Shown here one piece after another: positions 1 through 64,000 of a stretch of DNA of 64,000 nucleotides. Where the stretch lies: NCBI RefSeq assembly GCF_002943565.1, contig NZ_PJCH01000006.1:1-64000 (forward strand). Reading direction: 5' to 3'. This DNA is from Hyphococcus luteus. Its GTDB lineage: Bacteria > Pseudomonadota > Alphaproteobacteria > Caulobacterales > Parvularculaceae. Under the pieces are notes generated by a model. The model was not told the origin of the DNA, ran no database searches, and saw only the letters and a program-made list of their open reading frames with translations. How positions within the stretch are numbered: the first letter of the stretch is position 1; each line of letters starts with the position of its first letter. The position numbers and the translations under genes are program-made.

Positions 1-50
1 CAAAGCATGAGTAATCGGGCTTGGCGCCCAGCGGTCAGGCTCCTGTGGCA

Positions 51-67
51 AGGTCAGTTTTTGACCT
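51..67 (+). promoter_or_regulatory. Small perfect hairpin just upstream of the IS110 transposase
   Basis: Six-base arms AGGTCA and TGACCT are separated by a 5-base loop and end about 18 bases before the transposase start. Such a hairpin in an IS110 leader could attenuate transposase translation or belong to a structured noncoding end. Only the inverted repeat is seen; its role is inferred. Confidence 0.35.
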
Positions 68-85
68 GCAAGATGGGAGATGAAG

Positions 86-1120
86 ATGAAATACTACGTT
101 GGATTGGATGTTGCGCTGCGTTCACTGGCGCTTTGCGTCATTGACGCCGACGGCAAGATTGCTCTCGAACGAGCGTTGCCATGCGAAATTAAAGACGTCG
201 CTGATTGCATTCGTGATTTTGGCAAGCCCGTCGAAATGATTGGTTTTGAAGCCGGCACAATGAGCCAGCATCTATTCCACGGGCTGGTCGCTGAGGGTTT
301 TGAAGTTGTTTGCATGGAGGCGCGCCAGGTGAGCGCCGCTCTGTCCGCCATGCGTAACAAGACTGACAAAAATGATGCGCGCGGCATTGCGCAAGTCGTC
401 CGGTCCGGCTGGTACAATCCGGTTCACATGAAAAGCCGTTCCAGCCATTGTGAACGAGCGCTTCTCACCAGCAGAAAAACAATCCTTCGCAAATGCCTGG
501 ATCTGGAAAACGAAATCCGTGGTCTGTTCAAGGCCTTCGGCATTCGATTGCCGAAGGCGATAAAGCGGTACAACTTCGCCAAGCAGGTGCGGCCCATCAT
601 CGAAGCTGACGAAGGCTTGTCACATGCGTTGTTGCCGGTGCTTGATGCTCATGAAACATTGCTGGTCATCTTTGTGGAACTGGATCGACGAGTAAAGACG
701 TACGCACGAAAAGACCCCGTTTGCACCCGTCTCATGACGGCGCCGGGCGTTGGCGAAATTACGGCGCTGAGCTTTAAGGCGGCTATCGATGACCCGACGC
801 GGTTTAAATCCTCCCGCAATGTTGGCGCACACTTCGGGCTTACGCCAAGACGCTTTCAATCCGGCGAGATGGACAATCATGGCCGAATATCCCGCGCGGG
901 AGATGAAGGCGTTCGAGCTAATCTTTATTCGGCGGCAAACTCACTGCTGACACGGTCACGCAATCCATCGAGGCTCAAGTCATGGGCTATGAAATTGATG
1001 CGTAGCAAAGGTCGACGTAGAGCAACCGTCGCGCTTGCCCGCAAACTCGCGGTCATCCTGCATCGCATGTGGGTTGCCGGGACAGACTTCCGATGGAACG
1101 CTACGGAGGTAACTGCATGA
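86..1120 (+). CDS. IS110-family transposase (DEDD type)
   Basis: Transposase of the IS110 family, which recombines DNA through a RuvC-like DEDD domain and a C-terminal domain carrying a nucleophilic serine. The N-terminal part opens with YYVGLDVA, and the KTDKNDARGIA stretch supplies two further acidic residues. The C-terminal half carries the helix-hairpin-helix-like TAPGVGEITAL and the HGRISRAGDEGVRANL segment of the Transposase_20 domain. Length (about 345 aa) is normal and no frame damage is seen, so the protein may be active. An ATG at 80 directly abuts the GGGAG ribosome-binding sequence, so the second ATG at 86, six bases further on, is the better start. IS110 enzymes usually leave no long terminal inverted repeats, which fits their absence here. 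Confidence 0.9.
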   Translation: MKYYVGLDVALRSLALCVIDADGKIALERALPCEIKDVADCIRDFGKPVEMIGFEAGTMSQHLFHGLVAEGFEVVCMEARQVSAALSAMRNKTDKNDARGIAQVVRSGWYNPVHMKSRSSHCERALLTSRKTILRKCLDLENEIRGLFKAFGIRLPKAIKRYNFAKQVRPIIEADEGLSHALLPVLDAHETLLVIFVELDRRVKTYARKDPVCTRLMTAPGVGEITALSFKAAIDDPTRFKSSRNVGAHFGLTPRRFQSGEMDNHGRISRAGDEGVRANLYSAANSLLTRSRNPSRLKSWAMKLMRSKGRRRATVALARKLAVILHRMWVAGTDFRWNATEVTA

Positions 1121-1470
1121 TCTAAAACCTCACCCCGTTCCATCGGGATCGTCCTCACTTGGACGAGGTTGGTGGATGAAGCCGATTATGTCTGCTGCGC
1201 CTTATAATAAGCGCGACTCAAAGCGAGGCTCTCCACAAACCAATCCGGCACATGCATGCAGCCGCTTTTCATCTTACGAAGCGAACAGACTGCGGAGAGA
1301 AGCGTGACCCAAGTGAATACGAAACCGCGGAAAACTAAATTTGGAGCTTGACTGGACCCGCCGATTAGAGAAGCGGACATTAGTGGTGCAGGCTGAAAAT
1401 TTGATAAGGCCACGAGAAATGGCGAAACTTATTCTTGCGAACCAGGTGTTCTTGCATGGTTATTGTTATA
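1121..1470. other. Noncoding stretch downstream of IS110 transposase; possible right end and structured RNA
   Basis: About 350 bases lie between the transposase stop and the stop of the convergent NTPase gene. A hairpin (arms TCGTCC at 1149-1154 and GGACGA at 1161-1166) follows the stop codon. No convincing reading frame is seen. IS1111-group members of the IS110 family carry their guide (bridge) RNA in the 3-prime noncoding end, so part of this stretch may be such an RNA. That is inference. The exact element end cannot be fixed from one copy. Confidence 0.35.
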
Positions 1471-4400
1471 TTATCGCGCACCAGATACATTGACTACAAT
1501 CGCTCTTAAACGTGATAATTGTGCATTTGAATTTTGTTCATTCAGCTGGTCTTCAAGCTCGCTAGCCGATTTCGCTTTCGTCCCGGTACTCGGATGGGTC
1601 GTGGATTTCTTTCCTAAATCCGCGCCGTGCCAGAATACGAGCAACACGCCAAACCCCTTGGTTTCCGGGTCGCGCGTATATAGATGATCAAGCTGGGTGG
1701 ACATTGCCGTCCACAGATCGGCCGAATGAGAAAGCTTAACTTCGATCACCATTTTAAGGCCCGGGCGCGACACGGCGATATCAACACGCTTATTTGCGGA
1801 CATGTGGCCCTCAGGCTCAACCGAAAGCCCGAACGGCGCGAGGCGCCGCCTAAGAAGATTTACAAAAACATCGCGGCAACTGTCCTCACTTTTCGGTACG
1901 TCAATTTGGCCGCGGGATTTTTCATTCCAGAACTGCTTATAGATATCAACGTTATTGCCGTCGATCTCTTTCGCGACATCACGTAAATGGTCCACCACAA
2001 GCGCGTGCAAATCCGCAGCATTCGCGGGCGCTTGATTGGACAACGTCGCGAGGGTTCGCTCCCAATCCGGACGGTCATATTCCGCCTCCCGGCGCGCGAC
2101 CAGATGCCGGGCCAAGGCGTTTTTCAAATAGTCGCGATATTCCGCCAGTGCCTCGTCGGCAATCAGGGATTTAAGCGCTTGCGTCGCGTCGGCCTCCGTT
2201 TCTGCCGAAAGCCGATCGATCAGGCCACGCACGCATTCATACGCGTCCCACGGGTTTGTGTCACCGGACCAACCGCCGGAAGGGTGATCGACGGGCGGCC
2301 ATTGAGCACCAACTGTCGCAATGAGGAATCGCAATTCATCGACCGACAATGGCCATCGGCCATAGGGAGTGCGATCTTGTAGGCCGAGAAAATTACGCAA
2401 TACCCAAAAGACATTGCGATCTTTAGCGATAGCGCTCTTGATGGACGCGCGCATTTCCTCCGGCTGCAAGAGATAGGCTGTTGCGCGCCAAAGCCAGCGT
2501 TTTTCCGGGTCCGGCGTATCACCATCTGTCGCCGCGAGAGCGCGGCTTGCAAGTGCGTCATGCAGTGCGTGTTCGCAAAGCGCCGCTCGCAACAATAGCC
2601 GCAGCGTCGCCGCATTCATTTCCGGATACTTATCGATGATCGGCAACAACGCCTCGCGGCGCCATTGCTGGAATGAAGGCTCGTCCAAATATTCATAAAG
2701 CGCGGTAATGGGGTCTTTGCCGCGTTCCAGATCATATTCAACCAATCGGCGGTAAGTCCCCGCGCTCACCTCAGGAAAAGCCTGACGGACGGATTTTCGA
2801 AACGACACGTCAACTGCGCTGTTTCGTTTCAGTCGTTCGCTCGTTAAATTAAGCACATCGAAAGCCAGAACGGCGGCGGCGATATCCGACGAAACCCCGG
2901 CGAGCGAAACGCCATTACGCAATTGCACGTCGACACGGGCGACGAACACTTGCCATAACAGCAGATACTTTCCTTCTCTATGTTTGCTCAAAATCTCATC
3001 GACAGTGGGCGGGACGCCGGACGCGCAAAATGCTGCAAACCCCTCCAAAACGGCGGCGGCGTTCTCATCCCCAAGAAACGATGCGAGCCGCGCGGTCGGT
3101 TCGGCGTCATGATCGAGATCACTGAACTGATCGAGATAGACGCGGGCGGCGAACGCGAGGTCACCCGTCGCTTGGCCTGTGCGTATGGCCTCGCGTTTGG
3201 CGACAAAATCAGCACGCAGTTTTTCGCGATTTTCATGTTGTTCCCGGCGGCGCGCCGCCATTTTGTCACGGCGCTCGAATTGCCAATCGTCAAGATCGCA
3301 CACGAGATAGGCATCCATGAAATTTTTTAGCGTGGGATCGTTATCGCCGATTTCATAGAGCGTTTCGAAGTTTTGCTGGCCGGCGCAAGAGTCCGGCAGG
3401 CAGTATTGAAGGCCGGTTTGTAGGACAAACTCTCTTCGGCGCGGGTCGCTTTCCATTTTCAAACGCTTTATGCACCAACCGGCAATCGTCTCAGCGGATG
3501 CAATCGGCGCAATGATTTCACTGAACAGTCGAAAGCGCCGCCCTTTCTCTTCGGCGAATTCCGGTTGATCGACCAACAAGTCGAACGCTGGTTCCACCAG
3601 TCTCGGCGCGCCTTTCAACAATTCGATGAACGAGCCTTCACTGCGCCCGACGCTAAACCGTTCAAGTCGCGCGCGGAGCTGCATCCACCGGACAACGCGT
3701 GTCGCAGAAATCACCGACGGCGTTTCTCTGGCGACGCGGTCAATCATTTTACCGATAAATGATGCAGCGTCCCAAACGGCGGCGTTGATATCGGCGCCAA
3801 ACCTTTCAGGAACGACATCGACAATATCATCGAGAATTTCCGGAATATCGCCCACTGGCAGACGGTCACATAGACTCCATAAAACGCCCACCGCGCCGTC
3901 ATGCCGGCTTTCCAAATATTCGCGGACTAGGGTGACGACATCGGCCGGGCCGAAGCCTTTCGTGTAACAATGATCGAGTGCTTCTGTTCTCAGATACAGA
4001 ACGCTTTCTTCGTCGCCGGCGAGACGGGACGCTTCGCTGACCACAAAGTTTTCACCCTTTTCTCCAAAAGCGCACAACACGCGCAGCGCAATGGCGCGAT
4101 CGCTCTTATGAAGGGCTTCGTTTTTCAGAACTGTGCCAAGTGTTTCGAACGCGGCGTCGCAAGGCTTCGCGGCGTCAAACGCCTCGAGCGCCAGTCTGCG
4201 CAAGTCCCGCGGTGCATCCGGGTCATTCAAAATCGCGCATAGCTGCGCAATGCTGTCTTCTTGGACGAGGCTGGCGAGCTTTGCGCTGCTGCGGTCAAAT
4301 GATAGAAACCATGGATTGTCGTTGGCGATCGCCGCAATCGCATTGAGGAGGGTCAGCTGCGCCTTTGGCGGCAGCGACGCCGCATCGCCATATTCGAGGA

Positions 4401-5532
4401 CGCCAAGCGGATCGGCGTATATGAAAGTTTCCGCATGTTCCGGAAGCGCCAGTGGCATCCAGGCGTGCAAACCGCGAAGTTCCGACGACGGATGTCCGTC
4501 GGTTCCAAGAAGCGCACGGACGCGCCCGATTGGGAGACCGCTGCGAATCTGGTCTGCCAACCAAAACGCCGCCAAAAACTCGGCGCTCGTGCGGTGATCG
4601 TAGTCGACGCATTCAGGGGTCGCGGCCGCTTTAAACAGCGGACGCTTAAGCGCCGCTTCAACTCTCTCGAGATCGAGATAGTCGAGAGCCCTATAGCTTG
4701 GAAAGCCCGTCGTCTGACTTTTGGCAGATAATGACACTCCTTCGATGTCGGCGATGAGGCGCGCGGCGCAGATTGCGCCGGCCGTCAATTTCAACTCATT
4801 GGCCGTAAAACGGCCGCCCTCTTTGCGCGCGTGGGCGGCGTTCTCTTCCTGTAATTCAAGCCGCGTGGCGCTATCAAAGAGCTCGTAGATCGTGGCCGGC
4901 CATTCACCTGCAGAAACAACTCGCCACAACATCAAGAGCTTGCGCGGATTTTCAAGGAAACTCTCAAGATCGCGGGATTTGGCTTCCGCGATAAGGTCTT
5001 GCGCCTCAGCTTCGGACGCGCCATCAGTGCAAAGAATTTCAACTTGTTCCGCTTGGGTAACTTTCTCCAGGGCAACAACGGCAAAACCGCCAGCGCGATC
5101 AAAAAAATCTTTGAAGGCGGCTAGGTCCGTTTCCCCCAACCAATCGCGACTACGGCAGGAAATACGGACGACCCGTGGGCCGCGCTCAAACAGCCTTTGA
5201 ACAATGCGATCGACAATGGCGTCGTCGGCGGGGCCGGCGCGTTGTTCGTCAAGACCGTCGATAAAAAGGACGTCCGATAGCTCACTGAGCGGCAAGTTCA
5301 GGAAGGATCGGCACGTGACATATTGCCCGCCGGTTTGCCGGGCAAGTTCCTTGAAGGACCAGGTTTTCCCGGCGCCGGGATCGCCAAGCAGCACAAGATT
5401 GGGCTGGTTTTCATAGGCGGACAGGCGATTGCGCGCCTCCTCGCCAGCTCTTCCGTCGGGCGATTGAGGCTCTACAAGGCGGACGCGTCGGTCAATCATT
5501 GCAAGATCGAGGGTTATGTGATTCCCGATCAC
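1471..5532 (-). CDS. NACHT/STAND-like NTPase with C-terminal PD-(D/E)XK nuclease domain, putative antiphage protein
   Basis: A 1353-aa protein. Residues 50-57 read GDPGAGKT (Walker A) and 88-96 read VLFIDGLDE, the acidic Walker B style of NACHT and other STAND signalling ATPases. A long alpha-helical, HEAT-like middle follows and would serve as sensor or oligomerisation scaffold. Near the C-terminus, D1251 (RVDIAV) and E1264-V-K1266 (VIEVKLS) form a D...ExK pattern typical of Mrr/PD-(D/E)XK nucleases. Inferred role: sense infection, oligomerise and cleave DNA, as Avs and bacterial NACHT proteins do, but with the nuclease at the C-terminus instead of the N-terminus. The start is a GTG at 5532; an ATG at 5499 is an alternative. 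It lies downstream of two membrane-protein genes on the same strand, in an island with a Gabija-like pair. Confidence 0.75.
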   Translation of the reverse strand: MIGNHITLDLAMIDRRVRLVEPQSPDGRAGEEARNRLSAYENQPNLVLLGDPGAGKTWSFKELARQTGGQYVTCRSFLNLPLSELSDVLFIDGLDEQRAGPADDAIVDRIVQRLFERGPRVVRISCRSRDWLGETDLAAFKDFFDRAGGFAVVALEKVTQAEQVEILCTDGASEAEAQDLIAEAKSRDLESFLENPRKLLMLWRVVSAGEWPATIYELFDSATRLELQEENAAHARKEGGRFTANELKLTAGAICAARLIADIEGVSLSAKSQTTGFPSYRALDYLDLERVEAALKRPLFKAAATPECVDYDHRTSAEFLAAFWLADQIRSGLPIGRVRALLGTDGHPSSELRGLHAWMPLALPEHAETFIYADPLGVLEYGDAASLPPKAQLTLLNAIAAIANDNPWFLSFDRSSAKLASLVQEDSIAQLCAILNDPDAPRDLRRLALEAFDAAKPCDAAFETLGTVLKNEALHKSDRAIALRVLCAFGEKGENFVVSEASRLAGDEESVLYLRTEALDHCYTKGFGPADVVTLVREYLESRHDGAVGVLWSLCDRLPVGDIPEILDDIVDVVPERFGADINAAVWDAASFIGKMIDRVARETPSVISATRVVRWMQLRARLERFSVGRSEGSFIELLKGAPRLVEPAFDLLVDQPEFAEEKGRRFRLFSEIIAPIASAETIAGWCIKRLKMESDPRRREFVLQTGLQYCLPDSCAGQQNFETLYEIGDNDPTLKNFMDAYLVCDLDDWQFERRDKMAARRREQHENREKLRADFVAKREAIRTGQATGDLAFAARVYLDQFSDLDHDAEPTARLASFLGDENAAAVLEGFAAFCASGVPPTVDEILSKHREGKYLLLWQVFVARVDVQLRNGVSLAGVSSDIAAAVLAFDVLNLTSERLKRNSAVDVSFRKSVRQAFPEVSAGTYRRLVEYDLERGKDPITALYEYLDEPSFQQWRREALLPIIDKYPEMNAATLRLLLRAALCEHALHDALASRALAATDGDTPDPEKRWLWRATAYLLQPEEMRASIKSAIAKDRNVFWVLRNFLGLQDRTPYGRWPLSVDELRFLIATVGAQWPPVDHPSGGWSGDTNPWDAYECVRGLIDRLSAETEADATQALKSLIADEALAEYRDYLKNALARHLVARREAEYDRPDWERTLATLSNQAPANAADLHALVVDHLRDVAKEIDGNNVDIYKQFWNEKSRGQIDVPKSEDSCRDVFVNLLRRRLAPFGLSVEPEGHMSANKRVDIAVSRPGLKMVIEVKLSHSADLWTAMSTQLDHLYTRDPETKGFGVLLVFWHGADLGKKSTTHPSTGTKAKSASELEDQLNEQNSNAQLSRLRAIVVNVSGAR

Positions 5533-5649
5533 GTTACATAGGCGTCCACGACCCGTTTCGCCACTGCGAGGCGGACGCCTCCGACCTATTGCGCGTTAAC
5601 CAAAAACAGCGCCAGTTGCCGCCAGCGCCTATATCGGGGATTTGCGAGA

Positions 5650-6189
5650 TTACTGTATGCCGACGCGCGCCAACAATCGTTTGATGAAAGTTCGGCCTAC
5701 ATGTTTCCGCCAAGCCGGTCCCAATTGTTGCCTCAAAAAGAATACGCTTTGTGGAAAATATGCGGGATTGGTTCCTTTAAGTTGTCGATAACGCGCAGGA
5801 GAAATCTTCCGTAATCTCTCCTCGGCGACTTGTTCAAAAACCTTCACCTTCTCATCCAACGCAAAATCCTCCAGCGCTTGCAGCGCCGCATCGACCGGTT
5901 TCACAGGCGCATTGTCATAGGCCGCGAGCTCATGGTCTGACCAATGTTTCAGAAGCTCCTGTGAGGCGGCGTTGATTTGCAGATGTTTTGAATTGTGGGC
6001 TTGGTTCGCCTGCCTGAATCTCAATAAGCCGGTAACGAGTGCCAGAACTAACGCGGCCACAAGTAACGGCGCCGTATGGCGCTCGGGGATTGCGTCCGTT
6101 ATTTTGGGCCCGATTAGGCCAAACAATGCAGTCGCCACCACGCCGATCCATATCGCAATTTGATTTCGCAAACGGCGGTGTCCTAACAA
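5650..6189 (-). CDS. Small membrane protein of unknown function
   Basis: A 179-aa protein with two hydrophobic segments near the N-terminus (about residues 11-25, IAIWIGVVATALFGL, and 41-56, PLLVAALVLALVTGLL). A charged cytoplasmic tail of about 120 residues follows, containing an Arg/Lys-rich end. I do not recognise the family. It sits 117 bases upstream of the NACHT-like nuclease gene on the same strand and may be cotranscribed with it. A membrane partner or effector for the island is possible but unproven. Confidence 0.6.
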   Translation of the reverse strand: MLGHRRLRNQIAIWIGVVATALFGLIGPKITDAIPERHTAPLLVAALVLALVTGLLRFRQANQAHNSKHLQINAASQELLKHWSDHELAAYDNAPVKPVDAALQALEDFALDEKVKVFEQVAEERLRKISPARYRQLKGTNPAYFPQSVFFLRQQLGPAWRKHVGRTFIKRLLARVGIQ

Positions 6190-6509
6190 TTACTCGGCGT
6201 CGAATCTGCGTGATTTCGCCACGCGAAACAAGAAATCGATACGACGTTGAGCAAAGAATCGACCGCGACGACGCTTTAGCGATACCCTGCCTATACAAAC
6301 CGAAACGCTTCAACCATGCGGCCGTGAAAATTTCTGCATCAACTGACGGCAAGCGTGCCATAATCGCGGGCCGGTCCGCCGGACGGGCGAGGTCGGTCCG
6401 GATGAGGCGCGCGCACAACTAGAGCGCCGACGAGTATAAGGTCCGGCTTTATATCCGGAGCGACATAAAACTCGCCAAAGCCCGCTTCAGAAGAATGGCC
6501 GTAGACCAA
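6190..6509. other. Intergenic stretch between two membrane-protein genes
   Basis: About 320 bases hold open frames on both strands, but none shows a recognisable protein or a good ribosome-binding site. I see nothing firm here apart from the space for a promoter driving the 179-aa gene. Confidence 0.4.
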
Positions 6510-7853
6510 TTATTCCGACGTGACAGCGAGTTCCGGCGTCTTGGCGCTGATTGTGAGTTTGACCTCAAAGCCCCCGACCGACTTGATATACTCGTATACA
6601 TCAATAGCGACGATATGGCCGGCCAGTTCTTCCGTATGATTGCGCCGCTTGACAATGCTCTCAATCAACGCATTCGACAACGGACAGCCCAGCGCTTTTT
6701 CTGTAAGCATGTTCGCAAACGCCAGATATTTCTTCATGGTTTCGTCAACATCCTGCTCATCGAAAACGCTGACATTGAATTTCAAAACATTCGCAACATA
6801 TTCCTCGCCATCGACATAGTAGGAAAAGTAGTTTCCGGTGTACCCCTCTCCTGGTTCGCCGATTGTCGCTGACGCGCACCATTCATTGGGCGTTTCATGG
6901 AAGCAGTGATAATCATCGGTCTTCACGCCGAGTTCAGCGAGAAAACCCTTGGCGACGTAAGGGTCCCAACCCTCTCCCGGCGCATAGTATCGGCGGGTGT
7001 TCTCATTTCGGCGCCGACGAAGAACCTCCCGCGTAATCCTCCGCACGTCGTCCTTTGACTTTGGTTTGCCGATCATCACGTCGCGTCGCCAACGGTGCAG
7101 CAGCTCAACATTAGCCCCGAATGTCAAAATCGCCGTTAATTGCGCAAATCGACGAACGCCATCATCCTTGATTGCGATGCGCAGCACCGAAAAATCGCTC
7201 TCATAGATTGAATATAACGATAACAGAAAGAGGTAAGGCAGAAACAGAATGGTTAAGACGCCAGGCAATGCGAAATCGACGAATGTCGCAATCGTCGCGA
7301 ACTCGTTAAAATTGCCGACCACCTGACGAACGGCGAATCCCAAATAGACGATGACAACAAAAGCGAGGGTTGTTGTCAGGACATTATAGGGCGTCCGCAA
7401 TTCTTCTTTTCCTTCCGCAACCGATTGCATGAGCATGAGAAAAAACAGCGCCGGCACCAGCATCATCTCAATCAACAATGGAAACGATGTATAACCAACA
7501 AGAAATTCAACGATCACGAGAACTTTGAGTTGATCTATGAAAAGCTGGCGAAACCTGACGAATTCGCCAGCTCTTGTCGGCATCCGAAACAATTCGACTA
7601 TGCCGACAAAAACCGCCCAGAAGAGCGTCGCTTTTAAGTGGCTCCAATTCCACACGCCGAGCGCCGATAATCCATAAACAAGCAACCCGATGTAGGCCGC
7701 AGTCGTCGCGAAAACCGGCGCCAACCGCTTCGAGAACACATGTTTGGCGGATGCAATGAAGAAACTTCGGAATGCTGCCTGGGACGATACCCACAGCGCA
7801 CCTGCCGAAGTCCAAAAAATCACCGCGATTTCGCGGTTGGTGAATAATTCCAT
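6510..7853 (-). CDS. Multi-pass membrane protein with soluble C-terminal half, unknown function
   Basis: A 447-aa protein. The first 220 residues contain about six or seven hydrophobic segments, for example VFATTAAYIGLLVYGLSALG, and LTILFLPYLFLLSLY near residue 210. The remaining 230 residues are charged and soluble, starting with a basic region (RRITREVLRRRRNENTRRY), followed by an acidic, aromatic-rich portion around YTGNYFSYYVDGEEY. No known domain is recognised. It is the first gene of a same-strand series leading to the NACHT-like nuclease and lies in a defence island, so a membrane-linked sensor or effector is a fair guess, not a finding. Confidence 0.65.
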   Translation of the reverse strand: MELFTNREIAVIFWTSAGALWVSSQAAFRSFFIASAKHVFSKRLAPVFATTAAYIGLLVYGLSALGVWNWSHLKATLFWAVFVGIVELFRMPTRAGEFVRFRQLFIDQLKVLVIVEFLVGYTSFPLLIEMMLVPALFFLMLMQSVAEGKEELRTPYNVLTTTLAFVVIVYLGFAVRQVVGNFNEFATIATFVDFALPGVLTILFLPYLFLLSLYSIYESDFSVLRIAIKDDGVRRFAQLTAILTFGANVELLHRWRRDVMIGKPKSKDDVRRITREVLRRRRNENTRRYYAPGEGWDPYVAKGFLAELGVKTDDYHCFHETPNEWCASATIGEPGEGYTGNYFSYYVDGEEYVANVLKFNVSVFDEQDVDETMKKYLAFANMLTEKALGCPLSNALIESIVKRRNHTEELAGHIVAIDVYEYIKSVGGFEVKLTISAKTPELAVTSE

Positions 7854-8044
7854 GAGCGCCCATTTGAAAATGCTTGGAGAGACAGATATGGGCGGAAAAC
7901 TAAATCCTCAAGTCGTCGAACCGGCTTCCTTTAAGACCTTGCACCACCTTTAGCTCCAAGTCTGATTTGTCAGCTTTAGAATATAATTATACCGCCTCGC
8001 CCGTCTCCCTGATGTCCGGTTTACGCACGGCTCCCCATTCAAGC

Positions 8045-8668
8045 TTAAAGCTCTATGCTCTCAGCAAGCGCCAATGCATCTTCGACTTCTACCCCAAGAT
8101 ACCTAACCGTACTGTCAATCTTTGTATGCCCCAATAGTAATTGGACGGCTCTCAGGTTTCCGGTCTTCCGGTAAATCAGTGTAGCTTTCGTCCGTCGCAT
8201 AGAGTGAGTAGCGTAAGATGACCGGGGCAAATCAATCGATCTGATCCATCGTTCTACCAATCGCGCATATTGCCGAGTTGTCAAATGCCTATTTCGATCT
8301 TTTCTGCTCGGAAAGAGCCAATCATGTGGTTGTAATTGTTTGAACCTGCACCACTCTTCAATTGCATTGCGCGTGCACTATGTGACTTCGAATTGAACCG
8401 GATTTCCTGTCTTGCTTTGGAGGGTCTTGGCCCGCCTGTGGATTTCACCGCCGGTTCGCATATCTGAAACCCGAATTCGCAAAAGATCGCATCCTCGCAA
8501 CTTGCTGTCGACAGCCAAGTTAAACAGCGCGAGGTCGCGCCTATTATTGGCAAGCTCAAGTCGGACCCGAATTGCCCACACCTCTGGCGGTTTGAGCGGC
8601 GCTTTTTGCCCAATAAGTTTTCCTTTGTTCCATGGAGTTTTGTCTGGTTCTGTGTTGGTAATGGACAT
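8045..8668 (-). pseudogene. Tyrosine recombinase/integrase interrupted by a single in-frame TAG
   Basis: One continuous frame of 208 codons reads as a small tyrosine recombinase. The box I arginine lies in DSKLRGCDLLRI, the H-x-x-R box in THSMRRTKATL, and the last box in LLGHTKIDSTVRYLG, with the catalytic tyrosine in VRYLG. The only fault is a TAG at 8378-8380, just after the NPVQFEVT segment; downstream codons (RNAIEEWCRFKQLQPHDWLF) continue in the same frame with no other damage. A C-to-T change of a CAG glutamine codon would explain it. The start ATG at 8668 has an AGGAG eight bases upstream. The neighbouring genes are defence genes, so it may be the remnant integrase of the island. Suppression of TAG cannot be excluded. 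Confidence 0.8.
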
Positions 8669-9007
8669 AAATGGCTCCTGTTTTCAGGGAGCCAAACCAA
8701 TAGCAAATCAACACACAATCAATTCCCGAGAATCCTCTCATCGGACGTGAGTGCGCCGAGCCCTGAATACAAGCGAGATGGCCGAAGTACGCTTTTGTGA
8801 GTAAAAAGCCAGAAGCAGATCCCGAAGCTACCGATCGGCAATTTTAACTGGCCACCTCAATTGGCGATTCCAACTGGTCCTATCAAGACGACCAATTTGT
8901 GATAACCAGCAATATTGGCTGGATTCAATATTCAGATTTTCGACTATTTATAGTATAGCTCTACAGTCACAGCGCCAACCTGCCCAAGCATTAAGGGTCG
9001 AAACAAA
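8669..9007. other. Intergenic region between integrase relic and Gabija-like genes
   Basis: About 340 bases, AT-richer than its surroundings, with short near-repeats (AACTGGCC and AACTGGTCC around 8850-8880) and an AT-rich patch near 8945-8955 (TTTATAGTATAG) that could be the promoter of the downstream nuclease gene. No gene is seen. Confidence 0.35.
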
Positions 9008-11005
9008 ATGCGCCTTGAGAACGTAAGCATTCGTAACTTCAGATTACTGCGGCGGGTTTCAATCGACCTTGCCCAGGACAAGACGACAACCATCTTCGTT
9101 GGGCCCAATAACAGCGGGAAAACCTCCGTCATGGAGGCGCTTCAGCTCTTTATCGGCTTTGCGAACGAGACACCAAAGATATCCTTTCACGACCTCTCGC
9201 AGCTTCGGCATCGCGATCTGAGGCGCATCGAAGTTCTCCTCGCGGCAGAAGGCGACCCTGAGAAGAGGACCGCAATATTAAAACGATTTGCGCCGCGTAT
9301 GCGGCTCGATCTGACTTTTGCCTATGACGAGGACCAGGCCGACCTTGTGGCTGCGACCCAACTTCTGATGGACCTAACTCCAGGCACAAGCAAAGTGCGG
9401 ATGAGAATCGACTATACGCTCGAGAACGCAAAGAATCTTCTTGATGAGTTTGAGGCACGGCCCCGCAAAGACCTATCGCTATGTGAATATCTTAAGGACA
9501 CCTTCCGGGATCACTTCAAACGAATATTCTTCAAGGTTTCGCTAGACGGAAAAGAGGTCGAAAAACTCGATGACGGCGGTTTGTTGAAATCTCTACTGCG
9601 CATCGACATCGTACCCGCTCAGCGGCACGTCGATGACGATGAGGGAATCCGCTCGGCAAAGCTCTCAAAACTCCTACACGATCATTATCAACGCTTCTAT
9701 CAGTTAGATGATGCTGCGGGGTATCAGGCAATCGAAGATGCTCTTACGCAAAGTGCGGACGATCTGACGGATAAGTACGGCAAGGCCTTCGGACGTCTTA
9801 CGACGCGCCTTCAAAGTTTTGGATATCCGCCCGGTCAAAAAGCGCCGGACCTAAGAGTACGCGCTGAATTGAGCGCGGAGACAATCTACCGTGACAACGC
9901 GCGGATATATTACGCCAGCGAACACGCCGGAAAAGGTGGCGTGATGGAAGAGTTCGAGCTTCCCGAAAAGTATAACGGGCTTGGTTATAAAAATCTGATC
10001 TATATCGTTCTCCAGTTTGAATCGTTCCGAGCTGCAATCGAAGCGACCCAGGGCGACAAGCCGCGAGTGCATATCATTGGGATCGAGGAACCCGAAGCTC
10101 ACCTGCACCCGCAGATGCAGACCGTTTTCATCAGCGAAATCTCAAAAGCTCTGGAAACGGACGGGGGCACCACCGCGCAGGTTCTGATGTCCACCCATTC
10201 ATCTCACATGATCGCCCATTCTGAGTTTGAGCCGGTGAGGTATTTCAGGCGCGTCGGCCGTCAAGTCATTATGCAGGACCTGTCAAAGCTGCCCTTGCCC
10301 GAAAACGATCCTGATCTTCTCGGCTTCCTGCGCCGCTACATTCGATTAACGCACTGCGATCTATTTTTTGCGGACAAGGCCATCTTTATCGAAGGGCAGG
10401 TGGAACGATTGCTGCTTCCAATGATGATAGAAGAGCAAGCGAAAGTAGCGGGCTGTGAGACGCTGAGCAGTCAGTATATCAGTATCTCTGAGGTCGGCGG
10501 GGCCTATGCGCACAAATTTAAGCCGATCATCGAATTTCTCGGCATCCCTAGCCTGATCATCACCGACCTCGATTCCGTGGATGACAACAATGAGAAGTGT
10601 CCGGTCGCGGAAGGCAAAGGCACTAGCAATGTTTGCCTCCGGAGCTGGATTCCCGCGAAGGCAAATATCGACGAATTGATGGCCTGCAACGACGCGGAAA
10701 AGACGCAAGGCTGCATCCGCATCGCCTATCAGGTCAGTCAGAACGGGCAATGCGGTAGGTCTTTTGAAGAGGCGTTCATTTATGCCAACGTCCCTTGGTT
10801 GACGGCGAACCACGCCAAACTCAGCACTACAAAAGCCGCTATCAAAAAGGCGGTTGATGCTGGAATCGTGGCTGAGGCGTGGACGCTGAGTGCCAAGCTG
10901 GCAAAAGTCGATTTCGCACTCGATCTTATCAACTCACCGGGATGGGTCATCCCTCTCTATATTCAGCAAGGCCTTAAATGGCTGGCAGAACATCCGGCAA
11001 GATAA
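9008..11005 (+). CDS. gajA: OLD-family ATP-dependent nuclease, Gabija GajA-like
   Basis: A 665-aa protein with an ABC-type ATPase and a C-terminal TOPRIM nuclease domain. Residues 32-39 read GPNNSGKT (Walker A) and the later IGIEEPEAHLHPQMQ is the Walker B/D-loop of OLD and RecF-like ATPases. The TOPRIM part shows DKAIFIEGQVE (catalytic Glu) and LIITDLDS (DxD). In Gabija, GajA nicks DNA when nucleotide levels fall and works with the helicase GajB. Here the next gene is exactly such a UvrD-like helicase, overlapping by one base (TAATG). The protein is some 80 residues longer than the classical GajA (about 580 aa), so this may be a divergent class 2 OLD pair rather than canonical Gabija. Confidence 0.85.
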   Translation: MRLENVSIRNFRLLRRVSIDLAQDKTTTIFVGPNNSGKTSVMEALQLFIGFANETPKISFHDLSQLRHRDLRRIEVLLAAEGDPEKRTAILKRFAPRMRLDLTFAYDEDQADLVAATQLLMDLTPGTSKVRMRIDYTLENAKNLLDEFEARPRKDLSLCEYLKDTFRDHFKRIFFKVSLDGKEVEKLDDGGLLKSLLRIDIVPAQRHVDDDEGIRSAKLSKLLHDHYQRFYQLDDAAGYQAIEDALTQSADDLTDKYGKAFGRLTTRLQSFGYPPGQKAPDLRVRAELSAETIYRDNARIYYASEHAGKGGVMEEFELPEKYNGLGYKNLIYIVLQFESFRAAIEATQGDKPRVHIIGIEEPEAHLHPQMQTVFISEISKALETDGGTTAQVLMSTHSSHMIAHSEFEPVRYFRRVGRQVIMQDLSKLPLPENDPDLLGFLRRYIRLTHCDLFFADKAIFIEGQVERLLLPMMIEEQAKVAGCETLSSQYISISEVGGAYAHKFKPIIEFLGIPSLIITDLDSVDDNNEKCPVAEGKGTSNVCLRSWIPAKANIDELMACNDAEKTQGCIRIAYQVSQNGQCGRSFEEAFIYANVPWLTANHAKLSTTKAAIKKAVDAGIVAEAWTLSAKLAKVDFALDLINSPGWVIPLYIQQGLKWLAEHPAR

Positions 11006-12678
11006 TGACCGAAGCTGACGAAAAAATATTGGAATGCCTCAAGACGCGGCAGAGCTTTCTGATCGACGCCGGGGCGGGATCGGGAAAGACATCCTCGCTT
11101 ATTGGCGCGCTAGACTTCATACGCGGCCCTGACCGAACGAGTGTTATAGGCGAAGGACAGCAAGTTGCCTGCATCACTTTCACGAATGTTGCAAAGAACG
11201 AGATCGTCGAGCGCACTGAGCACGATCCCTTGTTTGTCGTATCGACAATTCACGACTTCCTTTGGGCCTCGATTAAGTCGTTTCAGAAAGAGCTGAAGGC
11301 CGCCCTATTAGCATTCAATGACAGCCTGCCAGCAACAAGCCGGAGAAAGCAGAATCAGATTGAGCTTGAGGCCGCGCTGAAGACAGCGCCGACGATCATC
11401 TACTCTGATCGAGGGGCGAACTTTTTGGAAGGACGCATATTTCATGATGACCTTCTGGGCGTAGCGTACATCATGTTCCGTGATCATCCCTTGCTGTCCA
11501 AGGTCGTCGCTGCCCGGTTCCCGTTTATTTTCGTTGACGAATATCAGGACACAGATCCGCTCGTCGTAGAAACGCTTTTGGATCACCTGTTAAAAACGGA
11601 TCAACCGCCCCTAATCGGCTTTTTCGGCGACAAGATGCAGAGCATTTATCAAGGCGGTGTCGGCGAGCTTACAGCCGATCAGCAAGCGCTTCTCGTTCCG
11701 ATCAAAAAGGAAGAGAATTATCGCTGTTCGAAGGCGGTGATCGAACTGCTCAACAAAATCCGTACGGATATACAGCAACAACCCGCAGGTGCCAATCTGC
11801 CGGGCGCTGCGGTGTATGTCAGCTTGGTTGGCGTTGATCCCGATGCCGATTTGTCAGCTCTGGCCGTGCAAAAAGCTCGTAATGCGTTTGGTTGGGACAT
11901 CGAGGGCGAGTTGAAGGTGTTATTCCTCACACACCGCCTTATCGCCCGCAAAGCTGGTTATTCCGCGCTGTGGGCCGCATATAACAGCCAAGGCGGCTTT
12001 ACCCGAGACAGATTTCAGAGTGGCGAAGACCCGATCGCATCTTTCTTCGTCAACAGGGTAGAACCCTTCATTTTGGCTTGGCGAGAAGGAAGAGTGGGGC
12101 GCACCATTAGCGGTCTGAAGAAACGACCAATTCCGATCGCGGGGGCGGCTGAGAAAGCCCGCGTCAAAGCAGCCCTCGATGAATTGCTCGCTCTTATCGA
12201 CTCCGGCGGCACCATTGAGGCAGTGCTGAAGCATTTGCGCAAAGCGCAGTTGGTCACTCTATTGGATGATCTCGAAAGCGCCGTTGCGGGGCCGGTCGCT
12301 CCAGCCGATCCGGGCTCCCCCGAAGCAGAACACCAAGCCTTCATGAGCCTGCTACTGGCTGTGCCCTATGTTGAGGTCACCCGCTACCGAGCAGTTCTTA
12401 AAAATAGTATGCCATTTTCCACCAAGCATGGCGTGAAGGGAGACGAGTTTAAGAATGTAATTGTGATCCTGGATGACGCAGGCGCGAACTGGAACCAATA
12501 CTCATTCGGTAAATTCCTAGCCGGAACCGATACCAGCCAAAGCCGGGAAAAACGCACGCGCAACCTGCTCTATGTCTGCTGCTCCAGAGCCAAGGACAAG
12601 CTAATCGTCGTCGATCTTGGTGCTGGAGCTCAGGCAAAAATAGAGGAATTATTCGGTGCAGGCGCGGTCGCGATGTGA
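11005..12678 (+). CDS. gajB: UvrD/PcrA-like helicase, Gabija GajB-like
   Basis: A superfamily 1A helicase of about 557 aa. Motifs in order: DAGAGSGKTSS (Walker A), ITFTNVAKNEI (Ia), FIFVDEYQDTDP (Walker B/II), IGFFGDKMQSIYQGG (III) and NLLYVCCSRAKDKLIVVDLG (VI, arginine finger). The ATG at 11005 overlaps the stop of the nuclease gene as TAATG, implying translational coupling; an in-frame start at 10978 is possible but has no better signal. As GajB it would bind DNA ends or ssDNA and activate the nuclease. It is slightly longer than reference GajB (about 490 aa). Confidence 0.87.
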   Translation: MTEADEKILECLKTRQSFLIDAGAGSGKTSSLIGALDFIRGPDRTSVIGEGQQVACITFTNVAKNEIVERTEHDPLFVVSTIHDFLWASIKSFQKELKAALLAFNDSLPATSRRKQNQIELEAALKTAPTIIYSDRGANFLEGRIFHDDLLGVAYIMFRDHPLLSKVVAARFPFIFVDEYQDTDPLVVETLLDHLLKTDQPPLIGFFGDKMQSIYQGGVGELTADQQALLVPIKKEENYRCSKAVIELLNKIRTDIQQQPAGANLPGAAVYVSLVGVDPDADLSALAVQKARNAFGWDIEGELKVLFLTHRLIARKAGYSALWAAYNSQGGFTRDRFQSGEDPIASFFVNRVEPFILAWREGRVGRTISGLKKRPIPIAGAAEKARVKAALDELLALIDSGGTIEAVLKHLRKAQLVTLLDDLESAVAGPVAPADPGSPEAEHQAFMSLLLAVPYVEVTRYRAVLKNSMPFSTKHGVKGDEFKNVIVILDDAGANWNQYSFGKFLAGTDTSQSREKRTRNLLYVCCSRAKDKLIVVDLGAGAQAKIEELFGAGAVAM

Positions 12679-12880
12679 CCAAAGCGGGAAATAGTGCAAT
12701 GGTTCTCGTAGGGACGTCGCCCATCGCAGCACGATGACTAAAAGCAGTTGCGTCGTAAGCGGCTCTATTTTTGAGCTCGCCGGAGGCAATAACGAGGTCC
12801 GCATTTGCACAATTCAGATCGATCTGATCTAGATTTCTTATGTCCGGTTTTGCGCGCAGAGGCGACATTCCGGCTAGAAC

Positions 12881-13129
12881 TCAGGCAATAGGCCCGACTG
12901 TCATTTGGCGGCAAATCTTTTTGATAGCAGCCTTCGGGTCAAAACCTATGGCGTTGGCGTTGGCGATGTCGGGGAATTCGATGACGTCTACTCGGCGCTC
13001 GCCGCTTTCCACTCTTGCGACAAATGACTGGTATTGAGCTAGCGCTTTCGCGAGTTCGGTCTGATTTAAGTCTGCCGCTTTTCGCTCTTTTACTGGCTTT
13101 TGAAGCTCTTCGCCCAACGAACTTGCCAT
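12881..13129 (-). CDS. Short XRE-like helix-turn-helix protein
   Basis: An 82-aa protein. Residues 20-70 ([32 protein letters not shown]) follow the familiar XRE pattern for a five-helix DNA-binding domain, in which 'QSFVxxxESGERRLDVIEF' is common among proteobacterial phage-repressor-like regulators. It lies convergent to the Gabija-like operon and could regulate the island. The normally helical N-terminus is short and the recognition helix is slightly unusual, so a weakened relic is possible. Confidence 0.6.
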
Positions 13130-13320
13130 GTGGAAACATCAAGCTTTGAAAATTTGAGAATCAGGGATACTAATCGTGTTCGTCTTCCCGTGGGCGTGGC
13201 CGCTGCCTTGGCAAAGGATTTTTGATCCAACGGTAATTTCACCTCAGAGACCGTCCTTTTTCATCGGCCGTCTGAAGCGAGCAGCGCGTTTCAAGTTGGC
13301 CGTTTTGGAAAAGGAATGTC

Positions 13321-14061
13321 ATGTTTTCCACATACGCTGGCGCAAAACGCCGAGCCAAGCAGCTCAACAAAACGCTCTTTGAGTGTTCGATCATCTTTCC
13401 ACTGAGCCATTGCCAGAATGCGCTTGCGCACGCCCAAGGGTTTGGCAATTGGCATGAACTTAAGTCTTCCATTGGTTCTGTGCGCTGCGCCATAGAGCCG
13501 GCGCTCTTTAAGCGTCGACTAATGAATGTACTCCCGGAGTCCTGCCGAAGGACAGCCGACTACTGGGTGGATCGTCGTTCGTTTGAATGGGCCGACGAAG
13601 AAAGCCCGATCAGCATGGAGTTTCGGAACTGGTATTACATGGTGAATCCCTATTTCTTCTCGCTCATGGTGGGATTCAATCGCAGCCCCGCCTTACTCCA
13701 GCCCGGCTCAGGCAAGGGACAAAGATTGCGAAAAACAATTGTTCAGCTGGCGCTGCAAAACGGCATGATGCATCATTCCGAAAGTGGCTGTTTCAAATTG
13801 AACCCCACAACATTATCTGTCCAGAAAACAGCGCCGTTTTACGAATTTTTCTCACCAGAAATCCATCAGCATAAAGATTTTAAAACCGAACTCCAGCGTG
13901 TTGCTGACGCGGGGATTTTGAGTTGGACGCCCAAAAATGAAAAAGTGGGAACGATTGAAATATTCCCGCCATCCAAGCAAGAGCTTATGGATCATGTAGC
14001 GGCATGCCGCAGGAACCATGACCCATTTATTCAAATGCTCTCCGAGAAGCGCGCTAGTTAA
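13321..14061 (+). CDS. Hypothetical protein with N-terminal short helical motif
   Basis: A 246-aa protein starting at an ATG with AAAGGA five bases upstream. The first 45 residues (AKQLNKTL ... LSHCQNALAHAQGFGNWHEL) resemble a small N-terminal motif, alternating 'AKxLxKxL' and 'ALAxxxGFxxWHEL', seen in several plasmid and island proteins of unknown role. The rest has no recognised domain. The tail ending RKRAS-like is basic. No function is assigned. It is convergent with the HTH pair downstream. Confidence 0.55.
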   Translation: MFSTYAGAKRRAKQLNKTLFECSIIFPLSHCQNALAHAQGFGNWHELKSSIGSVRCAIEPALFKRRLMNVLPESCRRTADYWVDRRSFEWADEESPISMEFRNWYYMVNPYFFSLMVGFNRSPALLQPGSGKGQRLRKTIVQLALQNGMMHHSESGCFKLNPTTLSVQKTAPFYEFFSPEIHQHKDFKTELQRVADAGILSWTPKNEKVGTIEIFPPSKQELMDHVAACRRNHDPFIQMLSEKRAS

Positions 14062-14070
14062 AACTACTTG

Positions 14071-14355
14071 TTATTCGATTGGTCGACCGCGTGACTTGGT
14101 TTTCTGACGCCGCCCTCGCGGAAGTGCCTTAGGTTTAGGTGTTATCATTGCGTCAGCAAAAAAATCTATCGTCTTAACGGACAAAGCTTCAGCCAGCCGA
14201 TCTAGGAGGTCAACTGTCGGATTTCTGAGACCGCGCTCCAAGCCACTTACATAGGCGCGATCAATTTCCGCTCCCAACGCCAACTCTTCCTGCGAAATGC
14301 GATTTGAGAGCCTGATTGCTCGTATATTCCTCGCAATGAGTTGACGTGAGCCCAT
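14071..14355 (-). CDS. Controller-protein-like XRE regulator, copy 1
   Basis: A 94-aa protein whose residues 8-66 (IRAIRLSNRISQEELALGAEIDRAYVSGLERG, then LRNPTVDLLDRLAEALSV) closely resemble the controller (C) proteins that time expression in restriction-modification systems, including the DRxYVSGIERxxRN recognition region. A basic C-terminal tail (RGRRQKTKSRGRPIE) follows. It is a paralogue of the gene at 14463-14759, with most HTH positions identical. A C-box-like operator sits 26 bases upstream of its start, matching autoregulation in the C-protein family. No restriction or methylase gene is next to it, so its targets are unknown. Confidence 0.8.
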   Translation of the reverse strand: MGSRQLIARNIRAIRLSNRISQEELALGAEIDRAYVSGLERGLRNPTVDLLDRLAEALSVKTIDFFADAMITPKPKALPRGRRQKTKSRGRPIE

Positions 14356-14380
14356 ATGCCCACGACAGGTTTTTGTGGCG

Positions 14381-14410
14381 TATTAATCCACGGTTTATAG
14401 TCTACATTTG
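14381..14410 (-). promoter_or_regulatory. C-box-like operator, copy 1
   Basis: A 30-base element that differs at only two positions from the one at 14785-14814. Read on the - strand it contains GTAGACTATAAACC, then GTG, then GATTAAT, resembling the paired GACT/AGTC half-sites with a GTG spacer bound by C proteins. It ends 26 bases before the start codon of copy 1, the same distance as in copy 2. Confidence 0.6.
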
Positions 14411-14462
14411 AACTACAGGGCACTTTGGTGCCCGGATAAAAATTAGCATCGGGCTGCACACA

Positions 14463-14759
14463 CTATCGCAATGAACTGCGTGTGCGCTTGGTTTTGCTCA
14501 ATCTTTTCATACGTCGGCCGCGAGGCAGTTGTGGTGGTTTCGGATGTAGCTGCTTCTCGTCGAACAAACGAACAGTCTTCACCGAAAGGGCTGCAGCAAG
14601 TTTATCTAATACATCAACGGTGGGATTGCACCGAGAACGCTCGATCTTGCTTACGTAAGCCCGGTCAATTTCAGCTTCAAGCGCCAATCCCTCTTGGGAA
14701 AGCTTTCTCAAGAGTCTGATTTCTCGAACATTTCGAGCGATGAGTTGGCGCGACCCCAT
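14463..14759 (-). CDS. Controller-protein-like XRE regulator, copy 2
   Basis: A 98-aa paralogue of the 14071-14355 gene; both open with MGSRQLIARN. The HTH shows LSQEGLALEAEIDRAYVSKIERS and RCNPTVDVLDKLAAALSV, so the C-protein pattern is intact, with an EGLA where copy 1 has EELA. The tail is again highly basic (RGRRMKRLSKTKRTRSS). Same strand, 107 bases upstream of copy 1. Divergent from the lasso-cluster XRE gene at 14889, whose promoter region it shares. Confidence 0.78.
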   Translation of the reverse strand: MGSRQLIARNVREIRLLRKLSQEGLALEAEIDRAYVSKIERSRCNPTVDVLDKLAAALSVKTVRLFDEKQLHPKPPQLPRGRRMKRLSKTKRTRSSLR

Positions 14760-14784
14760 GCCCTGAAATGAATATTTTGTAGAT

Positions 14785-14814
14785 TATTAATCCACGGTCT
14801 ATAGTCCACATTTG
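14785..14814 (-). promoter_or_regulatory. C-box-like operator, copy 2
   Basis: On the - strand the element reads TGTGGACTATAGACC, then GTG, then GATTAATA. The GGACTATAGACC half is a near palindrome, as in C-boxes. It lies 26 bases upstream of the copy 2 start and 75 bases from the divergent XRE gene, so it could influence both. Confidence 0.62.
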
Positions 14815-14888
14815 ATAAATGCATATGCTGCACATTTCCTGGGCTGGAGGGCCTCATCGTCGCAATCAGTAACGCCCGAAGCCAAGCA

Positions 14889-15362
14889 ATGCTGGCTTTG
14901 AAGTCGGCTAAACACGACGTGGTGCTTGGCACGAACCTTCAAGAGTTGCGGCAGGCTCGCGGACTGAACCAGACCGAGCTAGGTCGTCGGCTGGGCGTCA
15001 GTCTTCAGCAGATCCAGAAATACGAAAGCGGCAGGGACCGCATGGCGGCGTCCACCGCATTTCGCGCTGCGGAAAGCCTCGGCGTGGAGATCGGGGCGCT
15101 TTACGAAGGCCTAGACACCGGGTCTCGGCGCGCAAGCTCGAAAAACCCGAAGAGCCCGGTCCTGCTCGTTCCCCTCAACGCCGGGCCGCGCTCGGCGGCG
15201 TCGCGGAAGTCCGAGCTGATTGACCTTATCCGGAGCTATCAGGCGATCGAGAACGCCTCCTTGCGCGCGTCCGTGCGCCAGATCGTCAGGCGGCTGGCGG
15301 CGGATGGGAACGCGTCGCGGAAAGCCGGCCGCGCCGGCGCCGGAGGGACCGATGCCCGCTGA
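14889..15362 (+). CDS. XRE-family transcriptional regulator
   Basis: A 157-aa protein with an N-terminal HTH_3 domain: GTNLQELRQARGLNQTELGRRLGVSLQQIQKYESGRDRMAASTAFRAAESLGV. The C-terminal part is Ala/Ser/Arg-rich with a predicted helix (SELIDLIRSYQAIENASLRASVRQIVRRL), as in many alphaproteobacterial regulators of this type. It overlaps the ECF sigma start by 11 bases and is the first gene of the XRE-fecI-fecR-receptor-isopeptidase series, so it probably controls that operon. Confidence 0.8.
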   Translation: MLALKSAKHDVVLGTNLQELRQARGLNQTELGRRLGVSLQQIQKYESGRDRMAASTAFRAAESLGVEIGALYEGLDTGSRRASSKNPKSPVLLVPLNAGPRSAASRKSELIDLIRSYQAIENASLRASVRQIVRRLAADGNASRKAGRAGAGGTDAR

Positions 15363-15963
15363 CGACGGCCTTCCTTCCGCCTCTTCTGCGGCGCCGGACG
15401 CGTTCGACCTTGAGGACGCCTATCGCTCCTATCACGGGCCCCTCGTCTCCTTCCTCAGCAACAGGCTCCCTGAAAAGTCCGTCGCCTCCGACATCGCTCA
15501 CACGGTGTTCGCGGCCCTCGCGGCGCGGCCCTCACTCGATGCCGTCCGCAATGTCCGCCAGTACCTTTTTCGCGCAGCCCGCAATCAGCTCGCAGACTAT
15601 TATCGCAAGGAACACGCGCAGGAAGAGCGCGCCGAACGGTTCAAGGCCGATCCCCTCGCTGCGAACGGACAGGAAGCGCCCTGCCCCGAAGACGAAGCGA
15701 TCCGGCGCGACCAGCTGAACCGGCTGCGCGCCATCATCGCCGCGATGCCGGTGAAACGTCGGCAGGTGTTTATGCTGGCGCGCTTTCAGGAATTGACCGA
15801 AAGTGAGATCGCCGAGCGGCTCGGCATGAAGCCCGACGCCGTGAGCAAACACGTCTCGCGCGCCATGCGCGACTGCAAGAAGGAAATGCTGAAGATCTTC
15901 GATGATGCGCCGGCGAACCAAGATGCGGAAGACCTGAATGGGCGCGGCTCCCGAAAACGCTGA
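15352..15963 (+). CDS. fecI: FecI-type ECF RNA polymerase sigma factor
   Basis: A 203-aa sigma-70 family factor. The sigma-2 region spans about residues 18-85 (LEDAYRSYHGPLVSFLSNRL, YLFRAARNQLADYYRK). The sigma-4 region spans about 130-185 (AIIAAMPVKRRQVFMLARFQELTESEIAERLGMKPDAVSKHVSRAMRD). An upstream in-frame start at 15220 would lie wholly inside the XRE gene; the ATG at 15352 has GGAGGG just before it and gives a standard ECF length. The next gene overlaps by 26 bases and encodes its FecR partner. Expected to be released when the downstream TonB receptor signals occupancy. Confidence 0.9.
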   Translation: MPADDGLPSASSAAPDAFDLEDAYRSYHGPLVSFLSNRLPEKSVASDIAHTVFAALAARPSLDAVRNVRQYLFRAARNQLADYYRKEHAQEERAERFKADPLAANGQEAPCPEDEAIRRDQLNRLRAIIAAMPVKRRQVFMLARFQELTESEIAERLGMKPDAVSKHVSRAMRDCKKEMLKIFDDAPANQDAEDLNGRGSRKR

Positions 15964-16981
15964 CAGCGCCGTCTTCGACGAGGCGACGCGATGGTTCTGG
16001 CGGCTCAAGGGCGGCGCCGCGACGCCCGAAGACCGTCGCGCCTTCGAGGACTGGCGCCGCGCCGATCCCCGCCACGCCGCCGCCTACGATCAGGCGTGCG
16101 ACGTCTGGGACGCTGTCGGCGAGCTCGATGATTTGCGGGAATTGGCGGCTGCGCCGGACTTCGGGCGGCCCGTGAAAGGGAAATTTTCCGTTGGAGGATG
16201 GGACGGTGCGGCGCCGTCTCGCCGGTCCGTCGTCTACGTCGCCCTCGCCGCTTGCCTTGCGCTGGCGCTCCTGCTTCCCGCCATCCTTTACACTGAGCCC
16301 GCCTGGCTCTTGCCCGGTGTGCATGCGACCCGCATCGCCGAAACCGCCGAGATAGCCCTTCCGGACGGCAGCGCCGCAGAGCTTGCGCCCAAAAGCAAAA
16401 TCAAAGTCGCCTATTCCGGTGCCGAAAGGCGCGTCTATCTCGAAACAGGCGAGGCGTTCTTTGAGGTTCGCGCGGACGATGCGCGCGCGTTCTTCGTTTC
16501 CTCCGGCGACGCGGAAATCCGCGTCACCGGCACGAAGTTCAATGTCCGCCAGGGGGCGGCGGGCGTCACCGTCTCCGTCGCGGAAGGCCATGTGGAAGTG
16601 CGCCGGCTGCGGAACAATGCTGACGCAAGCGCCGCCGGGGCGCGGCTTTCCGCCGGAGAGGAAGTCGCGGCGCCGGCGAGCGGCGAGGGCCTTTCCGATG
16701 TCGTCGACGCGCCGCCCTCTTCCATCGCCTCATGGCGCGCCGGCCGCCTTGTCTACAGGGGCGCGCCCTTGCGCGAATTCATCGCCGATGCGAACCGCTA
16801 TTCGGATGTTTCAATCGTCGTCGCCGACGACAGCCTCCTCGACTTGCCCCTCGTCGCCTCGCTTCGCACCGATCAGATCGACGCGATGATCGACGGCCTG
16901 CCCGACATTCTTCCGCTCGATGTCGACCGGTCGCGAAAGGACCGGATCGTTCTGCGGCCGGCGGCCCGGACGACCAATTGA
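15938..16981 (+). CDS. fecR: FecR-family inner-membrane sigma regulator
   Basis: A 347-aa protein. Residues 1-60 form the cytoplasmic FecR N-terminal (DUF4880-like) domain (ATRWFWRLKGGAATPEDRRAFEDWR). A single membrane segment lies near 90-110 (VVYVALAACLALALLLPAIL). The periplasmic FecR domain contains LPDGSAAELAPKSKI, LETGEAFFEV and GTKFNVRQGAAGVTVSVAEGHVEV. A C-terminal domain (APLREFIADANRYSDVSIVV) resembles the short STN-like DUF4974. It binds the sigma factor in the cytoplasm and the signalling domain of the TonB receptor in the periplasm. Confidence 0.92.
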   Translation: MGAAPENADSAVFDEATRWFWRLKGGAATPEDRRAFEDWRRADPRHAAAYDQACDVWDAVGELDDLRELAAAPDFGRPVKGKFSVGGWDGAAPSRRSVVYVALAACLALALLLPAILYTEPAWLLPGVHATRIAETAEIALPDGSAAELAPKSKIKVAYSGAERRVYLETGEAFFEVRADDARAFFVSSGDAEIRVTGTKFNVRQGAAGVTVSVAEGHVEVRRLRNNADASAAGARLSAGEEVAAPASGEGLSDVVDAPPSSIASWRAGRLVYRGAPLREFIADANRYSDVSIVVADDSLLDLPLVASLRTDQIDAMIDGLPDILPLDVDRSRKDRIVLRPAARTTN

Positions 16982-17198
16982 TTTTCTGAAGTTTGCCGCC
17001 AATCGTTTTTGGCTTCCGAACTTCGTCGAACTCTCGCCGGACATGTGTCGCACAGCGCCTGTCGCCTGCTGCTTTCAAAAAAAGTCTGAACCCCTGTCAG
17101 GTTTTCGCCGCTGGCGACGACAGCCTCACTGGGAACGGCAAGCCGCGTCGGGACGCAACGTCCCGCGCGCGACACGCCGGATATCAGGAGGGGTGTCA

Positions 17199-19853
17199 AT
17201 GCACAAGAAAATGAAAACCGTAATGGCCGCGTCCGTGTCGGTCCTGGCCATGAGTTGCGCGGCTGAAGCCGCGCGTTCCGACACGCAAGCTCTTGTGCGC
17301 GGCGAGAGCGTCAAGATCGAGTGGAATATTCCGGCGCAGCCGCTGACGGAGGCGCTCATCGCGTGGTCGGAACAGTCGAATTACGTGATTTTGATACAGG
17401 ATGATCTCGCCGCCGGCGTTCAAAGCCGGGCGCTCATCGGGTCATACACCAGTTTCGAGGCGCTGGAGCGTTTGCTGTCGCCAAGCACCCTTACCTACAA
17501 AATCCGTAACGACAAGACGCTTGTCGTCACGCCGCGGCTTCAGCCGGCGTCGCTTCAAACGGATCGCCCGCAAACGCGCTTCGCGATGGCGGAGCAAGGG
17601 ACAAGCGCAGTCGCAGAGCGCCTCGCCTCGGCGCAGCCGGAAGCGGAACGGAACGAACAGCGCGGCGCGTCGGGCGACACAGATGAAGTCGTCGTCACCG
17701 GCACGCGCATTCGCGGGGCGCAGCCGGCGGCGCCGGTCCACACGATTACCCGCCGGGACATCGAGCTCTCAGGACAGTCGCAGACCGGCGAGCTGCTGCG
17801 CGCGCTGCCCCAGACGTTCAGAGGCGGCATCAACCCTACCGTCCAGCCGACGACGGTGAACACCAATTCGGGGCTCGGCGGCGATTCAACCGTCAATCTG
17901 CGCGGCATGGGGCCCGACGCGACGCTCATCCTCGTCAATGGCCGACGGCTGGCGCCCATCGGCGGCGGCGAAACCACAGATGTGTCCGCGATCCCGCTCG
18001 CAGCGCTCGATCGCGTCGACGTGCTGCTCGACGGCTCATCAGCGCTCTACGGCGCCGACGCCGTCGCCGGCGTCGTCAACTTCATCGTCGCCGACGATTA
18101 TGAAGGCGCCGAGCTGCGCGCCCGCGCCGGCGGCGCAACGCAAGGCGGCGGCTTCGAACAAGCCTACAGCGCCGCTGCGGGAACGCGCTGGCAGGGCGGC
18201 TCGCTGCTTGTCGGCGCCGATTATCTGAAACAGAACCCGATCTTCGCCGGCGAGCGGGAATTTTCCGAAACCGCCGGACCGTTCAACTCCCTGTTGCCGG
18301 CGAACCGTCAATGGTCGGGCTTCATGTCCGGCAATCAAGAACTTTCGAGTTTCGCCGAAGTCGACGTCATCGGCCTCTACACCAACCGGCGCACCAGCCG
18401 CACGACCGAATACGGCGCCGGCGGCTTCGCCGATGCCAAAGCCATCGACACGGAATCGTTTCTCATCGCCCCGCGCGTGACGTTCGACCTGTCGGAGGAT
18501 TGGACCGCGCAGGTCGAAGGTTCGGCGGCGCGTAGCACGCGCGACAGCGCAACCACCGATAATTTCGGCGGCGAATTCGACGCCGACTCGAAGAACACAG
18601 CCTGGACCATCGGCGCATCGACAGAAGGGAAAGTCGCCCGCCTTCCGTCCGGGGACTTTCGGGCGGCCGTCGGCGGCGGCTATCGCGAAGAAACGCTCGA
18701 CTCTGATCTCGGCGGAACGCTGCGCAGCGGAACGCGCAACGTTGCATTCCTTTTCGCCGAGGCCTCCGCCCCGCTTGTGTCTCCGTCCGACGACCGGCCA
18801 GGACTGAACCGGCTCGACCTCAATGTCGCTGTCCGCGTCGAGGATCACAGCGGCTTCGGCGCGGCGACAACGCCGAAACTCGGCCTCCGCTACGCGCCTG
18901 TTCCCGATCTCACCGTGAGAGCAACCTGGGGAAAGTCGTTCCGGGCGCCGCGCTTCGACCATTTGCTCGCCGACCATGTGGTGACGGTCTGGAGCGCGCC
19001 CAATCTCGGCTCCGTCAATCCAGGCCTTGCACTTCTCAGTTTCAGCGGCAATCCAGAGCTTGAGCCGGAGCGCGCCACATCCTGGACCGCCGGTTTCGAC
19101 TGGACGCCGCACTTCATGCCGGCGTTCGATCTGTCGTTCACCTGGTTCGACATCGACTTCGAAGACCGGATCGTCAGCCCGATCGTCAATCTCGGATCCG
19201 CGCTGTCCGATCCCGCTAACGCTCCGTTCATCGACCGTGACCCATCGTCTACGGCGCAATCGGCGATCATCGGCGCCGCCGACCAAGTCTACAACATTTC
19301 TGGGATGCCCTATGATCCGGATGCAGTCCTCGCCATCGTCAATTCCGGATTCGTAAACGCCAGCGCACAACAGGTGCGCGGCGCGGACGTCTCGTTCCGC
19401 TTCGCGCCCGGCGACATCGTGTTTTTCGGCGATTTCAGCTGGCTGATGATCGACACGCAAACAATACCAACCCTTCCCCTGACGCGGCAGTCCGGCTTCA
19501 TCTTCCAGCCAGCGAAGTTTCGCGGGCGCGCCGGCGCCAGCTGGGAAATCGACGACAGCTTCACAACGAATGCGATCCTCAACCATGTCGCAGGATCGAC
19601 TGACAATGTCGCGGCGCCCCCGGCCGAGATCGCCTCATGGACGACGCTCGACATCACGCTCCAATACCGGCTCGGATCGGTCGCCACTGCGCTTGACGGA
19701 CTGGAAGCCTCTCTCTCGGTCATAAACGCGCTTGATCAGGACCCGCCTTTCGCCGCGGGCGGCGGCGTCGCCTTTCCAGGTATGTTCTTCGACAGCGCAA
19801 ATACATCGCCGGTCGGACGGTTCGTCGCCGCGACGCTTCGCTACACATTCTAA
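17199..19853 (+). CDS. TonB-dependent receptor with STN signalling domain, lasso cluster
   Basis: An 884-aa outer-membrane receptor. The ATG at 17199 has AGGAGGGG about 5 bases upstream; the long open frame before it is not translated. A signal peptide ends near AAEAARS. The STN domain (about residues 35-105, WNIPAQPLTEALIAWSEQSNYVILIQDD) is the periplasmic transducer found in FecA-type receptors. The plug begins near DEVVVTGTRIRG and the barrel ends with ATLRYTF. Together with FecI and FecR this makes a cell-surface signalling unit. In this setting it most likely imports the lasso peptide (or a related ligand) and reports it to the sigma factor; that substrate is inferred from context. Confidence 0.9.
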   Translation: MHKKMKTVMAASVSVLAMSCAAEAARSDTQALVRGESVKIEWNIPAQPLTEALIAWSEQSNYVILIQDDLAAGVQSRALIGSYTSFEALERLLSPSTLTYKIRNDKTLVVTPRLQPASLQTDRPQTRFAMAEQGTSAVAERLASAQPEAERNEQRGASGDTDEVVVTGTRIRGAQPAAPVHTITRRDIELSGQSQTGELLRALPQTFRGGINPTVQPTTVNTNSGLGGDSTVNLRGMGPDATLILVNGRRLAPIGGGETTDVSAIPLAALDRVDVLLDGSSALYGADAVAGVVNFIVADDYEGAELRARAGGATQGGGFEQAYSAAAGTRWQGGSLLVGADYLKQNPIFAGEREFSETAGPFNSLLPANRQWSGFMSGNQELSSFAEVDVIGLYTNRRTSRTTEYGAGGFADAKAIDTESFLIAPRVTFDLSEDWTAQVEGSAARSTRDSATTDNFGGEFDADSKNTAWTIGASTEGKVARLPSGDFRAAVGGGYREETLDSDLGGTLRSGTRNVAFLFAEASAPLVSPSDDRPGLNRLDLNVAVRVEDHSGFGAATTPKLGLRYAPVPDLTVRATWGKSFRAPRFDHLLADHVVTVWSAPNLGSVNPGLALLSFSGNPELEPERATSWTAGFDWTPHFMPAFDLSFTWFDIDFEDRIVSPIVNLGSALSDPANAPFIDRDPSSTAQSAIIGAADQVYNISGMPYDPDAVLAIVNSGFVNASAQQVRGADVSFRFAPGDIVFFGDFSWLMIDTQTIPTLPLTRQSGFIFQPAKFRGRAGASWEIDDSFTTNAILNHVAGSTDNVAAPPAEIASWTTLDITLQYRLGSVATALDGLEASLSVINALDQDPPFAAGGGVAFPGMFFDSANTSPVGRFVAATLRYTF

Positions 19854-19868
19854 ACAAGGATTCCGAGA

Positions 19869-21968
19869 ATGGTGAGCATTCAAATGAATGTCGGCCGCTG
19901 CGCCGTATTCGCCTTCGCCGCAGCGCTCGCGCTCACAGGCCGCATGTCGGCCCATGCAGAAGACGAAGGCCTCCGAGCTCTCGTCGAAATAACGGACTTT
20001 ACGGGCGTTTCGATCTCGCCGGACGGACGCTATGCGGCCTACCGCGCGGAACGTGCGTCGGTCGAGGAAAACGCCTACAGCTCGGAGTGGTTCATCTATC
20101 GTCTTGACGGCGGCGCATCACCGAAACGCGTCGCGGATGGCGGCGCGCCGATCTTCACCAGCGGCTGGGCGCTCGGCGAATGGCCGCAATGGTCGAGCGA
20201 TTCCGGATGGTTGTATTTTCGCGCGCTCCATGACGGCGAGGTCCAGCTGTGGCGGGCATCCGTAACCGGAACAGCCAAACGCCTCACGGACGATCCTGCG
20301 GACGTCATCGCCTTCGACGTGCTCCCGGACGGAAACCTCGCCTTCGAGGTCGGCGCGACCCGGGCCGAAATCGAGCAAGCCGAACTTGACGAATATTATT
20401 CCGGCATCCTGATCGACGGGACCGTGCCCCTCGGCCAGGGCCTCTTCCGCTCCGGATTCCATCACGGGCGCCTCGCAACGCAGCGCTATCTCGGCAAGTG
20501 GATGAATGTGACCACCTTGCTGGGCGATCGTCCGACGCAAATCAAAGTCGTCGATATCCGAACGGGCCGCGTGCGCAAAGCGCGAGACAAGGAAGCCGCG
20601 GCTTTCCGGAAGAATACCGAGGGTCCGACGCTCGATGGCGCGCCGGGCCGCTCGGAGCACATGCATGTCACAGAGGACGGCCGGGCGGTTTGGCGGAGCA
20701 AGGACGAAGGAGAACGCACGCTTCATGCGCGCATTGACGACAAGGAAATCATATGCTCCGCGTCTGAATGCGCGCGGCCGATCGCCTGGGTCTCGTGGCG
20801 CGGCTTGCGCCACGAAGTCATCTTCGCGACCCGCGACCGCGATCGCGGCGACGCCATGACCGTCCTTAGCTGGAATATCGACCGCAATTCGGTTCGCACC
20901 GTCCGCGAAGCGCCAGGGCTCCTGCATAGCGGGCGCGTCATCGGTGTTGGCATCGGCTGCGGCGTCGGCGACCGGTATGCGTTCTGCGTCTCCGCGGACG
21001 CGAACACACCGCCCCGCATCGAACAAGTCGATCTCGACAGCGGCGAGGCGCGCGTCATCGCTGCGCCCAATCGCGACTTCATCCGTTTGTCGGCGCCGCG
21101 TGCAGAGTTGATGCAATGGCGGGACAGCCAGGATCGCGAGTTCACCGGATACTTCATCCCTGCAGCCGCCGGCGAGACGCGGCCTTCGCCATTGTTCATC
21201 CTGTACTATGCCTGCCAGGGCTATTTGCGCGGCGGGCCCGGCGATGAATGGCCGCTGACCTATCTCGCGGAAGCTGGCGTCGCGGTGTTGTGCATCAGCG
21301 CTTATCCGTCCCCGGACGCCGGCGGCCCGGTCGTAAAAGAATATGATACCGCCTTGGCCGGCATCGATGCCGCAATCGATGTGCTTGCCGCTCGCGGCAT
21401 CGATCCCGCCCGCGTCGGCATCGGCGGTTTCAGCTTCGGCGCATCCGTAGCGATGTGGGTCGCCTATCACTCCGACCTCATCGCCGCCGCCTCGCTCGCG
21501 ACACCTGATGTTACCGAGACTTACTACTGGCAACGCGCCCTGATGGGCGAAGCCTTTAAGGGACCGCTGTCGAGCATTTGGGAGCTTGCCGCGCCCGATG
21601 CAACGCCGGAGCAGTGGCGCCGGATTTCGCCAAGCCACAATCTCGACCGTCTGCGATTTCCTCTGCTGATGCAGATCCCGGAGCAAGAGTATCTCGTTGC
21701 GCTCGAATATTTCGTGCCGCTGATCGAATCTGGCGCGCCCACCGAAGTTCACGTCTTCCCGCATGAACCCCATTACACGTTTCAGCCGCGCCACCGGCTC
21801 GCCGCCTATCAGCGAAATCTCGACTGGTTCCGGTTCTGGCTCCTCGGAGAAGAAGCGGGCGGCGCTCGCCCGGCGCAATTCGAGCGCTGGCGAAAGCTAA
21901 GAGAACGCGCAGAACCGGGCGAAGCCCGCTCCGGCGACGACAAGCCGGCTCATGCGCCGAACGATTGA
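19869..21968 (+). CDS. Lasso peptide isopeptidase, AtxE2-like (S9 prolyl oligopeptidase fold)
   Basis: A 699-aa protein with a signal peptide (cleavage near MSAHAEDEG), a beta-propeller N-terminal domain and a C-terminal alpha/beta-hydrolase domain. The nucleophile is Ser522 in GIGGFSFGASVAMW (GxSxG); the His probably lies in FPHEPHYTFQP. AtxE-type enzymes cut the isopeptide bond of the lasso ring and linearise the peptide. It starts 15 bases after the receptor gene, so imported peptide could be opened in the periplasm. Its 3-prime end overlaps that of the synthetase gene on the other strand by 19 bases. Confidence 0.9.
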   Translation: MVSIQMNVGRCAVFAFAAALALTGRMSAHAEDEGLRALVEITDFTGVSISPDGRYAAYRAERASVEENAYSSEWFIYRLDGGASPKRVADGGAPIFTSGWALGEWPQWSSDSGWLYFRALHDGEVQLWRASVTGTAKRLTDDPADVIAFDVLPDGNLAFEVGATRAEIEQAELDEYYSGILIDGTVPLGQGLFRSGFHHGRLATQRYLGKWMNVTTLLGDRPTQIKVVDIRTGRVRKARDKEAAAFRKNTEGPTLDGAPGRSEHMHVTEDGRAVWRSKDEGERTLHARIDDKEIICSASECARPIAWVSWRGLRHEVIFATRDRDRGDAMTVLSWNIDRNSVRTVREAPGLLHSGRVIGVGIGCGVGDRYAFCVSADANTPPRIEQVDLDSGEARVIAAPNRDFIRLSAPRAELMQWRDSQDREFTGYFIPAAAGETRPSPLFILYYACQGYLRGGPGDEWPLTYLAEAGVAVLCISAYPSPDAGGPVVKEYDTALAGIDAAIDVLAARGIDPARVGIGGFSFGASVAMWVAYHSDLIAAASLATPDVTETYYWQRALMGEAFKGPLSSIWELAAPDATPEQWRRISPSHNLDRLRFPLLMQIPEQEYLVALEYFVPLIESGAPTEVHVFPHEPHYTFQPRHRLAAYQRNLDWFRFWLLGEEAGGARPAQFERWRKLRERAEPGEARSGDDKPAHAPND

Positions 21969-23686
21969 ATCCAGTATTCGACGCCGGCGAGCGTGACGAG
22001 CTGCGTGAAACTCGCGTCGGGGAACGGGCCCGCTTGTCGCATGCACGCGAACACCGCTTCCCGGTCGAGAATGCCCTCGCGCGCGAGCCGTCCCTCCATC
22101 AGGAGCGCCTCGATCTCGGACTTGTGCTCTCGATAGATCCCGGCGATCAGCCCCGTGAGGTCGCCTTTGGTTCGCCGTGCAATCGTTTCCGCCGGAAGGA
22201 GGTTGGAGAATGCGTCGCGCGCGACGGCGCGGTTCCTTCCGCCGCTGACCCACATCCATGAGGGAATGCCGAGGCAAAGCTCGATTAAAGGGCGGCTGAG
22301 CAGCGGATAACAGACCTGCACATCAAGGTCGCGTTCGCCGCCGTCGCTGACGCTGACGGCGCTTGCGATCGACGCCGTATGCTCCAGCTTGCCGGGCGGC
22401 GCGCCGGTATTTTCCGTGAACCAGAGATGCGCAGGCGGCGAAGCGGGGGCAACGCCGGGCATCAGAAATGCAATGTTGCGAGGCCACAGCTTCGGTTTCG
22501 CCCAATAGACCTTGCGCAAGGCGTAGCGCGCCGCCCGCCAAACGCTCGCTCTGTGCAGCGTTGCGACATCCCTCGCCGCGCGCGCAAAACAAGGCCCGGG
22601 TCCGAAAGCGCGCAACGCATCAGCGGCGGGGGCGGCGGTCGTCAAATAGCAGAATACATTATCTCCTCCGCCGCCGGAAAAGAGCATGTCCGCGCCCGCC
22701 TCGTCGATTGCGCCTCTGACACCGCTATCGATCATCGCCCGCCAGGAGATCGCCTGCGGAGCCGGCGTGCGCTGGCGCGAACGAGGCGCCAGCGACGCGC
22801 CGGCGGCGTCGAGCTTTACCTCGTGCAATCGCGCGCCCAACGCTGACGCGACCAGTCCGGCCTGGCGCCGTTCGTCGCCCGCTGGATCGTCGGTCGCGAA
22901 TGTGACGCAGGAAAAGGAGGCGCCGAGGTCGCGCAGGCATGCCGCGATGATGGAGGAATCGAGGCCGCCCGAAAGCTCGAGCATGATATGCGAGGAGCGC
23001 GCCGCCCAGGCGCCGACCGAGCTCAAGACTTCAGCCCGCAGCAATCGAACCGCGTCGTCATAGCGGCGAATGCGGCTGTCGTTCCTTGTATAGGCCCAGG
23101 GGCTCCATGCGCATATCTGCGACATAGACCCATCGCGCGAAATCCGCAGCCGCATGCCCGGAAGAACCTTTTCGACCCCCGCGAGGCATGTCTCCTGTGT
23201 GGGAACATGCGGAAATGCAAGATATCGCCCGAGCGCCGTCCAATCCATCGCCGGAACCGAGAGGCCAGCGGCGATTGCTGTTTCAAGGTCTGAAAACAGC
23301 CAGATTGCGCCGCCCTGTCTCGCAACGAGGCATGGCGCCATGCCTGAGGGGTCGCGCGTCACGTCGATCGATTGTTGCCGATCGTCGATGCGGAACGCGA
23401 CGAAACCTCCCCACATGTCCGAGAAAAAGACGCTGCGGCTGGGCCCGCCGGATGCCGCGCCAGCTATGCGGCCGATGCGGCTTCGAGGAAATGATGCGCC
23501 GACGATAAGCCCTGCGCCGTCATCGGCTGCTTTGGAGGCCGCATCTTCATGAACAAGCACGCAAAGCCGGCCTCGCAGCAACGCTGGCTCGAGTCCGTGA
23601 CGCCGTCCTGCGCTGATGATCGCGTCAAACTGGGACCGGGGCGTTTCGCTGCAGGAAATCAGCGCAAGAAACCGGTCCGGGTTCAT
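21950..23686 (-). CDS. Lasso peptide macrolactam synthetase (C protein, asparagine-synthetase-like)
   Basis: A 578-aa protein. The ATP-PPi loop SGGLDSS is at residues 239-245 and the second nucleotide-binding region reads DMLFSGGGGDNVF. The N-terminal part matches the glutaminase-like domain of asparagine synthetase but starts MNPDRF with no catalytic Cys2, as expected for C enzymes. It adenylates the ring Asp/Glu side chain (here Glu9 of the core) so that the freed Gly1 amine closes the isopeptide bond. The ATG at 23686 overlaps the stop of the B gene as ATGA; the open frame runs 67 codons further upstream inside the B gene and should not be used. Confidence 0.93.
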   Translation of the reverse strand: MNPDRFLALISCSETPRSQFDAIISAGRRHGLEPALLRGRLCVLVHEDAASKAADDGAGLIVGASFPRSRIGRIAGAASGGPSRSVFFSDMWGGFVAFRIDDRQQSIDVTRDPSGMAPCLVARQGGAIWLFSDLETAIAAGLSVPAMDWTALGRYLAFPHVPTQETCLAGVEKVLPGMRLRISRDGSMSQICAWSPWAYTRNDSRIRRYDDAVRLLRAEVLSSVGAWAARSSHIMLELSGGLDSSIIAACLRDLGASFSCVTFATDDPAGDERRQAGLVASALGARLHEVKLDAAGASLAPRSRQRTPAPQAISWRAMIDSGVRGAIDEAGADMLFSGGGGDNVFCYLTTAAPAADALRAFGPGPCFARAARDVATLHRASVWRAARYALRKVYWAKPKLWPRNIAFLMPGVAPASPPAHLWFTENTGAPPGKLEHTASIASAVSVSDGGERDLDVQVCYPLLSRPLIELCLGIPSWMWVSGGRNRAVARDAFSNLLPAETIARRTKGDLTGLIAGIYREHKSEIEALLMEGRLAREGILDREAVFACMRQAGPFPDASFTQLVTLAGVEYWIQSFGA

Positions 23687-24372
23687 ACGACGAGAATCGG
23701 CGTGAACGACTCGGCGTAGTCGATGGTCTCGTTGAGTAAAATGTCTTTCGATTGCACCCAGCAGTGAGCGCCATAGGGGTTCATCCGAACGCCAATCACC
23801 AGATCGGCGATGATGCCGTCGCCGAAAAGAAAGTCTAGCAGCGCTAGCGAATCGGGAAGGCAGTTTTGCGGCGCCGGAAATAAGCACCGCGCCGCTTGAA
23901 AATCCGCCGCTCGCGATTCAACGACCGCCTGACAGAACGGGCCTCGCCCGGCGAGATCTCCCTTTCTTTGGCGAAGCTGGGCAATGCTTCGCGCAAATCC
24001 ATTCCGCCGAAGCCGCGGACCGCTGCGGCACAGGCAGGTCATCGCTTTCATCGTAGCCAACGCGCCGCTACGCCGGTGAACCTGCGTGTTTTCAAGCGTG
24101 CTTTGTTGTGGCGAGATGATCGCTGGCGGCGAGGGAACGCCGTCTATTCCGTCTCCCGGCTCGAGAATTTCCGCATGGGAGAGGCGACCGAGAAGATCGG
24201 GCGAAACCTCGTCGCCGGCAATGAAAGCCTTGAATGCGGCTTCCAGCACGTCCTGAAGCATGAAGTATCGATCCTCGCGGACGTCCAGAAAGACCGGCCG
24301 TGCATCGACATAGCAATATGCGAGATCGGAACGGAATCGGTATTCCATGTTTTCACTCTGCATGAGCGACAT
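23683..24372 (-). CDS. Lasso peptide B protein: fused RRE and leader peptidase
   Basis: A 229-aa protein. Residues 10-75 form the PqqD-like leader-recognition domain (RRE): YRFRSDLAYCYVDARPVFLD, then RYFMLQDVLEAAFKAF. The C-terminal transglutaminase-like protease has Cys171 (PAPQNCLPDSLALLDFL) and His203 (NPYGAHCWVQ) and ends TPILVV, as is usual in the family. The third catalytic position, 12 residues after the His (as in McjB C150/H182/D194), is Glu215 (LLNET) instead of Asp. It cleaves the leader after the Thr-Lys pair so that cyclisation can follow. Located 36 bases downstream of the precursor gene. Confidence 0.9.
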   Translation of the reverse strand: MSLMQSENMEYRFRSDLAYCYVDARPVFLDVREDRYFMLQDVLEAAFKAFIAGDEVSPDLLGRLSHAEILEPGDGIDGVPSPPAIISPQQSTLENTQVHRRSGALATMKAMTCLCRSGPRLRRNGFARSIAQLRQRKGDLAGRGPFCQAVVESRAADFQAARCLFPAPQNCLPDSLALLDFLFGDGIIADLVIGVRMNPYGAHCWVQSKDILLNETIDYAESFTPILVV

Positions 24373-24408
24373 CCGGGCGCCCGCGCGCCGCGCCCGGTAC
24401 GCGAACGC

Positions 24409-24546
24409 TTAGTCGGCCGAAAGTTCGTCAACCGGCTGACGTTGCAGGAACGCCTCTTGGGTCACATGGGACGGAATTCCCTTCGTGACCTCGCTGGCGA
24501 CGCCGAGATCGATGATGTCGTCTTCGTGTGTTTCGATCTGTTTCAT
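24409..24546 (-). CDS. Lasso peptide precursor (A gene)
   Basis: A 45-codon gene read directly from the DNA. The leader has 22 residues (MKQIETHEDD then IIDLGVASEVTK) and ends in the LGxASxxTK motif usual for proteobacterial lasso leaders, with the essential Thr at position -2. The core starts GIPSHVTQE: Gly1 and Glu9 would form a nine-residue macrolactam. It continues AFLQRQPV and ends DELSAD, 23 residues in all. Arg14 or the bulky Phe/Leu/Gln residues after the ring could be steric plugs. A strong GAAAGGAGAG ribosome site lies about 7 bases before the ATG. It precedes the B and C genes on the same strand. The core is not one I recall among described lasso peptides. Confidence 0.93.
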   Translation of the reverse strand: MKQIETHEDDIIDLGVASEVTKGIPSHVTQEAFLQRQPVDELSAD

Positions 24547-24718
24547 GACTTCTCTCCTTTCGGTTGCGCCATGGGGATCATGGCGGGGAGGAGTCTAGGC
24601 GCGCGGCGCTGCTATCCCTAAGCAATCCTGAGATAATCGTCAGACTATTGTGACGGCGATTCAAGCGGTTGGCGTTCGCCCGGAAAATTCTTCGGAAATA
24701 TTGTCCGTACAGGATGTT

Positions 24719-25366
24719 TCAGGGGCTCGTATGCGCGGCGGCGAGGATCTGCGACGCGAGGCGGATGCGACGGCGGTGATAGGCGCCGGCGCGGTGGGCG
24801 AGCTCCGGGAAGTCGGCCACCATGTACGCGTTCTCGATGCGCCGCAATTCGGCCTGCCGGTTTGCGATCGCCTCGTCTTCGTGCAGACGGAACACCCTCA
24901 GGCGAAGCGCGATATCTGACAGCGCGGCGCAAAGCCGGTCATTTGAGGAGAGCGCCATGACGGCGTTAAACGCCGCCGCCGTGCGCTGCTCGATGCTCGC
25001 GTCCCTGTCTTCCGCTTCGATCGGGCGCGGCTTCGGGGGCGAGCGCGCGCCCGCGGCGCGGGCGACGGCGAGATCGATCAGCGCGCCATGGGCGTCATAG
25101 AGATGGCGCAGACCCTGTTCCGTAATGAGCGGCGCGAAAAACCCTTCATTCGAGTGTGAGACGAGCAGCCCGGCGCCCACAAGCCGGTTGAGCGCGTTTC
25201 GCACCGGCGTCGGGCTGACGCTGTCGGCCGCCGCGATCTCGTTGACGTCGATCCGCGCGCCCGGTGCAAACGCGCCGGACGACACGCGCTCCGTGAGACT
25301 CCTGTATACGCTTTCAGTTATCGAGATTCGACCGGCCATCCTGCGTCGGTGTTGTTCGCTTTGCAT
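24719..25366 (-). CDS. GntR-family transcriptional regulator
   Basis: A 215-aa protein with an N-terminal winged helix (ITESVYRSLTERVSSGAFAPGARIDVNEIAAADSVSPTPVRNALNRLVGAGLL) and a C-terminal helical FCD-like domain (LYDAHGALIDLAVARAAGARS, AYHRRRIRLASQIL). It lies upstream of the lasso precursor on the same strand with a 172-base gap, so it may control the biosynthetic arm. The start may instead be the ATG at 25339. Neither start has a convincing ribosome site. Confidence 0.8.
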   Translation of the reverse strand: MQSEQHRRRMAGRISITESVYRSLTERVSSGAFAPGARIDVNEIAAADSVSPTPVRNALNRLVGAGLLVSHSNEGFFAPLITEQGLRHLYDAHGALIDLAVARAAGARSPPKPRPIEAEDRDASIEQRTAAAFNAVMALSSNDRLCAALSDIALRLRVFRLHEDEAIANRQAELRRIENAYMVADFPELAHRAGAYHRRRIRLASQILAAAHTSP

Positions 25367-25657
25367 GTCTCGCGCCGGCGCCGGTGCGTCAGACAGCGGC
25401 GCAAGGCGTATTCACCGCGCGTTTGCCGCGCGTTTGCACCGCGCCGGCGCGATGCGCTGGCGCTGAGTTCAGTGTGTCTCCAAATGATAAAGTTAACCTT
25501 TAGTATTTAATTACGCTTTCAGATTCTACCGGTGATTGTTACGATTATGTGACAATAAAGATCGCCGGAAATTCTTGCATCCATTCAAAACGCCAACCGC
25601 CAAGCCAGGAAGCGCCTGGCGGCGGTTTCGAAATCTTTGGAAAGGGCCCGCCGAACG

Positions 25658-26434
25658 ATGCCCCGTCTCCGCGCCGTCCAGGCGTTTGTCGATGAAGCTC
25701 AATCACTGCGCGCACCGTCGGACCTCAACCGGTTGCTCGACGCCGTGACCAAGGACATGGGCTTCGACTATTTCGCGCTGATGCATCATGTGGATTTGAG
25801 CGGATACAGCGAGGCGCTGACCCATATGGAGGAGGGCGAACTTGTCGCGCTCGGCACCTATCCCGAACGCTGGATCGAACAATATATCGCCGACAACATC
25901 GTCGCCAACGATCCTGTCCTGCTCGCCAGCCATCGCACCAATATGGGCTTCGCCTGGTCCGACATTCCCGCGCTCATCCCCATGACCGACGCCCACCGGC
26001 GAATCCGCGAGCGCACCGTCAAGGCCGGCATCGACGAAGGCTTCACCGTTCCCGCCAACGTCCCCGGCGAGGCTAACGGCAGCTGCAATTTCGCCATGGC
26101 GACAGGACGCGCGCTGCCGCGCGACAATCTCAAAATGGCGCAGCTCGTCGGCGGCTTCGCCTTCCAGGCCGCGCGCGCCATGGTGCTGAACGCGTTTCCG
26201 CAAGCCAGGCGCCCGCCGAAAGGGCCCTTGACCCAGCGCCAGCTCGAATGCGTGCTCTTCGCCGCGAAAGGCAAATCCGACTGGGAGATCGGCGCGATCC
26301 TCGGCATCTCGCAAGGCACCGTGAAACGCCATATCGAGGACGCGCGCGCCCATTACGAAGTCGGAAGCCGCATGCAGGTCGTGATGCGCGCCCTCTTCGA
26401 AGGCCATATCGGGGTCGTCGACGCGCTTCGGTGA
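25658..26434 (+). CDS. luxR: LuxR-type quorum-sensing regulator
   Basis: A 258-aa protein with an N-terminal autoinducer-binding domain that keeps the ligand-pocket residues (Trp, Tyr, Asp and Pro in RWIEQYIADNIVANDPV, and a later Trp in GFAWSDI). The C-terminal LuxR HTH reads LTQRQLECVLFAAKGKSDWEIGAILGISQGTVKRHIEDA. The ATG at 25658 is preferred over an in-frame TTG 21 bases upstream. It is followed by a 30-base palindrome and the luxI gene, a complete AHL signalling pair. It may also control the neighbouring phyH gene and, less certainly, the lasso cluster. Confidence 0.9.
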   Translation: MPRLRAVQAFVDEAQSLRAPSDLNRLLDAVTKDMGFDYFALMHHVDLSGYSEALTHMEEGELVALGTYPERWIEQYIADNIVANDPVLLASHRTNMGFAWSDIPALIPMTDAHRRIRERTVKAGIDEGFTVPANVPGEANGSCNFAMATGRALPRDNLKMAQLVGGFAFQAARAMVLNAFPQARRPPKGPLTQRQLECVLFAAKGKSDWEIGAILGISQGTVKRHIEDARAHYEVGSRMQVVMRALFEGHIGVVDALR

Positions 26435-26436
26435 AC

Positions 26437-26466
26437 CCGTCAATGTGCCGATCGGCACAGTGACGG
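26437..26466. promoter_or_regulatory. Lux-box-like palindrome between luxR and luxI
   Basis: Arms CCGTCA (26437-26442) and TGACGG (26461-26466) flank a perfect 16-base palindrome TGTGCCGATCGGCACA (26444-26459); only the pair 26443/26460 is mismatched. It begins three bases after the luxR stop and ends 49 bases before the luxI start, where a LuxR binding site is expected. It is longer than the usual 20-base lux box. A stem-loop terminator for luxR is an alternative, but no T-run follows. Confidence 0.75.
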
Positions 26467-26515
26467 CTGTGGGCCTGTTGGTGAATCCTCCACGGGAAGC
26501 TACGTGGAGGACTTC

Positions 26516-27133
26516 ATGCTTTTTCTCATCGACCGGCGCAATCGCGACGCGTTTCCCGAATTCCTGCGATCCATGCATCGCGACCGCAAGCGTATGTTTG
26601 TCGATATTTTCGGCTGGCGCCTCGCCCACGATAACGGCGAAGAGCGTGACGCGTTCGACGATGACAACGCGACCTATCTGGTGCTCTGTGATGACGTCGG
26701 CTGCCATGTCGCTTCCGTGCGCCTCTTGCGCACCGACCGGCCGCATCTTCTCGACACCCTCTTCTCCGACCTCTGCGAAGGCGAGGTCCCGCGGGGCGGC
26801 GATATTCTCGAAATCACCCGCCTCTGCCTCCCATTGCGTAAGAAGACCCGCATCGCGGCGCGCAACATTCTGGCGCGCGGGATCATCGATTATGCGGCGC
26901 TCGCCGGCGTCGCCAGCTACACCGCCGTCTGCCATATGGCGTTTCTTTCCGAGCTCCTGTCCGCCGGATGGCGCTGCACGCCGCTTGGCTTGCCGCAGGC
27001 CGTCGATGGCGCCGCCGCCGGCGCCGTTCAGATCCACATGGAGGAGAACACCCGCGCCCTGCTTGACGAAGGCTGGCGATGTCCGCGCGACGCGCCGCGC
27101 CTCACTCTGAGCCAGTCCGACCTTGCAGCCTGA
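26516..27133 (+). CDS. luxI: Acyl-homoserine-lactone synthase (LuxI)
   Basis: A 205-aa autoinducer synthase that makes acyl-homoserine lactone from SAM and acyl-ACP. Conserved features: R-x-D region MHRDRKRMFVDIFGW (with the Arg, Phe and Trp used for SAM), SVRLLRTDRPHLL, and the catalytic-core EITRLCLP stretch. The ATG at 26516 has GGAGG five bases upstream; an in-frame GTG at 26504 is less likely. Same strand as luxR and followed by phyH after a 18-base gap. The acyl chain cannot be predicted. Confidence 0.92.
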   Translation: MLFLIDRRNRDAFPEFLRSMHRDRKRMFVDIFGWRLAHDNGEERDAFDDDNATYLVLCDDVGCHVASVRLLRTDRPHLLDTLFSDLCEGEVPRGGDILEITRLCLPLRKKTRIAARNILARGIIDYAALAGVASYTAVCHMAFLSELLSAGWRCTPLGLPQAVDGAAAGAVQIHMEENTRALLDEGWRCPRDAPRLTLSQSDLAA

Positions 27134-27151
27134 ATTTTGGGAGCCGCTCCG

Positions 27152-28111
27152 ATGATTACCGCCGCATCAGTCGCCAAGGCCAGTTTGAATGTCGAGACAG
27201 ACGCCTTAACGCAGGCGCTTCTTTCCGACGGGTATCTCATCGTTCCACGTCTTCTCGACGCGGAAGCGATCGACAGGCTCTGCGCTGAACTCGATCCGCA
27301 TTTTACAGCGGCGCCGTTCGGCGACGGCCTCTTCTATGGCGGCGAGACGAAACGTTTCGGCGCCGTCCTGAAGCGCTCGCGCGCCGCGCAAGGCATAGCC
27401 TTGCATCCGGCCGTCATGAATCTTGTAGAGCGCGTCCTCGGCGACTGGTGTCAGTGTCTGCAGCTCAATCTGACGCAAGCGATCGAGATTCACCCCGGCG
27501 CGCCCGTGCAGGTTCCCCATCGCGATCAGGACATGTGGGCGGGCCCGAAAGGCGCCATGCACTATATGGTCAACGTCATGTGGGCGCTAGACGACTTCAC
27601 CGCCGAAAACGGCGCGACGCGCCTTTGGCCGAAAAGCCATCTCGGCGACCAGGACGCGATGCTTCCCGAGGAAGAGGCCGTACCGGCGGTGATGCCGCGC
27701 GGCTCGGCCTGTTTCTTTCTCGGCTCCACCCTTCATTCGGGCGGCGCCAATCGCAGCGCGGCGCCCCGGCGCGGGCTCATCGTTTCCTATTGCCTCGGCT
27801 GGCTCAAACCCTGGGAGAACCAGTGGCTCGCCTATCCGCCGCCGGTTGCGCGGGAATTCCCGCCCGAGATCGCAGCGCTTGTGGGCTACCGGCAGCATCT
27901 TCCGAGCCTCGGCAATTATGAAGGCCAGTGTCCGAGCCTGCTGCTCGGCGATGATCCGCTCCCGGACCATCTCCCGTTCACCGATGCGCTGAAGGAGGAG
28001 CATCATGAGCTTATGCGCCAATATTACGCCGGCCTCGGCGCCGGCGCCTCACCCGTTCAAACATCCGACGGAGTCCGCGATGAAGGCGGCGCATCCCTGG
28101 CGGCCGGGTGA
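27152..28111 (+). CDS. Phytanoyl-CoA dioxygenase (PhyH) family protein
   Basis: A 319-aa Fe(II)/2-oxoglutarate dioxygenase. The iron-binding H-x-D lies in VPHRDQDMW, the distal His in STLHSGGANRS, and the Arg in PRRGLIVSY probably binds 2-oxoglutarate. The ATG at 27152 is preferred (GGGAG upstream) over a TTG at 27137. It directly follows luxI, an arrangement I recall as common in sphingomonads and relatives, suggesting a quorum-regulated hydroxylation of a small molecule. The substrate is unknown. Its 3-prime end overlaps the next gene by 32 bases. Confidence 0.88.
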   Translation: MITAASVAKASLNVETDALTQALLSDGYLIVPRLLDAEAIDRLCAELDPHFTAAPFGDGLFYGGETKRFGAVLKRSRAAQGIALHPAVMNLVERVLGDWCQCLQLNLTQAIEIHPGAPVQVPHRDQDMWAGPKGAMHYMVNVMWALDDFTAENGATRLWPKSHLGDQDAMLPEEEAVPAVMPRGSACFFLGSTLHSGGANRSAAPRRGLIVSYCLGWLKPWENQWLAYPPPVAREFPPEIAALVGYRQHLPSLGNYEGQCPSLLLGDDPLPDHLPFTDALKEEHHELMRQYYAGLGAGASPVQTSDGVRDEGGASLAAG

Positions 28112-28970
28112 GCTCGTCGACTTTACGGACGCGGACGCGCCTTCCGGATACGCGGCCGCCTTCCGCCTCGCCGCTGGGGGCGTCCATCTAAGCCGCGGCC
28201 GTCTCGCCGCCAATGACGGCGTCGAACTCGGCGCCGCGCAGCTGACAATCGCGGTCGTCGAAAGCGGCGCCTTCGACTTCGAATGGCGCGCCGGCGGCGG
28301 TCTCACCAGCGCGCCGCTCCTGCCGAACTCGGCGCTCATCGCGCCGCCCGGTCGCCCCTGTTGCTGCCGCTGGGCCGCGCGCCCGACGATCCTCGCGGTC
28401 GCGTTCGAGGGCGGCTTCATCGGAAAACGACGCACTGAGACCGGGGTTCGCGGACATCATGAAATCGCCTTTCGCTGCGGCCTGCGCGATCCGGAGATCG
28501 ATGCGATCATCGCAAAGCTGCGGCTCGAACTTGAATTCGGCGGCTGGTCGGGCCCGCTCTATCTCGAATCTCTCGGGGTCTTTCTCGCTGTCCACCTCCT
28601 GCGCAACTACGCCGGCGCGAAGCCTCCCCGGACGCGCGGAACCGGTCTCGACGCGCGCCGCTTGCGCGATGTCGTGGAGTATATCGAAGCCCATCTCGGC
28701 GAGGAGGTGACGCTTGATGATCTCGCTGGCGTTTCCGGATTGAGCGCTCATCATTTCGCGAGCGCCTTTAGGACATCGGCGGGCGTCGCGCCGCACCGTT
28801 ATTTGCTCGAGCGCCGCATGGCGAGGGCGTGCGACCTTCTCGCGAAGTCCCAAGCAACGGTGACGACAGTGGCGCACGCGCTCGGCTTTTCGAGCCACGG
28901 GCATTTTTCGGAAACCTTCCGGCGTTTCGTCGGCGTCACGCCGTCCGAATACAAGTCGCAGAGCCGGTGA
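28080..28970 (+). CDS. AraC-family transcriptional regulator
   Basis: A 296-aa protein from the ATG at 28080 (a longer frame starts at 28005). The N-terminal cupin-like sensing half is followed by a C-terminal double HTH (LRDVVEYIEAHLGEEVTLDDLAGVSGLSAHHFASAFRTSAGVAPHRYLLERR, then ATVTTVAHALGFSSHGHFSETFRRFVGVTPSEYK). Overlap with phyH suggests they are cotranscribed. Probably controls the dioxygenase pathway. Confidence 0.88.
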   Translation: MKAAHPWRPGELVDFTDADAPSGYAAAFRLAAGGVHLSRGRLAANDGVELGAAQLTIAVVESGAFDFEWRAGGGLTSAPLLPNSALIAPPGRPCCCRWAARPTILAVAFEGGFIGKRRTETGVRGHHEIAFRCGLRDPEIDAIIAKLRLELEFGGWSGPLYLESLGVFLAVHLLRNYAGAKPPRTRGTGLDARRLRDVVEYIEAHLGEEVTLDDLAGVSGLSAHHFASAFRTSAGVAPHRYLLERRMARACDLLAKSQATVTTVAHALGFSSHGHFSETFRRFVGVTPSEYKSQSR

Positions 28971-29015
28971 TCGTTGAGCCGTAGAACATAACGACCAGCA
29001 ACAGGAGCGTTTGGA

Positions 29016-29522
29016 ATGGCGGGAGAACCCATGCTTGTCGCGCGGCATTGCGCCGTCATCCTCATAGAAGAACGCCTCGCCCGCGATCTCGCGGTGACCG
29101 GCGGGCCGGTGCAATGGTCGCTGGCGGCCGACCTCGCCGGCGCCATCTCCGCCCCGCTGCTTGATCTGCGTCTTGAAAGCGACTTTGTCGTCGATAGCGG
29201 TCTGATGGCGAAATTTGCAGACCTGAAACGCCGGTCGCTCATCCTCTTCGGAACGCTGCTCGAAGGCGCGGTCACGCAGATCGCGCTCACCATGCTGCTC
29301 GAAGGCTATGACGTCTATATTTGCGCCGATCAGGTGCGATCGGCCGATCCGCAGCGCGAAGCCGTCTTTCACGAACGCATCCGGTTTTGCGCCGGCCATG
29401 TGGTCACCCTGCCCCAGATCCTTCTCGAACTTCTCTCGCGCGTTGAGGACGAAAAGGCCCGTCAGTCCCTGAAGGCCGTGCTGGAACTGGGCGCCCGCCG
29501 CCAGGGCGCCGCCGGGCTCTAG
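29016..29522 (+). CDS. Isochorismatase-like protein, probably without catalytic Cys
   Basis: A 168-aa protein. The region LFGTLLEGAVTQIALTMLLEGYDVYICADQVRSADPQREAVFHERIRFCAGHVVTLPQILLEL follows the second half of the isochorismatase/nicotinamidase fold ('GVETxxCVxxTALxLLxxGYxVxVVxDAxxSR...'). The position usually held by the nucleophilic Cys reads T-Q-I, so hydrolase activity is doubtful. An AGGAG lies nine bases before the ATG. It ends the luxR-luxI-phyH-araC series. Domain assignment is by pattern only. Confidence 0.6.
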   Translation: MAGEPMLVARHCAVILIEERLARDLAVTGGPVQWSLAADLAGAISAPLLDLRLESDFVVDSGLMAKFADLKRRSLILFGTLLEGAVTQIALTMLLEGYDVYICADQVRSADPQREAVFHERIRFCAGHVVTLPQILLELLSRVEDEKARQSLKAVLELGARRQGAAGL

Positions 29523-29880
29523 GCGGCCGATAAGCCATCGGCCCGCCCGAAGCCGCCACAATAATTCTTATTGGGCCGTCTTCGCCGTCCGGTGACGATC
29601 CCTGGCGCGGCCGGACCCTTGGTCCGGATACGGACGGCGCGCAAAAGCGCGCCGGCATTCTTTCGATTCGTTTCCCCAGGCAGTCGGGGGTGGGCGGCGG
29701 GCGGTTCTGCGCGAGGGCGCCGGCCGCGCAAGGGGCCGGGATCTTTTTTCTTTGAATGTCTTGAAGCCTCCTACCTGGAGCCCCTTGCCCGCCCGGCTGA
29801 CGCCCTCGCGCCGCCCCTCCCTTCCGCCGCCCACCCCCGCCTGCCGGGGAAACTGGTGCGGGAGGAGATGGAGGCGAATG
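29523..29880. other. GC-rich leader before ardA
   Basis: About 360 bases with no gene I can support. It holds a terminator-like hairpin (29720-29748) and a GGAGG ahead of ardA. It also marks the change from the quorum-sensing operon to the transfer element, so the left end of the element may lie here. Confidence 0.4.
29720..29748 (+). terminator. Intrinsic terminator-like hairpin
   Basis: Arms CCGGCC (29720-29725) and GGCCGG (29734-29739) enclose an 8-base loop; a run of six T residues starts 4 bases after the stem. It could end the isochorismatase-like transcript. Confidence 0.5.
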
Positions 29881-30447
29881 ATGTGCGAAGAAACGGAAAC
29901 GGGAACGCCAGCGGAGAACCCGGCGCCCCATGCGCGGGACCATGTCCCGCGCATCTACGTGGCCTGTCTTGCAAGCTACAATGCGGGCGTCCTCCACGGA
30001 CGCTGGATCGATGTGACGGACCCGGACGAAATCCGGGCGCAAGTCGCCGCCATGCTGTCGGCGAGCCCGGAGCCGGACGCCGAGGAATGGGCGATCCACG
30101 ATTATGAAGGATTCGAAGGCGCCGAAATTTCCGAATATGCGGGGTTCGATCAGGTCTGCGACCTGGCCGCATTTATCGAGGAGCATGGCGCGCTCGGCGG
30201 GAAACTCGTCGCGCATTTCTGCGGCGATCTCGACGAGGCGCGCGCCGCCTTCGAAGACTATGCAGGCGAATATAAAAGCCTTGAGGATTTCGCTTACGAC
30301 TTCACCGAGCAGACGGGCGTCACCATTCCCGATAGCCTCGCCCTCTATATCGACTATGAGGCCATGGGCCGCGACATTGAACTCAATGGGGACGTCTTCA
30401 CCATCGAAACGGGCTTCGAGGAAGTCCACATTTTCTGGGCGCGGTGA
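29881..30447 (+). CDS. ardA: ArdA-like antirestriction protein
   Basis: A 188-aa, strongly acidic protein that mimics DNA and blocks type I restriction enzymes after conjugative entry. Recognisable stretches: PRIYVACLASYNAGVLHGRWID, WAIHDYEGF and YKSLEDFAYDFTEQTG. ATGs at 29878 and 29881 both follow GGAGG; the second has the better six-base spacing. A long open frame extends upstream but lacks homology. It overlaps the next gene by 4 bases (GTGA). Confidence 0.88.
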   Translation: MCEETETGTPAENPAPHARDHVPRIYVACLASYNAGVLHGRWIDVTDPDEIRAQVAAMLSASPEPDAEEWAIHDYEGFEGAEISEYAGFDQVCDLAAFIEEHGALGGKLVAHFCGDLDEARAAFEDYAGEYKSLEDFAYDFTEQTGVTIPDSLALYIDYEAMGRDIELNGDVFTIETGFEEVHIFWAR

Positions 30448-30929
30448 CCGCCATGACCTTCACCGAAAAATTCGGCGTCTTTGTCTGCGAAGGCGACGCC
30501 ATCACTTGCGAGGTTGACGGCTTCGATATCGCCGCCCGCATCCTTCGCGACGACAGTCCCGACGCGCCGGACGAGCGCCAGGACGGCTTCTGGCCATCCG
30601 AATATATCGGCGATCCGGGATTCATCGGTCCCGGTCCCAACTGGCGCCAGCGTCTCGCCGAGGCGCGCACGAAAGCCGAAACCATCATGGCCGCATGGCG
30701 CGAGGACGAATGGTTCTATTGCGGGATCGTGCTTTCTGTCTCGCGCGAAGGCGTCACCCTTTGCGAGCACGCCGCGACCCTGTGGGGCGTCGAGGCGAAT
30801 TACCCCGGCGCCGACAACTCCTATCTCACAGACGTCGCAAATGAGCTGCTTCCCGAAGCTTTAACCGAAGCGCACGCAACGCTCGCGCGTCTGTGCGCCG
30901 GACATATCCAAACGGCGGCGCGCGGCTGA
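30444..30929 (+). CDS. Conserved hypothetical protein of transfer elements
   Basis: A 161-aa acidic protein (or 158 aa from the ATG at 30453). It contains FTEKFGVFVCEGD, PDERQDGFWPSEY and CGIVLSVSREGV. The GTG start overlaps the ardA stop as GTGA, so translation is coupled. I know the gene as a regular neighbour of ardA and parB-like genes in alphaproteobacterial elements, but its function is not known to me. Confidence 0.65.
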   Translation: MTAMTFTEKFGVFVCEGDAITCEVDGFDIAARILRDDSPDAPDERQDGFWPSEYIGDPGFIGPGPNWRQRLAEARTKAETIMAAWREDEWFYCGIVLSVSREGVTLCEHAATLWGVEANYPGADNSYLTDVANELLPEALTEAHATLARLCAGHIQTAARG

Positions 30930-30980
30930 CGCCGCGCGCCGGTTTCATTTTTCCGCCAACCAACCGAAGGAGGCCGACCC

Positions 30981-32732
30981 ATGAGCAAGAGACCGCTCAA
31001 ATATCTGCCCATCGACGAGATGCACGTCTCGAAACTCAATATGCGCCACGGACGCAAGGCGCCCGAAATCGACGACATCTACCCGTCCGTTTTGAAATCC
31101 GGCGTCCTGAAACCGATGCTTGTCCGCCGTGAAGGCGAAAGCTGGGGCGTCGTCGCCGGGCGCCGCCGTCTCTTTGCGCTCAAGCGCAAGCAAAAGGAAA
31201 CGCAAACGCTGCAGGAGGCGCCCTGCGTCATCATGCAGCCGGACGATGACGCCGCCGCTCTCGAAGCCTCGATCATCGAAAATGTCGGGGTCGAAACGCC
31301 GAGCGAGATGCAGCAATATGAAGCGTTCGCCAGCCTCGCCAAAAAGGGCCGCGGCGCGCCGGAGATTGCAGACTATTTCGGCGTCGATGAACGCGACGTG
31401 AAACGCATTTTAGCGCTTGGCGGTCTCGCCCCCGGCATCCGCAAGCTTTATGCCGCCGACGAGATCGACGCATCGACCATCCGCGCGCTCACCCTTGGCT
31501 CGAAGGCGCAACAGGAAGAATGGCTGCGCCTCTGGCAGGGCGAAAACGAACGCGCGCCCATGGGCCGCCAGTGCCGGGCGTGGATCGCGGGCGGCGCGGC
31601 GATCACCACCGACAAGGCGCTGTTCGATCTCGCGGACTATAAGGGCGAGATCGCGAGCGACCTGTTTGGCGATTTCGGGGTCTTCGCGTCCGCCGACGCC
31701 TTCTGGGAAGCGCAGTCCCGCGCGATATCAGAGCGCCTCGACGCCTGTCGCGAAAAAGGCTGGCGCGACGTGACCATCATGGAGCGCGGCGCGTTCTTTC
31801 ATTCGTGGGATTACGAAAAGCGCCCGCGCACCAAAGGCGGACGCGTCTTCGTTGAAATCCGCCATGACGGAAGCGTGACGTTTCACGAGGGCTATGTGAC
31901 CGGCGCTGAAGCGCGCAAATTAAACGGCGCGGACACTGGGGAATCGAGCGGCCCGGCGCCCATTCGCCCGGAAATGTCGGCGCCCGTCGCGGAGTATGTA
32001 GCGCTGCATCGCCATGCGGCGGCGCGCGCCGAACTTGTCGCCTCCCCCGGCGTCGCCCTGCGGCTGATGATCGCCCACGCTCTCGCGGGATCGCCGCTCT
32101 GGCAGCTGCGCCCTCATCAATGCCGCACGGGCAAGGAGGCGACGCGCGAAAGCGTCGAAACCGGCGCGGCCGCCGCAAGCGTCGAGGAGCGCCGCGTCGC
32201 CGTCGCGGACCTCTTTTCGGAATATGGGCTCGCCTTCGAAGGCGTCGATCCCAATGGCGACGACTGGCGCCTTTGCGCATTCTTCGCGGCGCTCATGAAG
32301 ATGACCGGCGATGAGGTTGAAAGCGTCGCCGCCATCGTCATGGCCGAAACCCTGGACGCAGGTTCCGCCGCCGTGGAGGCGGCGCTCCATGTGACGGGCG
32401 CCAAGCTTGGCGACTGGTGGAAGCCGGACGAGGCCTTTTTCGACCTCCTGCGCGACAAACGCGCCATCAACGCCATGGTTTGCCATATCGCGGGCGAGAC
32501 CGCCGCGAAGGCCGTCCTAACCGATACGGCGAACGCGCAAAAAGCCGTCATCCGCGACCGGCTCAAGCTCAGCGACGACGAGGCGCAGAGCGCTTGGCTC
32601 CCCGCATGGATGCAGACGCCGCCCCGCCGCCTCATAGACGGAGCGGGATCGCCGCCCGCCGATCAATGGGACCGGATCGCGAGCCTCTTCGAGGCGAGCG
32701 ACGCGCCCGCCCCGGCGAAAGAGGCCGCCTGA
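30981..32732 (+). CDS. parB: ParB-like partition/nuclease-domain protein
   Basis: A 583-aa protein. The ParB N-terminal domain covers about residues 5-100, with the nucleotide-binding GVVAGRRRLFALKRK and ENVGVETPSEMQQYEAF. An HTH follows (KKGRGAPEIADYFGVDERDVKRILALGGLAPGI). The remaining 350 residues are long for ParB and resemble plasmid/ICE ParB-like proteins of the same gene order. No parA gene is adjacent, so it may be a regulator or stabilisation factor rather than part of a ParABS system. A GAAGGAGG ribosome site lies ahead of the ATG. Confidence 0.85.
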   Translation: MSKRPLKYLPIDEMHVSKLNMRHGRKAPEIDDIYPSVLKSGVLKPMLVRREGESWGVVAGRRRLFALKRKQKETQTLQEAPCVIMQPDDDAAALEASIIENVGVETPSEMQQYEAFASLAKKGRGAPEIADYFGVDERDVKRILALGGLAPGIRKLYAADEIDASTIRALTLGSKAQQEEWLRLWQGENERAPMGRQCRAWIAGGAAITTDKALFDLADYKGEIASDLFGDFGVFASADAFWEAQSRAISERLDACREKGWRDVTIMERGAFFHSWDYEKRPRTKGGRVFVEIRHDGSVTFHEGYVTGAEARKLNGADTGESSGPAPIRPEMSAPVAEYVALHRHAAARAELVASPGVALRLMIAHALAGSPLWQLRPHQCRTGKEATRESVETGAAAASVEERRVAVADLFSEYGLAFEGVDPNGDDWRLCAFFAALMKMTGDEVESVAAIVMAETLDAGSAAVEAALHVTGAKLGDWWKPDEAFFDLLRDKRAINAMVCHIAGETAAKAVLTDTANAQKAVIRDRLKLSDDEAQSAWLPAWMQTPPRRLIDGAGSPPADQWDRIASLFEASDAPAPAKEAA

Positions 32733-33205
32733 CCGGATCACCGCCGCCGGTGTCGCGCCTCCGGACCGGCGGCGTGAGGACCGCCCGGTTTCGGCCGGGC
32801 GGTTTTCCTTGTCGCGACGCAGCTTCACCAACGCGAAAATGCCCAAATCCCGCCGGGCCTGTGATCTTCGACGCTAGACCCCGGTTCACATAACGCACAG
32901 CGGCGCCGGACTTTCCTCTCCATTGGCGCGTATCATACCCGCGCCCCATGTCCCGTCGCGCCTTGATGGACCTGGACCGGGGACGGCGCCGTCAAAACCG
33001 GACCGCGCAATAAATTTCCCCGGCAGCTTCGCCGCCTTCCTCGCGATACAAATTTTTCGCGCGGTCCGGTGCTCCGCTGACGCTTCGCCCATCGAGTCTT
33101 TGTTTGATTTTCTTCGAGGGTTCGACGCCGCCGCCGCCCGGTCCTTGCGGTCCGGCGTCGACGGGGCATGGGGCCCCGGAGATGAAACCAAACGGAGATA
33201 TGAAA
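32733..33205. other. Intergenic region between parB-like and DUF736 genes
   Basis: About 470 bases containing the terminator at 32780-32806. The remaining stretch is GC-rich and shows no gene I can support. A promoter for the DUF736 gene is expected near its right end but no clear consensus is seen. Confidence 0.35.
32780..32806 (+). terminator. Intrinsic terminator of the parB-like gene
   Basis: Arms ACCGCCCGG (32780-32788) and CCGGGCGGT (32795-32803) are perfect complements, with a 6-base loop, followed by TTTT. Located 48 bases after the parB-like stop codon. Confidence 0.75.
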
Positions 33206-33526
33206 ATGGCCAACGCACTTGGATATGTGAACGAAACGGAGACCGGCTTTGAAGGCACGCTCGCCCTGATGAGCCTCACGGCGCCGATCCGCATCGTGAA
33301 GAACGCGGAAAAGGAAACCGACGCACAACCCGATTACCGGGTCTATGCCGGTCGCCGGGGCGCCGATATCGGCGGCGGCTGGATCAGAACGGCCAAATCT
33401 TCGGGGCGGGCCTATGTATCGCTGACCCTCGCGGACCCGGCGTTCGGCCGCAGGATCTATGCGAACCTCGCGCCCGTCAAAGACGCTGACGGACGCCACG
33501 TCATCCTCTGGAACGCCAGAGACTAG
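33206..33526 (+). CDS. DUF736 family protein
   Basis: A 106-aa protein (MANALGYVNE...). DUF736 landmarks: ETGFEGTL, PIRIVKNAEKETDAQPDYRVYAGRRGADIGGGW and RAYVSLTLADPAFGRRIYANL. ATGs at 33182 and 33200 are alternatives; the ATG at 33206 is closest to family starts. Regular neighbour of ardA, parB and traF in alphaproteobacterial elements. Function unknown. Confidence 0.85.
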   Translation: MANALGYVNETETGFEGTLALMSLTAPIRIVKNAEKETDAQPDYRVYAGRRGADIGGGWIRTAKSSGRAYVSLTLADPAFGRRIYANLAPVKDADGRHVILWNARD

Positions 33527-33551
33527 GCGCTCGTCCGCTCACTGCCGGGAT

Positions 33552-33583
33552 CGCCCGGACCCCGCAGGGTCCGGGCGGTTTTT
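33552..33583 (+). terminator. Strong intrinsic terminator after DUF736 gene
   Basis: Arms CGCCCGGACCC (33552-33562) and GGGTCCGGGCG (33567-33577) form a perfect 11-bp stem with a CGCA loop, followed by a GTTTTTAT run. Confidence 0.85.
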
Positions 33584-33712
33584 ATCGTTAAGAAAAGCCA
33601 GTTTGGCCTGAAACTTGAACGGTCTTTAGGCGGATTAAAGGGCGATTCCCGCGGGTCGCCGGGCATGCGAACCGCATTCTTCTCGCCCGTTTCGAACAGG
33701 GGAGTTGACGCC

Positions 33713-34516
33713 ATGCGGGGGCCCTGTCGCTTCAAGGCGGACGCCTATGACCGGCTCTTGTCGCTCCCCTGCTCCGGCTGGGCGTGGGAGTTCAAGCGCC
33801 GCGATCCGGCCCTGCGCTTCGCGCGCCGGCGCGCAGGCGCCGTTATCGCCCGCGCTGCAACACGCGCCGACGGCTCGACAATCTACCGCCTCACCCAGCG
33901 TTGCCATGTCGCCGAACATTTCGGCCTGCATTTCATTCCGGACCCGTCGCTTTCCGCATTCGACGCGGCGCCGTTCTGGCTGCCGGAGACGATGTCGGCG
34001 CGCTTCGAGGCGGCGATCGATGCGGAAATGTCCGGGATAAACGGCGCAAGGCGTTTTCACTGGACCGACCTTCCCGGCGAAAAAATCTTCCTTGTCGCTC
34101 CCGGGCGTCGCGACAAGCTCGTCATCCGGGCGACCGGCTATATGGCGCAGATCGCCCTTAACGGCGACGGCGCGCTCATCCCGCAATCGGCGCTCTTTTC
34201 CTTGACGCTGGGCGCCGATCAGCTGGCGGCGGAAAGCCTGCGCCATCTGAAAGAATTCGGACGGGTGTGCCGCGGTCTCGCGACAAGAAGAACACCCCCG
34301 CGCGGCGCAAGCCCTCAAAAACTTCGGGACGCCCTCATCGCGCTCGATGGCGCGCTTGCCCGACTCTCGCGAAGACAGATCGCCGAAGCGATCTACGGAG
34401 CGGAAGTCGTGAAAGACGATTGGGAAAACGGGATCCATTCCTATAAGCAGCGCACCAAGAGACTGGTCGATAAAGGCCTCGCGCTCATGACATCCGGCTA
34501 TCGCAGGCTCCTTTAA
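33713..34516 (+). CDS. DUF2285-domain putative transcriptional regulator
   Basis: A 267-aa protein from the ATG at 33713 (GGGGAG ten bases upstream). The N-terminal region FKADAYDRLLSLPCSGWAWEFKRRDPALRFAR resembles the DUF6499 'transcriptional regulator' domain. The C-terminal DUF2285 part has LARLSRRQIAEAIYGAEVV and WENGIHSYKQRTKRLVDKGLALM. Usual position ahead of the HTH and traF genes in alphaproteobacterial ICEs. It probably regulates transfer or excision. Confidence 0.8.
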   Translation: MRGPCRFKADAYDRLLSLPCSGWAWEFKRRDPALRFARRRAGAVIARAATRADGSTIYRLTQRCHVAEHFGLHFIPDPSLSAFDAAPFWLPETMSARFEAAIDAEMSGINGARRFHWTDLPGEKIFLVAPGRRDKLVIRATGYMAQIALNGDGALIPQSALFSLTLGADQLAAESLRHLKEFGRVCRGLATRRTPPRGASPQKLRDALIALDGALARLSRRQIAEAIYGAEVVKDDWENGIHSYKQRTKRLVDKGLALMTSGYRRLL

Positions 34517-34748
34517 GCCGCCGCCGGAGCGGTTCGGTTTCGGCGCGCGCGAAATCGAACCTGCCAGCCCCGCGCGCCAGCCTGCACAATCGCTCGCATG
34601 GTCCCCGAAAGAGCGAGATGGGGCGTTGCGAACCTTAAGAAACGCGGACGGCGAACATTCCTTTTCTGAAGCCCGGCGAAGCATAAGCGCTGGCGCGCCC
34701 GGTCGCTTCAGCTCCATCGCTTTCCAACAGTTCACTGGAGTTGATGAA

Positions 34749-35015
34749 ATGACGGACAAGCGGAACGGCAAGGGCGAAGACAAAAATCCGACGCTCGACA
34801 ATGATGACGACCTCGACGCTCTTTTCACCGTCGAAGAGGCCGCAAAGCTGCTTCGCATGGGAAAAACGACGCTCAACCATTATCGATGCGAAGGGCGCGG
34901 ACCGATTTACCGCAAGCACGGATCGCGCGTTTTTTATACGAAGCGCAGCCTCATCAGATGGTCCCGGCGAGACAGATTCAAGTCCACCTCCCAGCGCGCC
35001 GGACCCGACAAATGA
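34749..35015 (+). CDS. HTH_17/MerR-like excisionase-type DNA-binding protein
   Basis: An 88-aa protein from the ATG at 34749. A winged-helix domain starts at LFTVEEAAKLLRMGKTTLNHYRCEGRGPIYRKHGSRVFYTKRSLIRW, typical of helix_turn_helix_17/excisionase-type proteins of mobile elements. The stop overlaps the traF start as ATGA. Confidence 0.8.
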   Translation: MTDKRNGKGEDKNPTLDNDDDLDALFTVEEAAKLLRMGKTTLNHYRCEGRGPIYRKHGSRVFYTKRSLIRWSRRDRFKSTSQRAGPDK

Positions 35016-35512
35016 AACGGGCGCCGATCGCCGCCGCGCTCGCCGGCATTGCGATGGCGGGCGGAGGCCTCATCCTCCAAAAGACCGATTGGTTGATCTG
35101 GAACCGCACCGGCTCGGCGCCCATCGGGCTTTATCGGCTAAGCGGCGAACCCGTCGCCCCTGGCCGCCTCGTCGCGGTGTCGGCCAAAAGCGAGGCGGCG
35201 AGATGGGCGTTCAATCGAGGCTATATCGGAGAAAACTGGCCGCTCCTGAAATGCGTCGCGGCCCTTCCCGGCGCTGAAATCTGCCGCGACGATCTCGACA
35301 TTTTCATCGACGGAATACGTGTCGCGACGGCGCTTGGCGCCGATCAAGTCGGCCAGAAAATGCCCGTCTGGCGCGGATGCATTACTCTCCGGGAAAACGA
35401 AATCTTTTTATTGAACGAACATCCGCGCTCGCTCGACGGACGGTATTTCGGCGCGACCCATATCAACGATGTGGACGGAGTCGCCGTTCCCCTTTTCATT
35501 CTTTCGGACTGA
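35012..35512 (+). CDS. traF: Conjugal transfer signal peptidase TraF (S26 family)
   Basis: A 166-aa protein with an N-terminal membrane anchor (IAAALAGIAMAGGGLIL). The serine/lysine signal-peptidase dyad is recognisable: Ser in WNRTGSAPIGLYRL and Lys in LLKCVAALPG. TraF processes the TrbC pilin in P-type transfer systems. Its substrate gene (trbC) is missing from the window. The start overlaps the HTH gene by 4 bases. Confidence 0.85.
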   Translation: MKRAPIAAALAGIAMAGGGLILQKTDWLIWNRTGSAPIGLYRLSGEPVAPGRLVAVSAKSEAARWAFNRGYIGENWPLLKCVAALPGAEICRDDLDIFIDGIRVATALGADQVGQKMPVWRGCITLRENEIFLLNEHPRSLDGRYFGATHINDVDGVAVPLFILSD

Positions 35513-35730
35513 CAGGGCGGCAAGCTCATGCAAGGCGCTGCAACGACCGGCAAGCGGCGGGAAAGCGGACCCGGTAGGGCGAGATTAAAGCTGTGGCGCC
35601 ACCCCATGGGCAGCGCCTTGTCTGCACATCTATTTTCTGGCGCCTGTGGCACAGGGTTGCGGCGCCACTTTTTCCGGCACGACCTTGTATTTGTTGGAAC
35701 CAGGTGGCGCCATGCGCCGATTTTCGAGAC
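35513..35730. promoter_or_regulatory. Region upstream of relaxase with repeated GGCGCC motifs; possible oriT or operator
   Basis: GTGGCGCCAC (a 10-base palindrome at 35593-35602), CGGCGCCACTT at 35660-35670 and GGTGGCGCCA near 35703-35712 recur in 120 bases directly before the relaxase start. Such symmetric repeats next to a relaxase gene are typical of oriT or of sites bound by relaxosome proteins. No nick consensus can be pointed to. Confidence 0.4.
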
Positions 35731-37644
35731 ATGACGGGCCCGGACGACTTTACGCCGCGTCTGGGACGCATCCGGGATGTCGGCAAGGCCGGCGGCAAGC
35801 GCGTGCAGACCCAGCTCAGGCGCGCCGTCGCGCGGCTCAAAAAGTCGGGAACGAAAGGGGCGTTCACGGGCAAGCGCTACGGCGCCGGCGGCGCGGCGAG
35901 AACACGGGCGCGCACCAGCCGGCATCTCGCCCGCCAGCGCCTGCGCCGCGTCGTCGTCAAAGTGCATATCGCCCGCGCCGGAAAAACCGGTCCCGGCCTC
36001 TACCGCGCCCATGTCGGTTATCTGCGGCGCGACGGCGTCGATCGCGACGGAGAAGGCGGGCGTCTTTATGACCGCGAACGCGAAGGTCTCGATCCGAAAA
36101 AATTCCTGGAGCGCAGCGAACAGGACCGCCATCAATTCCGCATCATCGTTTCGCCCGAGGACGGCGCGGCGCTCGGCGATCTCAAACCCGCGATCCGGGA
36201 GTTCATGGCGCAGGTGGAGAAAGATACGGGACGCCGGCTCGACTGGATCGCCGTCGATCACCATAATACAGGCCATCCTCATACGCATATTGTCGTCCGC
36301 GGCAGGGATGCGCGCATGAAGGATGTGGTGATCGCCAGAGACTATCTCATGCACGGGCTCCGGGAGGCGGCCGAGGACATCGTCACCGGGCGACTCGGCC
36401 CTCGCCGCTATCTTGAAATCCTGCGCGCGCGTCACAGCGAAATCGGCAAGGATCGGTTCACGAGCATCGACCGGGAACTGGAGCGCGCCATGAGCGATGG
36501 AAGGATCGTCGTCGCGCGCGCGCAAACGCAAGCAGACCGGTTCAATCGTCATCTCGCGCTGGCGCGCCTCAGCCATCTCAAAACGCTGCGCCTCGCCGGG
36601 CCCGCCGGACCGGACGAGTGGACGATGAAAACAGGATGGTCCGAAACGCTTCGTGACATGGGGCGGTGCGGCGACATCATCCGGACGCTCGCGCGCCAGC
36701 ACGGACAGCGCAGAGAGTTCCGCTACGCAGAGACCCTGGCGGCGGACGCCGCGCCGCTGATCGGCGTCGTCCTCGCCAGCGGCCCCGAAGATGAATTGCG
36801 CGATACGCGGTTTCTGCTGGTCGAGGACTTCGACGGCCGCGCCTGGCATGTGCCGGCCGCCGCCATCGACCAGGCGAATGCGCCGCCCGCCGGCGCCGTG
36901 GTCGAAGTGAGTCGCAGCAAACCCGAACCACGCGGGGCCGACAGGACAATTGCAGAGATCGCGGAACGCAATGGCGGCATATGGTCGGAGTCCCTGCATG
37001 CAGAAGCCGATCCGGGCTCCACAAACGAGTATCGGCTGGCGCACAAGCGCAGGCTCGAAGCCTTGCGGCGGGCAAGCCTTGTCGAGCGCACCGCCGATGG
37101 CGCCTGGAAGTTGCCAGAAGACTTCCTTGAACGGGCGTCGGCCTATGAGGAGCAACGCGCGCGCGGCTTGAGGCTCAGAACCCTTTCCTGGATGTCGCTC
37201 GACCGGCAGGCGGACCTTACGGCCGACACCTGGCTCGACAGTCGCGCCGCCAACCATCCGGGTCTCGCAACGCAGCGCGCCGCGCGCCTCGCCTACCTGC
37301 GCCGCGAAGGCCTGCTGGCGCCGGGCTCCGACAGCCTCTCTGAAAGCCAGCGCGCCGAGCTGCGCCGCACCGAGCTTCAGGATGCGGAGGCGCGGCAGGC
37401 GTCCGCCTCGGGACGTCAGGCGGTTTCGATGCAGATCGGCGACCGCTTCGGCGGACGGCTAGAGGGCCATGTCAATCTGGCGCAAGGCAGGATGGCGATC
37501 ATCGGCAATGAGAAAGCCTTCGTCATGGTCCCGTGGCGCAACAGCCTCGGGCGTCAGATCGGGCGGGACATGACCATTGAATGCACAGCCCGCGGCATCG
37601 GCTGGACGATAGGGCCGGAGCGGCAGCGCGGCTTGTCCCGCTGA
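35731..37644 (+). CDS. VirD2-like relaxase with DUF3363 domain
   Basis: A 637-aa mobilisation nuclease. The metal-binding histidine triad is HPHTH at residues 182-186 (following HHNTG), and a tyrosine-containing N-terminal region (GLYRAHVGYL) precedes it. The C-terminal DUF3363-type part includes RLAHKRRLEALRRASLVER and ends with a basic tail. It would nick oriT and lead the strand into the recipient. A long frame starting at GTG 35593 is less likely than the ATG at 35731. Confidence 0.88.
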   Translation: MTGPDDFTPRLGRIRDVGKAGGKRVQTQLRRAVARLKKSGTKGAFTGKRYGAGGAARTRARTSRHLARQRLRRVVVKVHIARAGKTGPGLYRAHVGYLRRDGVDRDGEGGRLYDREREGLDPKKFLERSEQDRHQFRIIVSPEDGAALGDLKPAIREFMAQVEKDTGRRLDWIAVDHHNTGHPHTHIVVRGRDARMKDVVIARDYLMHGLREAAEDIVTGRLGPRRYLEILRARHSEIGKDRFTSIDRELERAMSDGRIVVARAQTQADRFNRHLALARLSHLKTLRLAGPAGPDEWTMKTGWSETLRDMGRCGDIIRTLARQHGQRREFRYAETLAADAAPLIGVVLASGPEDELRDTRFLLVEDFDGRAWHVPAAAIDQANAPPAGAVVEVSRSKPEPRGADRTIAEIAERNGGIWSESLHAEADPGSTNEYRLAHKRRLEALRRASLVERTADGAWKLPEDFLERASAYEEQRARGLRLRTLSWMSLDRQADLTADTWLDSRAANHPGLATQRAARLAYLRREGLLAPGSDSLSESQRAELRRTELQDAEARQASASGRQAVSMQIGDRFGGRLEGHVNLAQGRMAIIGNEKAFVMVPWRNSLGRQIGRDMTIECTARGIGWTIGPERQRGLSR

Positions 37645-37667
37645 GCGTCGAGCGGCCATGTTCGCGA

Positions 37668-37704
37668 ACTGAGCCGAATAATCACAACATTCGGCTCAGT
37701 TTTT
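37668..37704 (+). terminator. Inverted repeat and terminator after the relaxase, also a repeat half-site before fic
   Basis: Perfect 12-base arms ACTGAGCCGAAT (37668-37679) and ATTCGGCTCAGT (37689-37700) enclose a 9-base loop and are followed by TTTT. Ten bases of the arm (TGAGCCGAAT) recur at 37714-37723, just ahead of the fic start, so the elements could double as a binding site for a fic regulator. Confidence 0.65.
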
Positions 37705-37741
37705 ACGTGATATTGAGCCGAATGTGTGTTCTAATCAGCTC

Positions 37742-38914
37742 ATGACCTATAATTGGCAGCAACCGGATTGGACCAAGTTCACCTACGACATCTCGGCGTT
37801 TCTCGATGAATTGACGGCGTTCGAAGGGCGCGTCGGACGTGTCAGCGGCGTTCTTGAGGCTTTGCCGGAGGGGACGCAAGTCGAGACGCTCATCGAGGTG
37901 ATGGTTTCGGAGGCCATAAAGACATCCGAGATCGAAGGCGAGTATCTTAGCCGCGCCGATGTGATGTCATCCATCCGGCGCAATCTCGGCCTGACCGATG
38001 CGCCGCCGGCGCGTGACGCCCGCGCGGCCGGCGTGGCCGAGCTGATGGTTGCTGTAAGACGAGAATTCGCCTCGCCGCTCACAGAAGGCATGCTCTTTGA
38101 TTGGCACCGGATGTTGATGCGTGGAAATCGCAGAATCTCTGCTGGCGCCTGGCGAACGCATGAAGAGCCGATGCAGGTCGTTTCCGGCGCGATCGGACGT
38201 GAGACGGTCCATTATGAGGCCCCGCCATCTGCAGACGTGCCGAAAATGATGGCCCGGTTCGTCGATTGGTTCAACGCGACGGCGCCGGGCGGCGATAAGC
38301 CAATCAAACAGGCGCCGATACGATCCGCCCTTGCACATCTTTATTTTGAAAGCGTTCATCCGTTTGAAGACGGAAACGGCCGCATTGGACGAACGATCTC
38401 GGAAAAGGCTTTGTCGCAAGGACTCGGGCGGCCGGTCCTGCTCAGCCTCTCCAAAGCCATCGAGTCGGACCGGAACGCCTATTATGATGCGCTGAAATCG
38501 GCTCAGCGAACGAATGAAACGACAGACTGGATCAGATACTTCCTGAGCGTCTGCCTCCAGGCGCAACAGGATGCTGAAGAGCAGATCGACTTCACGCTTC
38601 AAAAGGTGAAGTTCTTCGATATGTTCAAGGACAAGCTCAATAAGCGCCAGACGCGCGTTATCCGCCGCATGCTGGACGAAGGCCCCAAAGGCTTTGAAGG
38701 CGGCATGAGCGCGAATAAATATGTTTCCATCGCGAAGACGTCCAAACCGTCCGCGACACGCGACCTCCAGGCATTGGCGGAAATGAAAGCCCTGATCGTC
38801 ACCGGAGGCGGTAGAAGCACACGCTATTGGTTGCCTTTCGACGTGCGCGCCAAAGCGCAAGAGCGTTCTCCAAAAAGGACCGCACCAAAAGCGGGAAGCA
38901 AGCAGAAAACCTGA
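37742..38914 (+). CDS. Fic family protein (putative AMP-transferase)
   Basis: A 390-aa protein. The catalytic Fic motif HPFEDGNGRIGR starts at residue 206. An inhibitory (S/T)xxxE(G/N) motif is present near the N-terminus (Thr61 to Gly66, TSEIEG), so this is a class II Fic protein with autoinhibition. A C-terminal winged-helix-like region follows (KLNKRQTRVIRRMLDEGP and TRDLQALAEMKALIV). Fic proteins transfer AMP to hydroxyl groups of target proteins. It is an insertion into the transfer operon between the relaxase and traG; its codon usage does not look foreign by eye. Confidence 0.9.
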   Translation: MTYNWQQPDWTKFTYDISAFLDELTAFEGRVGRVSGVLEALPEGTQVETLIEVMVSEAIKTSEIEGEYLSRADVMSSIRRNLGLTDAPPARDARAAGVAELMVAVRREFASPLTEGMLFDWHRMLMRGNRRISAGAWRTHEEPMQVVSGAIGRETVHYEAPPSADVPKMMARFVDWFNATAPGGDKPIKQAPIRSALAHLYFESVHPFEDGNGRIGRTISEKALSQGLGRPVLLSLSKAIESDRNAYYDALKSAQRTNETTDWIRYFLSVCLQAQQDAEEQIDFTLQKVKFFDMFKDKLNKRQTRVIRRMLDEGPKGFEGGMSANKYVSIAKTSKPSATRDLQALAEMKALIVTGGGRSTRYWLPFDVRAKAQERSPKRTAPKAGSKQKT

Positions 38915-39189
38915 ATCGCACCTTCAGGCGCATTCGGGGAATGCGCGGCAAACGCAGCGCAGTCCGCTTGCGACAAGCTATCGCGCCTTCATGCAAAATT
39001 GCTCGCTTTGCGTTTTCACATGCATCGGCTCAAGCGGCGGTCATGCGCGTCATAGCAGGCGGCCACGATATGTTGCAGATTGCCGCCGCATTGTCCGCCA
39101 TTGCCGGAAATTGCCTCCCGTCCAACTAGGCTCGCGCGCGCGCAGGCGCGACCCTTCTGAAGCCCGCAACCAGACTTCAGGAGCGACTT

Positions 39190-41148
39190 ATGACCGGAAC
39201 ACGCATTCTCATCGGCCAGATCTTCATCGTCTTCGCGCTGATCATCGGCGCCCTCTGGATCGCAACGCAACTGACTGCGGAGGCGCTTCAGTATCAGGCG
39301 GTGCTTGGCGCGCCCTGGTTCGAGCTGTCCGGCTATCCGGTCTACAAACCCTGGAGATTGTTCCAGTGGTGGTACGCGTATGATGCCTATGCGCCGAACG
39401 TCTTCGCGCGCGGCGGGCTGATCACGATCAGCGGCGCAGGACTGGGCATTCTGGCCGCAATCATCGGCTCGATCCTGCGCAGCCGGCATGAGCAGAATGT
39501 CACCACCTATGGCTCGGCGCGCTGGGCGACAGCATCGGATATCCGGAAAGGCGGATTGTTCGACGACAACGGCGTCTTTCTAGGCCAATGGGAAGGCCGC
39601 TATCTCCGGCATGGCGGGCCGGAGCACGTTATGGCGTTCGCGCCGACGCGGTCGGGCAAGGGGGTGGGGCTTGTCGTGCCGACGCTTCTTTCCTGGACGG
39701 GCAGCACCGTGGTTCATGACATCAAGGGGGAAAACTGGGAGCTGACCTCCGGCTGGCGCGCCACGTTCTCACGCTGTATCCGCTTCGATCCGACAGACCG
39801 GAACAGCTCCCGCTACAATCCGTTGATGGCCGTCCGGCGCGGCGAACGGGAGGTCCGCGATGTTCAGAACATCGCTGACATTCTCGTCGATCCGGAAGGC
39901 TCACTCGAACGCCGGAACCATTGGGAGAAGACCGGACACTCGCTGCTGGTCGGCGTCATCTTGCATGTGCTCTACGCCGAAAAGGACACGACGCTCGCCG
40001 GATGCGCACGGCTCCTGTCGGATCCGGACCGGACTTTCGCCGCCACCTTGCGCGCCATGATGACGACGCCGCATCTCGGCGCCGCCGGCGTCCACCCTAT
40101 CGTCGCTCAGGCGGCGCGCGAACTCCTCAACAAGTCCGAAAACGAACGCTCCGGCGTGCTCTCCACCGCCATGAGCTTCCTATCGCTCTATCGCGATCCG
40201 GTCATCGCCGACGTCACCAGCCGGTCTGACTGGCGGATTGAGGATCTGATGACGGCGAAACAGCCGGTTTCGCTCTATCTCGTCGTGCCGCCGTCGGACC
40301 TCTCGCGCACAAAACCGTTGATGCGCCTCATCCTTAATCAGATCGGCCGGCGCCTCACCGAGGAGTTGCCGGGACCGTCGCACCGGAAATTACTGTTGAT
40401 GCTGGATGAGTTTCCGGCGCTCGGCCGGCTCGATTTCTTTGAAAGCGCCCTCGCCTTCATGGCAGGCTATGGCATCCGGTCCTTCCTGATCGCGCAGTCC
40501 CTAAACCAGATCGAAAAAGCATACGGGCCGAACAATTCGATCCTCGATAATTGCCATGTGCGCGTCGCTTTCGCCACCAATGACGAACGCACCGCAAAGC
40601 GCGTTTCTGACGCCATTGGCACGACCACCGAATTGCGCGCGCAGAAGAACTTCACCGGCCACCGGCTGGCGCCGTGGCTCAGCCATATGATGGTGTCGCG
40701 CCAGGAAACCCAGCGCGCTCTCATCACGCCCGGCGAGGTAATGCAGCTCCCTCCGGAAGACGAGATTGTTCTTGCTTCCGGTTCGCCGCCCGTTCGCGCC
40801 AAGAAGCTGCGCTATTACGAAGACCGGAACTTCACGAGCCGCGTCCTGCCCGAAGCGCCGAGCCAGCCACGCGAAGACGATGGCGAACCGCCAGTCTGGA
40901 CCGGCGCCAAAGGACCAGATGATGACAGCGGTCCTGACGGCCAGGGGATGAGGAACGGCCCGGAATGCAAACTTGTTCAGGAGCCGGAGCAGCCGCTCGA
41001 CCCCGCCACGCCGCATCGCACGCCCGAGCCAACGCCGGAGTTAGAAGCGGACGAGCCGGCCGACCCCGTGGGCGACAAGCATTTCGACGCCGTCCGGCGC
41101 GCCGCCGGGCTCGATCAGGGCGATTCTGATTTTCTGCCGGATTTCTGA
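39190..41148 (+). CDS. traG: Type IV secretion coupling protein TraG/VirD4
   Basis: A 652-aa ATPase. Two hydrophobic segments near the N-terminus (IFIVFALIIGALWIA, ISGAGLGILAAIIGS) anchor it. Walker A is AFAPTRSGKGVGLVVPTLL (residues 151-159 region) and Walker B LLLMLDEFPALG. The C-terminus is acidic and Pro-rich, ending LPDF. It passes the relaxase-DNA complex to the mating channel. Normally followed by trb genes, which are absent here. Confidence 0.92.
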   Translation: MTGTRILIGQIFIVFALIIGALWIATQLTAEALQYQAVLGAPWFELSGYPVYKPWRLFQWWYAYDAYAPNVFARGGLITISGAGLGILAAIIGSILRSRHEQNVTTYGSARWATASDIRKGGLFDDNGVFLGQWEGRYLRHGGPEHVMAFAPTRSGKGVGLVVPTLLSWTGSTVVHDIKGENWELTSGWRATFSRCIRFDPTDRNSSRYNPLMAVRRGEREVRDVQNIADILVDPEGSLERRNHWEKTGHSLLVGVILHVLYAEKDTTLAGCARLLSDPDRTFAATLRAMMTTPHLGAAGVHPIVAQAARELLNKSENERSGVLSTAMSFLSLYRDPVIADVTSRSDWRIEDLMTAKQPVSLYLVVPPSDLSRTKPLMRLILNQIGRRLTEELPGPSHRKLLLMLDEFPALGRLDFFESALAFMAGYGIRSFLIAQSLNQIEKAYGPNNSILDNCHVRVAFATNDERTAKRVSDAIGTTTELRAQKNFTGHRLAPWLSHMMVSRQETQRALITPGEVMQLPPEDEIVLASGSPPVRAKKLRYYEDRNFTSRVLPEAPSQPREDDGEPPVWTGAKGPDDDSGPDGQGMRNGPECKLVQEPEQPLDPATPHRTPEPTPELEADEPADPVGDKHFDAVRRAAGLDQGDSDFLPDF

Positions 41149-41154
41149 TGCGCC

Positions 41155-41547
41155 ATGACGAAAGCGCGCGTTCACGTCCGGCTTCCGACAAATCTTTATG
41201 CACAGCTCTGTGAAGAGGCCGATAGATCAGGCGTGTCACGGGCGCGTATCGTTGAGCAGGCGTTGCGCGCCTGGTTCAATCCGGACTCGAAAGCCACGCT
41301 GGAGGCGCGCCTTCTCAAACGCCTAGACGCCTTCGACTTGCGCCAGTCTGCAATCGAACGGGAGGTATCGTTCACCTTCGAGGCTTTCTGCCACTACGTC
41401 CTGTACTGGCTGACCCGTACCGAGCCGCCGTCCGACGGCGAAAGAGATGCCGCGCATGCGCTTGGCAAGCGGCGGTTTGATCATTTTATCGATCAGGTGG
41501 CGAAGAAAGTCGCGTTACCGGAGTCGTACTTCAAACCACGCATTTAG
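41155..41547 (+). CDS. CopG-type ribbon-helix-helix protein
   Basis: A 130-aa protein with an N-terminal RHH motif (RVHVRLPTNLYAQLCEEADRSGVSRARIVEQALRAW). It is 6 bases after traG, as in alphaproteobacterial transfer operons, where it precedes trbB. Here it is the last transfer-related gene. Confidence 0.75.
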   Translation: MTKARVHVRLPTNLYAQLCEEADRSGVSRARIVEQALRAWFNPDSKATLEARLLKRLDAFDLRQSAIEREVSFTFEAFCHYVLYWLTRTEPPSDGERDAAHALGKRRFDHFIDQVAKKVALPESYFKPRI

Positions 41548-41655
41548 AAAGCTCCAGACTTTTGATATTCGCAGTATGTACCCGCCTCGCATATGCCTCA
41601 TATAGCTTATGCGCGCTCAATACCCGCAGAGATGGAGCGATCGGAAGCAACGCTA

Positions 41656-42459
41656 TTAAGCAATTGGCTTGGATCTATCGAAGCGAGCATAGACGAAGAG
41701 GCCAGGATTCTCCGCCTTTTGAGAAATCCGTTCCATCGGCTTTTCTTCGCTTGTTTGGAACACTTCTAATGCATGGTTACCGGATCGAAGGCGAATATGG
41801 GAGAAGCGGTTCGCCAGCCCTTTGAACAACGGCGTGAATCCGTGACCGCGACAGGAATCGGCATGTCTGGACACTCCCTCGGATACGGCCAGCCGCAACG
41901 CCTGTCCGGCATCGTCGAGATCAGCAAATTTTGGATTGTCGCGCAAGCTTTGGAGAACACCCCGTCCGCGATCTGCGACGACGACTTCGAGGATAGAATC
42001 GTCCATGCAGAATGCGACAACGCTGCCAGCAAATGAACCTGCGTGTTCTGCGATATTCGAGCGAAACTCGCCTAACATTGCGACAACACCGTTTTTGGTC
42101 CTTGTGTCAAAGCCGCCGGCATTCATCGCGGCAGAAATCCGAATCTGAAACCCCGTCCAACCGCCGTTATTGAAAATCTGATCGGCACATATCCATCCCA
42201 AAGGCGCGCCCGACATCTGTGTACGGGTCTTCCCATTGATTGTGTCGTTCACAAGCCCTGAAAAGCGTCCGCTTTTCAGGCTGGGGCGCTCCCACAATGG
42301 AGACTGCCAGTTCTCTGAAACCGAAAGACCTTCAATGATAGGCCCTAGACGATTTAAAGAAATTTCAGGCAGACTGTATGAGGACACGCGATTGAGCGCG
42401 ACTCCAAGCGCCAAATCGTCAAGTGACTTGAAGTCAAGTTCAATGGGTTCTTGCGTCAC
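41656..42459 (-). CDS. GHKL-type ATPase, anti-sigma-like, last gene of a four-gene operon
   Basis: A 267-aa protein with the histidine-kinase-like ATPase fold. N-box: LGEFRSNIAEHAG. G1 box: VVADRGRGVLQSL. G2 box: CRGHGFTPLFKGLAN. No histidine-phosphotransfer domain is present, so it resembles stand-alone anti-sigma or MutL-like GHKL proteins rather than a sensor kinase. It begins 5 bases after the 373-aa gene. Co-occurrence with a STAS-like protein two genes upstream suggests partner-switching, but that is inference. Confidence 0.75.
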   Translation of the reverse strand: MTQEPIELDFKSLDDLALGVALNRVSSYSLPEISLNRLGPIIEGLSVSENWQSPLWERPSLKSGRFSGLVNDTINGKTRTQMSGAPLGWICADQIFNNGGWTGFQIRISAAMNAGGFDTRTKNGVVAMLGEFRSNIAEHAGSFAGSVVAFCMDDSILEVVVADRGRGVLQSLRDNPKFADLDDAGQALRLAVSEGVSRHADSCRGHGFTPLFKGLANRFSHIRLRSGNHALEVFQTSEEKPMERISQKAENPGLFVYARFDRSKPIA

Positions 42460-42464
42460 TTCAA

Positions 42465-43586
42465 TCAGGCCGCGCGCGCCAAATGGTGACGGGTTGCGAA
42501 TGTCACTTCATCGACATTGTGTTGGAGCAAATCGTCGAGGTGAGCTCCTTCCGGCGTTCTTTGAGACACCCAATCCAATCCGGCGTTCCCTGATCGAATT
42601 GCCGATTGCCGATGCATGGTCTTCATGAACGCATTCGTATCGATATAGAGTACGTTTCGATAGACGCCGCGAAGTATCGGCAAAATGCGCTGGTCGCCGC
42701 GAATAACAAGGTCCAGCGGACGGCCGGATTGTTGGGCGAGGCGCGTCAGATGCTCGATGTGCATATCCTTGACCGGATACCTCCCAGCACCCGTCGAAAA
42801 TTCGTATGCGATCGACTTTATTTCCGGTCGTTCGGCAACATACGCCACCCAACGAGCGGAATCTGTTTCATTGCGTATATGCGGATGCAGCGAGCAAGGA
42901 ATGCCAGCGACGTTGAATTCCGCTTGCACCATCCCGATGCGCTTCAAGGCGCTAAAGTTGCTTGTCCTCGGGACATCATTGAAAAGACTGAAATTGGGGG
43001 GAGTGACCAGAGCGATCCCCATAGCCGCAATTTCCTTGAGAAGAGGCGCCCGGGCTTTTCGACCGAGGCTCCACCAAGGCTCGACAAAATGCTCTTGTTC
43101 GATGCCGGTGATGACGAGGTGAGAATCTGCTCTTATCTTGAATGCGCTCGCAAGGGCTGAACGGTCTGCGTACTTGAGCGTACCCGTCCGCAAATTTACG
43201 AGATCACGTAGCTTTATTGCGACGATCGGCGCGATCAACAGCCCCGTTCTCCGCTTGCCATGCAAAATCAGTGGCGCGGCGCCTCGAAGCGCCGGAGCCC
43301 GCAAGGGAGCCGAGTGCGGAATGTTGCCAAAATCAAACCCGCCGATTTCGCGGATCTGCGCATCAAAATTCGGATTTTGCCGGCAAACCGTCTCGCAATC
43401 TGGCTTGCCGCCGCAGCAGTGATTGTAGCAATACCCGGCGCCTTCTTTCGCAGCGATGCCGCCGCAACGATTGAAGTCAGCGCATCCTTGGCAAAACAGA
43501 TTGGTGGAGCGTCGGTAAGGGTTGTGGGCGAGGTCGCGCAGAGCGGTCCTGTTTTTGTCGCGATTGCCGAGTGTGTCCTTCAACAT
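42465..43586 (-). CDS. Cysteine-rich protein, possibly DUF4417-like, function unknown
   Basis: A 373-aa protein. Residues 25-75 carry about nine Cys (FCQGCADFNRCGG ... CYNHCCGGKPDCETVC), a probable metal or iron-sulfur site. The following half contains TPPNFSLFNDVPRTSNFSALKR, GIPCSLHPHIRNETDSARW and LVIRGDQRILPILRG, which reminds me of DUF4417 (TIM-barrel-like) proteins. I cannot name a family with certainty. It overlaps the upstream 115-aa gene by 7 bases, and the GHKL ATPase gene follows after 5 bases. Confidence 0.65.
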   Translation of the reverse strand: MLKDTLGNRDKNRTALRDLAHNPYRRSTNLFCQGCADFNRCGGIAAKEGAGYCYNHCCGGKPDCETVCRQNPNFDAQIREIGGFDFGNIPHSAPLRAPALRGAAPLILHGKRRTGLLIAPIVAIKLRDLVNLRTGTLKYADRSALASAFKIRADSHLVITGIEQEHFVEPWWSLGRKARAPLLKEIAAMGIALVTPPNFSLFNDVPRTSNFSALKRIGMVQAEFNVAGIPCSLHPHIRNETDSARWVAYVAERPEIKSIAYEFSTGAGRYPVKDMHIEHLTRLAQQSGRPLDLVIRGDQRILPILRGVYRNVLYIDTNAFMKTMHRQSAIRSGNAGLDWVSQRTPEGAHLDDLLQHNVDEVTFATRHHLARAA

Positions 43587-43927
43587 AAGTCGATCTCTAC
43601 CGTGCCAGACAATGGATTTACATTTGCGATGGTCCCCGGGGCCAAACCGCTCCGCTGACGGACATATTCGACAACATCGGGAGGTGGGTTGTTTGCTTCA
43701 AGGACTTTGGTGATGCCTCGGGTGCCGATCAGCGCATCACCATCGAACTCGAGTTTCACATCGTCGCCAGCGCTCAGGGAACTTGCGTTTGTCGGGTTGC
43801 CGAGGAACCGTCGCGGACACGCCGCAGGTGAGTGATCGAAGAGATCGCCGTTGACGACGTCCCGCAGAGCGGTGTCGGTATGCTTCTTAAATGTTTTTTG
43901 CGCGGCCTTCTTAAGCTCAACACCCAT
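43580..43927 (-). CDS. Small protein of unknown function in four-gene operon
   Basis: A 115-aa protein with a basic N-terminus (MGVELKKAAQKTFKKH) and an acidic middle (AGDDVKLEFDGDALIG). No known domain is recognised. It lies 4 bases after the STAS-like gene and overlaps the next gene, so it is surely cotranscribed. Size and position suggest an adaptor or regulator. Confidence 0.6.
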   Translation of the reverse strand: MGVELKKAAQKTFKKHTDTALRDVVNGDLFDHSPAACPRRFLGNPTNASSLSAGDDVKLEFDGDALIGTRGITKVLEANNPPPDVVEYVRQRSGLAPGTIANVNPLSGTVEIDLC

Positions 43928-43931
43928 CCTA

Positions 43932-44489
43932 TCACCATGCGGGCCGGTAAATTTTTGCCCGTCCTTTCGTAAGCTCCATCAACACGCCCCTGTCGGCGAG
44001 CGTGCGAAGCCGGTTGTTCCATGCCGTTGTGTTCTGAAGCTGCTCTGTGCGCCCGTAAGCGTCCGCAAGCGAACCCGCGTCGGCTTCGCCGCGCTCCGCC
44101 ACCATTTCGAATGTGCGTTGGTGTTTCGGATCGAGATCGCCAAACAGGCGCGGATTGGAAATGACACCGGCGGGATCGCAAGTGCACAGGATCAACGCGT
44201 CCTTGCCAGCTTGGGTGAGGATGGCAAGCTCATCTTCGACGACACTCGGGACGTTCGCCAGCACTGGGTACCAGGTCGAGCGCCGCGCGCGCATGTGGTC
44301 TTTGAGGCCAAACACGCATTCCCGGAGGAAACTCGCTGTCGCCAGCTCGATGCGGCCAAAATTCAAAACGAGCGGCCGCGGAGAATTCGGGGGAGTCGAG
44401 CATTCGCCGAGTATCGACAGAAAGGCATTTCGCCCTTCGATCGCCCCCGAAAGCACGCCTTGGTTCGAGAACTCCCACATATCAATCAT
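43932..44489 (-). CDS. STAS-like (DUF4325-type) protein with winged-helix C-terminus
   Basis: A 185-aa protein, first in the operon. The N-terminal PLVLNFGRIELATASFLRECVFGL resembles STAS/DUF4325 modules ('hhhDFxxhxxxxSFLxE'). The C-terminus (KHQRTFEMVAERGEADAGSLADAYGRTEQLQNTTAWNNRLRTLADRGVLMEL) looks like a winged-helix DNA-binding domain. Such a fusion would couple a partner-switch module to transcription. It is divergent to the AbiE gene pair. Confidence 0.65.
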   Translation of the reverse strand: MIDMWEFSNQGVLSGAIEGRNAFLSILGECSTPPNSPRPLVLNFGRIELATASFLRECVFGLKDHMRARRSTWYPVLANVPSVVEDELAILTQAGKDALILCTCDPAGVISNPRLFGDLDPKHQRTFEMVAERGEADAGSLADAYGRTEQLQNTTAWNNRLRTLADRGVLMELTKGRAKIYRPAW

Positions 44490-44711
44490 TGCACTGCCAT
44501 TCCTTTTTGATGTCAGTGAGATAAAAAATTATGGCGGCAGCGTCAAGCCTCAAACGCTTCAATACTAGATATTGTGGTAAATTTTGCTCATTTCGTCCAT
44601 AACCGGGGGGTTCTTAGCGGCCTAGTTTAGACGACTCCGGACCTGCCTCTACGTCGATCTCACATCAGAAATTTCTTGAAACTTTCATTTTTTGGAAGTA
44701 TCGGGATATTT

Positions 44712-45380
44712 ATGAACAAACTGGTTCAAGCACTGGAAGAGGCTGGCTTCGGGGATCGGCTGATCTCGGAAAAGCAATTGGCGCGCATCGTAGGCGGCGG
44801 CGCTGCTCGGCGCTACGGTCTTGTGAACCGTGCGCTGAAGCAGCGGTCGCTCGTACGGATCAAACGCGGCCTCTATGTGCTCGGCGGAAAGCAAGCGACA
44901 GGATTGCACCCGTTTATCGTGGCTCAAGCGCTCCAACCGGGGAGCTACGTCACGTTTGAATCGGCGCTCTCCTACCACTCCTGGATTCCTGAAGCGGTGT
45001 ACTCAACCGCGAGCGTAACCCCGAAGCCGAAAGCGATTGAGCTCACGACTGATCAGTTCGGTCATTTCAGCTTCCATACCATCGCGGTGGAGCGATACGG
45101 CTTTCTGGAATCCGTCGACCGGATCCAACTCGGCCCATCGGTTGCGCTTGTGGCCCAGCCCTTACGCGCTTTGATGGATCTTGTGGCGTTCAGAAAGGTC
45201 GAATGGCAAGGAATGAGCTGGCTGGAGCAAGGCCTGCGCATCGAGCAAAGCCATCTGCAGGCTTTACGGAAGCCGGACTTTTCGAGACTACGTCACGTCT
45301 ACAAGCACCAGAAGGCACGGAACTTCCTGCAAGCCCTGGAAGCAGACGTGATGGCGCTGAAATCTGCGGGCAAGGTGTGA
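44712..45380 (+). CDS. abiEi: Type IV toxin-antitoxin AbiEi-like antitoxin
   Basis: A 222-aa protein from the ATG at 44712. N-terminal winged helix (GDRLISEKQLARIVGGGAARRYGLVNRALKQRSLVRIKRGLYVL) and a C-terminal AbiEi domain with YVTFESALSYHSWIPE and LMDLVAFRKVEWQG. The antitoxin counters the nucleotidyltransferase toxin and represses its own operon. The next gene is the matching toxin, 13 bases away. Confidence 0.85.
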   Translation: MNKLVQALEEAGFGDRLISEKQLARIVGGGAARRYGLVNRALKQRSLVRIKRGLYVLGGKQATGLHPFIVAQALQPGSYVTFESALSYHSWIPEAVYSTASVTPKPKAIELTTDQFGHFSFHTIAVERYGFLESVDRIQLGPSVALVAQPLRALMDLVAFRKVEWQGMSWLEQGLRIEQSHLQALRKPDFSRLRHVYKHQKARNFLQALEADVMALKSAGKV

Positions 45381-45393
45381 AAAGGCGTGGTGT

Positions 45394-46251
45394 ATGATTG
45401 ACCTGATCCGAGAAAAGCTTCGCGCCTACGGGGCGACCAATCGACTGGAAGAAGAAAACGCGACCAAGGAAATTCTGCAGGAGGTCGCCCTCTACGGTCT
45501 CTGGAAGGCTGACTTTTTCGACAAGGCCGTGTTCCAGGGTGGAACCAGCCTGCGGATATTGCACGGCCTGCCGCGCTTTTCCGAAGACCTAGACTTCATG
45601 CTGCTGGAACCGAACCCAGGCTTTGACTGGTCGCCTTATCTCGCGAATCTGATGGAGACGTTTGAGACGTTTGGCATCAAGCCGGAAGCTAAGCCCAAAG
45701 GCGAAATGGATAAGCGTATAAGGGCGGCCGTTATCAAGGACACGTCGGTAGCAGGCCAGCTAGAGCTGGCGTTTGCTGATCGACACCCCGATAAGAAAAT
45801 CAATATCAAGCTGGAGATTGACGTCGAACCGCCGGCACACTCGGGCGATGCGTGGACATATCTGGACTTCCCGACCGACTATGAAGTGCGCCATCAGGAT
45901 CTGCCTTCTAATTTTGCCCTAAAAATCCACGCATTGTTGTGCCGGGGGTTTTTGAAAGGGCGTGATTGGTACGATTTCTCTTGGTACGTTTCCAAAAGCT
46001 TGACCCCAAATCTGCCGCACCTCCAATCGGCGCTTGTGCAATTCGGTCCCTGGGCCGGGGAGGACGGACTTTCAGTCGACAAAGAATGGCTGGAGCGCGA
46101 ACTGACGAGGGCGATTGAAGCGATAAACTGGAACGATGCGAAGGATGACGTCCGTCGATTCCTGCGGCCGGAAGAACTGAAATCGCTGGAACTGTGGAGC
46201 AGCCGATTTTTTCTCTCCAAGCTCGGTAAGCTGATAGGCAACATTCGTTAG
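45394..46251 (+). CDS. abiEii: AbiEii/AbiGii-type nucleotidyltransferase toxin
   Basis: A 285-aa protein of the DUF1814/AbiEii family. The nucleotidyltransferase signature reads GGTSLRILHGLPRFSEDLDFML, and the later KGRDWYDFSWYVS holds the usual RD...D residues. AbiEii toxins transfer nucleotides and give phage-triggered growth arrest. Pairs with the AbiEi-like gene upstream. Confidence 0.88.
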   Translation: MIDLIREKLRAYGATNRLEEENATKEILQEVALYGLWKADFFDKAVFQGGTSLRILHGLPRFSEDLDFMLLEPNPGFDWSPYLANLMETFETFGIKPEAKPKGEMDKRIRAAVIKDTSVAGQLELAFADRHPDKKINIKLEIDVEPPAHSGDAWTYLDFPTDYEVRHQDLPSNFALKIHALLCRGFLKGRDWYDFSWYVSKSLTPNLPHLQSALVQFGPWAGEDGLSVDKEWLERELTRAIEAINWNDAKDDVRRFLRPEELKSLELWSSRFFLSKLGKLIGNIR

Positions 46252-46800
46252 AATTGCTGCGAGAACCGTAGTAGCGGCGTCTTAAACCTTGCTGGGTCGG
46301 CGACGCCGATATTCCGGACCTTGACGACGCGAAATATTCGTAGCGAGGCCTATAAAAAGGCGAATCGCGTAGACGTTGCTGCTTCGAGAACGGGCGCTCC
46401 AGAAATCCGCTAATGCGGCCGATTTTTTGCTACACATTTTGCTACACATTCCGCTACACACTCAAAGATTTTTTTCTTTATTTTCAATTGGTTGTGCGCT
46501 CCGAGTTTAACGGAGCGCGGACTCTCTCTCCGCCACCCCATCACCCATTAATATATTGAAAATATTGAATATTTTTCAATTCTCATTGGTGTGGCGGAGC
46601 ATTTTCGCTAAATTTGCTACACAAAATGGATTTCGACCCATCAGTTTTCGGATGCTACTGGCGGACTTCTAGTCCGTCAGTCATGCCGGCGGTCCAGAGA
46701 AACAGGGCAGTCTTACCATTACTAGGGTGTGAACCCAATTTAGCAGGCTGATTATTTGTGCAAAGCGTGATTCAGGAATTCCCGAAAGGGAGTCGGGTAT
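46252..46800. other. AT-rich junction with short tandem repeats and nested inverted repeats
   Basis: About 550 bases with no gene. GCTACACA occurs at 46429, 46441 and 46453 with an exact 12-base period, and once more at 46616. A hairpin with arms GCGCTCCG and CGGAGCGC covers 46496-46518. CTCCGCCACCCC (46528-46539) and GGTGTGGCGGAG (46588-46599) are inverted to each other and enclose an AT palindrome. Integrase-type arm sites or a remnant attachment site are plausible. The adjacent IS5 relic supports a scar between integrated elements. Confidence 0.55.
46429..46623 (+). repeat. GCTACACA repeats and nested inverted repeat
   Basis: Four copies of GCTACACA: three at 12-base period and one about 160 bases on. 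Between them lie the hairpin at 46496-46518 and the 12-base inverted arms at 46528-46539 and 46588-46599 (11 of 12 paired), which enclose the AT-rich palindrome TTGAA...TTCAA at 46556-46579. Confidence 0.6.
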
Positions 46801-47183
46801 GGCGCGTTTTGATTCGTCGGATGAAGAATGGACGGTAGTCGAACCGCTTTTGCCGGAACAGAGCAGCGGTCCGCAGCGCAAAACGGTCGCGAGACCTTGA
46901 ACGACATCTTCTATATTCTGCGCACCGACGCGCCATGCCGGGATTTGCCGGCGCGCTATGGTCCTCGAACGACGGTTTATAATCGTTATGTGCGATGGGA
47001 CGAACGCGGCGTCTGGAACGGCATTTTCGATGCGCTTGCAGAAGAATGCGAAGACAGCCTGGTCTTCATCGATGCTTCGATTATCAAAGCCCACCGAACC
47101 GTCAGCGACTCAAAACGGGGAACTGGCGGAAGGTATTAGACGCTCACGCGGTGATCGCACAAGTAAAATTCATACGCCGTAGA
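46801..47183 (+). pseudogene. IS5-family transposase relic
   Basis: Pieces of one IS5/IS427-type transposase in different frames. The first (46801 on) reads MARFDSSDEEWTVVEPLLPEQ. After a frame change near 46895 it continues LNDIFYILRTDAPCRDLPARYGP, YNRYVRWDERGVWNGIFDAL and LVFIDASIIKAHRTVS. A second change near 47115 gives GELAEG and TSKIHT before homology ends near 47180, so the catalytic end is missing. Nonfunctional. Confidence 0.8.
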
Positions 47184-47484
47184 CACAATAGCCCCCCTTG
47201 AGGCTCGAAATCACCGGCGGACATATTTCACGACAGCTAGGTCATGTCCGCTTTTCTCGACTGAAGCAAGCCGCCGCTCGCCCAGCTTGGGTGACCCACA
47301 CTCGAAAATCTGGCGCTCAATAGTGTAGAAAGAAACTCCCCCGCCAATTGCGTTTTGGGCTGGCAAGTTTCAGCATTACTCGCGCAAATCCAGAGGCAGC
47401 ACCGTCGGTCACTAAGGGAGCTTGGCGGCATTTTCAGTGTTGTCTTATTATAAGAAACCCTAGCATAGTCATCATTGGAACACG
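47184..47484. other. Intergenic region before the IclR gene
   Basis: About 300 bases. A short palindrome-like CTTATTATAAG lies near 47445-47455 just ahead of the IclR start and may be its operator. No gene is seen. Otherwise AT-rich scar between the IS relic and the catabolic cluster. Confidence 0.35.
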
Positions 47485-48252
47485 ATGTTTGAACACAAAG
47501 GCTCTGTCTCCCGTTCAATGGCGATCCTGAAACTTCTGGCGCGTCATCAAAGCGGCATGAAGCTGAAAGACATCGCCTCGGAACTCTCGCTTCCTTCGAG
47601 TTCAGTACATCGTCTCTTGCAGACTCTCGTTCAGTCAGGTCTGGCCGAACGCGGCGAACAACAAATCTACAGAGCCGGTCCGGACCTCTATCACATCGCC
47701 TGGATTATACGCTCACGATTCGATCTGGTGACTTTGAGCCGGCCATTCCTCGAGCGTTTATGGCGCGCTTATGACGAAACAGCCGTATTGGCCGCTTATA
47801 ACCGCGCGCACCGTACTGCAACGATAATAGATACAATCCTGACATCGCATCCCCTTCGCCACGCGATGGAAGTCGGTATGGAGCTGGAACTGCCCTGGGG
47901 CTCTATCGGGAAAAGCATCCTCGCCTACCTTTCCGATGACGATATTCGCATTGTCCTCGCTAACGCATCCGTCGGTCCGCTAAGCGGCCAGCCTTTGCCT
48001 GCGAATGATGTGATCCTGGAAGAGCTCGAAGACATCCGGCGTGATAAATGCGCTGTCTATTCAGATTCCAATAATGATGTCGCCGGCGTTTCGGCGCCCG
48101 TCTTTTTGCCGAACAGAGAAATCGTCGGATGTATCGGCCTAACCATGCCGGCGGTTCGGCGGGCCCGGCACGACCTGGATAATATGTCTGCTGCGGTGCG
48201 CGAATCGGCCATCGAGCTGACAAAACTCATCGAATTTTCAACCACCTCCTGA
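47485..48252 (+). CDS. IclR-family transcriptional regulator
   Basis: A 255-aa protein. N-terminal winged helix (SVSRSMAILKLLARHQSGMKLKDIASELSLPSSSVHRLLQTLVQSGLAER) followed by the IclR effector-binding domain (ELPWGSIGKSILAYLSDDDIR, GVSAPVFLPNREIVGCIGLTMP). It lies at the head of the catabolic cluster, with palindromes between it and the TonB receptor gene, so it is the likely controller of the whole set. Confidence 0.92.
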   Translation: MFEHKGSVSRSMAILKLLARHQSGMKLKDIASELSLPSSSVHRLLQTLVQSGLAERGEQQIYRAGPDLYHIAWIIRSRFDLVTLSRPFLERLWRAYDETAVLAAYNRAHRTATIIDTILTSHPLRHAMEVGMELELPWGSIGKSILAYLSDDDIRIVLANASVGPLSGQPLPANDVILEELEDIRRDKCAVYSDSNNDVAGVSAPVFLPNREIVGCIGLTMPAVRRARHDLDNMSAAVRESAIELTKLIEFSTTS

Positions 48253-48270
48253 GCCTAACCCACTGGCTGA

Positions 48271-48306
48271 AATTCCGTATAGTGGAATTGTTTATCCCGC
48301 TATACG
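48271..48306. promoter_or_regulatory. IclR-type palindromic operator
   Basis: AATTCC (48271-48276) and GGAATT (48284-48289) form a perfect 6-base inverted repeat around GTATAGT. A second, overlapping pair is CGTATAG (48276-48282) and CTATACG (48300-48306). It lies between the IclR stop and the receptor start (48401), where an operator would be expected. Confidence 0.55.
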
Positions 48307-48400
48307 AACTTTCTTGATTTGTTGACTTCTCAACATATGATGGCCTCAACCGTCCAAAAGAGACGCTCAAAACTGTTAATCAGCAGCCAGGGGAAACGCC

Positions 48401-50890
48401 GTGAACACTATTGCATTCAAAAAGAGGGTCTCATCCGCCGCATCGCTGCTGGCGCTGACGGCCGGATTCAGCTTTGCCAGTCAAGCATCGCTCGCCCAAG
48501 ATGAGGCCGCGGAGAGTTCTGGCCGGGACACCATTATCGTCACAGCCCAGTTCCGCGAACAAAACCTTCAGGATACGCCGCTCGCAATCACCGCTCTTAA
48601 CGCCGACATGATTGACGCGCGTGGGTATACGGATCTGTCCGATGTCGGACAGACTGCGCCGAACGTGACCTTGCGGCCCGCCGCAGCCCCTTACGGGCCG
48701 GCGGTTGTCGCTTATATCCGCGGCGTCGGACAGCGCGATTCGACATTCGCCCTTGAACCGGGCGTCGGCATTTATATCGACGACGTTTATTTCCCGACTC
48801 TGCATGGATCGCTCATTGAACTGATTGACCTCGACCGCGTCGAGATCCTGCGCGGGCCGCAGGGCACGCTTGCCGGTCAGAACTCGATCGGCGGCGCCAT
48901 CCGGCTTTATTCGAAAAAACCGGCAGGCGAAGGACAAGGTTTCGCGCAGCTGACATATGGAAGCTATAACCGGCTCGAACTGCGCGCCGCACAGGACTTT
49001 TCAATCATCGAAGACGAGCTGTTTGTGCGCTTCTCAGGCACGGGCGCACGCAGCGATGGGTTCATCAAGCGCTACGATTACGCCTGCACCCATCCGGGCT
49101 CGAACATTCCGAGCGTGTTGACCACGGCCGACGATTGCCAGATCGGCACAGAAGGCGGCAAGAGCTATCTTGCTGGCCGCGTCGCCGTGCGCTGGGAGCC
49201 AACGGACCGGATTTCCGCCGACATCGTCGCCGACATCACCGAAGACGACAGCGAGGTGGGCCCCTCGACCCTGCTGTTTGTCGGCCAGGGGTCGGATCCA
49301 GGAACCATTGTCGCGGGATCGGGCGGCGCGCCCGCCTATTTCCTGAACGGAGAACCGTATGGCACGGCCATGGGGTCGCCCTATATCGCATATTCTCCAT
49401 ACGGAAATTTCGCCCTCGATCCGTTCAGCGACAGCCCCTATATCAGCTATGAGAACTATACCGATGTCGATCCGCGCGACGGCAGCGCTCCATGGCAGGC
49501 GCCGCTTCAGGCCTCGAATGACAGCTGGGGCATTTCAGCCAACATCCAGGTGGATCTCACGGACTGGCTGAACGTCATTTCGATCACGGGTTATCGCGAA
49601 TATGACGGCACCTATTCTTCCGGCGACGGCTCGCCCTTCACGCCGACGGCCGTGTCGAACCGCGTCTTCAACGAGCAGTTCAGCCAGGAGATCCGGTTCA
49701 ACGCCAATTTCAACGATGTCTTGAATTTGACGGTCGGCGGCTTTTATTTCGACAAGGAAAGCCGCAACGCCTCGCGCGTCACCCTGGTGCCGTTCAACTT
49801 TACCGAAGTGAACGTCATTCCGGCGAAAACAAAGGCGGTCTTCGCAAACGCCGATCTCGCGGTCACGGACAGGCTGAACATTATCGGCGGCATCCGTTAT
49901 ACAGATCAGGAAAAGACTTTCGAATATGGCCGTTTCGGGATTCTCGGCTCCGACGCCGCCTTAAACGGCTCGGCGAACCCGATCCTGATGACGCCGGGCG
50001 CAGACGGCGCAGTGCCCTGGCAATTGGCGGGGATCAATGATCTTGTCGGCGAATTCAAAGGCGACCGTGTGGATTACCGCGCTGTCGTTCAGTATCGCTG
50101 GATTGACGGGCTGATGACTTACGCCCAGTTCTCGACAGGATTTAAGGGCGGCGGCATTAATCCGCGTCCATTCTTCCCGGCGCAGGCCCTGCCGCATGAT
50201 CCGGAAACGCTGAACGCCTATGAAATCGGCTTCAAGTCGAGTTTCATGGACAATCGCGTCACCCTGAATGCGGCCGGCTTCGTCAACAAATATGACGATA
50301 TTCTCGTCACCACCGCTTTCTGTCCGCTCCCCGGCGCGCCGCCGTCGCCTTGCGCCCTGCCCTTGAATGCGGGCGAGGCGACGGTGAAAGGCTTTGAAGC
50401 CGAACTCGCCCTGCGCCCCGTGGACGGGCTGATGATCGACGCATCGCTCGCCCATCTCGACTTTGAATATGATTCCATTTCCGACGCCGCCGCGAATTCC
50501 GGCATCGGACTGGAAGACAACGGTCAGTATATCCAGGACATTCAGTGGAGCATCGGCGCACAGTACGAGTTTTTCGTCGCCGGGTTCGGCACCCTCACGC
50601 CGCGCGTCGATGTCAACTTCGAAGATGACTATCACCGCAACGCCAACAATGTGGATGCGGCCACAGGCGCAGAGGATATTTTCGGCCACATTGGCTCGCG
50701 CACGCTCGTGAATGCGCGCCTGACCTATACGGATCCGAGCGAAGCCTGGCGCATCTCGCTCGAAGCCAAAAACCTGACCGACGAGCTCTACTACACGGAT
50801 ATTTTCGACAACCGGGGCTCGACCAACTCAATTCAGGGGCGTCCCGGCATGCCGCGCACATTCGCCGTGACACTGCGCCGTAATTTCTAG
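48401..50890 (+). CDS. TonB-dependent receptor of the catabolic cluster
   Basis: An 829-aa outer-membrane receptor. A signal peptide (ending near QASLAQDEA) is followed by a TonB-box-like DTIIVTAQ, the plug domain (NLQDTPLAITALNADMIDARG) and a beta-barrel ending VTLRRNF. No STN domain, so it is a pure transporter. It probably brings in the cluster substrate. Confidence 0.92.
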   Translation: MNTIAFKKRVSSAASLLALTAGFSFASQASLAQDEAAESSGRDTIIVTAQFREQNLQDTPLAITALNADMIDARGYTDLSDVGQTAPNVTLRPAAAPYGPAVVAYIRGVGQRDSTFALEPGVGIYIDDVYFPTLHGSLIELIDLDRVEILRGPQGTLAGQNSIGGAIRLYSKKPAGEGQGFAQLTYGSYNRLELRAAQDFSIIEDELFVRFSGTGARSDGFIKRYDYACTHPGSNIPSVLTTADDCQIGTEGGKSYLAGRVAVRWEPTDRISADIVADITEDDSEVGPSTLLFVGQGSDPGTIVAGSGGAPAYFLNGEPYGTAMGSPYIAYSPYGNFALDPFSDSPYISYENYTDVDPRDGSAPWQAPLQASNDSWGISANIQVDLTDWLNVISITGYREYDGTYSSGDGSPFTPTAVSNRVFNEQFSQEIRFNANFNDVLNLTVGGFYFDKESRNASRVTLVPFNFTEVNVIPAKTKAVFANADLAVTDRLNIIGGIRYTDQEKTFEYGRFGILGSDAALNGSANPILMTPGADGAVPWQLAGINDLVGEFKGDRVDYRAVVQYRWIDGLMTYAQFSTGFKGGGINPRPFFPAQALPHDPETLNAYEIGFKSSFMDNRVTLNAAGFVNKYDDILVTTAFCPLPGAPPSPCALPLNAGEATVKGFEAELALRPVDGLMIDASLAHLDFEYDSISDAAANSGIGLEDNGQYIQDIQWSIGAQYEFFVAGFGTLTPRVDVNFEDDYHRNANNVDAATGAEDIFGHIGSRTLVNARLTYTDPSEAWRISLEAKNLTDELYYTDIFDNRGSTNSIQGRPGMPRTFAVTLRRNF

Positions 50891-50965
50891 ACGCGCCTGA
50901 ACGCCGGAGGCGGGCGCCCTTCCCGCTCGTCTCCGGCGCGACTCCGAAAAACCAAGGAGAAAGAA

Positions 50966-51928
50966 TTGTCCGTCACCGCAAGCACCTATGGGACATCAAT
51001 GAGCACCGACGACCGAACCATTGTTGCAGGACTGCCTATCCCTGAGTTCAAGCATATCGGCGTCGAACCGATCAGCGGCGCTTGCGGCGCAGAGATTTCG
51101 GGAGTCGATCTTCGCAATCCGCTCCCGCCCGAAACGCTCGAGGAGATTTTGCTGGCCTTCGAGCATTTCCTTGTCATCGTCTTCCGGGATCAGGACCTGA
51201 CGCCCGAACAGCATAAGGCCTTCTCCCTTCATTTCGGCGAAATCACCGAAATACCGCAGGCGCCGACTTATGACGGCCATCGCGACATGCAAGAGGTTCG
51301 CAGAGAAGCCGACGAGCCGGAAAACGTCGTTCCGTCATTCGAGAATTTTCACACCGACAGCCCGTTTCTGCTGCGCCCGCCGCTCGGCATCGTCATGCGC
51401 GCCCTCGCCGTTCCGAAATTCGGCGGCGATACAGCGTTCTCGAACGCCTATCTGGTCTATGAAAACCTTTCCGACGGCATGAAGGAACTGGTTGACGGGC
51501 TGCAGATCGTCTATTCGGGAAAGCATATATGGGCCAATAACGAAAAGCTTCCGCCGGAAAAGCGGCTTCGCCTGCGCGAGTCGCATGACTTTCAGGAAGA
51601 CGAACTTGAAAATATTCATCCCGCCGTGCGCGTTCACCCGCGCACGGGTCGAAAAGCCCTCTTCGCCAATACGGCCTATTTCCAGCGGTTTGTCGGCTGG
51701 AGCGAGGAAGAAAGCCGGGCTTTGCTCAACTACCTGCAAAGCCTCGCGCAACGGCTTCATTATCATTGCCGTGTCCGGTGGAAGAAAGACACGCTGATTG
51801 TCTGGGACAACCGTTTCCTATTGCATCGCGGCGTCCATGACTTCAAATATGAGCGGCGCCATCTCATTCGCACGACATTAAAGGGTGAGCGTCCTCTCGG
51901 TCCTTCCGATTTTCCGCCGGCAAAGTAA
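50966..51928 (+). CDS. TauD/TfdA-family Fe(II)/2-oxoglutarate dioxygenase
   Basis: A 320-aa protein. The iron triad is H-x-D in NFHTDSPFLLRPP and the distal His in FLLHRGVHDF; the Arg in RRHLIRTTLKGER likely binds 2-oxoglutarate. The TTG start at 50966 has AAGGAG seven bases upstream and is better placed than the ATG at 50999. TauD relatives hydroxylate sulfonates, herbicide ethers and related compounds. Followed by the ThDP gene after 6 bases. Confidence 0.85.
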   Translation: MSVTASTYGTSMSTDDRTIVAGLPIPEFKHIGVEPISGACGAEISGVDLRNPLPPETLEEILLAFEHFLVIVFRDQDLTPEQHKAFSLHFGEITEIPQAPTYDGHRDMQEVRREADEPENVVPSFENFHTDSPFLLRPPLGIVMRALAVPKFGGDTAFSNAYLVYENLSDGMKELVDGLQIVYSGKHIWANNEKLPPEKRLRLRESHDFQEDELENIHPAVRVHPRTGRKALFANTAYFQRFVGWSEEESRALLNYLQSLAQRLHYHCRVRWKKDTLIVWDNRFLLHRGVHDFKYERRHLIRTTLKGERPLGPSDFPPAK

Positions 51929-51934
51929 TTCACG

Positions 51935-53563
51935 ATGAAAATGAGCGCCGCAATTGCGCAAATCCTCAAGCGCGAGGGCGTGGACGTTATCTTCGGCTAT
52001 CCGCGCAATGCGGTCCTTGAAGAAGCGGCCAGCGCAGGGATCAGACCTGTCATCGTCCGCCAGGAACGCACCGGCCTCCACATGGCGGATGCGCTCTCGC
52101 GACTGACGCGCGGCAAACGCATGGGAGTTTTCGCCATGCAGCACGGCCCCGGAACGGAAAACGCCTATGGGGGCGTTGCGCAAGCCTATTCTGAATCAGT
52201 ACCGGTGCTGGTCCTGCCGCAAGGCTATGCGCGCCGCCTCGCCTATGTGCCGGACAATTACAACGCCTCTCTTTCCATGCGCGATGTGACGAAACACGCA
52301 GAGCCCATCACGGACGCCGCAGAAATTGAGAACGTCATGCGGCGCGCTTTTACACAGTTGCGCAATGGCCGGCTGCGGCCCGTCCTCGTTGAGATGCCTT
52401 CGGACTTGCTCAATGCGCAAACCGCCGAGCCCGTCGGATACCGTCCTGTTCCAAGGACACGCTCCGGGCCCGATCCCGACGCCGTGCGTGAAGCTGCGCG
52501 AACCCTCGTCGGCGCCGAACGCCCCGTCATCTATGCCGGACAAGGCGTTCACTGGGCGGAAGCGTATGACGAATTACAGGCGCTCGCCGAACTCCTGGCT
52601 GCGCCCGTGAGCACCAGCCTTGAAGGCAAAAGCGCATTTAACGAGCGCCACCCCCTTGCGCTTGGGGCGGGCGGCGCGGCGACGCCGGGGCAATTGCGCC
52701 GATTTCTGGATGATGCAGACGTGATTTTAGGGATCGGATGCAGCTTTTCCGAAACGGCGTTCGGCGTGAGAATGCCGGAAGGCAAACGCGTCATTCACGC
52801 AACCCTCGACGCAGCCGACTTGAACAAATCCGTCATTTGCGAGTTGGCGCTGACCGGGGACGCCAAGTTGACACTCGCCATGCTGCGCGACGCCTGCGCC
52901 GGACTGATTGAAGGCAAGCGCGAGATATCGCGTACGGCTGAAAAAATCGCGGCGGTCGAGAAAGAATGGATGCGTGACTGGCTTCCACTTCTTACCTCAG
53001 ACGAGACGCCGTTGTCGCCTTACCGCGTGCTGTGGGATCTGCAGAGCGCCGTCGATGTCGGCGAGACGATCATTACGCATGATGCGGGCAGTCCGCGCGA
53101 CCAGCTTTCTCCTTTCTGGAAAACGACAAAGCCGATGACCTATATCGGTTGGGGCAAGTCCACCCAACTTGGCTATGGCCTGGGCCTTGCCATGGGCGCA
53201 AAGATCGCCTGTCCCGACAAATTGTGCGTCAATGTCTGGGGCGACGCCGCCATCGGATTTACAGGCATGGATTTTGAGACCGCCGTACGCGAAAAGCTGC
53301 CGATCCTTTCCATCTTGCTCAACAACAGCGCCATGGCGATCGAACTGGATCAGATGCCGGTTGCAACTGAAAGATTCCGTTCAACGGATATATCAGGCGA
53401 TTACGCCGCTTTCGCCCGCGCCCTTGGCGGTTATGGGGAACGGGTGAGCGAGCCGGAGGAGATAAAACCGGCCATCGCACGCGCGATCGCCGCCATTGAA
53501 AACGGGCAACCGGCGCTTCTTGAATTCATCACCTGCAAAGAAACGAGAGCCTCAAGGCTATGA
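51935..53563 (+). CDS. Thiamine-diphosphate-dependent enzyme (acetolactate-synthase-like)
   Basis: A 542-aa protein. The catalytic Glu44 lies in RQERTGLHMADA, the middle domain carries the GxGxx-type loop, and the C-terminal ThDP motif reads GDAAIGFTGMDFETAV with NNSAMAIELD (residues 436 on). The family includes acetolactate synthases, oxalyl-CoA and benzoylformate decarboxylases; the exact reaction cannot be set. Its stop overlaps the MFS start as ATGA. Confidence 0.88.
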   Translation: MKMSAAIAQILKREGVDVIFGYPRNAVLEEAASAGIRPVIVRQERTGLHMADALSRLTRGKRMGVFAMQHGPGTENAYGGVAQAYSESVPVLVLPQGYARRLAYVPDNYNASLSMRDVTKHAEPITDAAEIENVMRRAFTQLRNGRLRPVLVEMPSDLLNAQTAEPVGYRPVPRTRSGPDPDAVREAARTLVGAERPVIYAGQGVHWAEAYDELQALAELLAAPVSTSLEGKSAFNERHPLALGAGGAATPGQLRRFLDDADVILGIGCSFSETAFGVRMPEGKRVIHATLDAADLNKSVICELALTGDAKLTLAMLRDACAGLIEGKREISRTAEKIAAVEKEWMRDWLPLLTSDETPLSPYRVLWDLQSAVDVGETIITHDAGSPRDQLSPFWKTTKPMTYIGWGKSTQLGYGLGLAMGAKIACPDKLCVNVWGDAAIGFTGMDFETAVREKLPILSILLNNSAMAIELDQMPVATERFRSTDISGDYAAFARALGGYGERVSEPEEIKPAIARAIAAIENGQPALLEFITCKETRASRL

Positions 53564-54858
53564 GCGAAACGGCAAATGCAAAGCGCCAGGGCGCCGGAGA
53601 CTGGTCGCCGAACGCCGTTTATACGCTCGTTTTCCTGTGTCTGATTTCGGTGTTCAACTATCTCGACCGATCGATCCTGGGTCTGGCGCTGCCTCTGATC
53701 AAGGCGGAAATGCACGTGACCGATGCGCAGCTCGGGCTTGTTTCCGGTCTCGCCTTTGTTCTCTTCTATTCCATTCTCGGCGTCCCCATCGCCTGGGCGG
53801 CGGACCGCTGGAATCGCAGAAACATCATCGCCATCGGATTTGCGTTCTGGAGCGCCATGACGGTGCTGACGGGGTTCGTGGCGAATATCTGGCAACTGGC
53901 GCTTACGCGATTTTTAATGGGCGCCGGGGAAGCGACCGGTCTGGCGCCTTCAAACTCCATCCTCTCCGACACATTCCGCGCGGAAAGGCGTCCCCTGGCG
54001 CTCGCGATCTTCGGCCTTGCAAGCTCAATCGCTTTCGTCGTTTTGTTTCCGCTCGCGGGATGGATCGCTGAGCATCATGGCTGGCGCGCCATGTTTATCT
54101 GCGCCGGAGTGCCCGGCGTTTTATTCGCGTTGGTGTTTTTTCTGACCGTCAAGGAGCCTGAACGCGGCGCGACCGAGACCGCTCCAACCAGAAAGCTCCC
54201 TGAAAATATCGCCGCCAGCCTGCGATATCTCTTCAAGACCCGCAGCTATGTTTTCATTCTCGCCGGCGCGACATTCATGGGGGCGAATGTCTTCGCGGCC
54301 GGCGCATGGACCCCGACATTTCTGTCGCGCGTGCATGATATGAGCATGGCGGAAGTCGCCGCCTCCATCGGGCCTGTCAGGGGGATCCTCGGCGCATTGG
54401 GCGTCCTTCTCGGCGGCGTCATGATCGACCGGCTCAATCCCCGTTATGTCAGCTGGCGCATAAAAATACCGGCCATCGCCTGTATTCTGGCCGGACCAGC
54501 GGAAGCGCTGTTCCTGCTCGGCGACCCGAAAGCCTTATGGCTCCTTGGATTCGCCGCGACGAGTTTTTTCACGCTCATACACCAGGGCCCGATTTTTGCG
54601 GCGGCCATGAATGTCGCCCGCATTCGCATGAGAGCGCTCGCGATCGCCGTGCTCGTCTTTTGCGCAAGCCTCCTGGGCCAGGCGGCGGGACCGCTTATCG
54701 TCGGCGTGCTGAACGACATGCTTGAGCCCCAACTCGGCAAGCTCGCCGTTCGCTATTCTCTATTGATCATTGCGGTCACGCCCGTCCTTTCCGGCTTGTG
54801 CTTCTGGCTGGCCGCGGCAAGCTATGAAGGCGATATGGCTCGCGCAACAGATGAGTGA
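53560..54858 (+). CDS. MFS transporter (first of three)
   Basis: A 432-aa, 12-helix transporter. Hallmarks: FNYLDRSILGLALPLIKAEMHVTDAQLG, and the loop DRWNRRNIIAIGF between helices 2 and 3. A four-base overlap joins it to the ThDP gene. It is close to the protein at 58351 (same KAEMxxTD/LFxxR region), so the two arose by duplication. Probably an uptake system for an organic anion. Confidence 0.9.
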   Translation: MSETANAKRQGAGDWSPNAVYTLVFLCLISVFNYLDRSILGLALPLIKAEMHVTDAQLGLVSGLAFVLFYSILGVPIAWAADRWNRRNIIAIGFAFWSAMTVLTGFVANIWQLALTRFLMGAGEATGLAPSNSILSDTFRAERRPLALAIFGLASSIAFVVLFPLAGWIAEHHGWRAMFICAGVPGVLFALVFFLTVKEPERGATETAPTRKLPENIAASLRYLFKTRSYVFILAGATFMGANVFAAGAWTPTFLSRVHDMSMAEVAASIGPVRGILGALGVLLGGVMIDRLNPRYVSWRIKIPAIACILAGPAEALFLLGDPKALWLLGFAATSFFTLIHQGPIFAAAMNVARIRMRALAIAVLVFCASLLGQAAGPLIVGVLNDMLEPQLGKLAVRYSLLIIAVTPVLSGLCFWLAAASYEGDMARATDE

Positions 54859-54991
54859 GCGGCGATGAATGCGCCCGCAAAAATGGCGAATTCGGTTCCT
54901 GAGACGAAACCGGCATGCTTGGCTAAGTTCGGATTCAGCTTTCATCCGCTATTCCATCAGCTGCTGATTACTCAACACTCAGGAGGCCGCC

Positions 54992-56395
54992 CTGACACAG
55001 GAATCTGCATCCGCTGGAGAGCAAAAAGCATCATACCAGCTGCGCTTTGTCGTATTGATGTTTGTCGTCTGCCTGTTCGACTTTGCTGACCGCGCCGTCT
55101 TTGCAGTCCTGGCGCAAACCATAAAGGTCGAGCTTCGGCTTTCTGATTTTCAACTTGGATTGCTGCAAGGTCTTGCATTCGCCTTTTTATACGCGCTTCT
55201 CGGCCTGCCTCTCGCTCGCTTTGCCGAACACGCCTCAAGACTGAAAATCATTTCAGCCTGTACGGCGTTCTGGTCCGTGGCGACCTTATGGTGTGGTTTC
55301 GCGCAGGGCTTTATCCAACTGGCCGTGGGCCGCATTGGCGTCGGCATCGGCGAGGCCGGTTTTTTGCCCGCCGCAAACTCGCTCGTGGGCGATCGGTTTC
55401 CCCGCAGCCGTCGCGCCTCGACCATGGGGCTGATCATGCTCGGCACGCCGGCCGGAATTCTGACCGGCGCTCTTATCGGTGGCCATGTCGCCGAGATCGC
55501 GAGCTGGCGGCACGCTTTTTTCGTGCTGGGCGTTCCTGGACTCGTGACCGCGCTGCTCGTTGTCTTATTGCTGAAAGAACCGGCTCGGGGTCTCATGGAC
55601 AGCGGGAGCACAAAGAAAACGCCGGCGCCGGACTTTCCTGCCTTTCTGAAAGCGCTCCGGGCAAAACCGGCCCTCATGTTCATCATCGCCGGCGGCGCCA
55701 TGGCGGGTTTCGGCAATACTTCGATCTCTCAATTTCTGGCGGTTTTTCTGGCGCGCGTGCACGATATGGATGTGCGCGAAACTGCGGCCTACTACGGCAT
55801 GATCTCAGCAACCTTTCTCACGATTGGCTTGCTCGTTGGATCATTCGGCACGGACTGGCTGGCGCGGCGCGACGCAAGATGGCCGGCATGGGGCGGCGCG
55901 ATCGGGCTCTCTATGGCGCCGCTAATATATTTTGTCGCTTTTAACACCCAAAACATAACGGCGGCGACCGGGCTTTTAATCCTTGCCGGTTCCTTTCTCA
56001 TGATTTTCTACGCGCCGACTTCGGGGATGATACAAAATCTTCTCAATCCGCGCATGCGAGCGACCGGCATCGCCATATTCGCCATGCTCTATACGCTTGT
56101 CGGCTCCGGCCTTGGGCCGACCTTCATCGGGTTTGTCAGCGACGTCATGTCCGCCATTGCCTATAACGGCGACTTTGCGGTTGACTGTCCCGGCGGCGTC
56201 GCGAGGGATTTGAGCGATCATGCGCTCGTCTCGGCTTGTCATGTGGCGACAAGTCTCGGCATCAAGCGTGCATTGATGGTGGCGGTGTGTGTGTTTTTCG
56301 TCGCAAGTCTTTTTTATTACCTGGCTTCACGAACGCTCCGTGAGGATTTTTATAGCCCCGAGAAGGACGATAGCGCTTCGCAAGGCGTCAACTGA
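54992..56395 (+). CDS. MFS transporter (second), probable CTG start
   Basis: A 467-aa transporter. AGGAGG lies five bases before a CTG at 54992; the frame from there (TQESASAGEQKASYQLRF) gives a normal hydrophilic N-terminus before the first helix (LMFVVCLFDFADRAVFAVL). The next start options, a TTG at 55055 and an ATG at 55058, would cut into helix 1. Loop signature RFPRSRRASTMGLIMLG. Its 3-prime end overlaps the SnoaL-like gene by 8 bases. Confidence 0.85.
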   Translation: MTQESASAGEQKASYQLRFVVLMFVVCLFDFADRAVFAVLAQTIKVELRLSDFQLGLLQGLAFAFLYALLGLPLARFAEHASRLKIISACTAFWSVATLWCGFAQGFIQLAVGRIGVGIGEAGFLPAANSLVGDRFPRSRRASTMGLIMLGTPAGILTGALIGGHVAEIASWRHAFFVLGVPGLVTALLVVLLLKEPARGLMDSGSTKKTPAPDFPAFLKALRAKPALMFIIAGGAMAGFGNTSISQFLAVFLARVHDMDVRETAAYYGMISATFLTIGLLVGSFGTDWLARRDARWPAWGGAIGLSMAPLIYFVAFNTQNITAATGLLILAGSFLMIFYAPTSGMIQNLLNPRMRATGIAIFAMLYTLVGSGLGPTFIGFVSDVMSAIAYNGDFAVDCPGGVARDLSDHALVSACHVATSLGIKRALMVAVCVFFVASLFYYLASRTLREDFYSPEKDDSASQGVN

Positions 56396-56771
56396 GCTGG
56401 GCGAAACGGGCTGACTTGATGCTTTTGAAAAACCCGTCTTCTAAACGATAAAGAATGATGCTTTCGATTTTGCGGACATCCCCCGCTTTAGTTGACCACA
56501 ATTCGAAACCCGGCCAGTCTTTAACTGTTTTAAAGGTGGTGCGGCTGTGCATGGCGAACCCGTCCGGCGCAACAAGCAGATCTATGATTTCCAGATGCTC
56601 ATCGATATGAGCTTTGACTTCCCTGTAAAAATCCACAACAGCCTGGCGGCCCGATAGCCGCATTCGGCCGCCCAAAACGAATTCGACATTATCAGCGTAA
56701 TATTTTGCAAAACCCTCAAAGTCGGCGTTGTTGAAAGCTTTGATGTAGTCTTCGAAATCTTCCCGTCTCAT
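56388..56771 (-). CDS. SnoaL-like/NTF2-fold protein
   Basis: A 127-aa protein of the NTF2-like fold: DYIKAFNNADFEGFAKYYADNVEFVLGGRMRLSGRQAVVDFYREVK and the C-terminal half with FELWSTKAGDVRKIESIILY. Members are isomerases, dehydratases or ligand-binding proteins. Convergent with the transporter gene and downstream of a decayed reductase gene. Confidence 0.8.
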   Translation of the reverse strand: MRREDFEDYIKAFNNADFEGFAKYYADNVEFVLGGRMRLSGRQAVVDFYREVKAHIDEHLEIIDLLVAPDGFAMHSRTTFKTVKDWPGFELWSTKAGDVRKIESIILYRLEDGFFKSIKSARFAQLS

Positions 56772-56807
56772 AAAACCATCCTCGCTTCCGCACTAAAATG
56801 ACACAGA

Positions 56808-57338
56808 TTACAGCACTGCGTAATATCGAAAAAAGGATCGGTCGGGATCGGCGCGCCTTTCGCCGCCATCGACAATAATGATGCGGCCTGTCACGCTCAG
56901 GATGGCCCGGAGCGCGACGGAATCCGTTAAAGTGCGCAGATAGAACTTCCAGCACTTTGCACCTCCGGCGCCTGCAGGCGCTTTGGCGGTGCGCCCGTTT
57001 CAATCAGCAGCCTGTCATAGGCGATTGTAGCGCCCCTATCCGTATGAACGACTTTGGCGCTGCGATCGATTCGCGTCGCTGTTTCCCCAAGCGTAACTGG
57101 ACGCCATGTTTTTCGAAGAAGTCGGGAGGCCGCAGATAAAGCCTGTCTTCCATCAATTCGCCTTTGAGGAAGGCCTTTGAAAGCGGCGGGGCTGGTAAGG
57201 GCGAACCGGCTCTGCGCCGAGCATGACAATCTCGCCGTCATATCCAGCCTGCCTCAGGGAGGCTGCGCCCTGTGCGCCTGCCTGCCCGACGCCGATAATG
57301 ACGTAACATCCCATTTCGTAATCTCTTTCGCGATGCAT
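56808..57338 (-). pseudogene. Decayed FAD-dependent ferredoxin reductase
   Basis: The N-terminus reads CYVIIGVGQAGAQGAASLRQAGYDGEIVMLGAEPVRPYQ, the FAD-binding motif of rubredoxin/ferredoxin reductases. A frameshift near 57183 is followed by a stretch that reads FLKGELMEDRLYLRPPDFFEKHG in another frame. A second frameshift precedes ETATRIDRSAKVVHTDRGATIAYDRLLIETGAPPKRLQAP. The remaining 3-prime part reads VALRAILSVTGRIIIVDGGERRADPDRSFF and ends at TAA 56808-56810; that end recalls a short-chain dehydrogenase rather than a reductase, so a deletion may have fused two relics. Confidence 0.75.
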
Positions 57339-57399
57339 CCAGTCTCAAGATCGCGAATCTTTTCCCCGTTGCGCAAAGCAGCAAGATTGTTATACATTT

Positions 57400-57415
57400 T
57401 AGTATCCTATAATAA
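57400..57415 (+). promoter_or_regulatory. Shared promoter-region motif, copy before doxX
   Basis: TAGTATCCTATAATAA lies 51 bases upstream of the doxX-like start. A 13/16 match occurs at 58166-58181 ahead of the third MFS gene. The common core TAGTATYCTAT could be an operator (for the IclR protein, for example) or a -10-like promoter element. Confidence 0.4.
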
Positions 57416-57466
57416 AGCCGCCGGTTCTGCCAAGCCGTCCGGCGCACAAATCTCGAGGGGCGGAAA

Positions 57467-58126
57467 ATGCGCGTAACTTCCGACAAAATTCTGGACTCTA
57501 TAATACTCCTTGGGCGGATATTTCTCGGATTGACATATCTGCTAAGCGGACTGAACTGGTTTTTCGGATTCCTGCCCATGCCGTCAATCAATGGACCTGC
57601 GATGCCGATCAAGCATCAGGTCGTAGCGGAGATGATCAATACCGGCTGGATGTTCCAGATGACGAAAGTTGTTGAAATCATGGCAGGCGCGGCGTTGCTC
57701 GCTAACCGGTTCGTGCCGCTGGCGCTTGCTGTCGCGGCGCCGGTGGCGATCATGACTTTTCTGCTAGACGCCTTCATTCTCGACGCCTTTGTGCAATATT
57801 TCACCGGCGCCGTAACCTGGAAATATCTAGCGACCGAATTGCTTGACGTGATTTTCGGCGGCGCTTGCGTGCTATTTATTCACGCCTTCCTCATGCTCGC
57901 ATTCTGGAATTACTACAGCCCGATGATGAGTTTTCGCGCAACGCCCGCACATCAGCTCAACGCAACAACCGCTGCAGGCAAGAATGCTGGCGGAAAACGC
58001 GCAGCTCTGATCGTATTGGGGGCGCCGGCGCTTGTTCTCGCCGGGATAAACGCGATCTGGATCGCCGGCATGGTCAATGAATGGCTTATACCCTGGAGCA
58101 GCCTTAAACTCTTACGCCTGCAATAA
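57467..58126 (+). CDS. DoxX-like membrane protein
   Basis: A 219-aa protein with four to five hydrophobic segments, starting ILLGRIFLGLTYLLSGLNWFFGFLPMP and continuing GWMFQMTKVVEIMAGAALLANRFVPLALAVAAP, the DoxX/DoxD arrangement. Ribosome site GGGGCGGAAA before the ATG. Function in this cluster unknown; DoxX proteins often sit with oxidoreductase systems. Confidence 0.8.
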   Translation: MRVTSDKILDSIILLGRIFLGLTYLLSGLNWFFGFLPMPSINGPAMPIKHQVVAEMINTGWMFQMTKVVEIMAGAALLANRFVPLALAVAAPVAIMTFLLDAFILDAFVQYFTGAVTWKYLATELLDVIFGGACVLFIHAFLMLAFWNYYSPMMSFRATPAHQLNATTAAGKNAGGKRAALIVLGAPALVLAGINAIWIAGMVNEWLIPWSSLKLLRLQ

Positions 58127-58165
58127 GCACCGCAGCCTGATTTTCTCTTGAAATTGTATTCAAAA

Positions 58166-58181
58166 TAGTATTCTATTTTAA
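58166..58181 (+). promoter_or_regulatory. Shared promoter-region motif, copy before third MFS gene
   Basis: TAGTATTCTATTTTAA, matching 57400-57415 at 13 of 16 positions. It overlaps a palindrome AAAATAG-TATT-CTATTTT (58162-58179). Confidence 0.4.
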
Positions 58182-58350
58182 CGGCGGAGGAAAGCAGCGC
58201 ATCCGCCCATCAAGAACGCAAAAAGCGTCGGGGACGGAGCGCACTCATTCTTCTCTGAGCTTGAAGTTTGGCTGCCCGGCGGCGCCGGGCGTTGATGGCG
58301 GCGCACGGGCCCGGACAGGGCGGGCGCCTTACCGGCGAAGAAAGATCGAC

Positions 58351-59652
58351 GTGGCGACAGCGCAAAGCGAGGCGAAGAACCGGCCCGAAAGCGGCGCGTG
58401 GACCCTGCGGTCGGCATACACTCTCGCCTTTCTCACCATCATCTACGGCTTCAATACGGCTGACCGGAACATATTCGGTCTGCTGATGCCTCTTATTCAA
58501 GCGGACATGAACATGTCCGACACAATGCTCGGCTTGATGTCGGGCCTTGTTTTTGCGCTGTTTTACACCTTCGCCGGTCTTCCCGTCGCCTGGCTGGCGG
58601 ATCGCTGGAGCCGCCGCAATATTATCGCGATCGGCTTCACGATCTGGAGCATCGCCACAATCTGCACAGGCCTTGTCCAAAACGCCATCCAGATGGCGTT
58701 GTCGCGTTTTCTGCTCGGCGCCGGCGAGGCGGCGGGCATCGCTCCGTCAAACTCCATGGTAAGCGATCTTTTCGACAAAACGCGCCGCACACTGGCGTTG
58801 TCTGTTTTACAAACGGCAAATGCGCTCGGCATACTATTCAGTTTCCCGATCATTGGCTGGATCGCGCATCATCATGGTTGGCGCATGGCGTTCATTGCAG
58901 CCGGCGCGCCCGGCATCCTCTTGGCCCTGATCTTTTTCTTCACTGTCAAAGAGCCTGAACGCGGCGCCACCGATAAAGAAAAACCGCCGGAAACGGCGCC
59001 AGCAGACTTCATTTCCACGATGAAACGTCTCCTGAGCACGCGCAGTTATGTGCTCGTTGTGCTTTCCTCCATGCTTGTCGGCGTATCGCTGGCGGGCGTG
59101 CAAACATGGATCCCCACCTTCCTGGCGCGCATTCATGAGCTCAATCCACAGGACATCGGCGCCTATATCGGGTTCATCAGAGGGCCCGCCGGCATCCTCG
59201 GAGCCATTTCCGGGGGCTTTCTCACGACGAAACTCGCCCAACGAGACGAGCGGTGGCTTGTCTGGACGCCGGCGCTCTTCATGATTCTGCTTCTCATGTC
59301 GGATCTTGGAATGCTTTACGCCGTCTCGGGCGTCGGATGGAAGGTCGGCATGGCGCTGGAAACATTTTTCGGTTCGGCGCAGGTCGGCCCGATGTTCGCG
59401 CTGTGCCTGATGACTTCCGACGCGCGAACGCGCGCCGTCGCCACAGCGCTCTTGCTTCTCGTTGTCCATTTATTGGGCCTTACGACAGGACCACTAATCG
59501 TCGGCGTGCTTAACGACATGCTGGCGCCGTCAATGGGCGCCGCCGCCATTCGTTACTCGATCACCGTCGCCGCCCTGTTCTCTCTGGGCGCGTCAATCGT
59601 CTGTCTCACAATCAATAAAAGCGTGAAACCGGAAGCTGCGGCCTCAAGATGA
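58351..59652 (+). CDS. MFS transporter (third)
   Basis: A 433-aa transporter when started at GTG 58351; the frame extends to TTG 58261 but that added segment is Arg/Pro-rich and untypical. Clear relation to the 53560 gene: YGFNTADRNIFGLLMPLIQADMNMSDTMLGLMSGLVFALFY, DRWSRRNIIAIGFTIWS. Start uncertain. Confidence 0.85.
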   Translation: MATAQSEAKNRPESGAWTLRSAYTLAFLTIIYGFNTADRNIFGLLMPLIQADMNMSDTMLGLMSGLVFALFYTFAGLPVAWLADRWSRRNIIAIGFTIWSIATICTGLVQNAIQMALSRFLLGAGEAAGIAPSNSMVSDLFDKTRRTLALSVLQTANALGILFSFPIIGWIAHHHGWRMAFIAAGAPGILLALIFFFTVKEPERGATDKEKPPETAPADFISTMKRLLSTRSYVLVVLSSMLVGVSLAGVQTWIPTFLARIHELNPQDIGAYIGFIRGPAGILGAISGGFLTTKLAQRDERWLVWTPALFMILLLMSDLGMLYAVSGVGWKVGMALETFFGSAQVGPMFALCLMTSDARTRAVATALLLLVVHLLGLTTGPLIVGVLNDMLAPSMGAAAIRYSITVAALFSLGASIVCLTINKSVKPEAAASR

Positions 59653-59683
59653 GTCCTGTTGAAAACTGCACGGGAGAAATTTT

Positions 59684-60844
59684 ATGCCTCGTACGAATTT
59701 CCTGATTTCCCTCATACTTGCCTTAACCGCCTCCTCCGCCTCGGCTGGCGAAGGGCCGCTCGTTATCGAAAAACAGGGCTATTTCTATACTAGCGGACAA
59801 GAATACGACACGGAGGTCGGCAAGGTCATCGCGGATCGGATGTATGTTGAATTCCAGATTCCGGCGAAGAAAAAACATCCCTATCCTGTCGTCTTTTATC
59901 ATGGCGGCGGTAGCACCGGCGCCTATTGGGGCATGACGCCGGACGGGCGCGAGGGCTGGCGCGAATATTTCCTGCGAAAAGGCTACGCCGTTTACATTAC
60001 CGACGCGCCGATGATCGGCCGCTCCGGCTATAACAGCCTTGTCGACCCGGAGTTGATTATCACGCCGCATAATCCTGAAGCCGCCGAGAGAATGTTCACG
60101 AACACAGAAGAAACGCCCCTCTGGCCGCAAGCCTCGAAACACACGCAGTTTCCGGGAACGGGAAAACGGGGAGACCCTATTTTCGAAGCTTTTGTTTCCC
60201 GCGGCGTGCCGACCGTCGAGGCCCTGCGACCAGGCAACGTGCCGCCGCCCCTGGAAGTGGTCGCGCGCACGGACAAGCTGGTTCAAAAGGAAACAGCAAA
60301 ACTGCTCGAGAAGATCGGGCCCGCGATCATTGTCACGCATTCCAGGTCAGGCACTTTTGGCTGGCTTATCGCCGATGCGCGCCCCGAACTTGTCAAGGCC
60401 GTGGTGGCGGTCGAGCCCAACGGACCGCCCTTTGTAAACGCGCTGCCCGGTTCCGATCTGGAAGACATCGCCCGGCCTTACGGCCCCACCTACGCGCCGC
60501 TCACCTTCGATCCGCCCGTCGACGATCCGGCCGAGATTGCGCCGGTTGAAAGACTGGCGCCGGCAGACGAAGACCTTATCGGCTGCTGGCCGATGGCGGG
60601 AGAACAGCGCACGCTTCCCAATCTCAAGGACGTTCCCGTTCTCATCGTGACGGGCGAGGCCTCCTATCATGCGCAATATGATCATTGCACCGCCGAATTC
60701 CTGCAGGACGCAGGCGTGAACGCGGTTCACATTCCCCTCGGCTCCGTCGGCGTTCACGGCAACAGCCATGTGATGATGAGCGAAAAGAACAGCGACGCCG
60801 TCGCTGGGGTCATCGCCGACTGGCTCGACGATCACGTCAAATAG
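59684..60844 (+). CDS. Secreted alpha/beta hydrolase
   Basis: A 386-aa protein with a signal peptide (LISLILALTASSASAGEG). The oxyanion-region HGGGSTG (VVFYHGGGSTGAYWG) and the nucleophile Ser220 in VTHSRSGTFGW mark an esterase or lipase-like fold; a late His lies in GVHGNSHVMM. Active in the periplasm or outside. The stop codon is part of a perfect inverted repeat shared with the convergent DoxX gene. Confidence 0.85.
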   Translation: MPRTNFLISLILALTASSASAGEGPLVIEKQGYFYTSGQEYDTEVGKVIADRMYVEFQIPAKKKHPYPVVFYHGGGSTGAYWGMTPDGREGWREYFLRKGYAVYITDAPMIGRSGYNSLVDPELIITPHNPEAAERMFTNTEETPLWPQASKHTQFPGTGKRGDPIFEAFVSRGVPTVEALRPGNVPPPLEVVARTDKLVQKETAKLLEKIGPAIIVTHSRSGTFGWLIADARPELVKAVVAVEPNGPPFVNALPGSDLEDIARPYGPTYAPLTFDPPVDDPAEIAPVERLAPADEDLIGCWPMAGEQRTLPNLKDVPVLIVTGEASYHAQYDHCTAEFLQDAGVNAVHIPLGSVGVHGNSHVMMSEKNSDAVAGVIADWLDDHVK

Positions 60845-60873
60845 GGCCTCTGTCGAGGCAAGCCTATTTGACG
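60835..60873. terminator. Stem-loop shared by the 3-prime ends of two convergent genes
   Basis: Perfect 11-base arms CGTCAAATAGG (60835-60845) and CCTATTTGACG (60863-60873), with an inner stem GCCTC/GAGGC around TGTC. Because of the symmetry both convergent genes end with a Val-Lys-stop. No T-run follows; it probably works as a bidirectional terminator or mRNA-protecting stem. Confidence 0.7.
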
Positions 60874-61274
60874 ATTGGCGGGCCCGGCTGCGCTCGAAAG
60901 ACAAGCATTGGCGCATAGAACCGAAGATATGCGAACAACAAAAATACGTGAATAAGGAGCGTCAGCCCGCCGCCAATGAGCGGGCGGGTCAACGGCCATT
61001 CAAGAACGAGATCGTTATAGGCGATGACCAGTGTTACGGGAAAGGCGACGACAAGCGCCAACGGCGTGAACACATTTGCAAGCAGCATCAGGCCAGTTGC
61101 GACTTCAATAATTTTTACGATGAGAAGAAGATCGCTGACCAGCAATGCCTCCATAAGCTGGATCGGCACCGGATGATGCCCCATGGGCATGTGATCGGCG
61201 AACCAGTAAAGCAGGCCATTGAAGACAAACCAGGCGCCGAAGATCAACCGGCAAGCCAACACCGCATATTGCAT
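60864..61274 (-). CDS. DoxX-family membrane protein
   Basis: A 136-aa protein with four hydrophobic segments (LACRLIFGAWFVFNGLLYWF, LLLIVKIIEVATGLMLLANVFTPLALVV, LTLLIHVFLLFAYLRFY). Related to the 57467 gene. It lies 18 bases after the bicupin gene on the same strand, so it belongs to the eutA-like/cupin/doxX operon. Confidence 0.82.
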   Translation of the reverse strand: MQYAVLACRLIFGAWFVFNGLLYWFADHMPMGHHPVPIQLMEALLVSDLLLIVKIIEVATGLMLLANVFTPLALVVAFPVTLVIAYNDLVLEWPLTRPLIGGGLTLLIHVFLLFAYLRFYAPMLVFRAQPGPPIVK

Positions 61275-61292
61275 TTTGTTCTCCCACCTTGG

Positions 61293-62513
61293 TCAGGATG
61301 CATTCGGATCCGCCTGTGGCGCTCCATGGGTATAAATCTCCGGCGGCATGGTCGATGCGACGCCCGCTTCAGCCAAGCGCCGTTCGAATTCCTCGCGCAC
61401 AAAAGGATCCTCGTCCCGATAATCGATAGACTGCCCGCCCTCGCGCGTCGTTGCGAGCGCGCTTACGCCGGTTTCCCGGTTAAGATATTCATTCGGCACA
61501 GCGTTTGGTCCGCCCCAGAAATTGCACAAGCGCAAGGGTTTTGAGCCGACGCCGAAATGCTGGTGAAACCATTGGCCGCCGCCGGGCGCCGCGGCGACGA
61601 GGCCGCCATTCACATATTCAATGATGCGCACCTGATCTTCATTGCCGTCCTTCCATGGCGTGAAGCCATATTCGCGCGGCCAATTATAGGTGTAGCCTTC
61701 GCCGTCGAGACATACGAGTACGGCGCCGGATTCATGGTAGTGCGCCATAGAATAGCGCCCGATCGGATATTGGGCGACAAAACCGGTCTGTTCGTTCTCG
61801 AAACCGTGCCACATAGGCGTGATGCGCCGGTATCCGGGCGCACGCTGATTATCGAGAGGCAACTCGCAGTTGATTATGTCCGGGAAGAAGTTCGCCCGGA
61901 TCGCCGCGCGTTTGTTGTAGGGGGTGGCGACAAGCTGTTCATTTGCATCGTAAAACCCCTTTCCGCCGAAGAATTGCGGAAACGGATGATCGTTGTTGAA
62001 AATGAACTCGCGGTCCCGAAACATGTTGAACATGCCCGGCGCATTGTTCGCCGCGATAAAAAGCGCGCGCTTGTTTGTCGAATTGATCAATCTGTAATTG
62101 ACATTGGGTGGAATGCGGAACATCGAGCCCGGCTGCCACTCGAAATTGTGGCGATATCCCGTTTTTTCGTCGCTCCAGATTTCGACAGTCCCCCGCCCTT
62201 CTACGACAATGAAAAATTCATGATAGAGATGTTTTTCCGGCTCCGTCGATTTGGCGGGCGGAATTTCCATCACATACATGCCTTTAGAGCCTTCGAGCCC
62301 GTCGAGATAGAGAAATTGGCCGCGCGCGCCGCGCCGCGGCCAGTCGCCGAGCTCCAGCTCTCGCGTGTCGCGCACGCCAATGCCCCGGAAGACGGGTATC
62401 CCTTCTTCCTGCATGAAAATTTCATACCCGGTCTTTTGCCGCTCCCAGCGTTTCAGTCCGGCGTTTTCTTCGCCTTTCGGCGCTTTATAACTTTCGAGTT
62501 TCATATCAGTCAT
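61293..62513 (-). CDS. Bicupin protein
   Basis: A 406-aa protein with two cupin domains. First: EKHLYHEFFIVVEGRGTVEIW and MFRIPPNVNYRLIN. Second: YSMAHYHESGAVLVCLDGEGYTYNW and GGQWFHQHFGVGSKPLRLCNFWGG. The metal-binding His/Glu sets are present. It may be a dioxygenase or an isomerase. Its start overlaps the end of the eutA-like gene by 8 bases. Confidence 0.85.
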   Translation of the reverse strand: MTDMKLESYKAPKGEENAGLKRWERQKTGYEIFMQEEGIPVFRGIGVRDTRELELGDWPRRGARGQFLYLDGLEGSKGMYVMEIPPAKSTEPEKHLYHEFFIVVEGRGTVEIWSDEKTGYRHNFEWQPGSMFRIPPNVNYRLINSTNKRALFIAANNAPGMFNMFRDREFIFNNDHPFPQFFGGKGFYDANEQLVATPYNKRAAIRANFFPDIINCELPLDNQRAPGYRRITPMWHGFENEQTGFVAQYPIGRYSMAHYHESGAVLVCLDGEGYTYNWPREYGFTPWKDGNEDQVRIIEYVNGGLVAAAPGGGQWFHQHFGVGSKPLRLCNFWGGPNAVPNEYLNRETGVSALATTREGGQSIDYRDEDPFVREEFERRLAEAGVASTMPPEIYTHGAPQADPNAS

Positions 62514-64000
62514 GAGAATGGGCCTGCTGTTTTACCGAACTTGCGAAAAGCAACGACTTGATGACAACAGGCAGCGCTCCGCTCGCGGGAAGCAATTCGC
62601 CTGCATCGATGTGATCGAATTCATGAACGTGGACGCCATCCAAGCACACGACGCCTCGCGCGTTTCCGGCGATTTCGCTAAGCCGCGCTCCAAAAACGCC
62701 GGCGACATCGCCGTCGATGACAACCAGAAATGGCGAACCTTCTCTGAGCCGGGGCGACAATGCATCGTGGACAGCTAAGGCTGCATCGCCAAGACGGCTA
62801 TAGGTCGCCGGGCCCCGCCAGGCAAAGGCCACGCCCGGACATGTTGTCGCCGCGCCTCCCTCTAACAAGGGAAGCGCATCAGCGATCGACTTTTTGAAAC
62901 CTTCGCCGTCGATAGCGTCATCGCCGAGATCGAATTTCGGTCTCAGAATGGGCGCATTGCGAATCGGAAGCAGACTTGGATCTGAGACAAAAATCGTATT
63001 GCCGGTAAGCTGTACGCTGTGCTGCGCAACGCCGAGCACTGTCGCGCGAATTCCCCGATCGAACGGAACGAGCTCCACGTCTGTTTTATCGACCTCACGG
63101 CGCAGGGCCTGGCCTAACAAAAGCCCGAGATCGCCGAATGTGCGGGTCTCACGGCCATATATATATTCCGAAACGCCGCCGGCAAACAGAACAGCGTCGA
63201 TATGCGGCGCAGCCCCCTCTTCATAAAGCGGATCTGTGCGCAAAAGGGATTGGCCGCGCGGCGGTTCTTCAAGAATATTGACGTAACGCAGCACATTGCG
63301 GGCCAAAGCGCCCGCGATTCGCTCGGCGATCTCCGGCTTTAGAGGTTCTCCCTCCCAAAGATCGAGATCGAGGTCTTCGCGCACTTTGCGAGCCGGTTCT
63401 TCGATCTGGACAATGACGCCTTTTTCATCCGTTTTTACGACCCGCGCGCCGACATCAAGGGCGCAAAGACCGATAAGCTCGCCGTTACGCCAAACAGAAA
63501 TTTTTGTCGTGCCGCCGCCGACATCGATATGCGCGAGGACCCCCTCCATTCCGGCGGAAACCGCCGCGGCGCCGACTCCGGCGGCGGAGAGCCGCGTCTC
63601 GAGAAGATCGCCGGCCGAAACAGCGACGAATTTTCCGGAATCATCGGCGACAGCGTCTGCAATTGGCCGTGCATTCTGCGAGGCAAGCGCAAGGCCCGTC
63701 AAAATCACGGCGCCGCTGTCTACGTCGCCCGGTTCTATCTCTGCGTTTGCGTATTCTTCATCGATAAACGCGCCAAGGGCTTTACTGTCGATCACGCCGG
63801 GCGCGGAATATGGCGTGAGTATGACTTTGGATTCATGCAGCAGCTTGCGCTCGGCAACCACGTAATGCGCATCTTCACGGACCAGCGTTATGCCTGAAAA
63901 CGCAAGCTGCGATGTGGACGAACCGATGTCGAAACCGACTGTCGTCAGACTGATTGTATCGCCGGGCGATGCTAACGGATCTCCGAGATCGTGATAATGC
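62506..64000 (-). CDS. eutA: EutA-like reactivating-factor protein, 5-prime end beyond the window
   Basis: At least 497 aa; the frame continues beyond the right edge. The segment before 63861 reads HYHDLGDPLASP and LTTVGFDIGSSTSQLAFSGI, the ASKHA-type phosphate-binding start of EutA. Later motifs: GVLAHIDVGGGTTKISVW and VLFAGGVSEYIYGRE. EutA reactivates the cobalamin-dependent ethanolamine ammonia-lyase. No ammonia-lyase gene (eutB/eutC) is seen in the window, so its partner may lie to the right or it may have another role. Confidence 0.88.
   Translation of the reverse strand, partial: HYHDLGDPLASPGDTISLTTVGFDIGSSTSQLAFSGITLVREDAHYVVAERKLLHESKVILTPYSAPGVIDSKALGAFIDEEYANAEIEPGDVDSGAVILTGLALASQNARPIADAVADDSGKFVAVSAGDLLETRLSAAGVGAAAVSAGMEGVLAHIDVGGGTTKISVWRNGELIGLCALDVGARVVKTDEKGVIVQIEEPARKVREDLDLDLWEGEPLKPEIAERIAGALARNVLRYVNILEEPPRGQSLLRTDPLYEEGAAPHIDAVLFAGGVSEYIYGRETRTFGDLGLLLGQALRREVDKTDVELVPFDRGIRATVLGVAQHSVQLTGNTIFVSDPSLLPIRNAPILRPKFDLGDDAIDGEGFKKSIADALPLLEGGAATTCPGVAFAWRGPATYSRLGDAALAVHDALSPRLREGSPFLVVIDGDVAGVFGARLSEIAGNARGVVCLDGVHVHEFDHIDAGELLPASGALPVVIKSLLFASSVKQQAHSHD

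Follow-up and report, generated by a model that had tools for sequence, protein, structure and literature searches.

Isopeptidase-containing lasso peptide clusters of Alphaproteobacteria, such as those of astexin-2/3, benenodin-1 and sphingopyxin I, have been reviewed (PMC9266682), and the role of isopeptidase-type lasso peptides was described there as enigmatic. In these clusters, and also in those on plasmids of Caulobacter and Asticcacaulis, a GntR gene precedes the precursor, and an isopeptidase, a TonB receptor and sigma/anti-sigma genes are present with no ABC transporter. The same arrangement is found in the locus of Hyphococcus luteus that we analyzed within a stretch of 64,000 nucleotides (termed "the window"), however here luxR-luxI-phyH-araC adjoins gntR and is conserved along with it, and exchange of a cassette between loci could be demonstrated at the level of sequence comparison. 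The sphingocin cluster of Sphingomonas BPH, as far as the accessible part of its report describes it (PMC11006600), likewise has a 45-aa benenodin-like precursor with an acidic tail and an adjoining isopeptidase and TonB receptor, whereas its core differs from that of the window and neither luxI linkage nor exchange is mentioned in that part. The position of phyH next to luxI is also known from sphingomonad luxR-luxI-phyH neighbourhoods (PMC3704786, PMC4288048), and the word "lasso" has no occurrence in PMC4288048.

Taken as a whole, the locus is best explained, in our opinion with high confidence, by a known lasso cluster anatomy in which a 6.8-kb cassette has been replaced inside a conserved regulatory frame. 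Comparable exchanges exist in other chemistry. In the pyoverdine/FpvA variable locus, product genes and the matching receptor are exchanged inside conserved flanks, and in cyanobactin precursors the core alone is exchanged in the same manner, however the joins in the window lie inside the precursor and receptor genes.

Precursor gene and cluster enzymes

The precursor gene (gene A) lies on the minus strand at 24409..24546, with leader codons 1-22 at 24546-24481, core codons 23-45 at 24480-24412 and the stop at 24411-24409, and its 45-aa translation consists of the leader MKQIETHEDDIIDLGVASEVTK and the core GIPSHVTQEAFLQRQPVDELSAD. A preliminary description had proposed a 45-codon lasso precursor gene here, and the ORF bears this out by passing both family cut-offs, with 42.9 bits against NCBIfam NF033522 benenodin (cut-off 33, E 3e-11) and 41.2 bits against Pfam PF24178 Subterisin (cut-off 27). 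The anatomy claimed for it is present in the translation, where the leader ends in TK with Thr at -2 and a 23-residue core follows with Gly1 and Glu9 (TK|GIPSHVTQE). The announced ribosome site was found as a Shine-Dalgarno AAGGAG (24554..24559, minus) 7 nt upstream of the ATG, and B and C do follow immediately downstream on the same strand. The core lacks cysteine, and since Asp and Glu are also missing at positions 7 and 8, Glu9 is the sole standard ring acceptor. Masses computed for the core are 2518.245 for the lasso form (monoisotopic, minus one water) and 2536.256 for the linear form.

Gene A shares the leader motif, Thr-2, Gly1, acidic acceptor, length and LSAD-like tail with benenodin/subterisin precursors (NF033522, PF24178) and differs from them by a core not found elsewhere, with a predicted 9-residue Gly1-Glu9 ring in 23 residues. 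Its first 30 residues are 70-80% identical to the same-position precursors of two same-genus genomes, and a search of genome contigs using a 3-row precursor alignment recovered just the two relatives already known. The acidic tail is ordinary (relatives' precursors end in GLSED, GLSAD, GLVED and ALSAD), and because this tail is common and the isopeptidase-cluster architecture known, gene A by itself represents a known class with a new core. The novelty of the core, also part of the preliminary description, held up in that searches of PMC open full text, PDB, PLSDB plasmids and ~300 related genomes gave no identical core; the core is new because the specificity cassette was swapped as a whole, and one of the two junctions falls within gene A. 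These comparisons confirm gene A as a predicted benenodin/subterisin-family lasso precursor with a new core, and its putative product belongs to the known class II (cysteine-free), isopeptidase-type lasso peptides, with threading predicted. A hairpin between genes A and B (-30.3 kcal/mol) does no better than shuffled sequences (z -1.29), thus no attenuator is claimed. Upstream of gene A (24547-24718), TACGGACAATAT and GACAATATTC-like elements are kept even in a genome of another genus (G033), and are candidate GntR or sigma sites.

The B protein (23683..24351, minus; alternative start 24372) matches lasso_biosyn_B2 with 54.1 bits (cut-off 33) and has a cysteine-protease domain with invariant Cys164 and His196. 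Its N-terminal region carries a conserved FLD..DRY motif and gave no Pfam RRE/PqqD match; the predicted model is poor (mean pLDDT 47), with the N-terminal strand-helix part at moderate confidence, and from motif and weak model together we suggest an RRE-like leader-binding domain. The C protein, an Asn-synthase-like lasso cyclase (21950..23686, minus), overlaps with B by 4 nt (ATGA) and has a PF00733 match of 97.7 bits with the ATP motif SGGLDSS, whereas its scores against the two specific lasso-cyclase models in NCBIfam stay under their cut-offs. Convergent to B/C is an AtxE2-family lasso isopeptidase (19869..21968, plus) with 565.7 bits against NF033523 (cut-off 400), which retains the Ser/Glu/His positions when aligned with AtxE2 (5txc), the Ser being Ala in the AtxE2 variant 5txe. 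All three genes belong to the exchanged cassette. The TonB-dependent receptor (17190..19853, plus) consists of STN (residues 65-115), plug (180-295) and barrel (398-846). The genes called from 15 to 29 kb include no ABC transporter.

Four further lasso B/C loci exist in the same genome (C12:711451, C12:724464, C2:232k and C2:242543). Clear precursors are seen in two of them, GDIYPGVESLDPNSRIN and GEPGDDAEFTGEGNTKPLA, one has an unusual short ORF following C (..EETK GFDEGLSDHQGGREQQ), and no precursor was recognised at one of the four. In the window itself, homologues of GajA (594 bits) and GajB (541 bits) lie next to each other at 9008-12678 and form a putative Gabija anti-phage pair beside the lasso locus.

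Regulatory frame and exchanged cassette

On one side, the conserved frame comprises the genes of a LuxR-type AHL-responsive regulator (25637..26434, plus), a LuxI-type AHL synthase (26504..27133, plus), a PhyH-family dioxygenase adjoining luxI (27152..28111, plus), an AraC-family regulator (28005..28970, plus) and the GntR-family regulator preceding gene A (24719..25366, minus), together with promoter and leader, and on the other side a FecI-type ECF sigma factor (15220..15963, plus; start uncertain), a FecR-type anti-sigma/transducer (15938..16981, plus) and the receptor STN. We compared the window with L058 (genome G025, contig cut inside phyH) and L059 (G005), the nearest loci and both of them MAG contigs from different bins, and with L064 (G033). 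The luxR-luxI-phyH-araC block is in place in G025 and G005, which belong to the same genus, and in G033 of another genus. Within the family, a window-type GntR occurs in 4 of 62 genomes, and a close LuxR in the same 4. PhyH as a lasso-tailoring enzyme was rejected; in the window lineage it goes with luxI and the frame, not with the cassette, and is therefore more likely to be part of the AHL block. The LuxI of G025 (L058 89-727) lacks 20 aa in frame and is diverged in an N-terminal patch, although its flanks are 98-100% identical to the window, and these differences possibly reflect another small exchange.

Nucleotide identity of the window to the two same-genus loci is ~87-99% across luxR, gntR, promoter and leader. 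Compared with L058, LuxR (99%) and GntR (97%) are nearly the same, whereas B (31%), C (35%), isopeptidase (43%) and TonB (42%) are not; the baseline between L058 and L059 is 91, 87, 81, 89, 89 and 96% for LuxR, GntR, B, C, isopeptidase and TonB, respectively, by which L058 and L059 carry orthologous versions of one cassette, unlike that of the window. In 150-nt bins, identity to L058 is 96-100% from 26471 to 24522 and ~50% beyond 24371. Informative sites, counted as window+L058 against L058+L059, turn over in the same way, from 81:1 in LuxR, 65:6 in GntR and 7:1 in leader codons 1-19 on the frame side, to 1:26 in the rest of gene A, 32:262 in B and 55:669 in C on the cassette side. The left junction is thereby placed at 24488..24496 (minus, gene A codons 17-20), where identity collapses within 8 nt: 24496 (codon 17) is the last site at which the window equals L058 against L059, and 24488 (codon 20) starts a run in which L058 equals L059 against the window. 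It sits two codons before the core, which begins at codon 23.

With this join the leader is a frame sequence while B is part of the cassette. B thus has to act on a leader with which it has perhaps not co-evolved, and gene A could be a relic or non-producing, beside enzymes mismatched by the recombination. We regard such a fate as unlikely, because the leader motif LGxAS..T, Thr-2, Gly1, Glu9, the ribosome site and the active-site motifs are intact, and core, B, C and isopeptidase all lie on one side of the join.

The right junction of the exchange lies at 17690..17710 (~17,700, plus), around TonB residue 170 and between STN and plug, and is resolved to 100-nt bins on C374, a G005 contig not joined to that genome's A-B-C contig. 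Between C374 and the window the match extends across FecI, FecR and the receptor's STN part, with 93-97% identity at 17301-17700; starting at 17701 it drops to 55-65%, apart from one bin at 70%. The C374 barrel shares 92-100% identity with the L058/L059 barrels; the receptor is thus split into STN within the frame and plug and barrel within the cassette. Outside the joins, identity to G005 is 87-88% at 24479-37013 and ~83-91% at 12840-17700. Given the conserved flanks and sharp joins, ~6.8 kb consisting of core, B, C, isopeptidase and plug-barrel have been exchanged as a block. A separate observation concerns G005 contigs C374 and C624, which bear two different FecI-FecR flanks within one MAG (FecR 81% and 88% identical to that of the window), representing a second locus or mixed strains.

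Could the joins be artefacts of assembly, with the window or the MAG contigs chimeric at conserved sequence? G025 and G005 are indeed MAGs with short, low-coverage contigs, and two FecI/FecR flanks occur in the G005 bin, however both joins yield full-length in-frame genes at domain boundaries (leader/core in gene A, STN/plug in the receptor), L058 and L059 agree though they come from different bins, the gene order in G033 is the same, and similar incongruence is seen in few-contig genomes such as G163 (5) and G211 (1), which renders chimerism quite improbable.

For the exchange itself, rpoB regions of the window are 93% identical to G025 and 87-89% to G005, and since these relationships agree with the frame, the window lineage is more likely the recipient of the cassette. 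Searches of 398 genomes from the order, 385 from the class and PLSDB revealed no donor, the best C reaching 36-39%. Genes for ArdA, a ParB-like protein, DUF736, a DUF3363 relaxase and a TraG coupling protein lie at 29818-41547, and judged by this content the flanks of the locus sit on a conjugative element shared with G005.

Recurrence and linkage to luxI

The sample for recurrence consisted of fifty additional lasso loci from the order that are QS-linked or related. Near-identical LuxR/LuxI with unrelated cassettes were seen in L131-133/L135-136, L142/L143, L137/L139, L152/L153 and L154/L156, and similar cassettes in different frames in L142/L148 and L147/L154. Among 20 pairs with LuxR/LuxI of at least 90% identity, B/C identity is at least 75% in 10 and below 50% in the other 10, with none in between, these being counts of pairs and not of independent events. 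In AU tests, based on quick trees and on clades named after identities were seen, cassette data rejected the frame clades (p from 1e-4 to 3e-72), and frame data rejected the cassette clades (p 0.003 to 1e-8). Frame/cassette incongruence, as far as these alignments and trees can tell, is seen again in four or more further locus pairs of the order and in both directions, and the cassette swap seems to recur in related bacteria.

The edges of the cassette vary. In L132/L135 and L131/L136 the cassette also ends on the right where STN meets plug, while their left edge lies within gntR, between the DNA-binding and effector parts; in L152/L153 it is at the end of phyH, and in other pairs it is blurred. 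A leader/core join suggested by blastn ends in L142/L143 and L137/L139 was not upheld by base-level alignment and was dropped, because function keeps the leader conserved, and identity upstream of it is patchy. As left edges elsewhere differ, the sharp leader/core join is so far specific to the window lineage.

Vertical inheritance without exchange, in which core, enzymes and receptor merely evolve faster than regulators under diversifying selection, fits the natural hypervariability of lasso cores and the TonB plug/barrel being more variable than STN in several pairs, but it is the least probable account of all, as conservation of the L058/L059 cassette genes is on a par with that of the regulators (81-96% versus 87-91%), the identity break is confined to 8 nt, frame clades are rejected on cassette data and vice versa, and L142/L148 and L147/L154 have cassettes in common without common frames.

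The 299 related genomes contain 115 luxI genes and 103 lasso B loci, and 42 of the luxI genes have such a locus at a distance of 2.5-4.3 kb, a strong linkage against an expectation of ~0.6, the p value being descriptive only since the sampled genomes are related; it is this proximity to lasso B that sets the block apart from the sphingomonad luxR-luxI-phyH neighbourhoods. In the open literature, we found no description of luxI linked with isopeptidase-type lasso clusters, nor of frame/cassette exchange in such loci. Lasso loci of family f2 (L065, L145-L146, L149-L151, L155 and L158-L163) also have luxR/luxI close by, with no GntR, PhyH or isopeptidase match within the stretch searched, and are a different QS-lasso arrangement.

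Proposed mechanism and significance

In the mechanism that we propose, B would attach to the leader and cleave behind Lys-1, and C would close the Gly1-Glu9 ring with loss of one water, leaving a 14-residue loop and tail. The neighbouring isopeptidase would reopen the ring and so recycle the peptide. The exported lasso would be recognised by the cognate TonB receptor, and the signal may pass via STN, FecR and FecI. AHL and GntR could gate the lasso operon, the luxI linkage being the part of this step that is seen. The simplest route for the cassette swap would be homologous recombination in the conserved flanks, possibly aided by the conjugative element, and such a swap would place a new peptide under the resident quorum-sensing, GntR and FecI/FecR control.

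That core, isopeptidase and plug-barrel move together while the signalling domain stays is natural genetic evidence, and the strongest hint, that these three form a cognate set, the plug-barrel being the portion of the receptor that would bind the ligand. The in-gene joins may also offer natural breakpoints for lasso precursor engineering, and the strong luxI linkage points to AHL and density as conditions of culture by which silent clusters may be induced. More tentatively, as a possibility we take seriously while still holding it in some doubt, the quorum-linked lasso loci of this order may constitute a combinatorial private-signal system, where a fixed chassis of LuxR/LuxI, GntR, FecI/FecR and STN accepts interchangeable cassettes of peptide, enzymes, isopeptidase and plug-barrel. 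If true, strains would change their peptide specificity by one recombination event, with control and signalling left unchanged.
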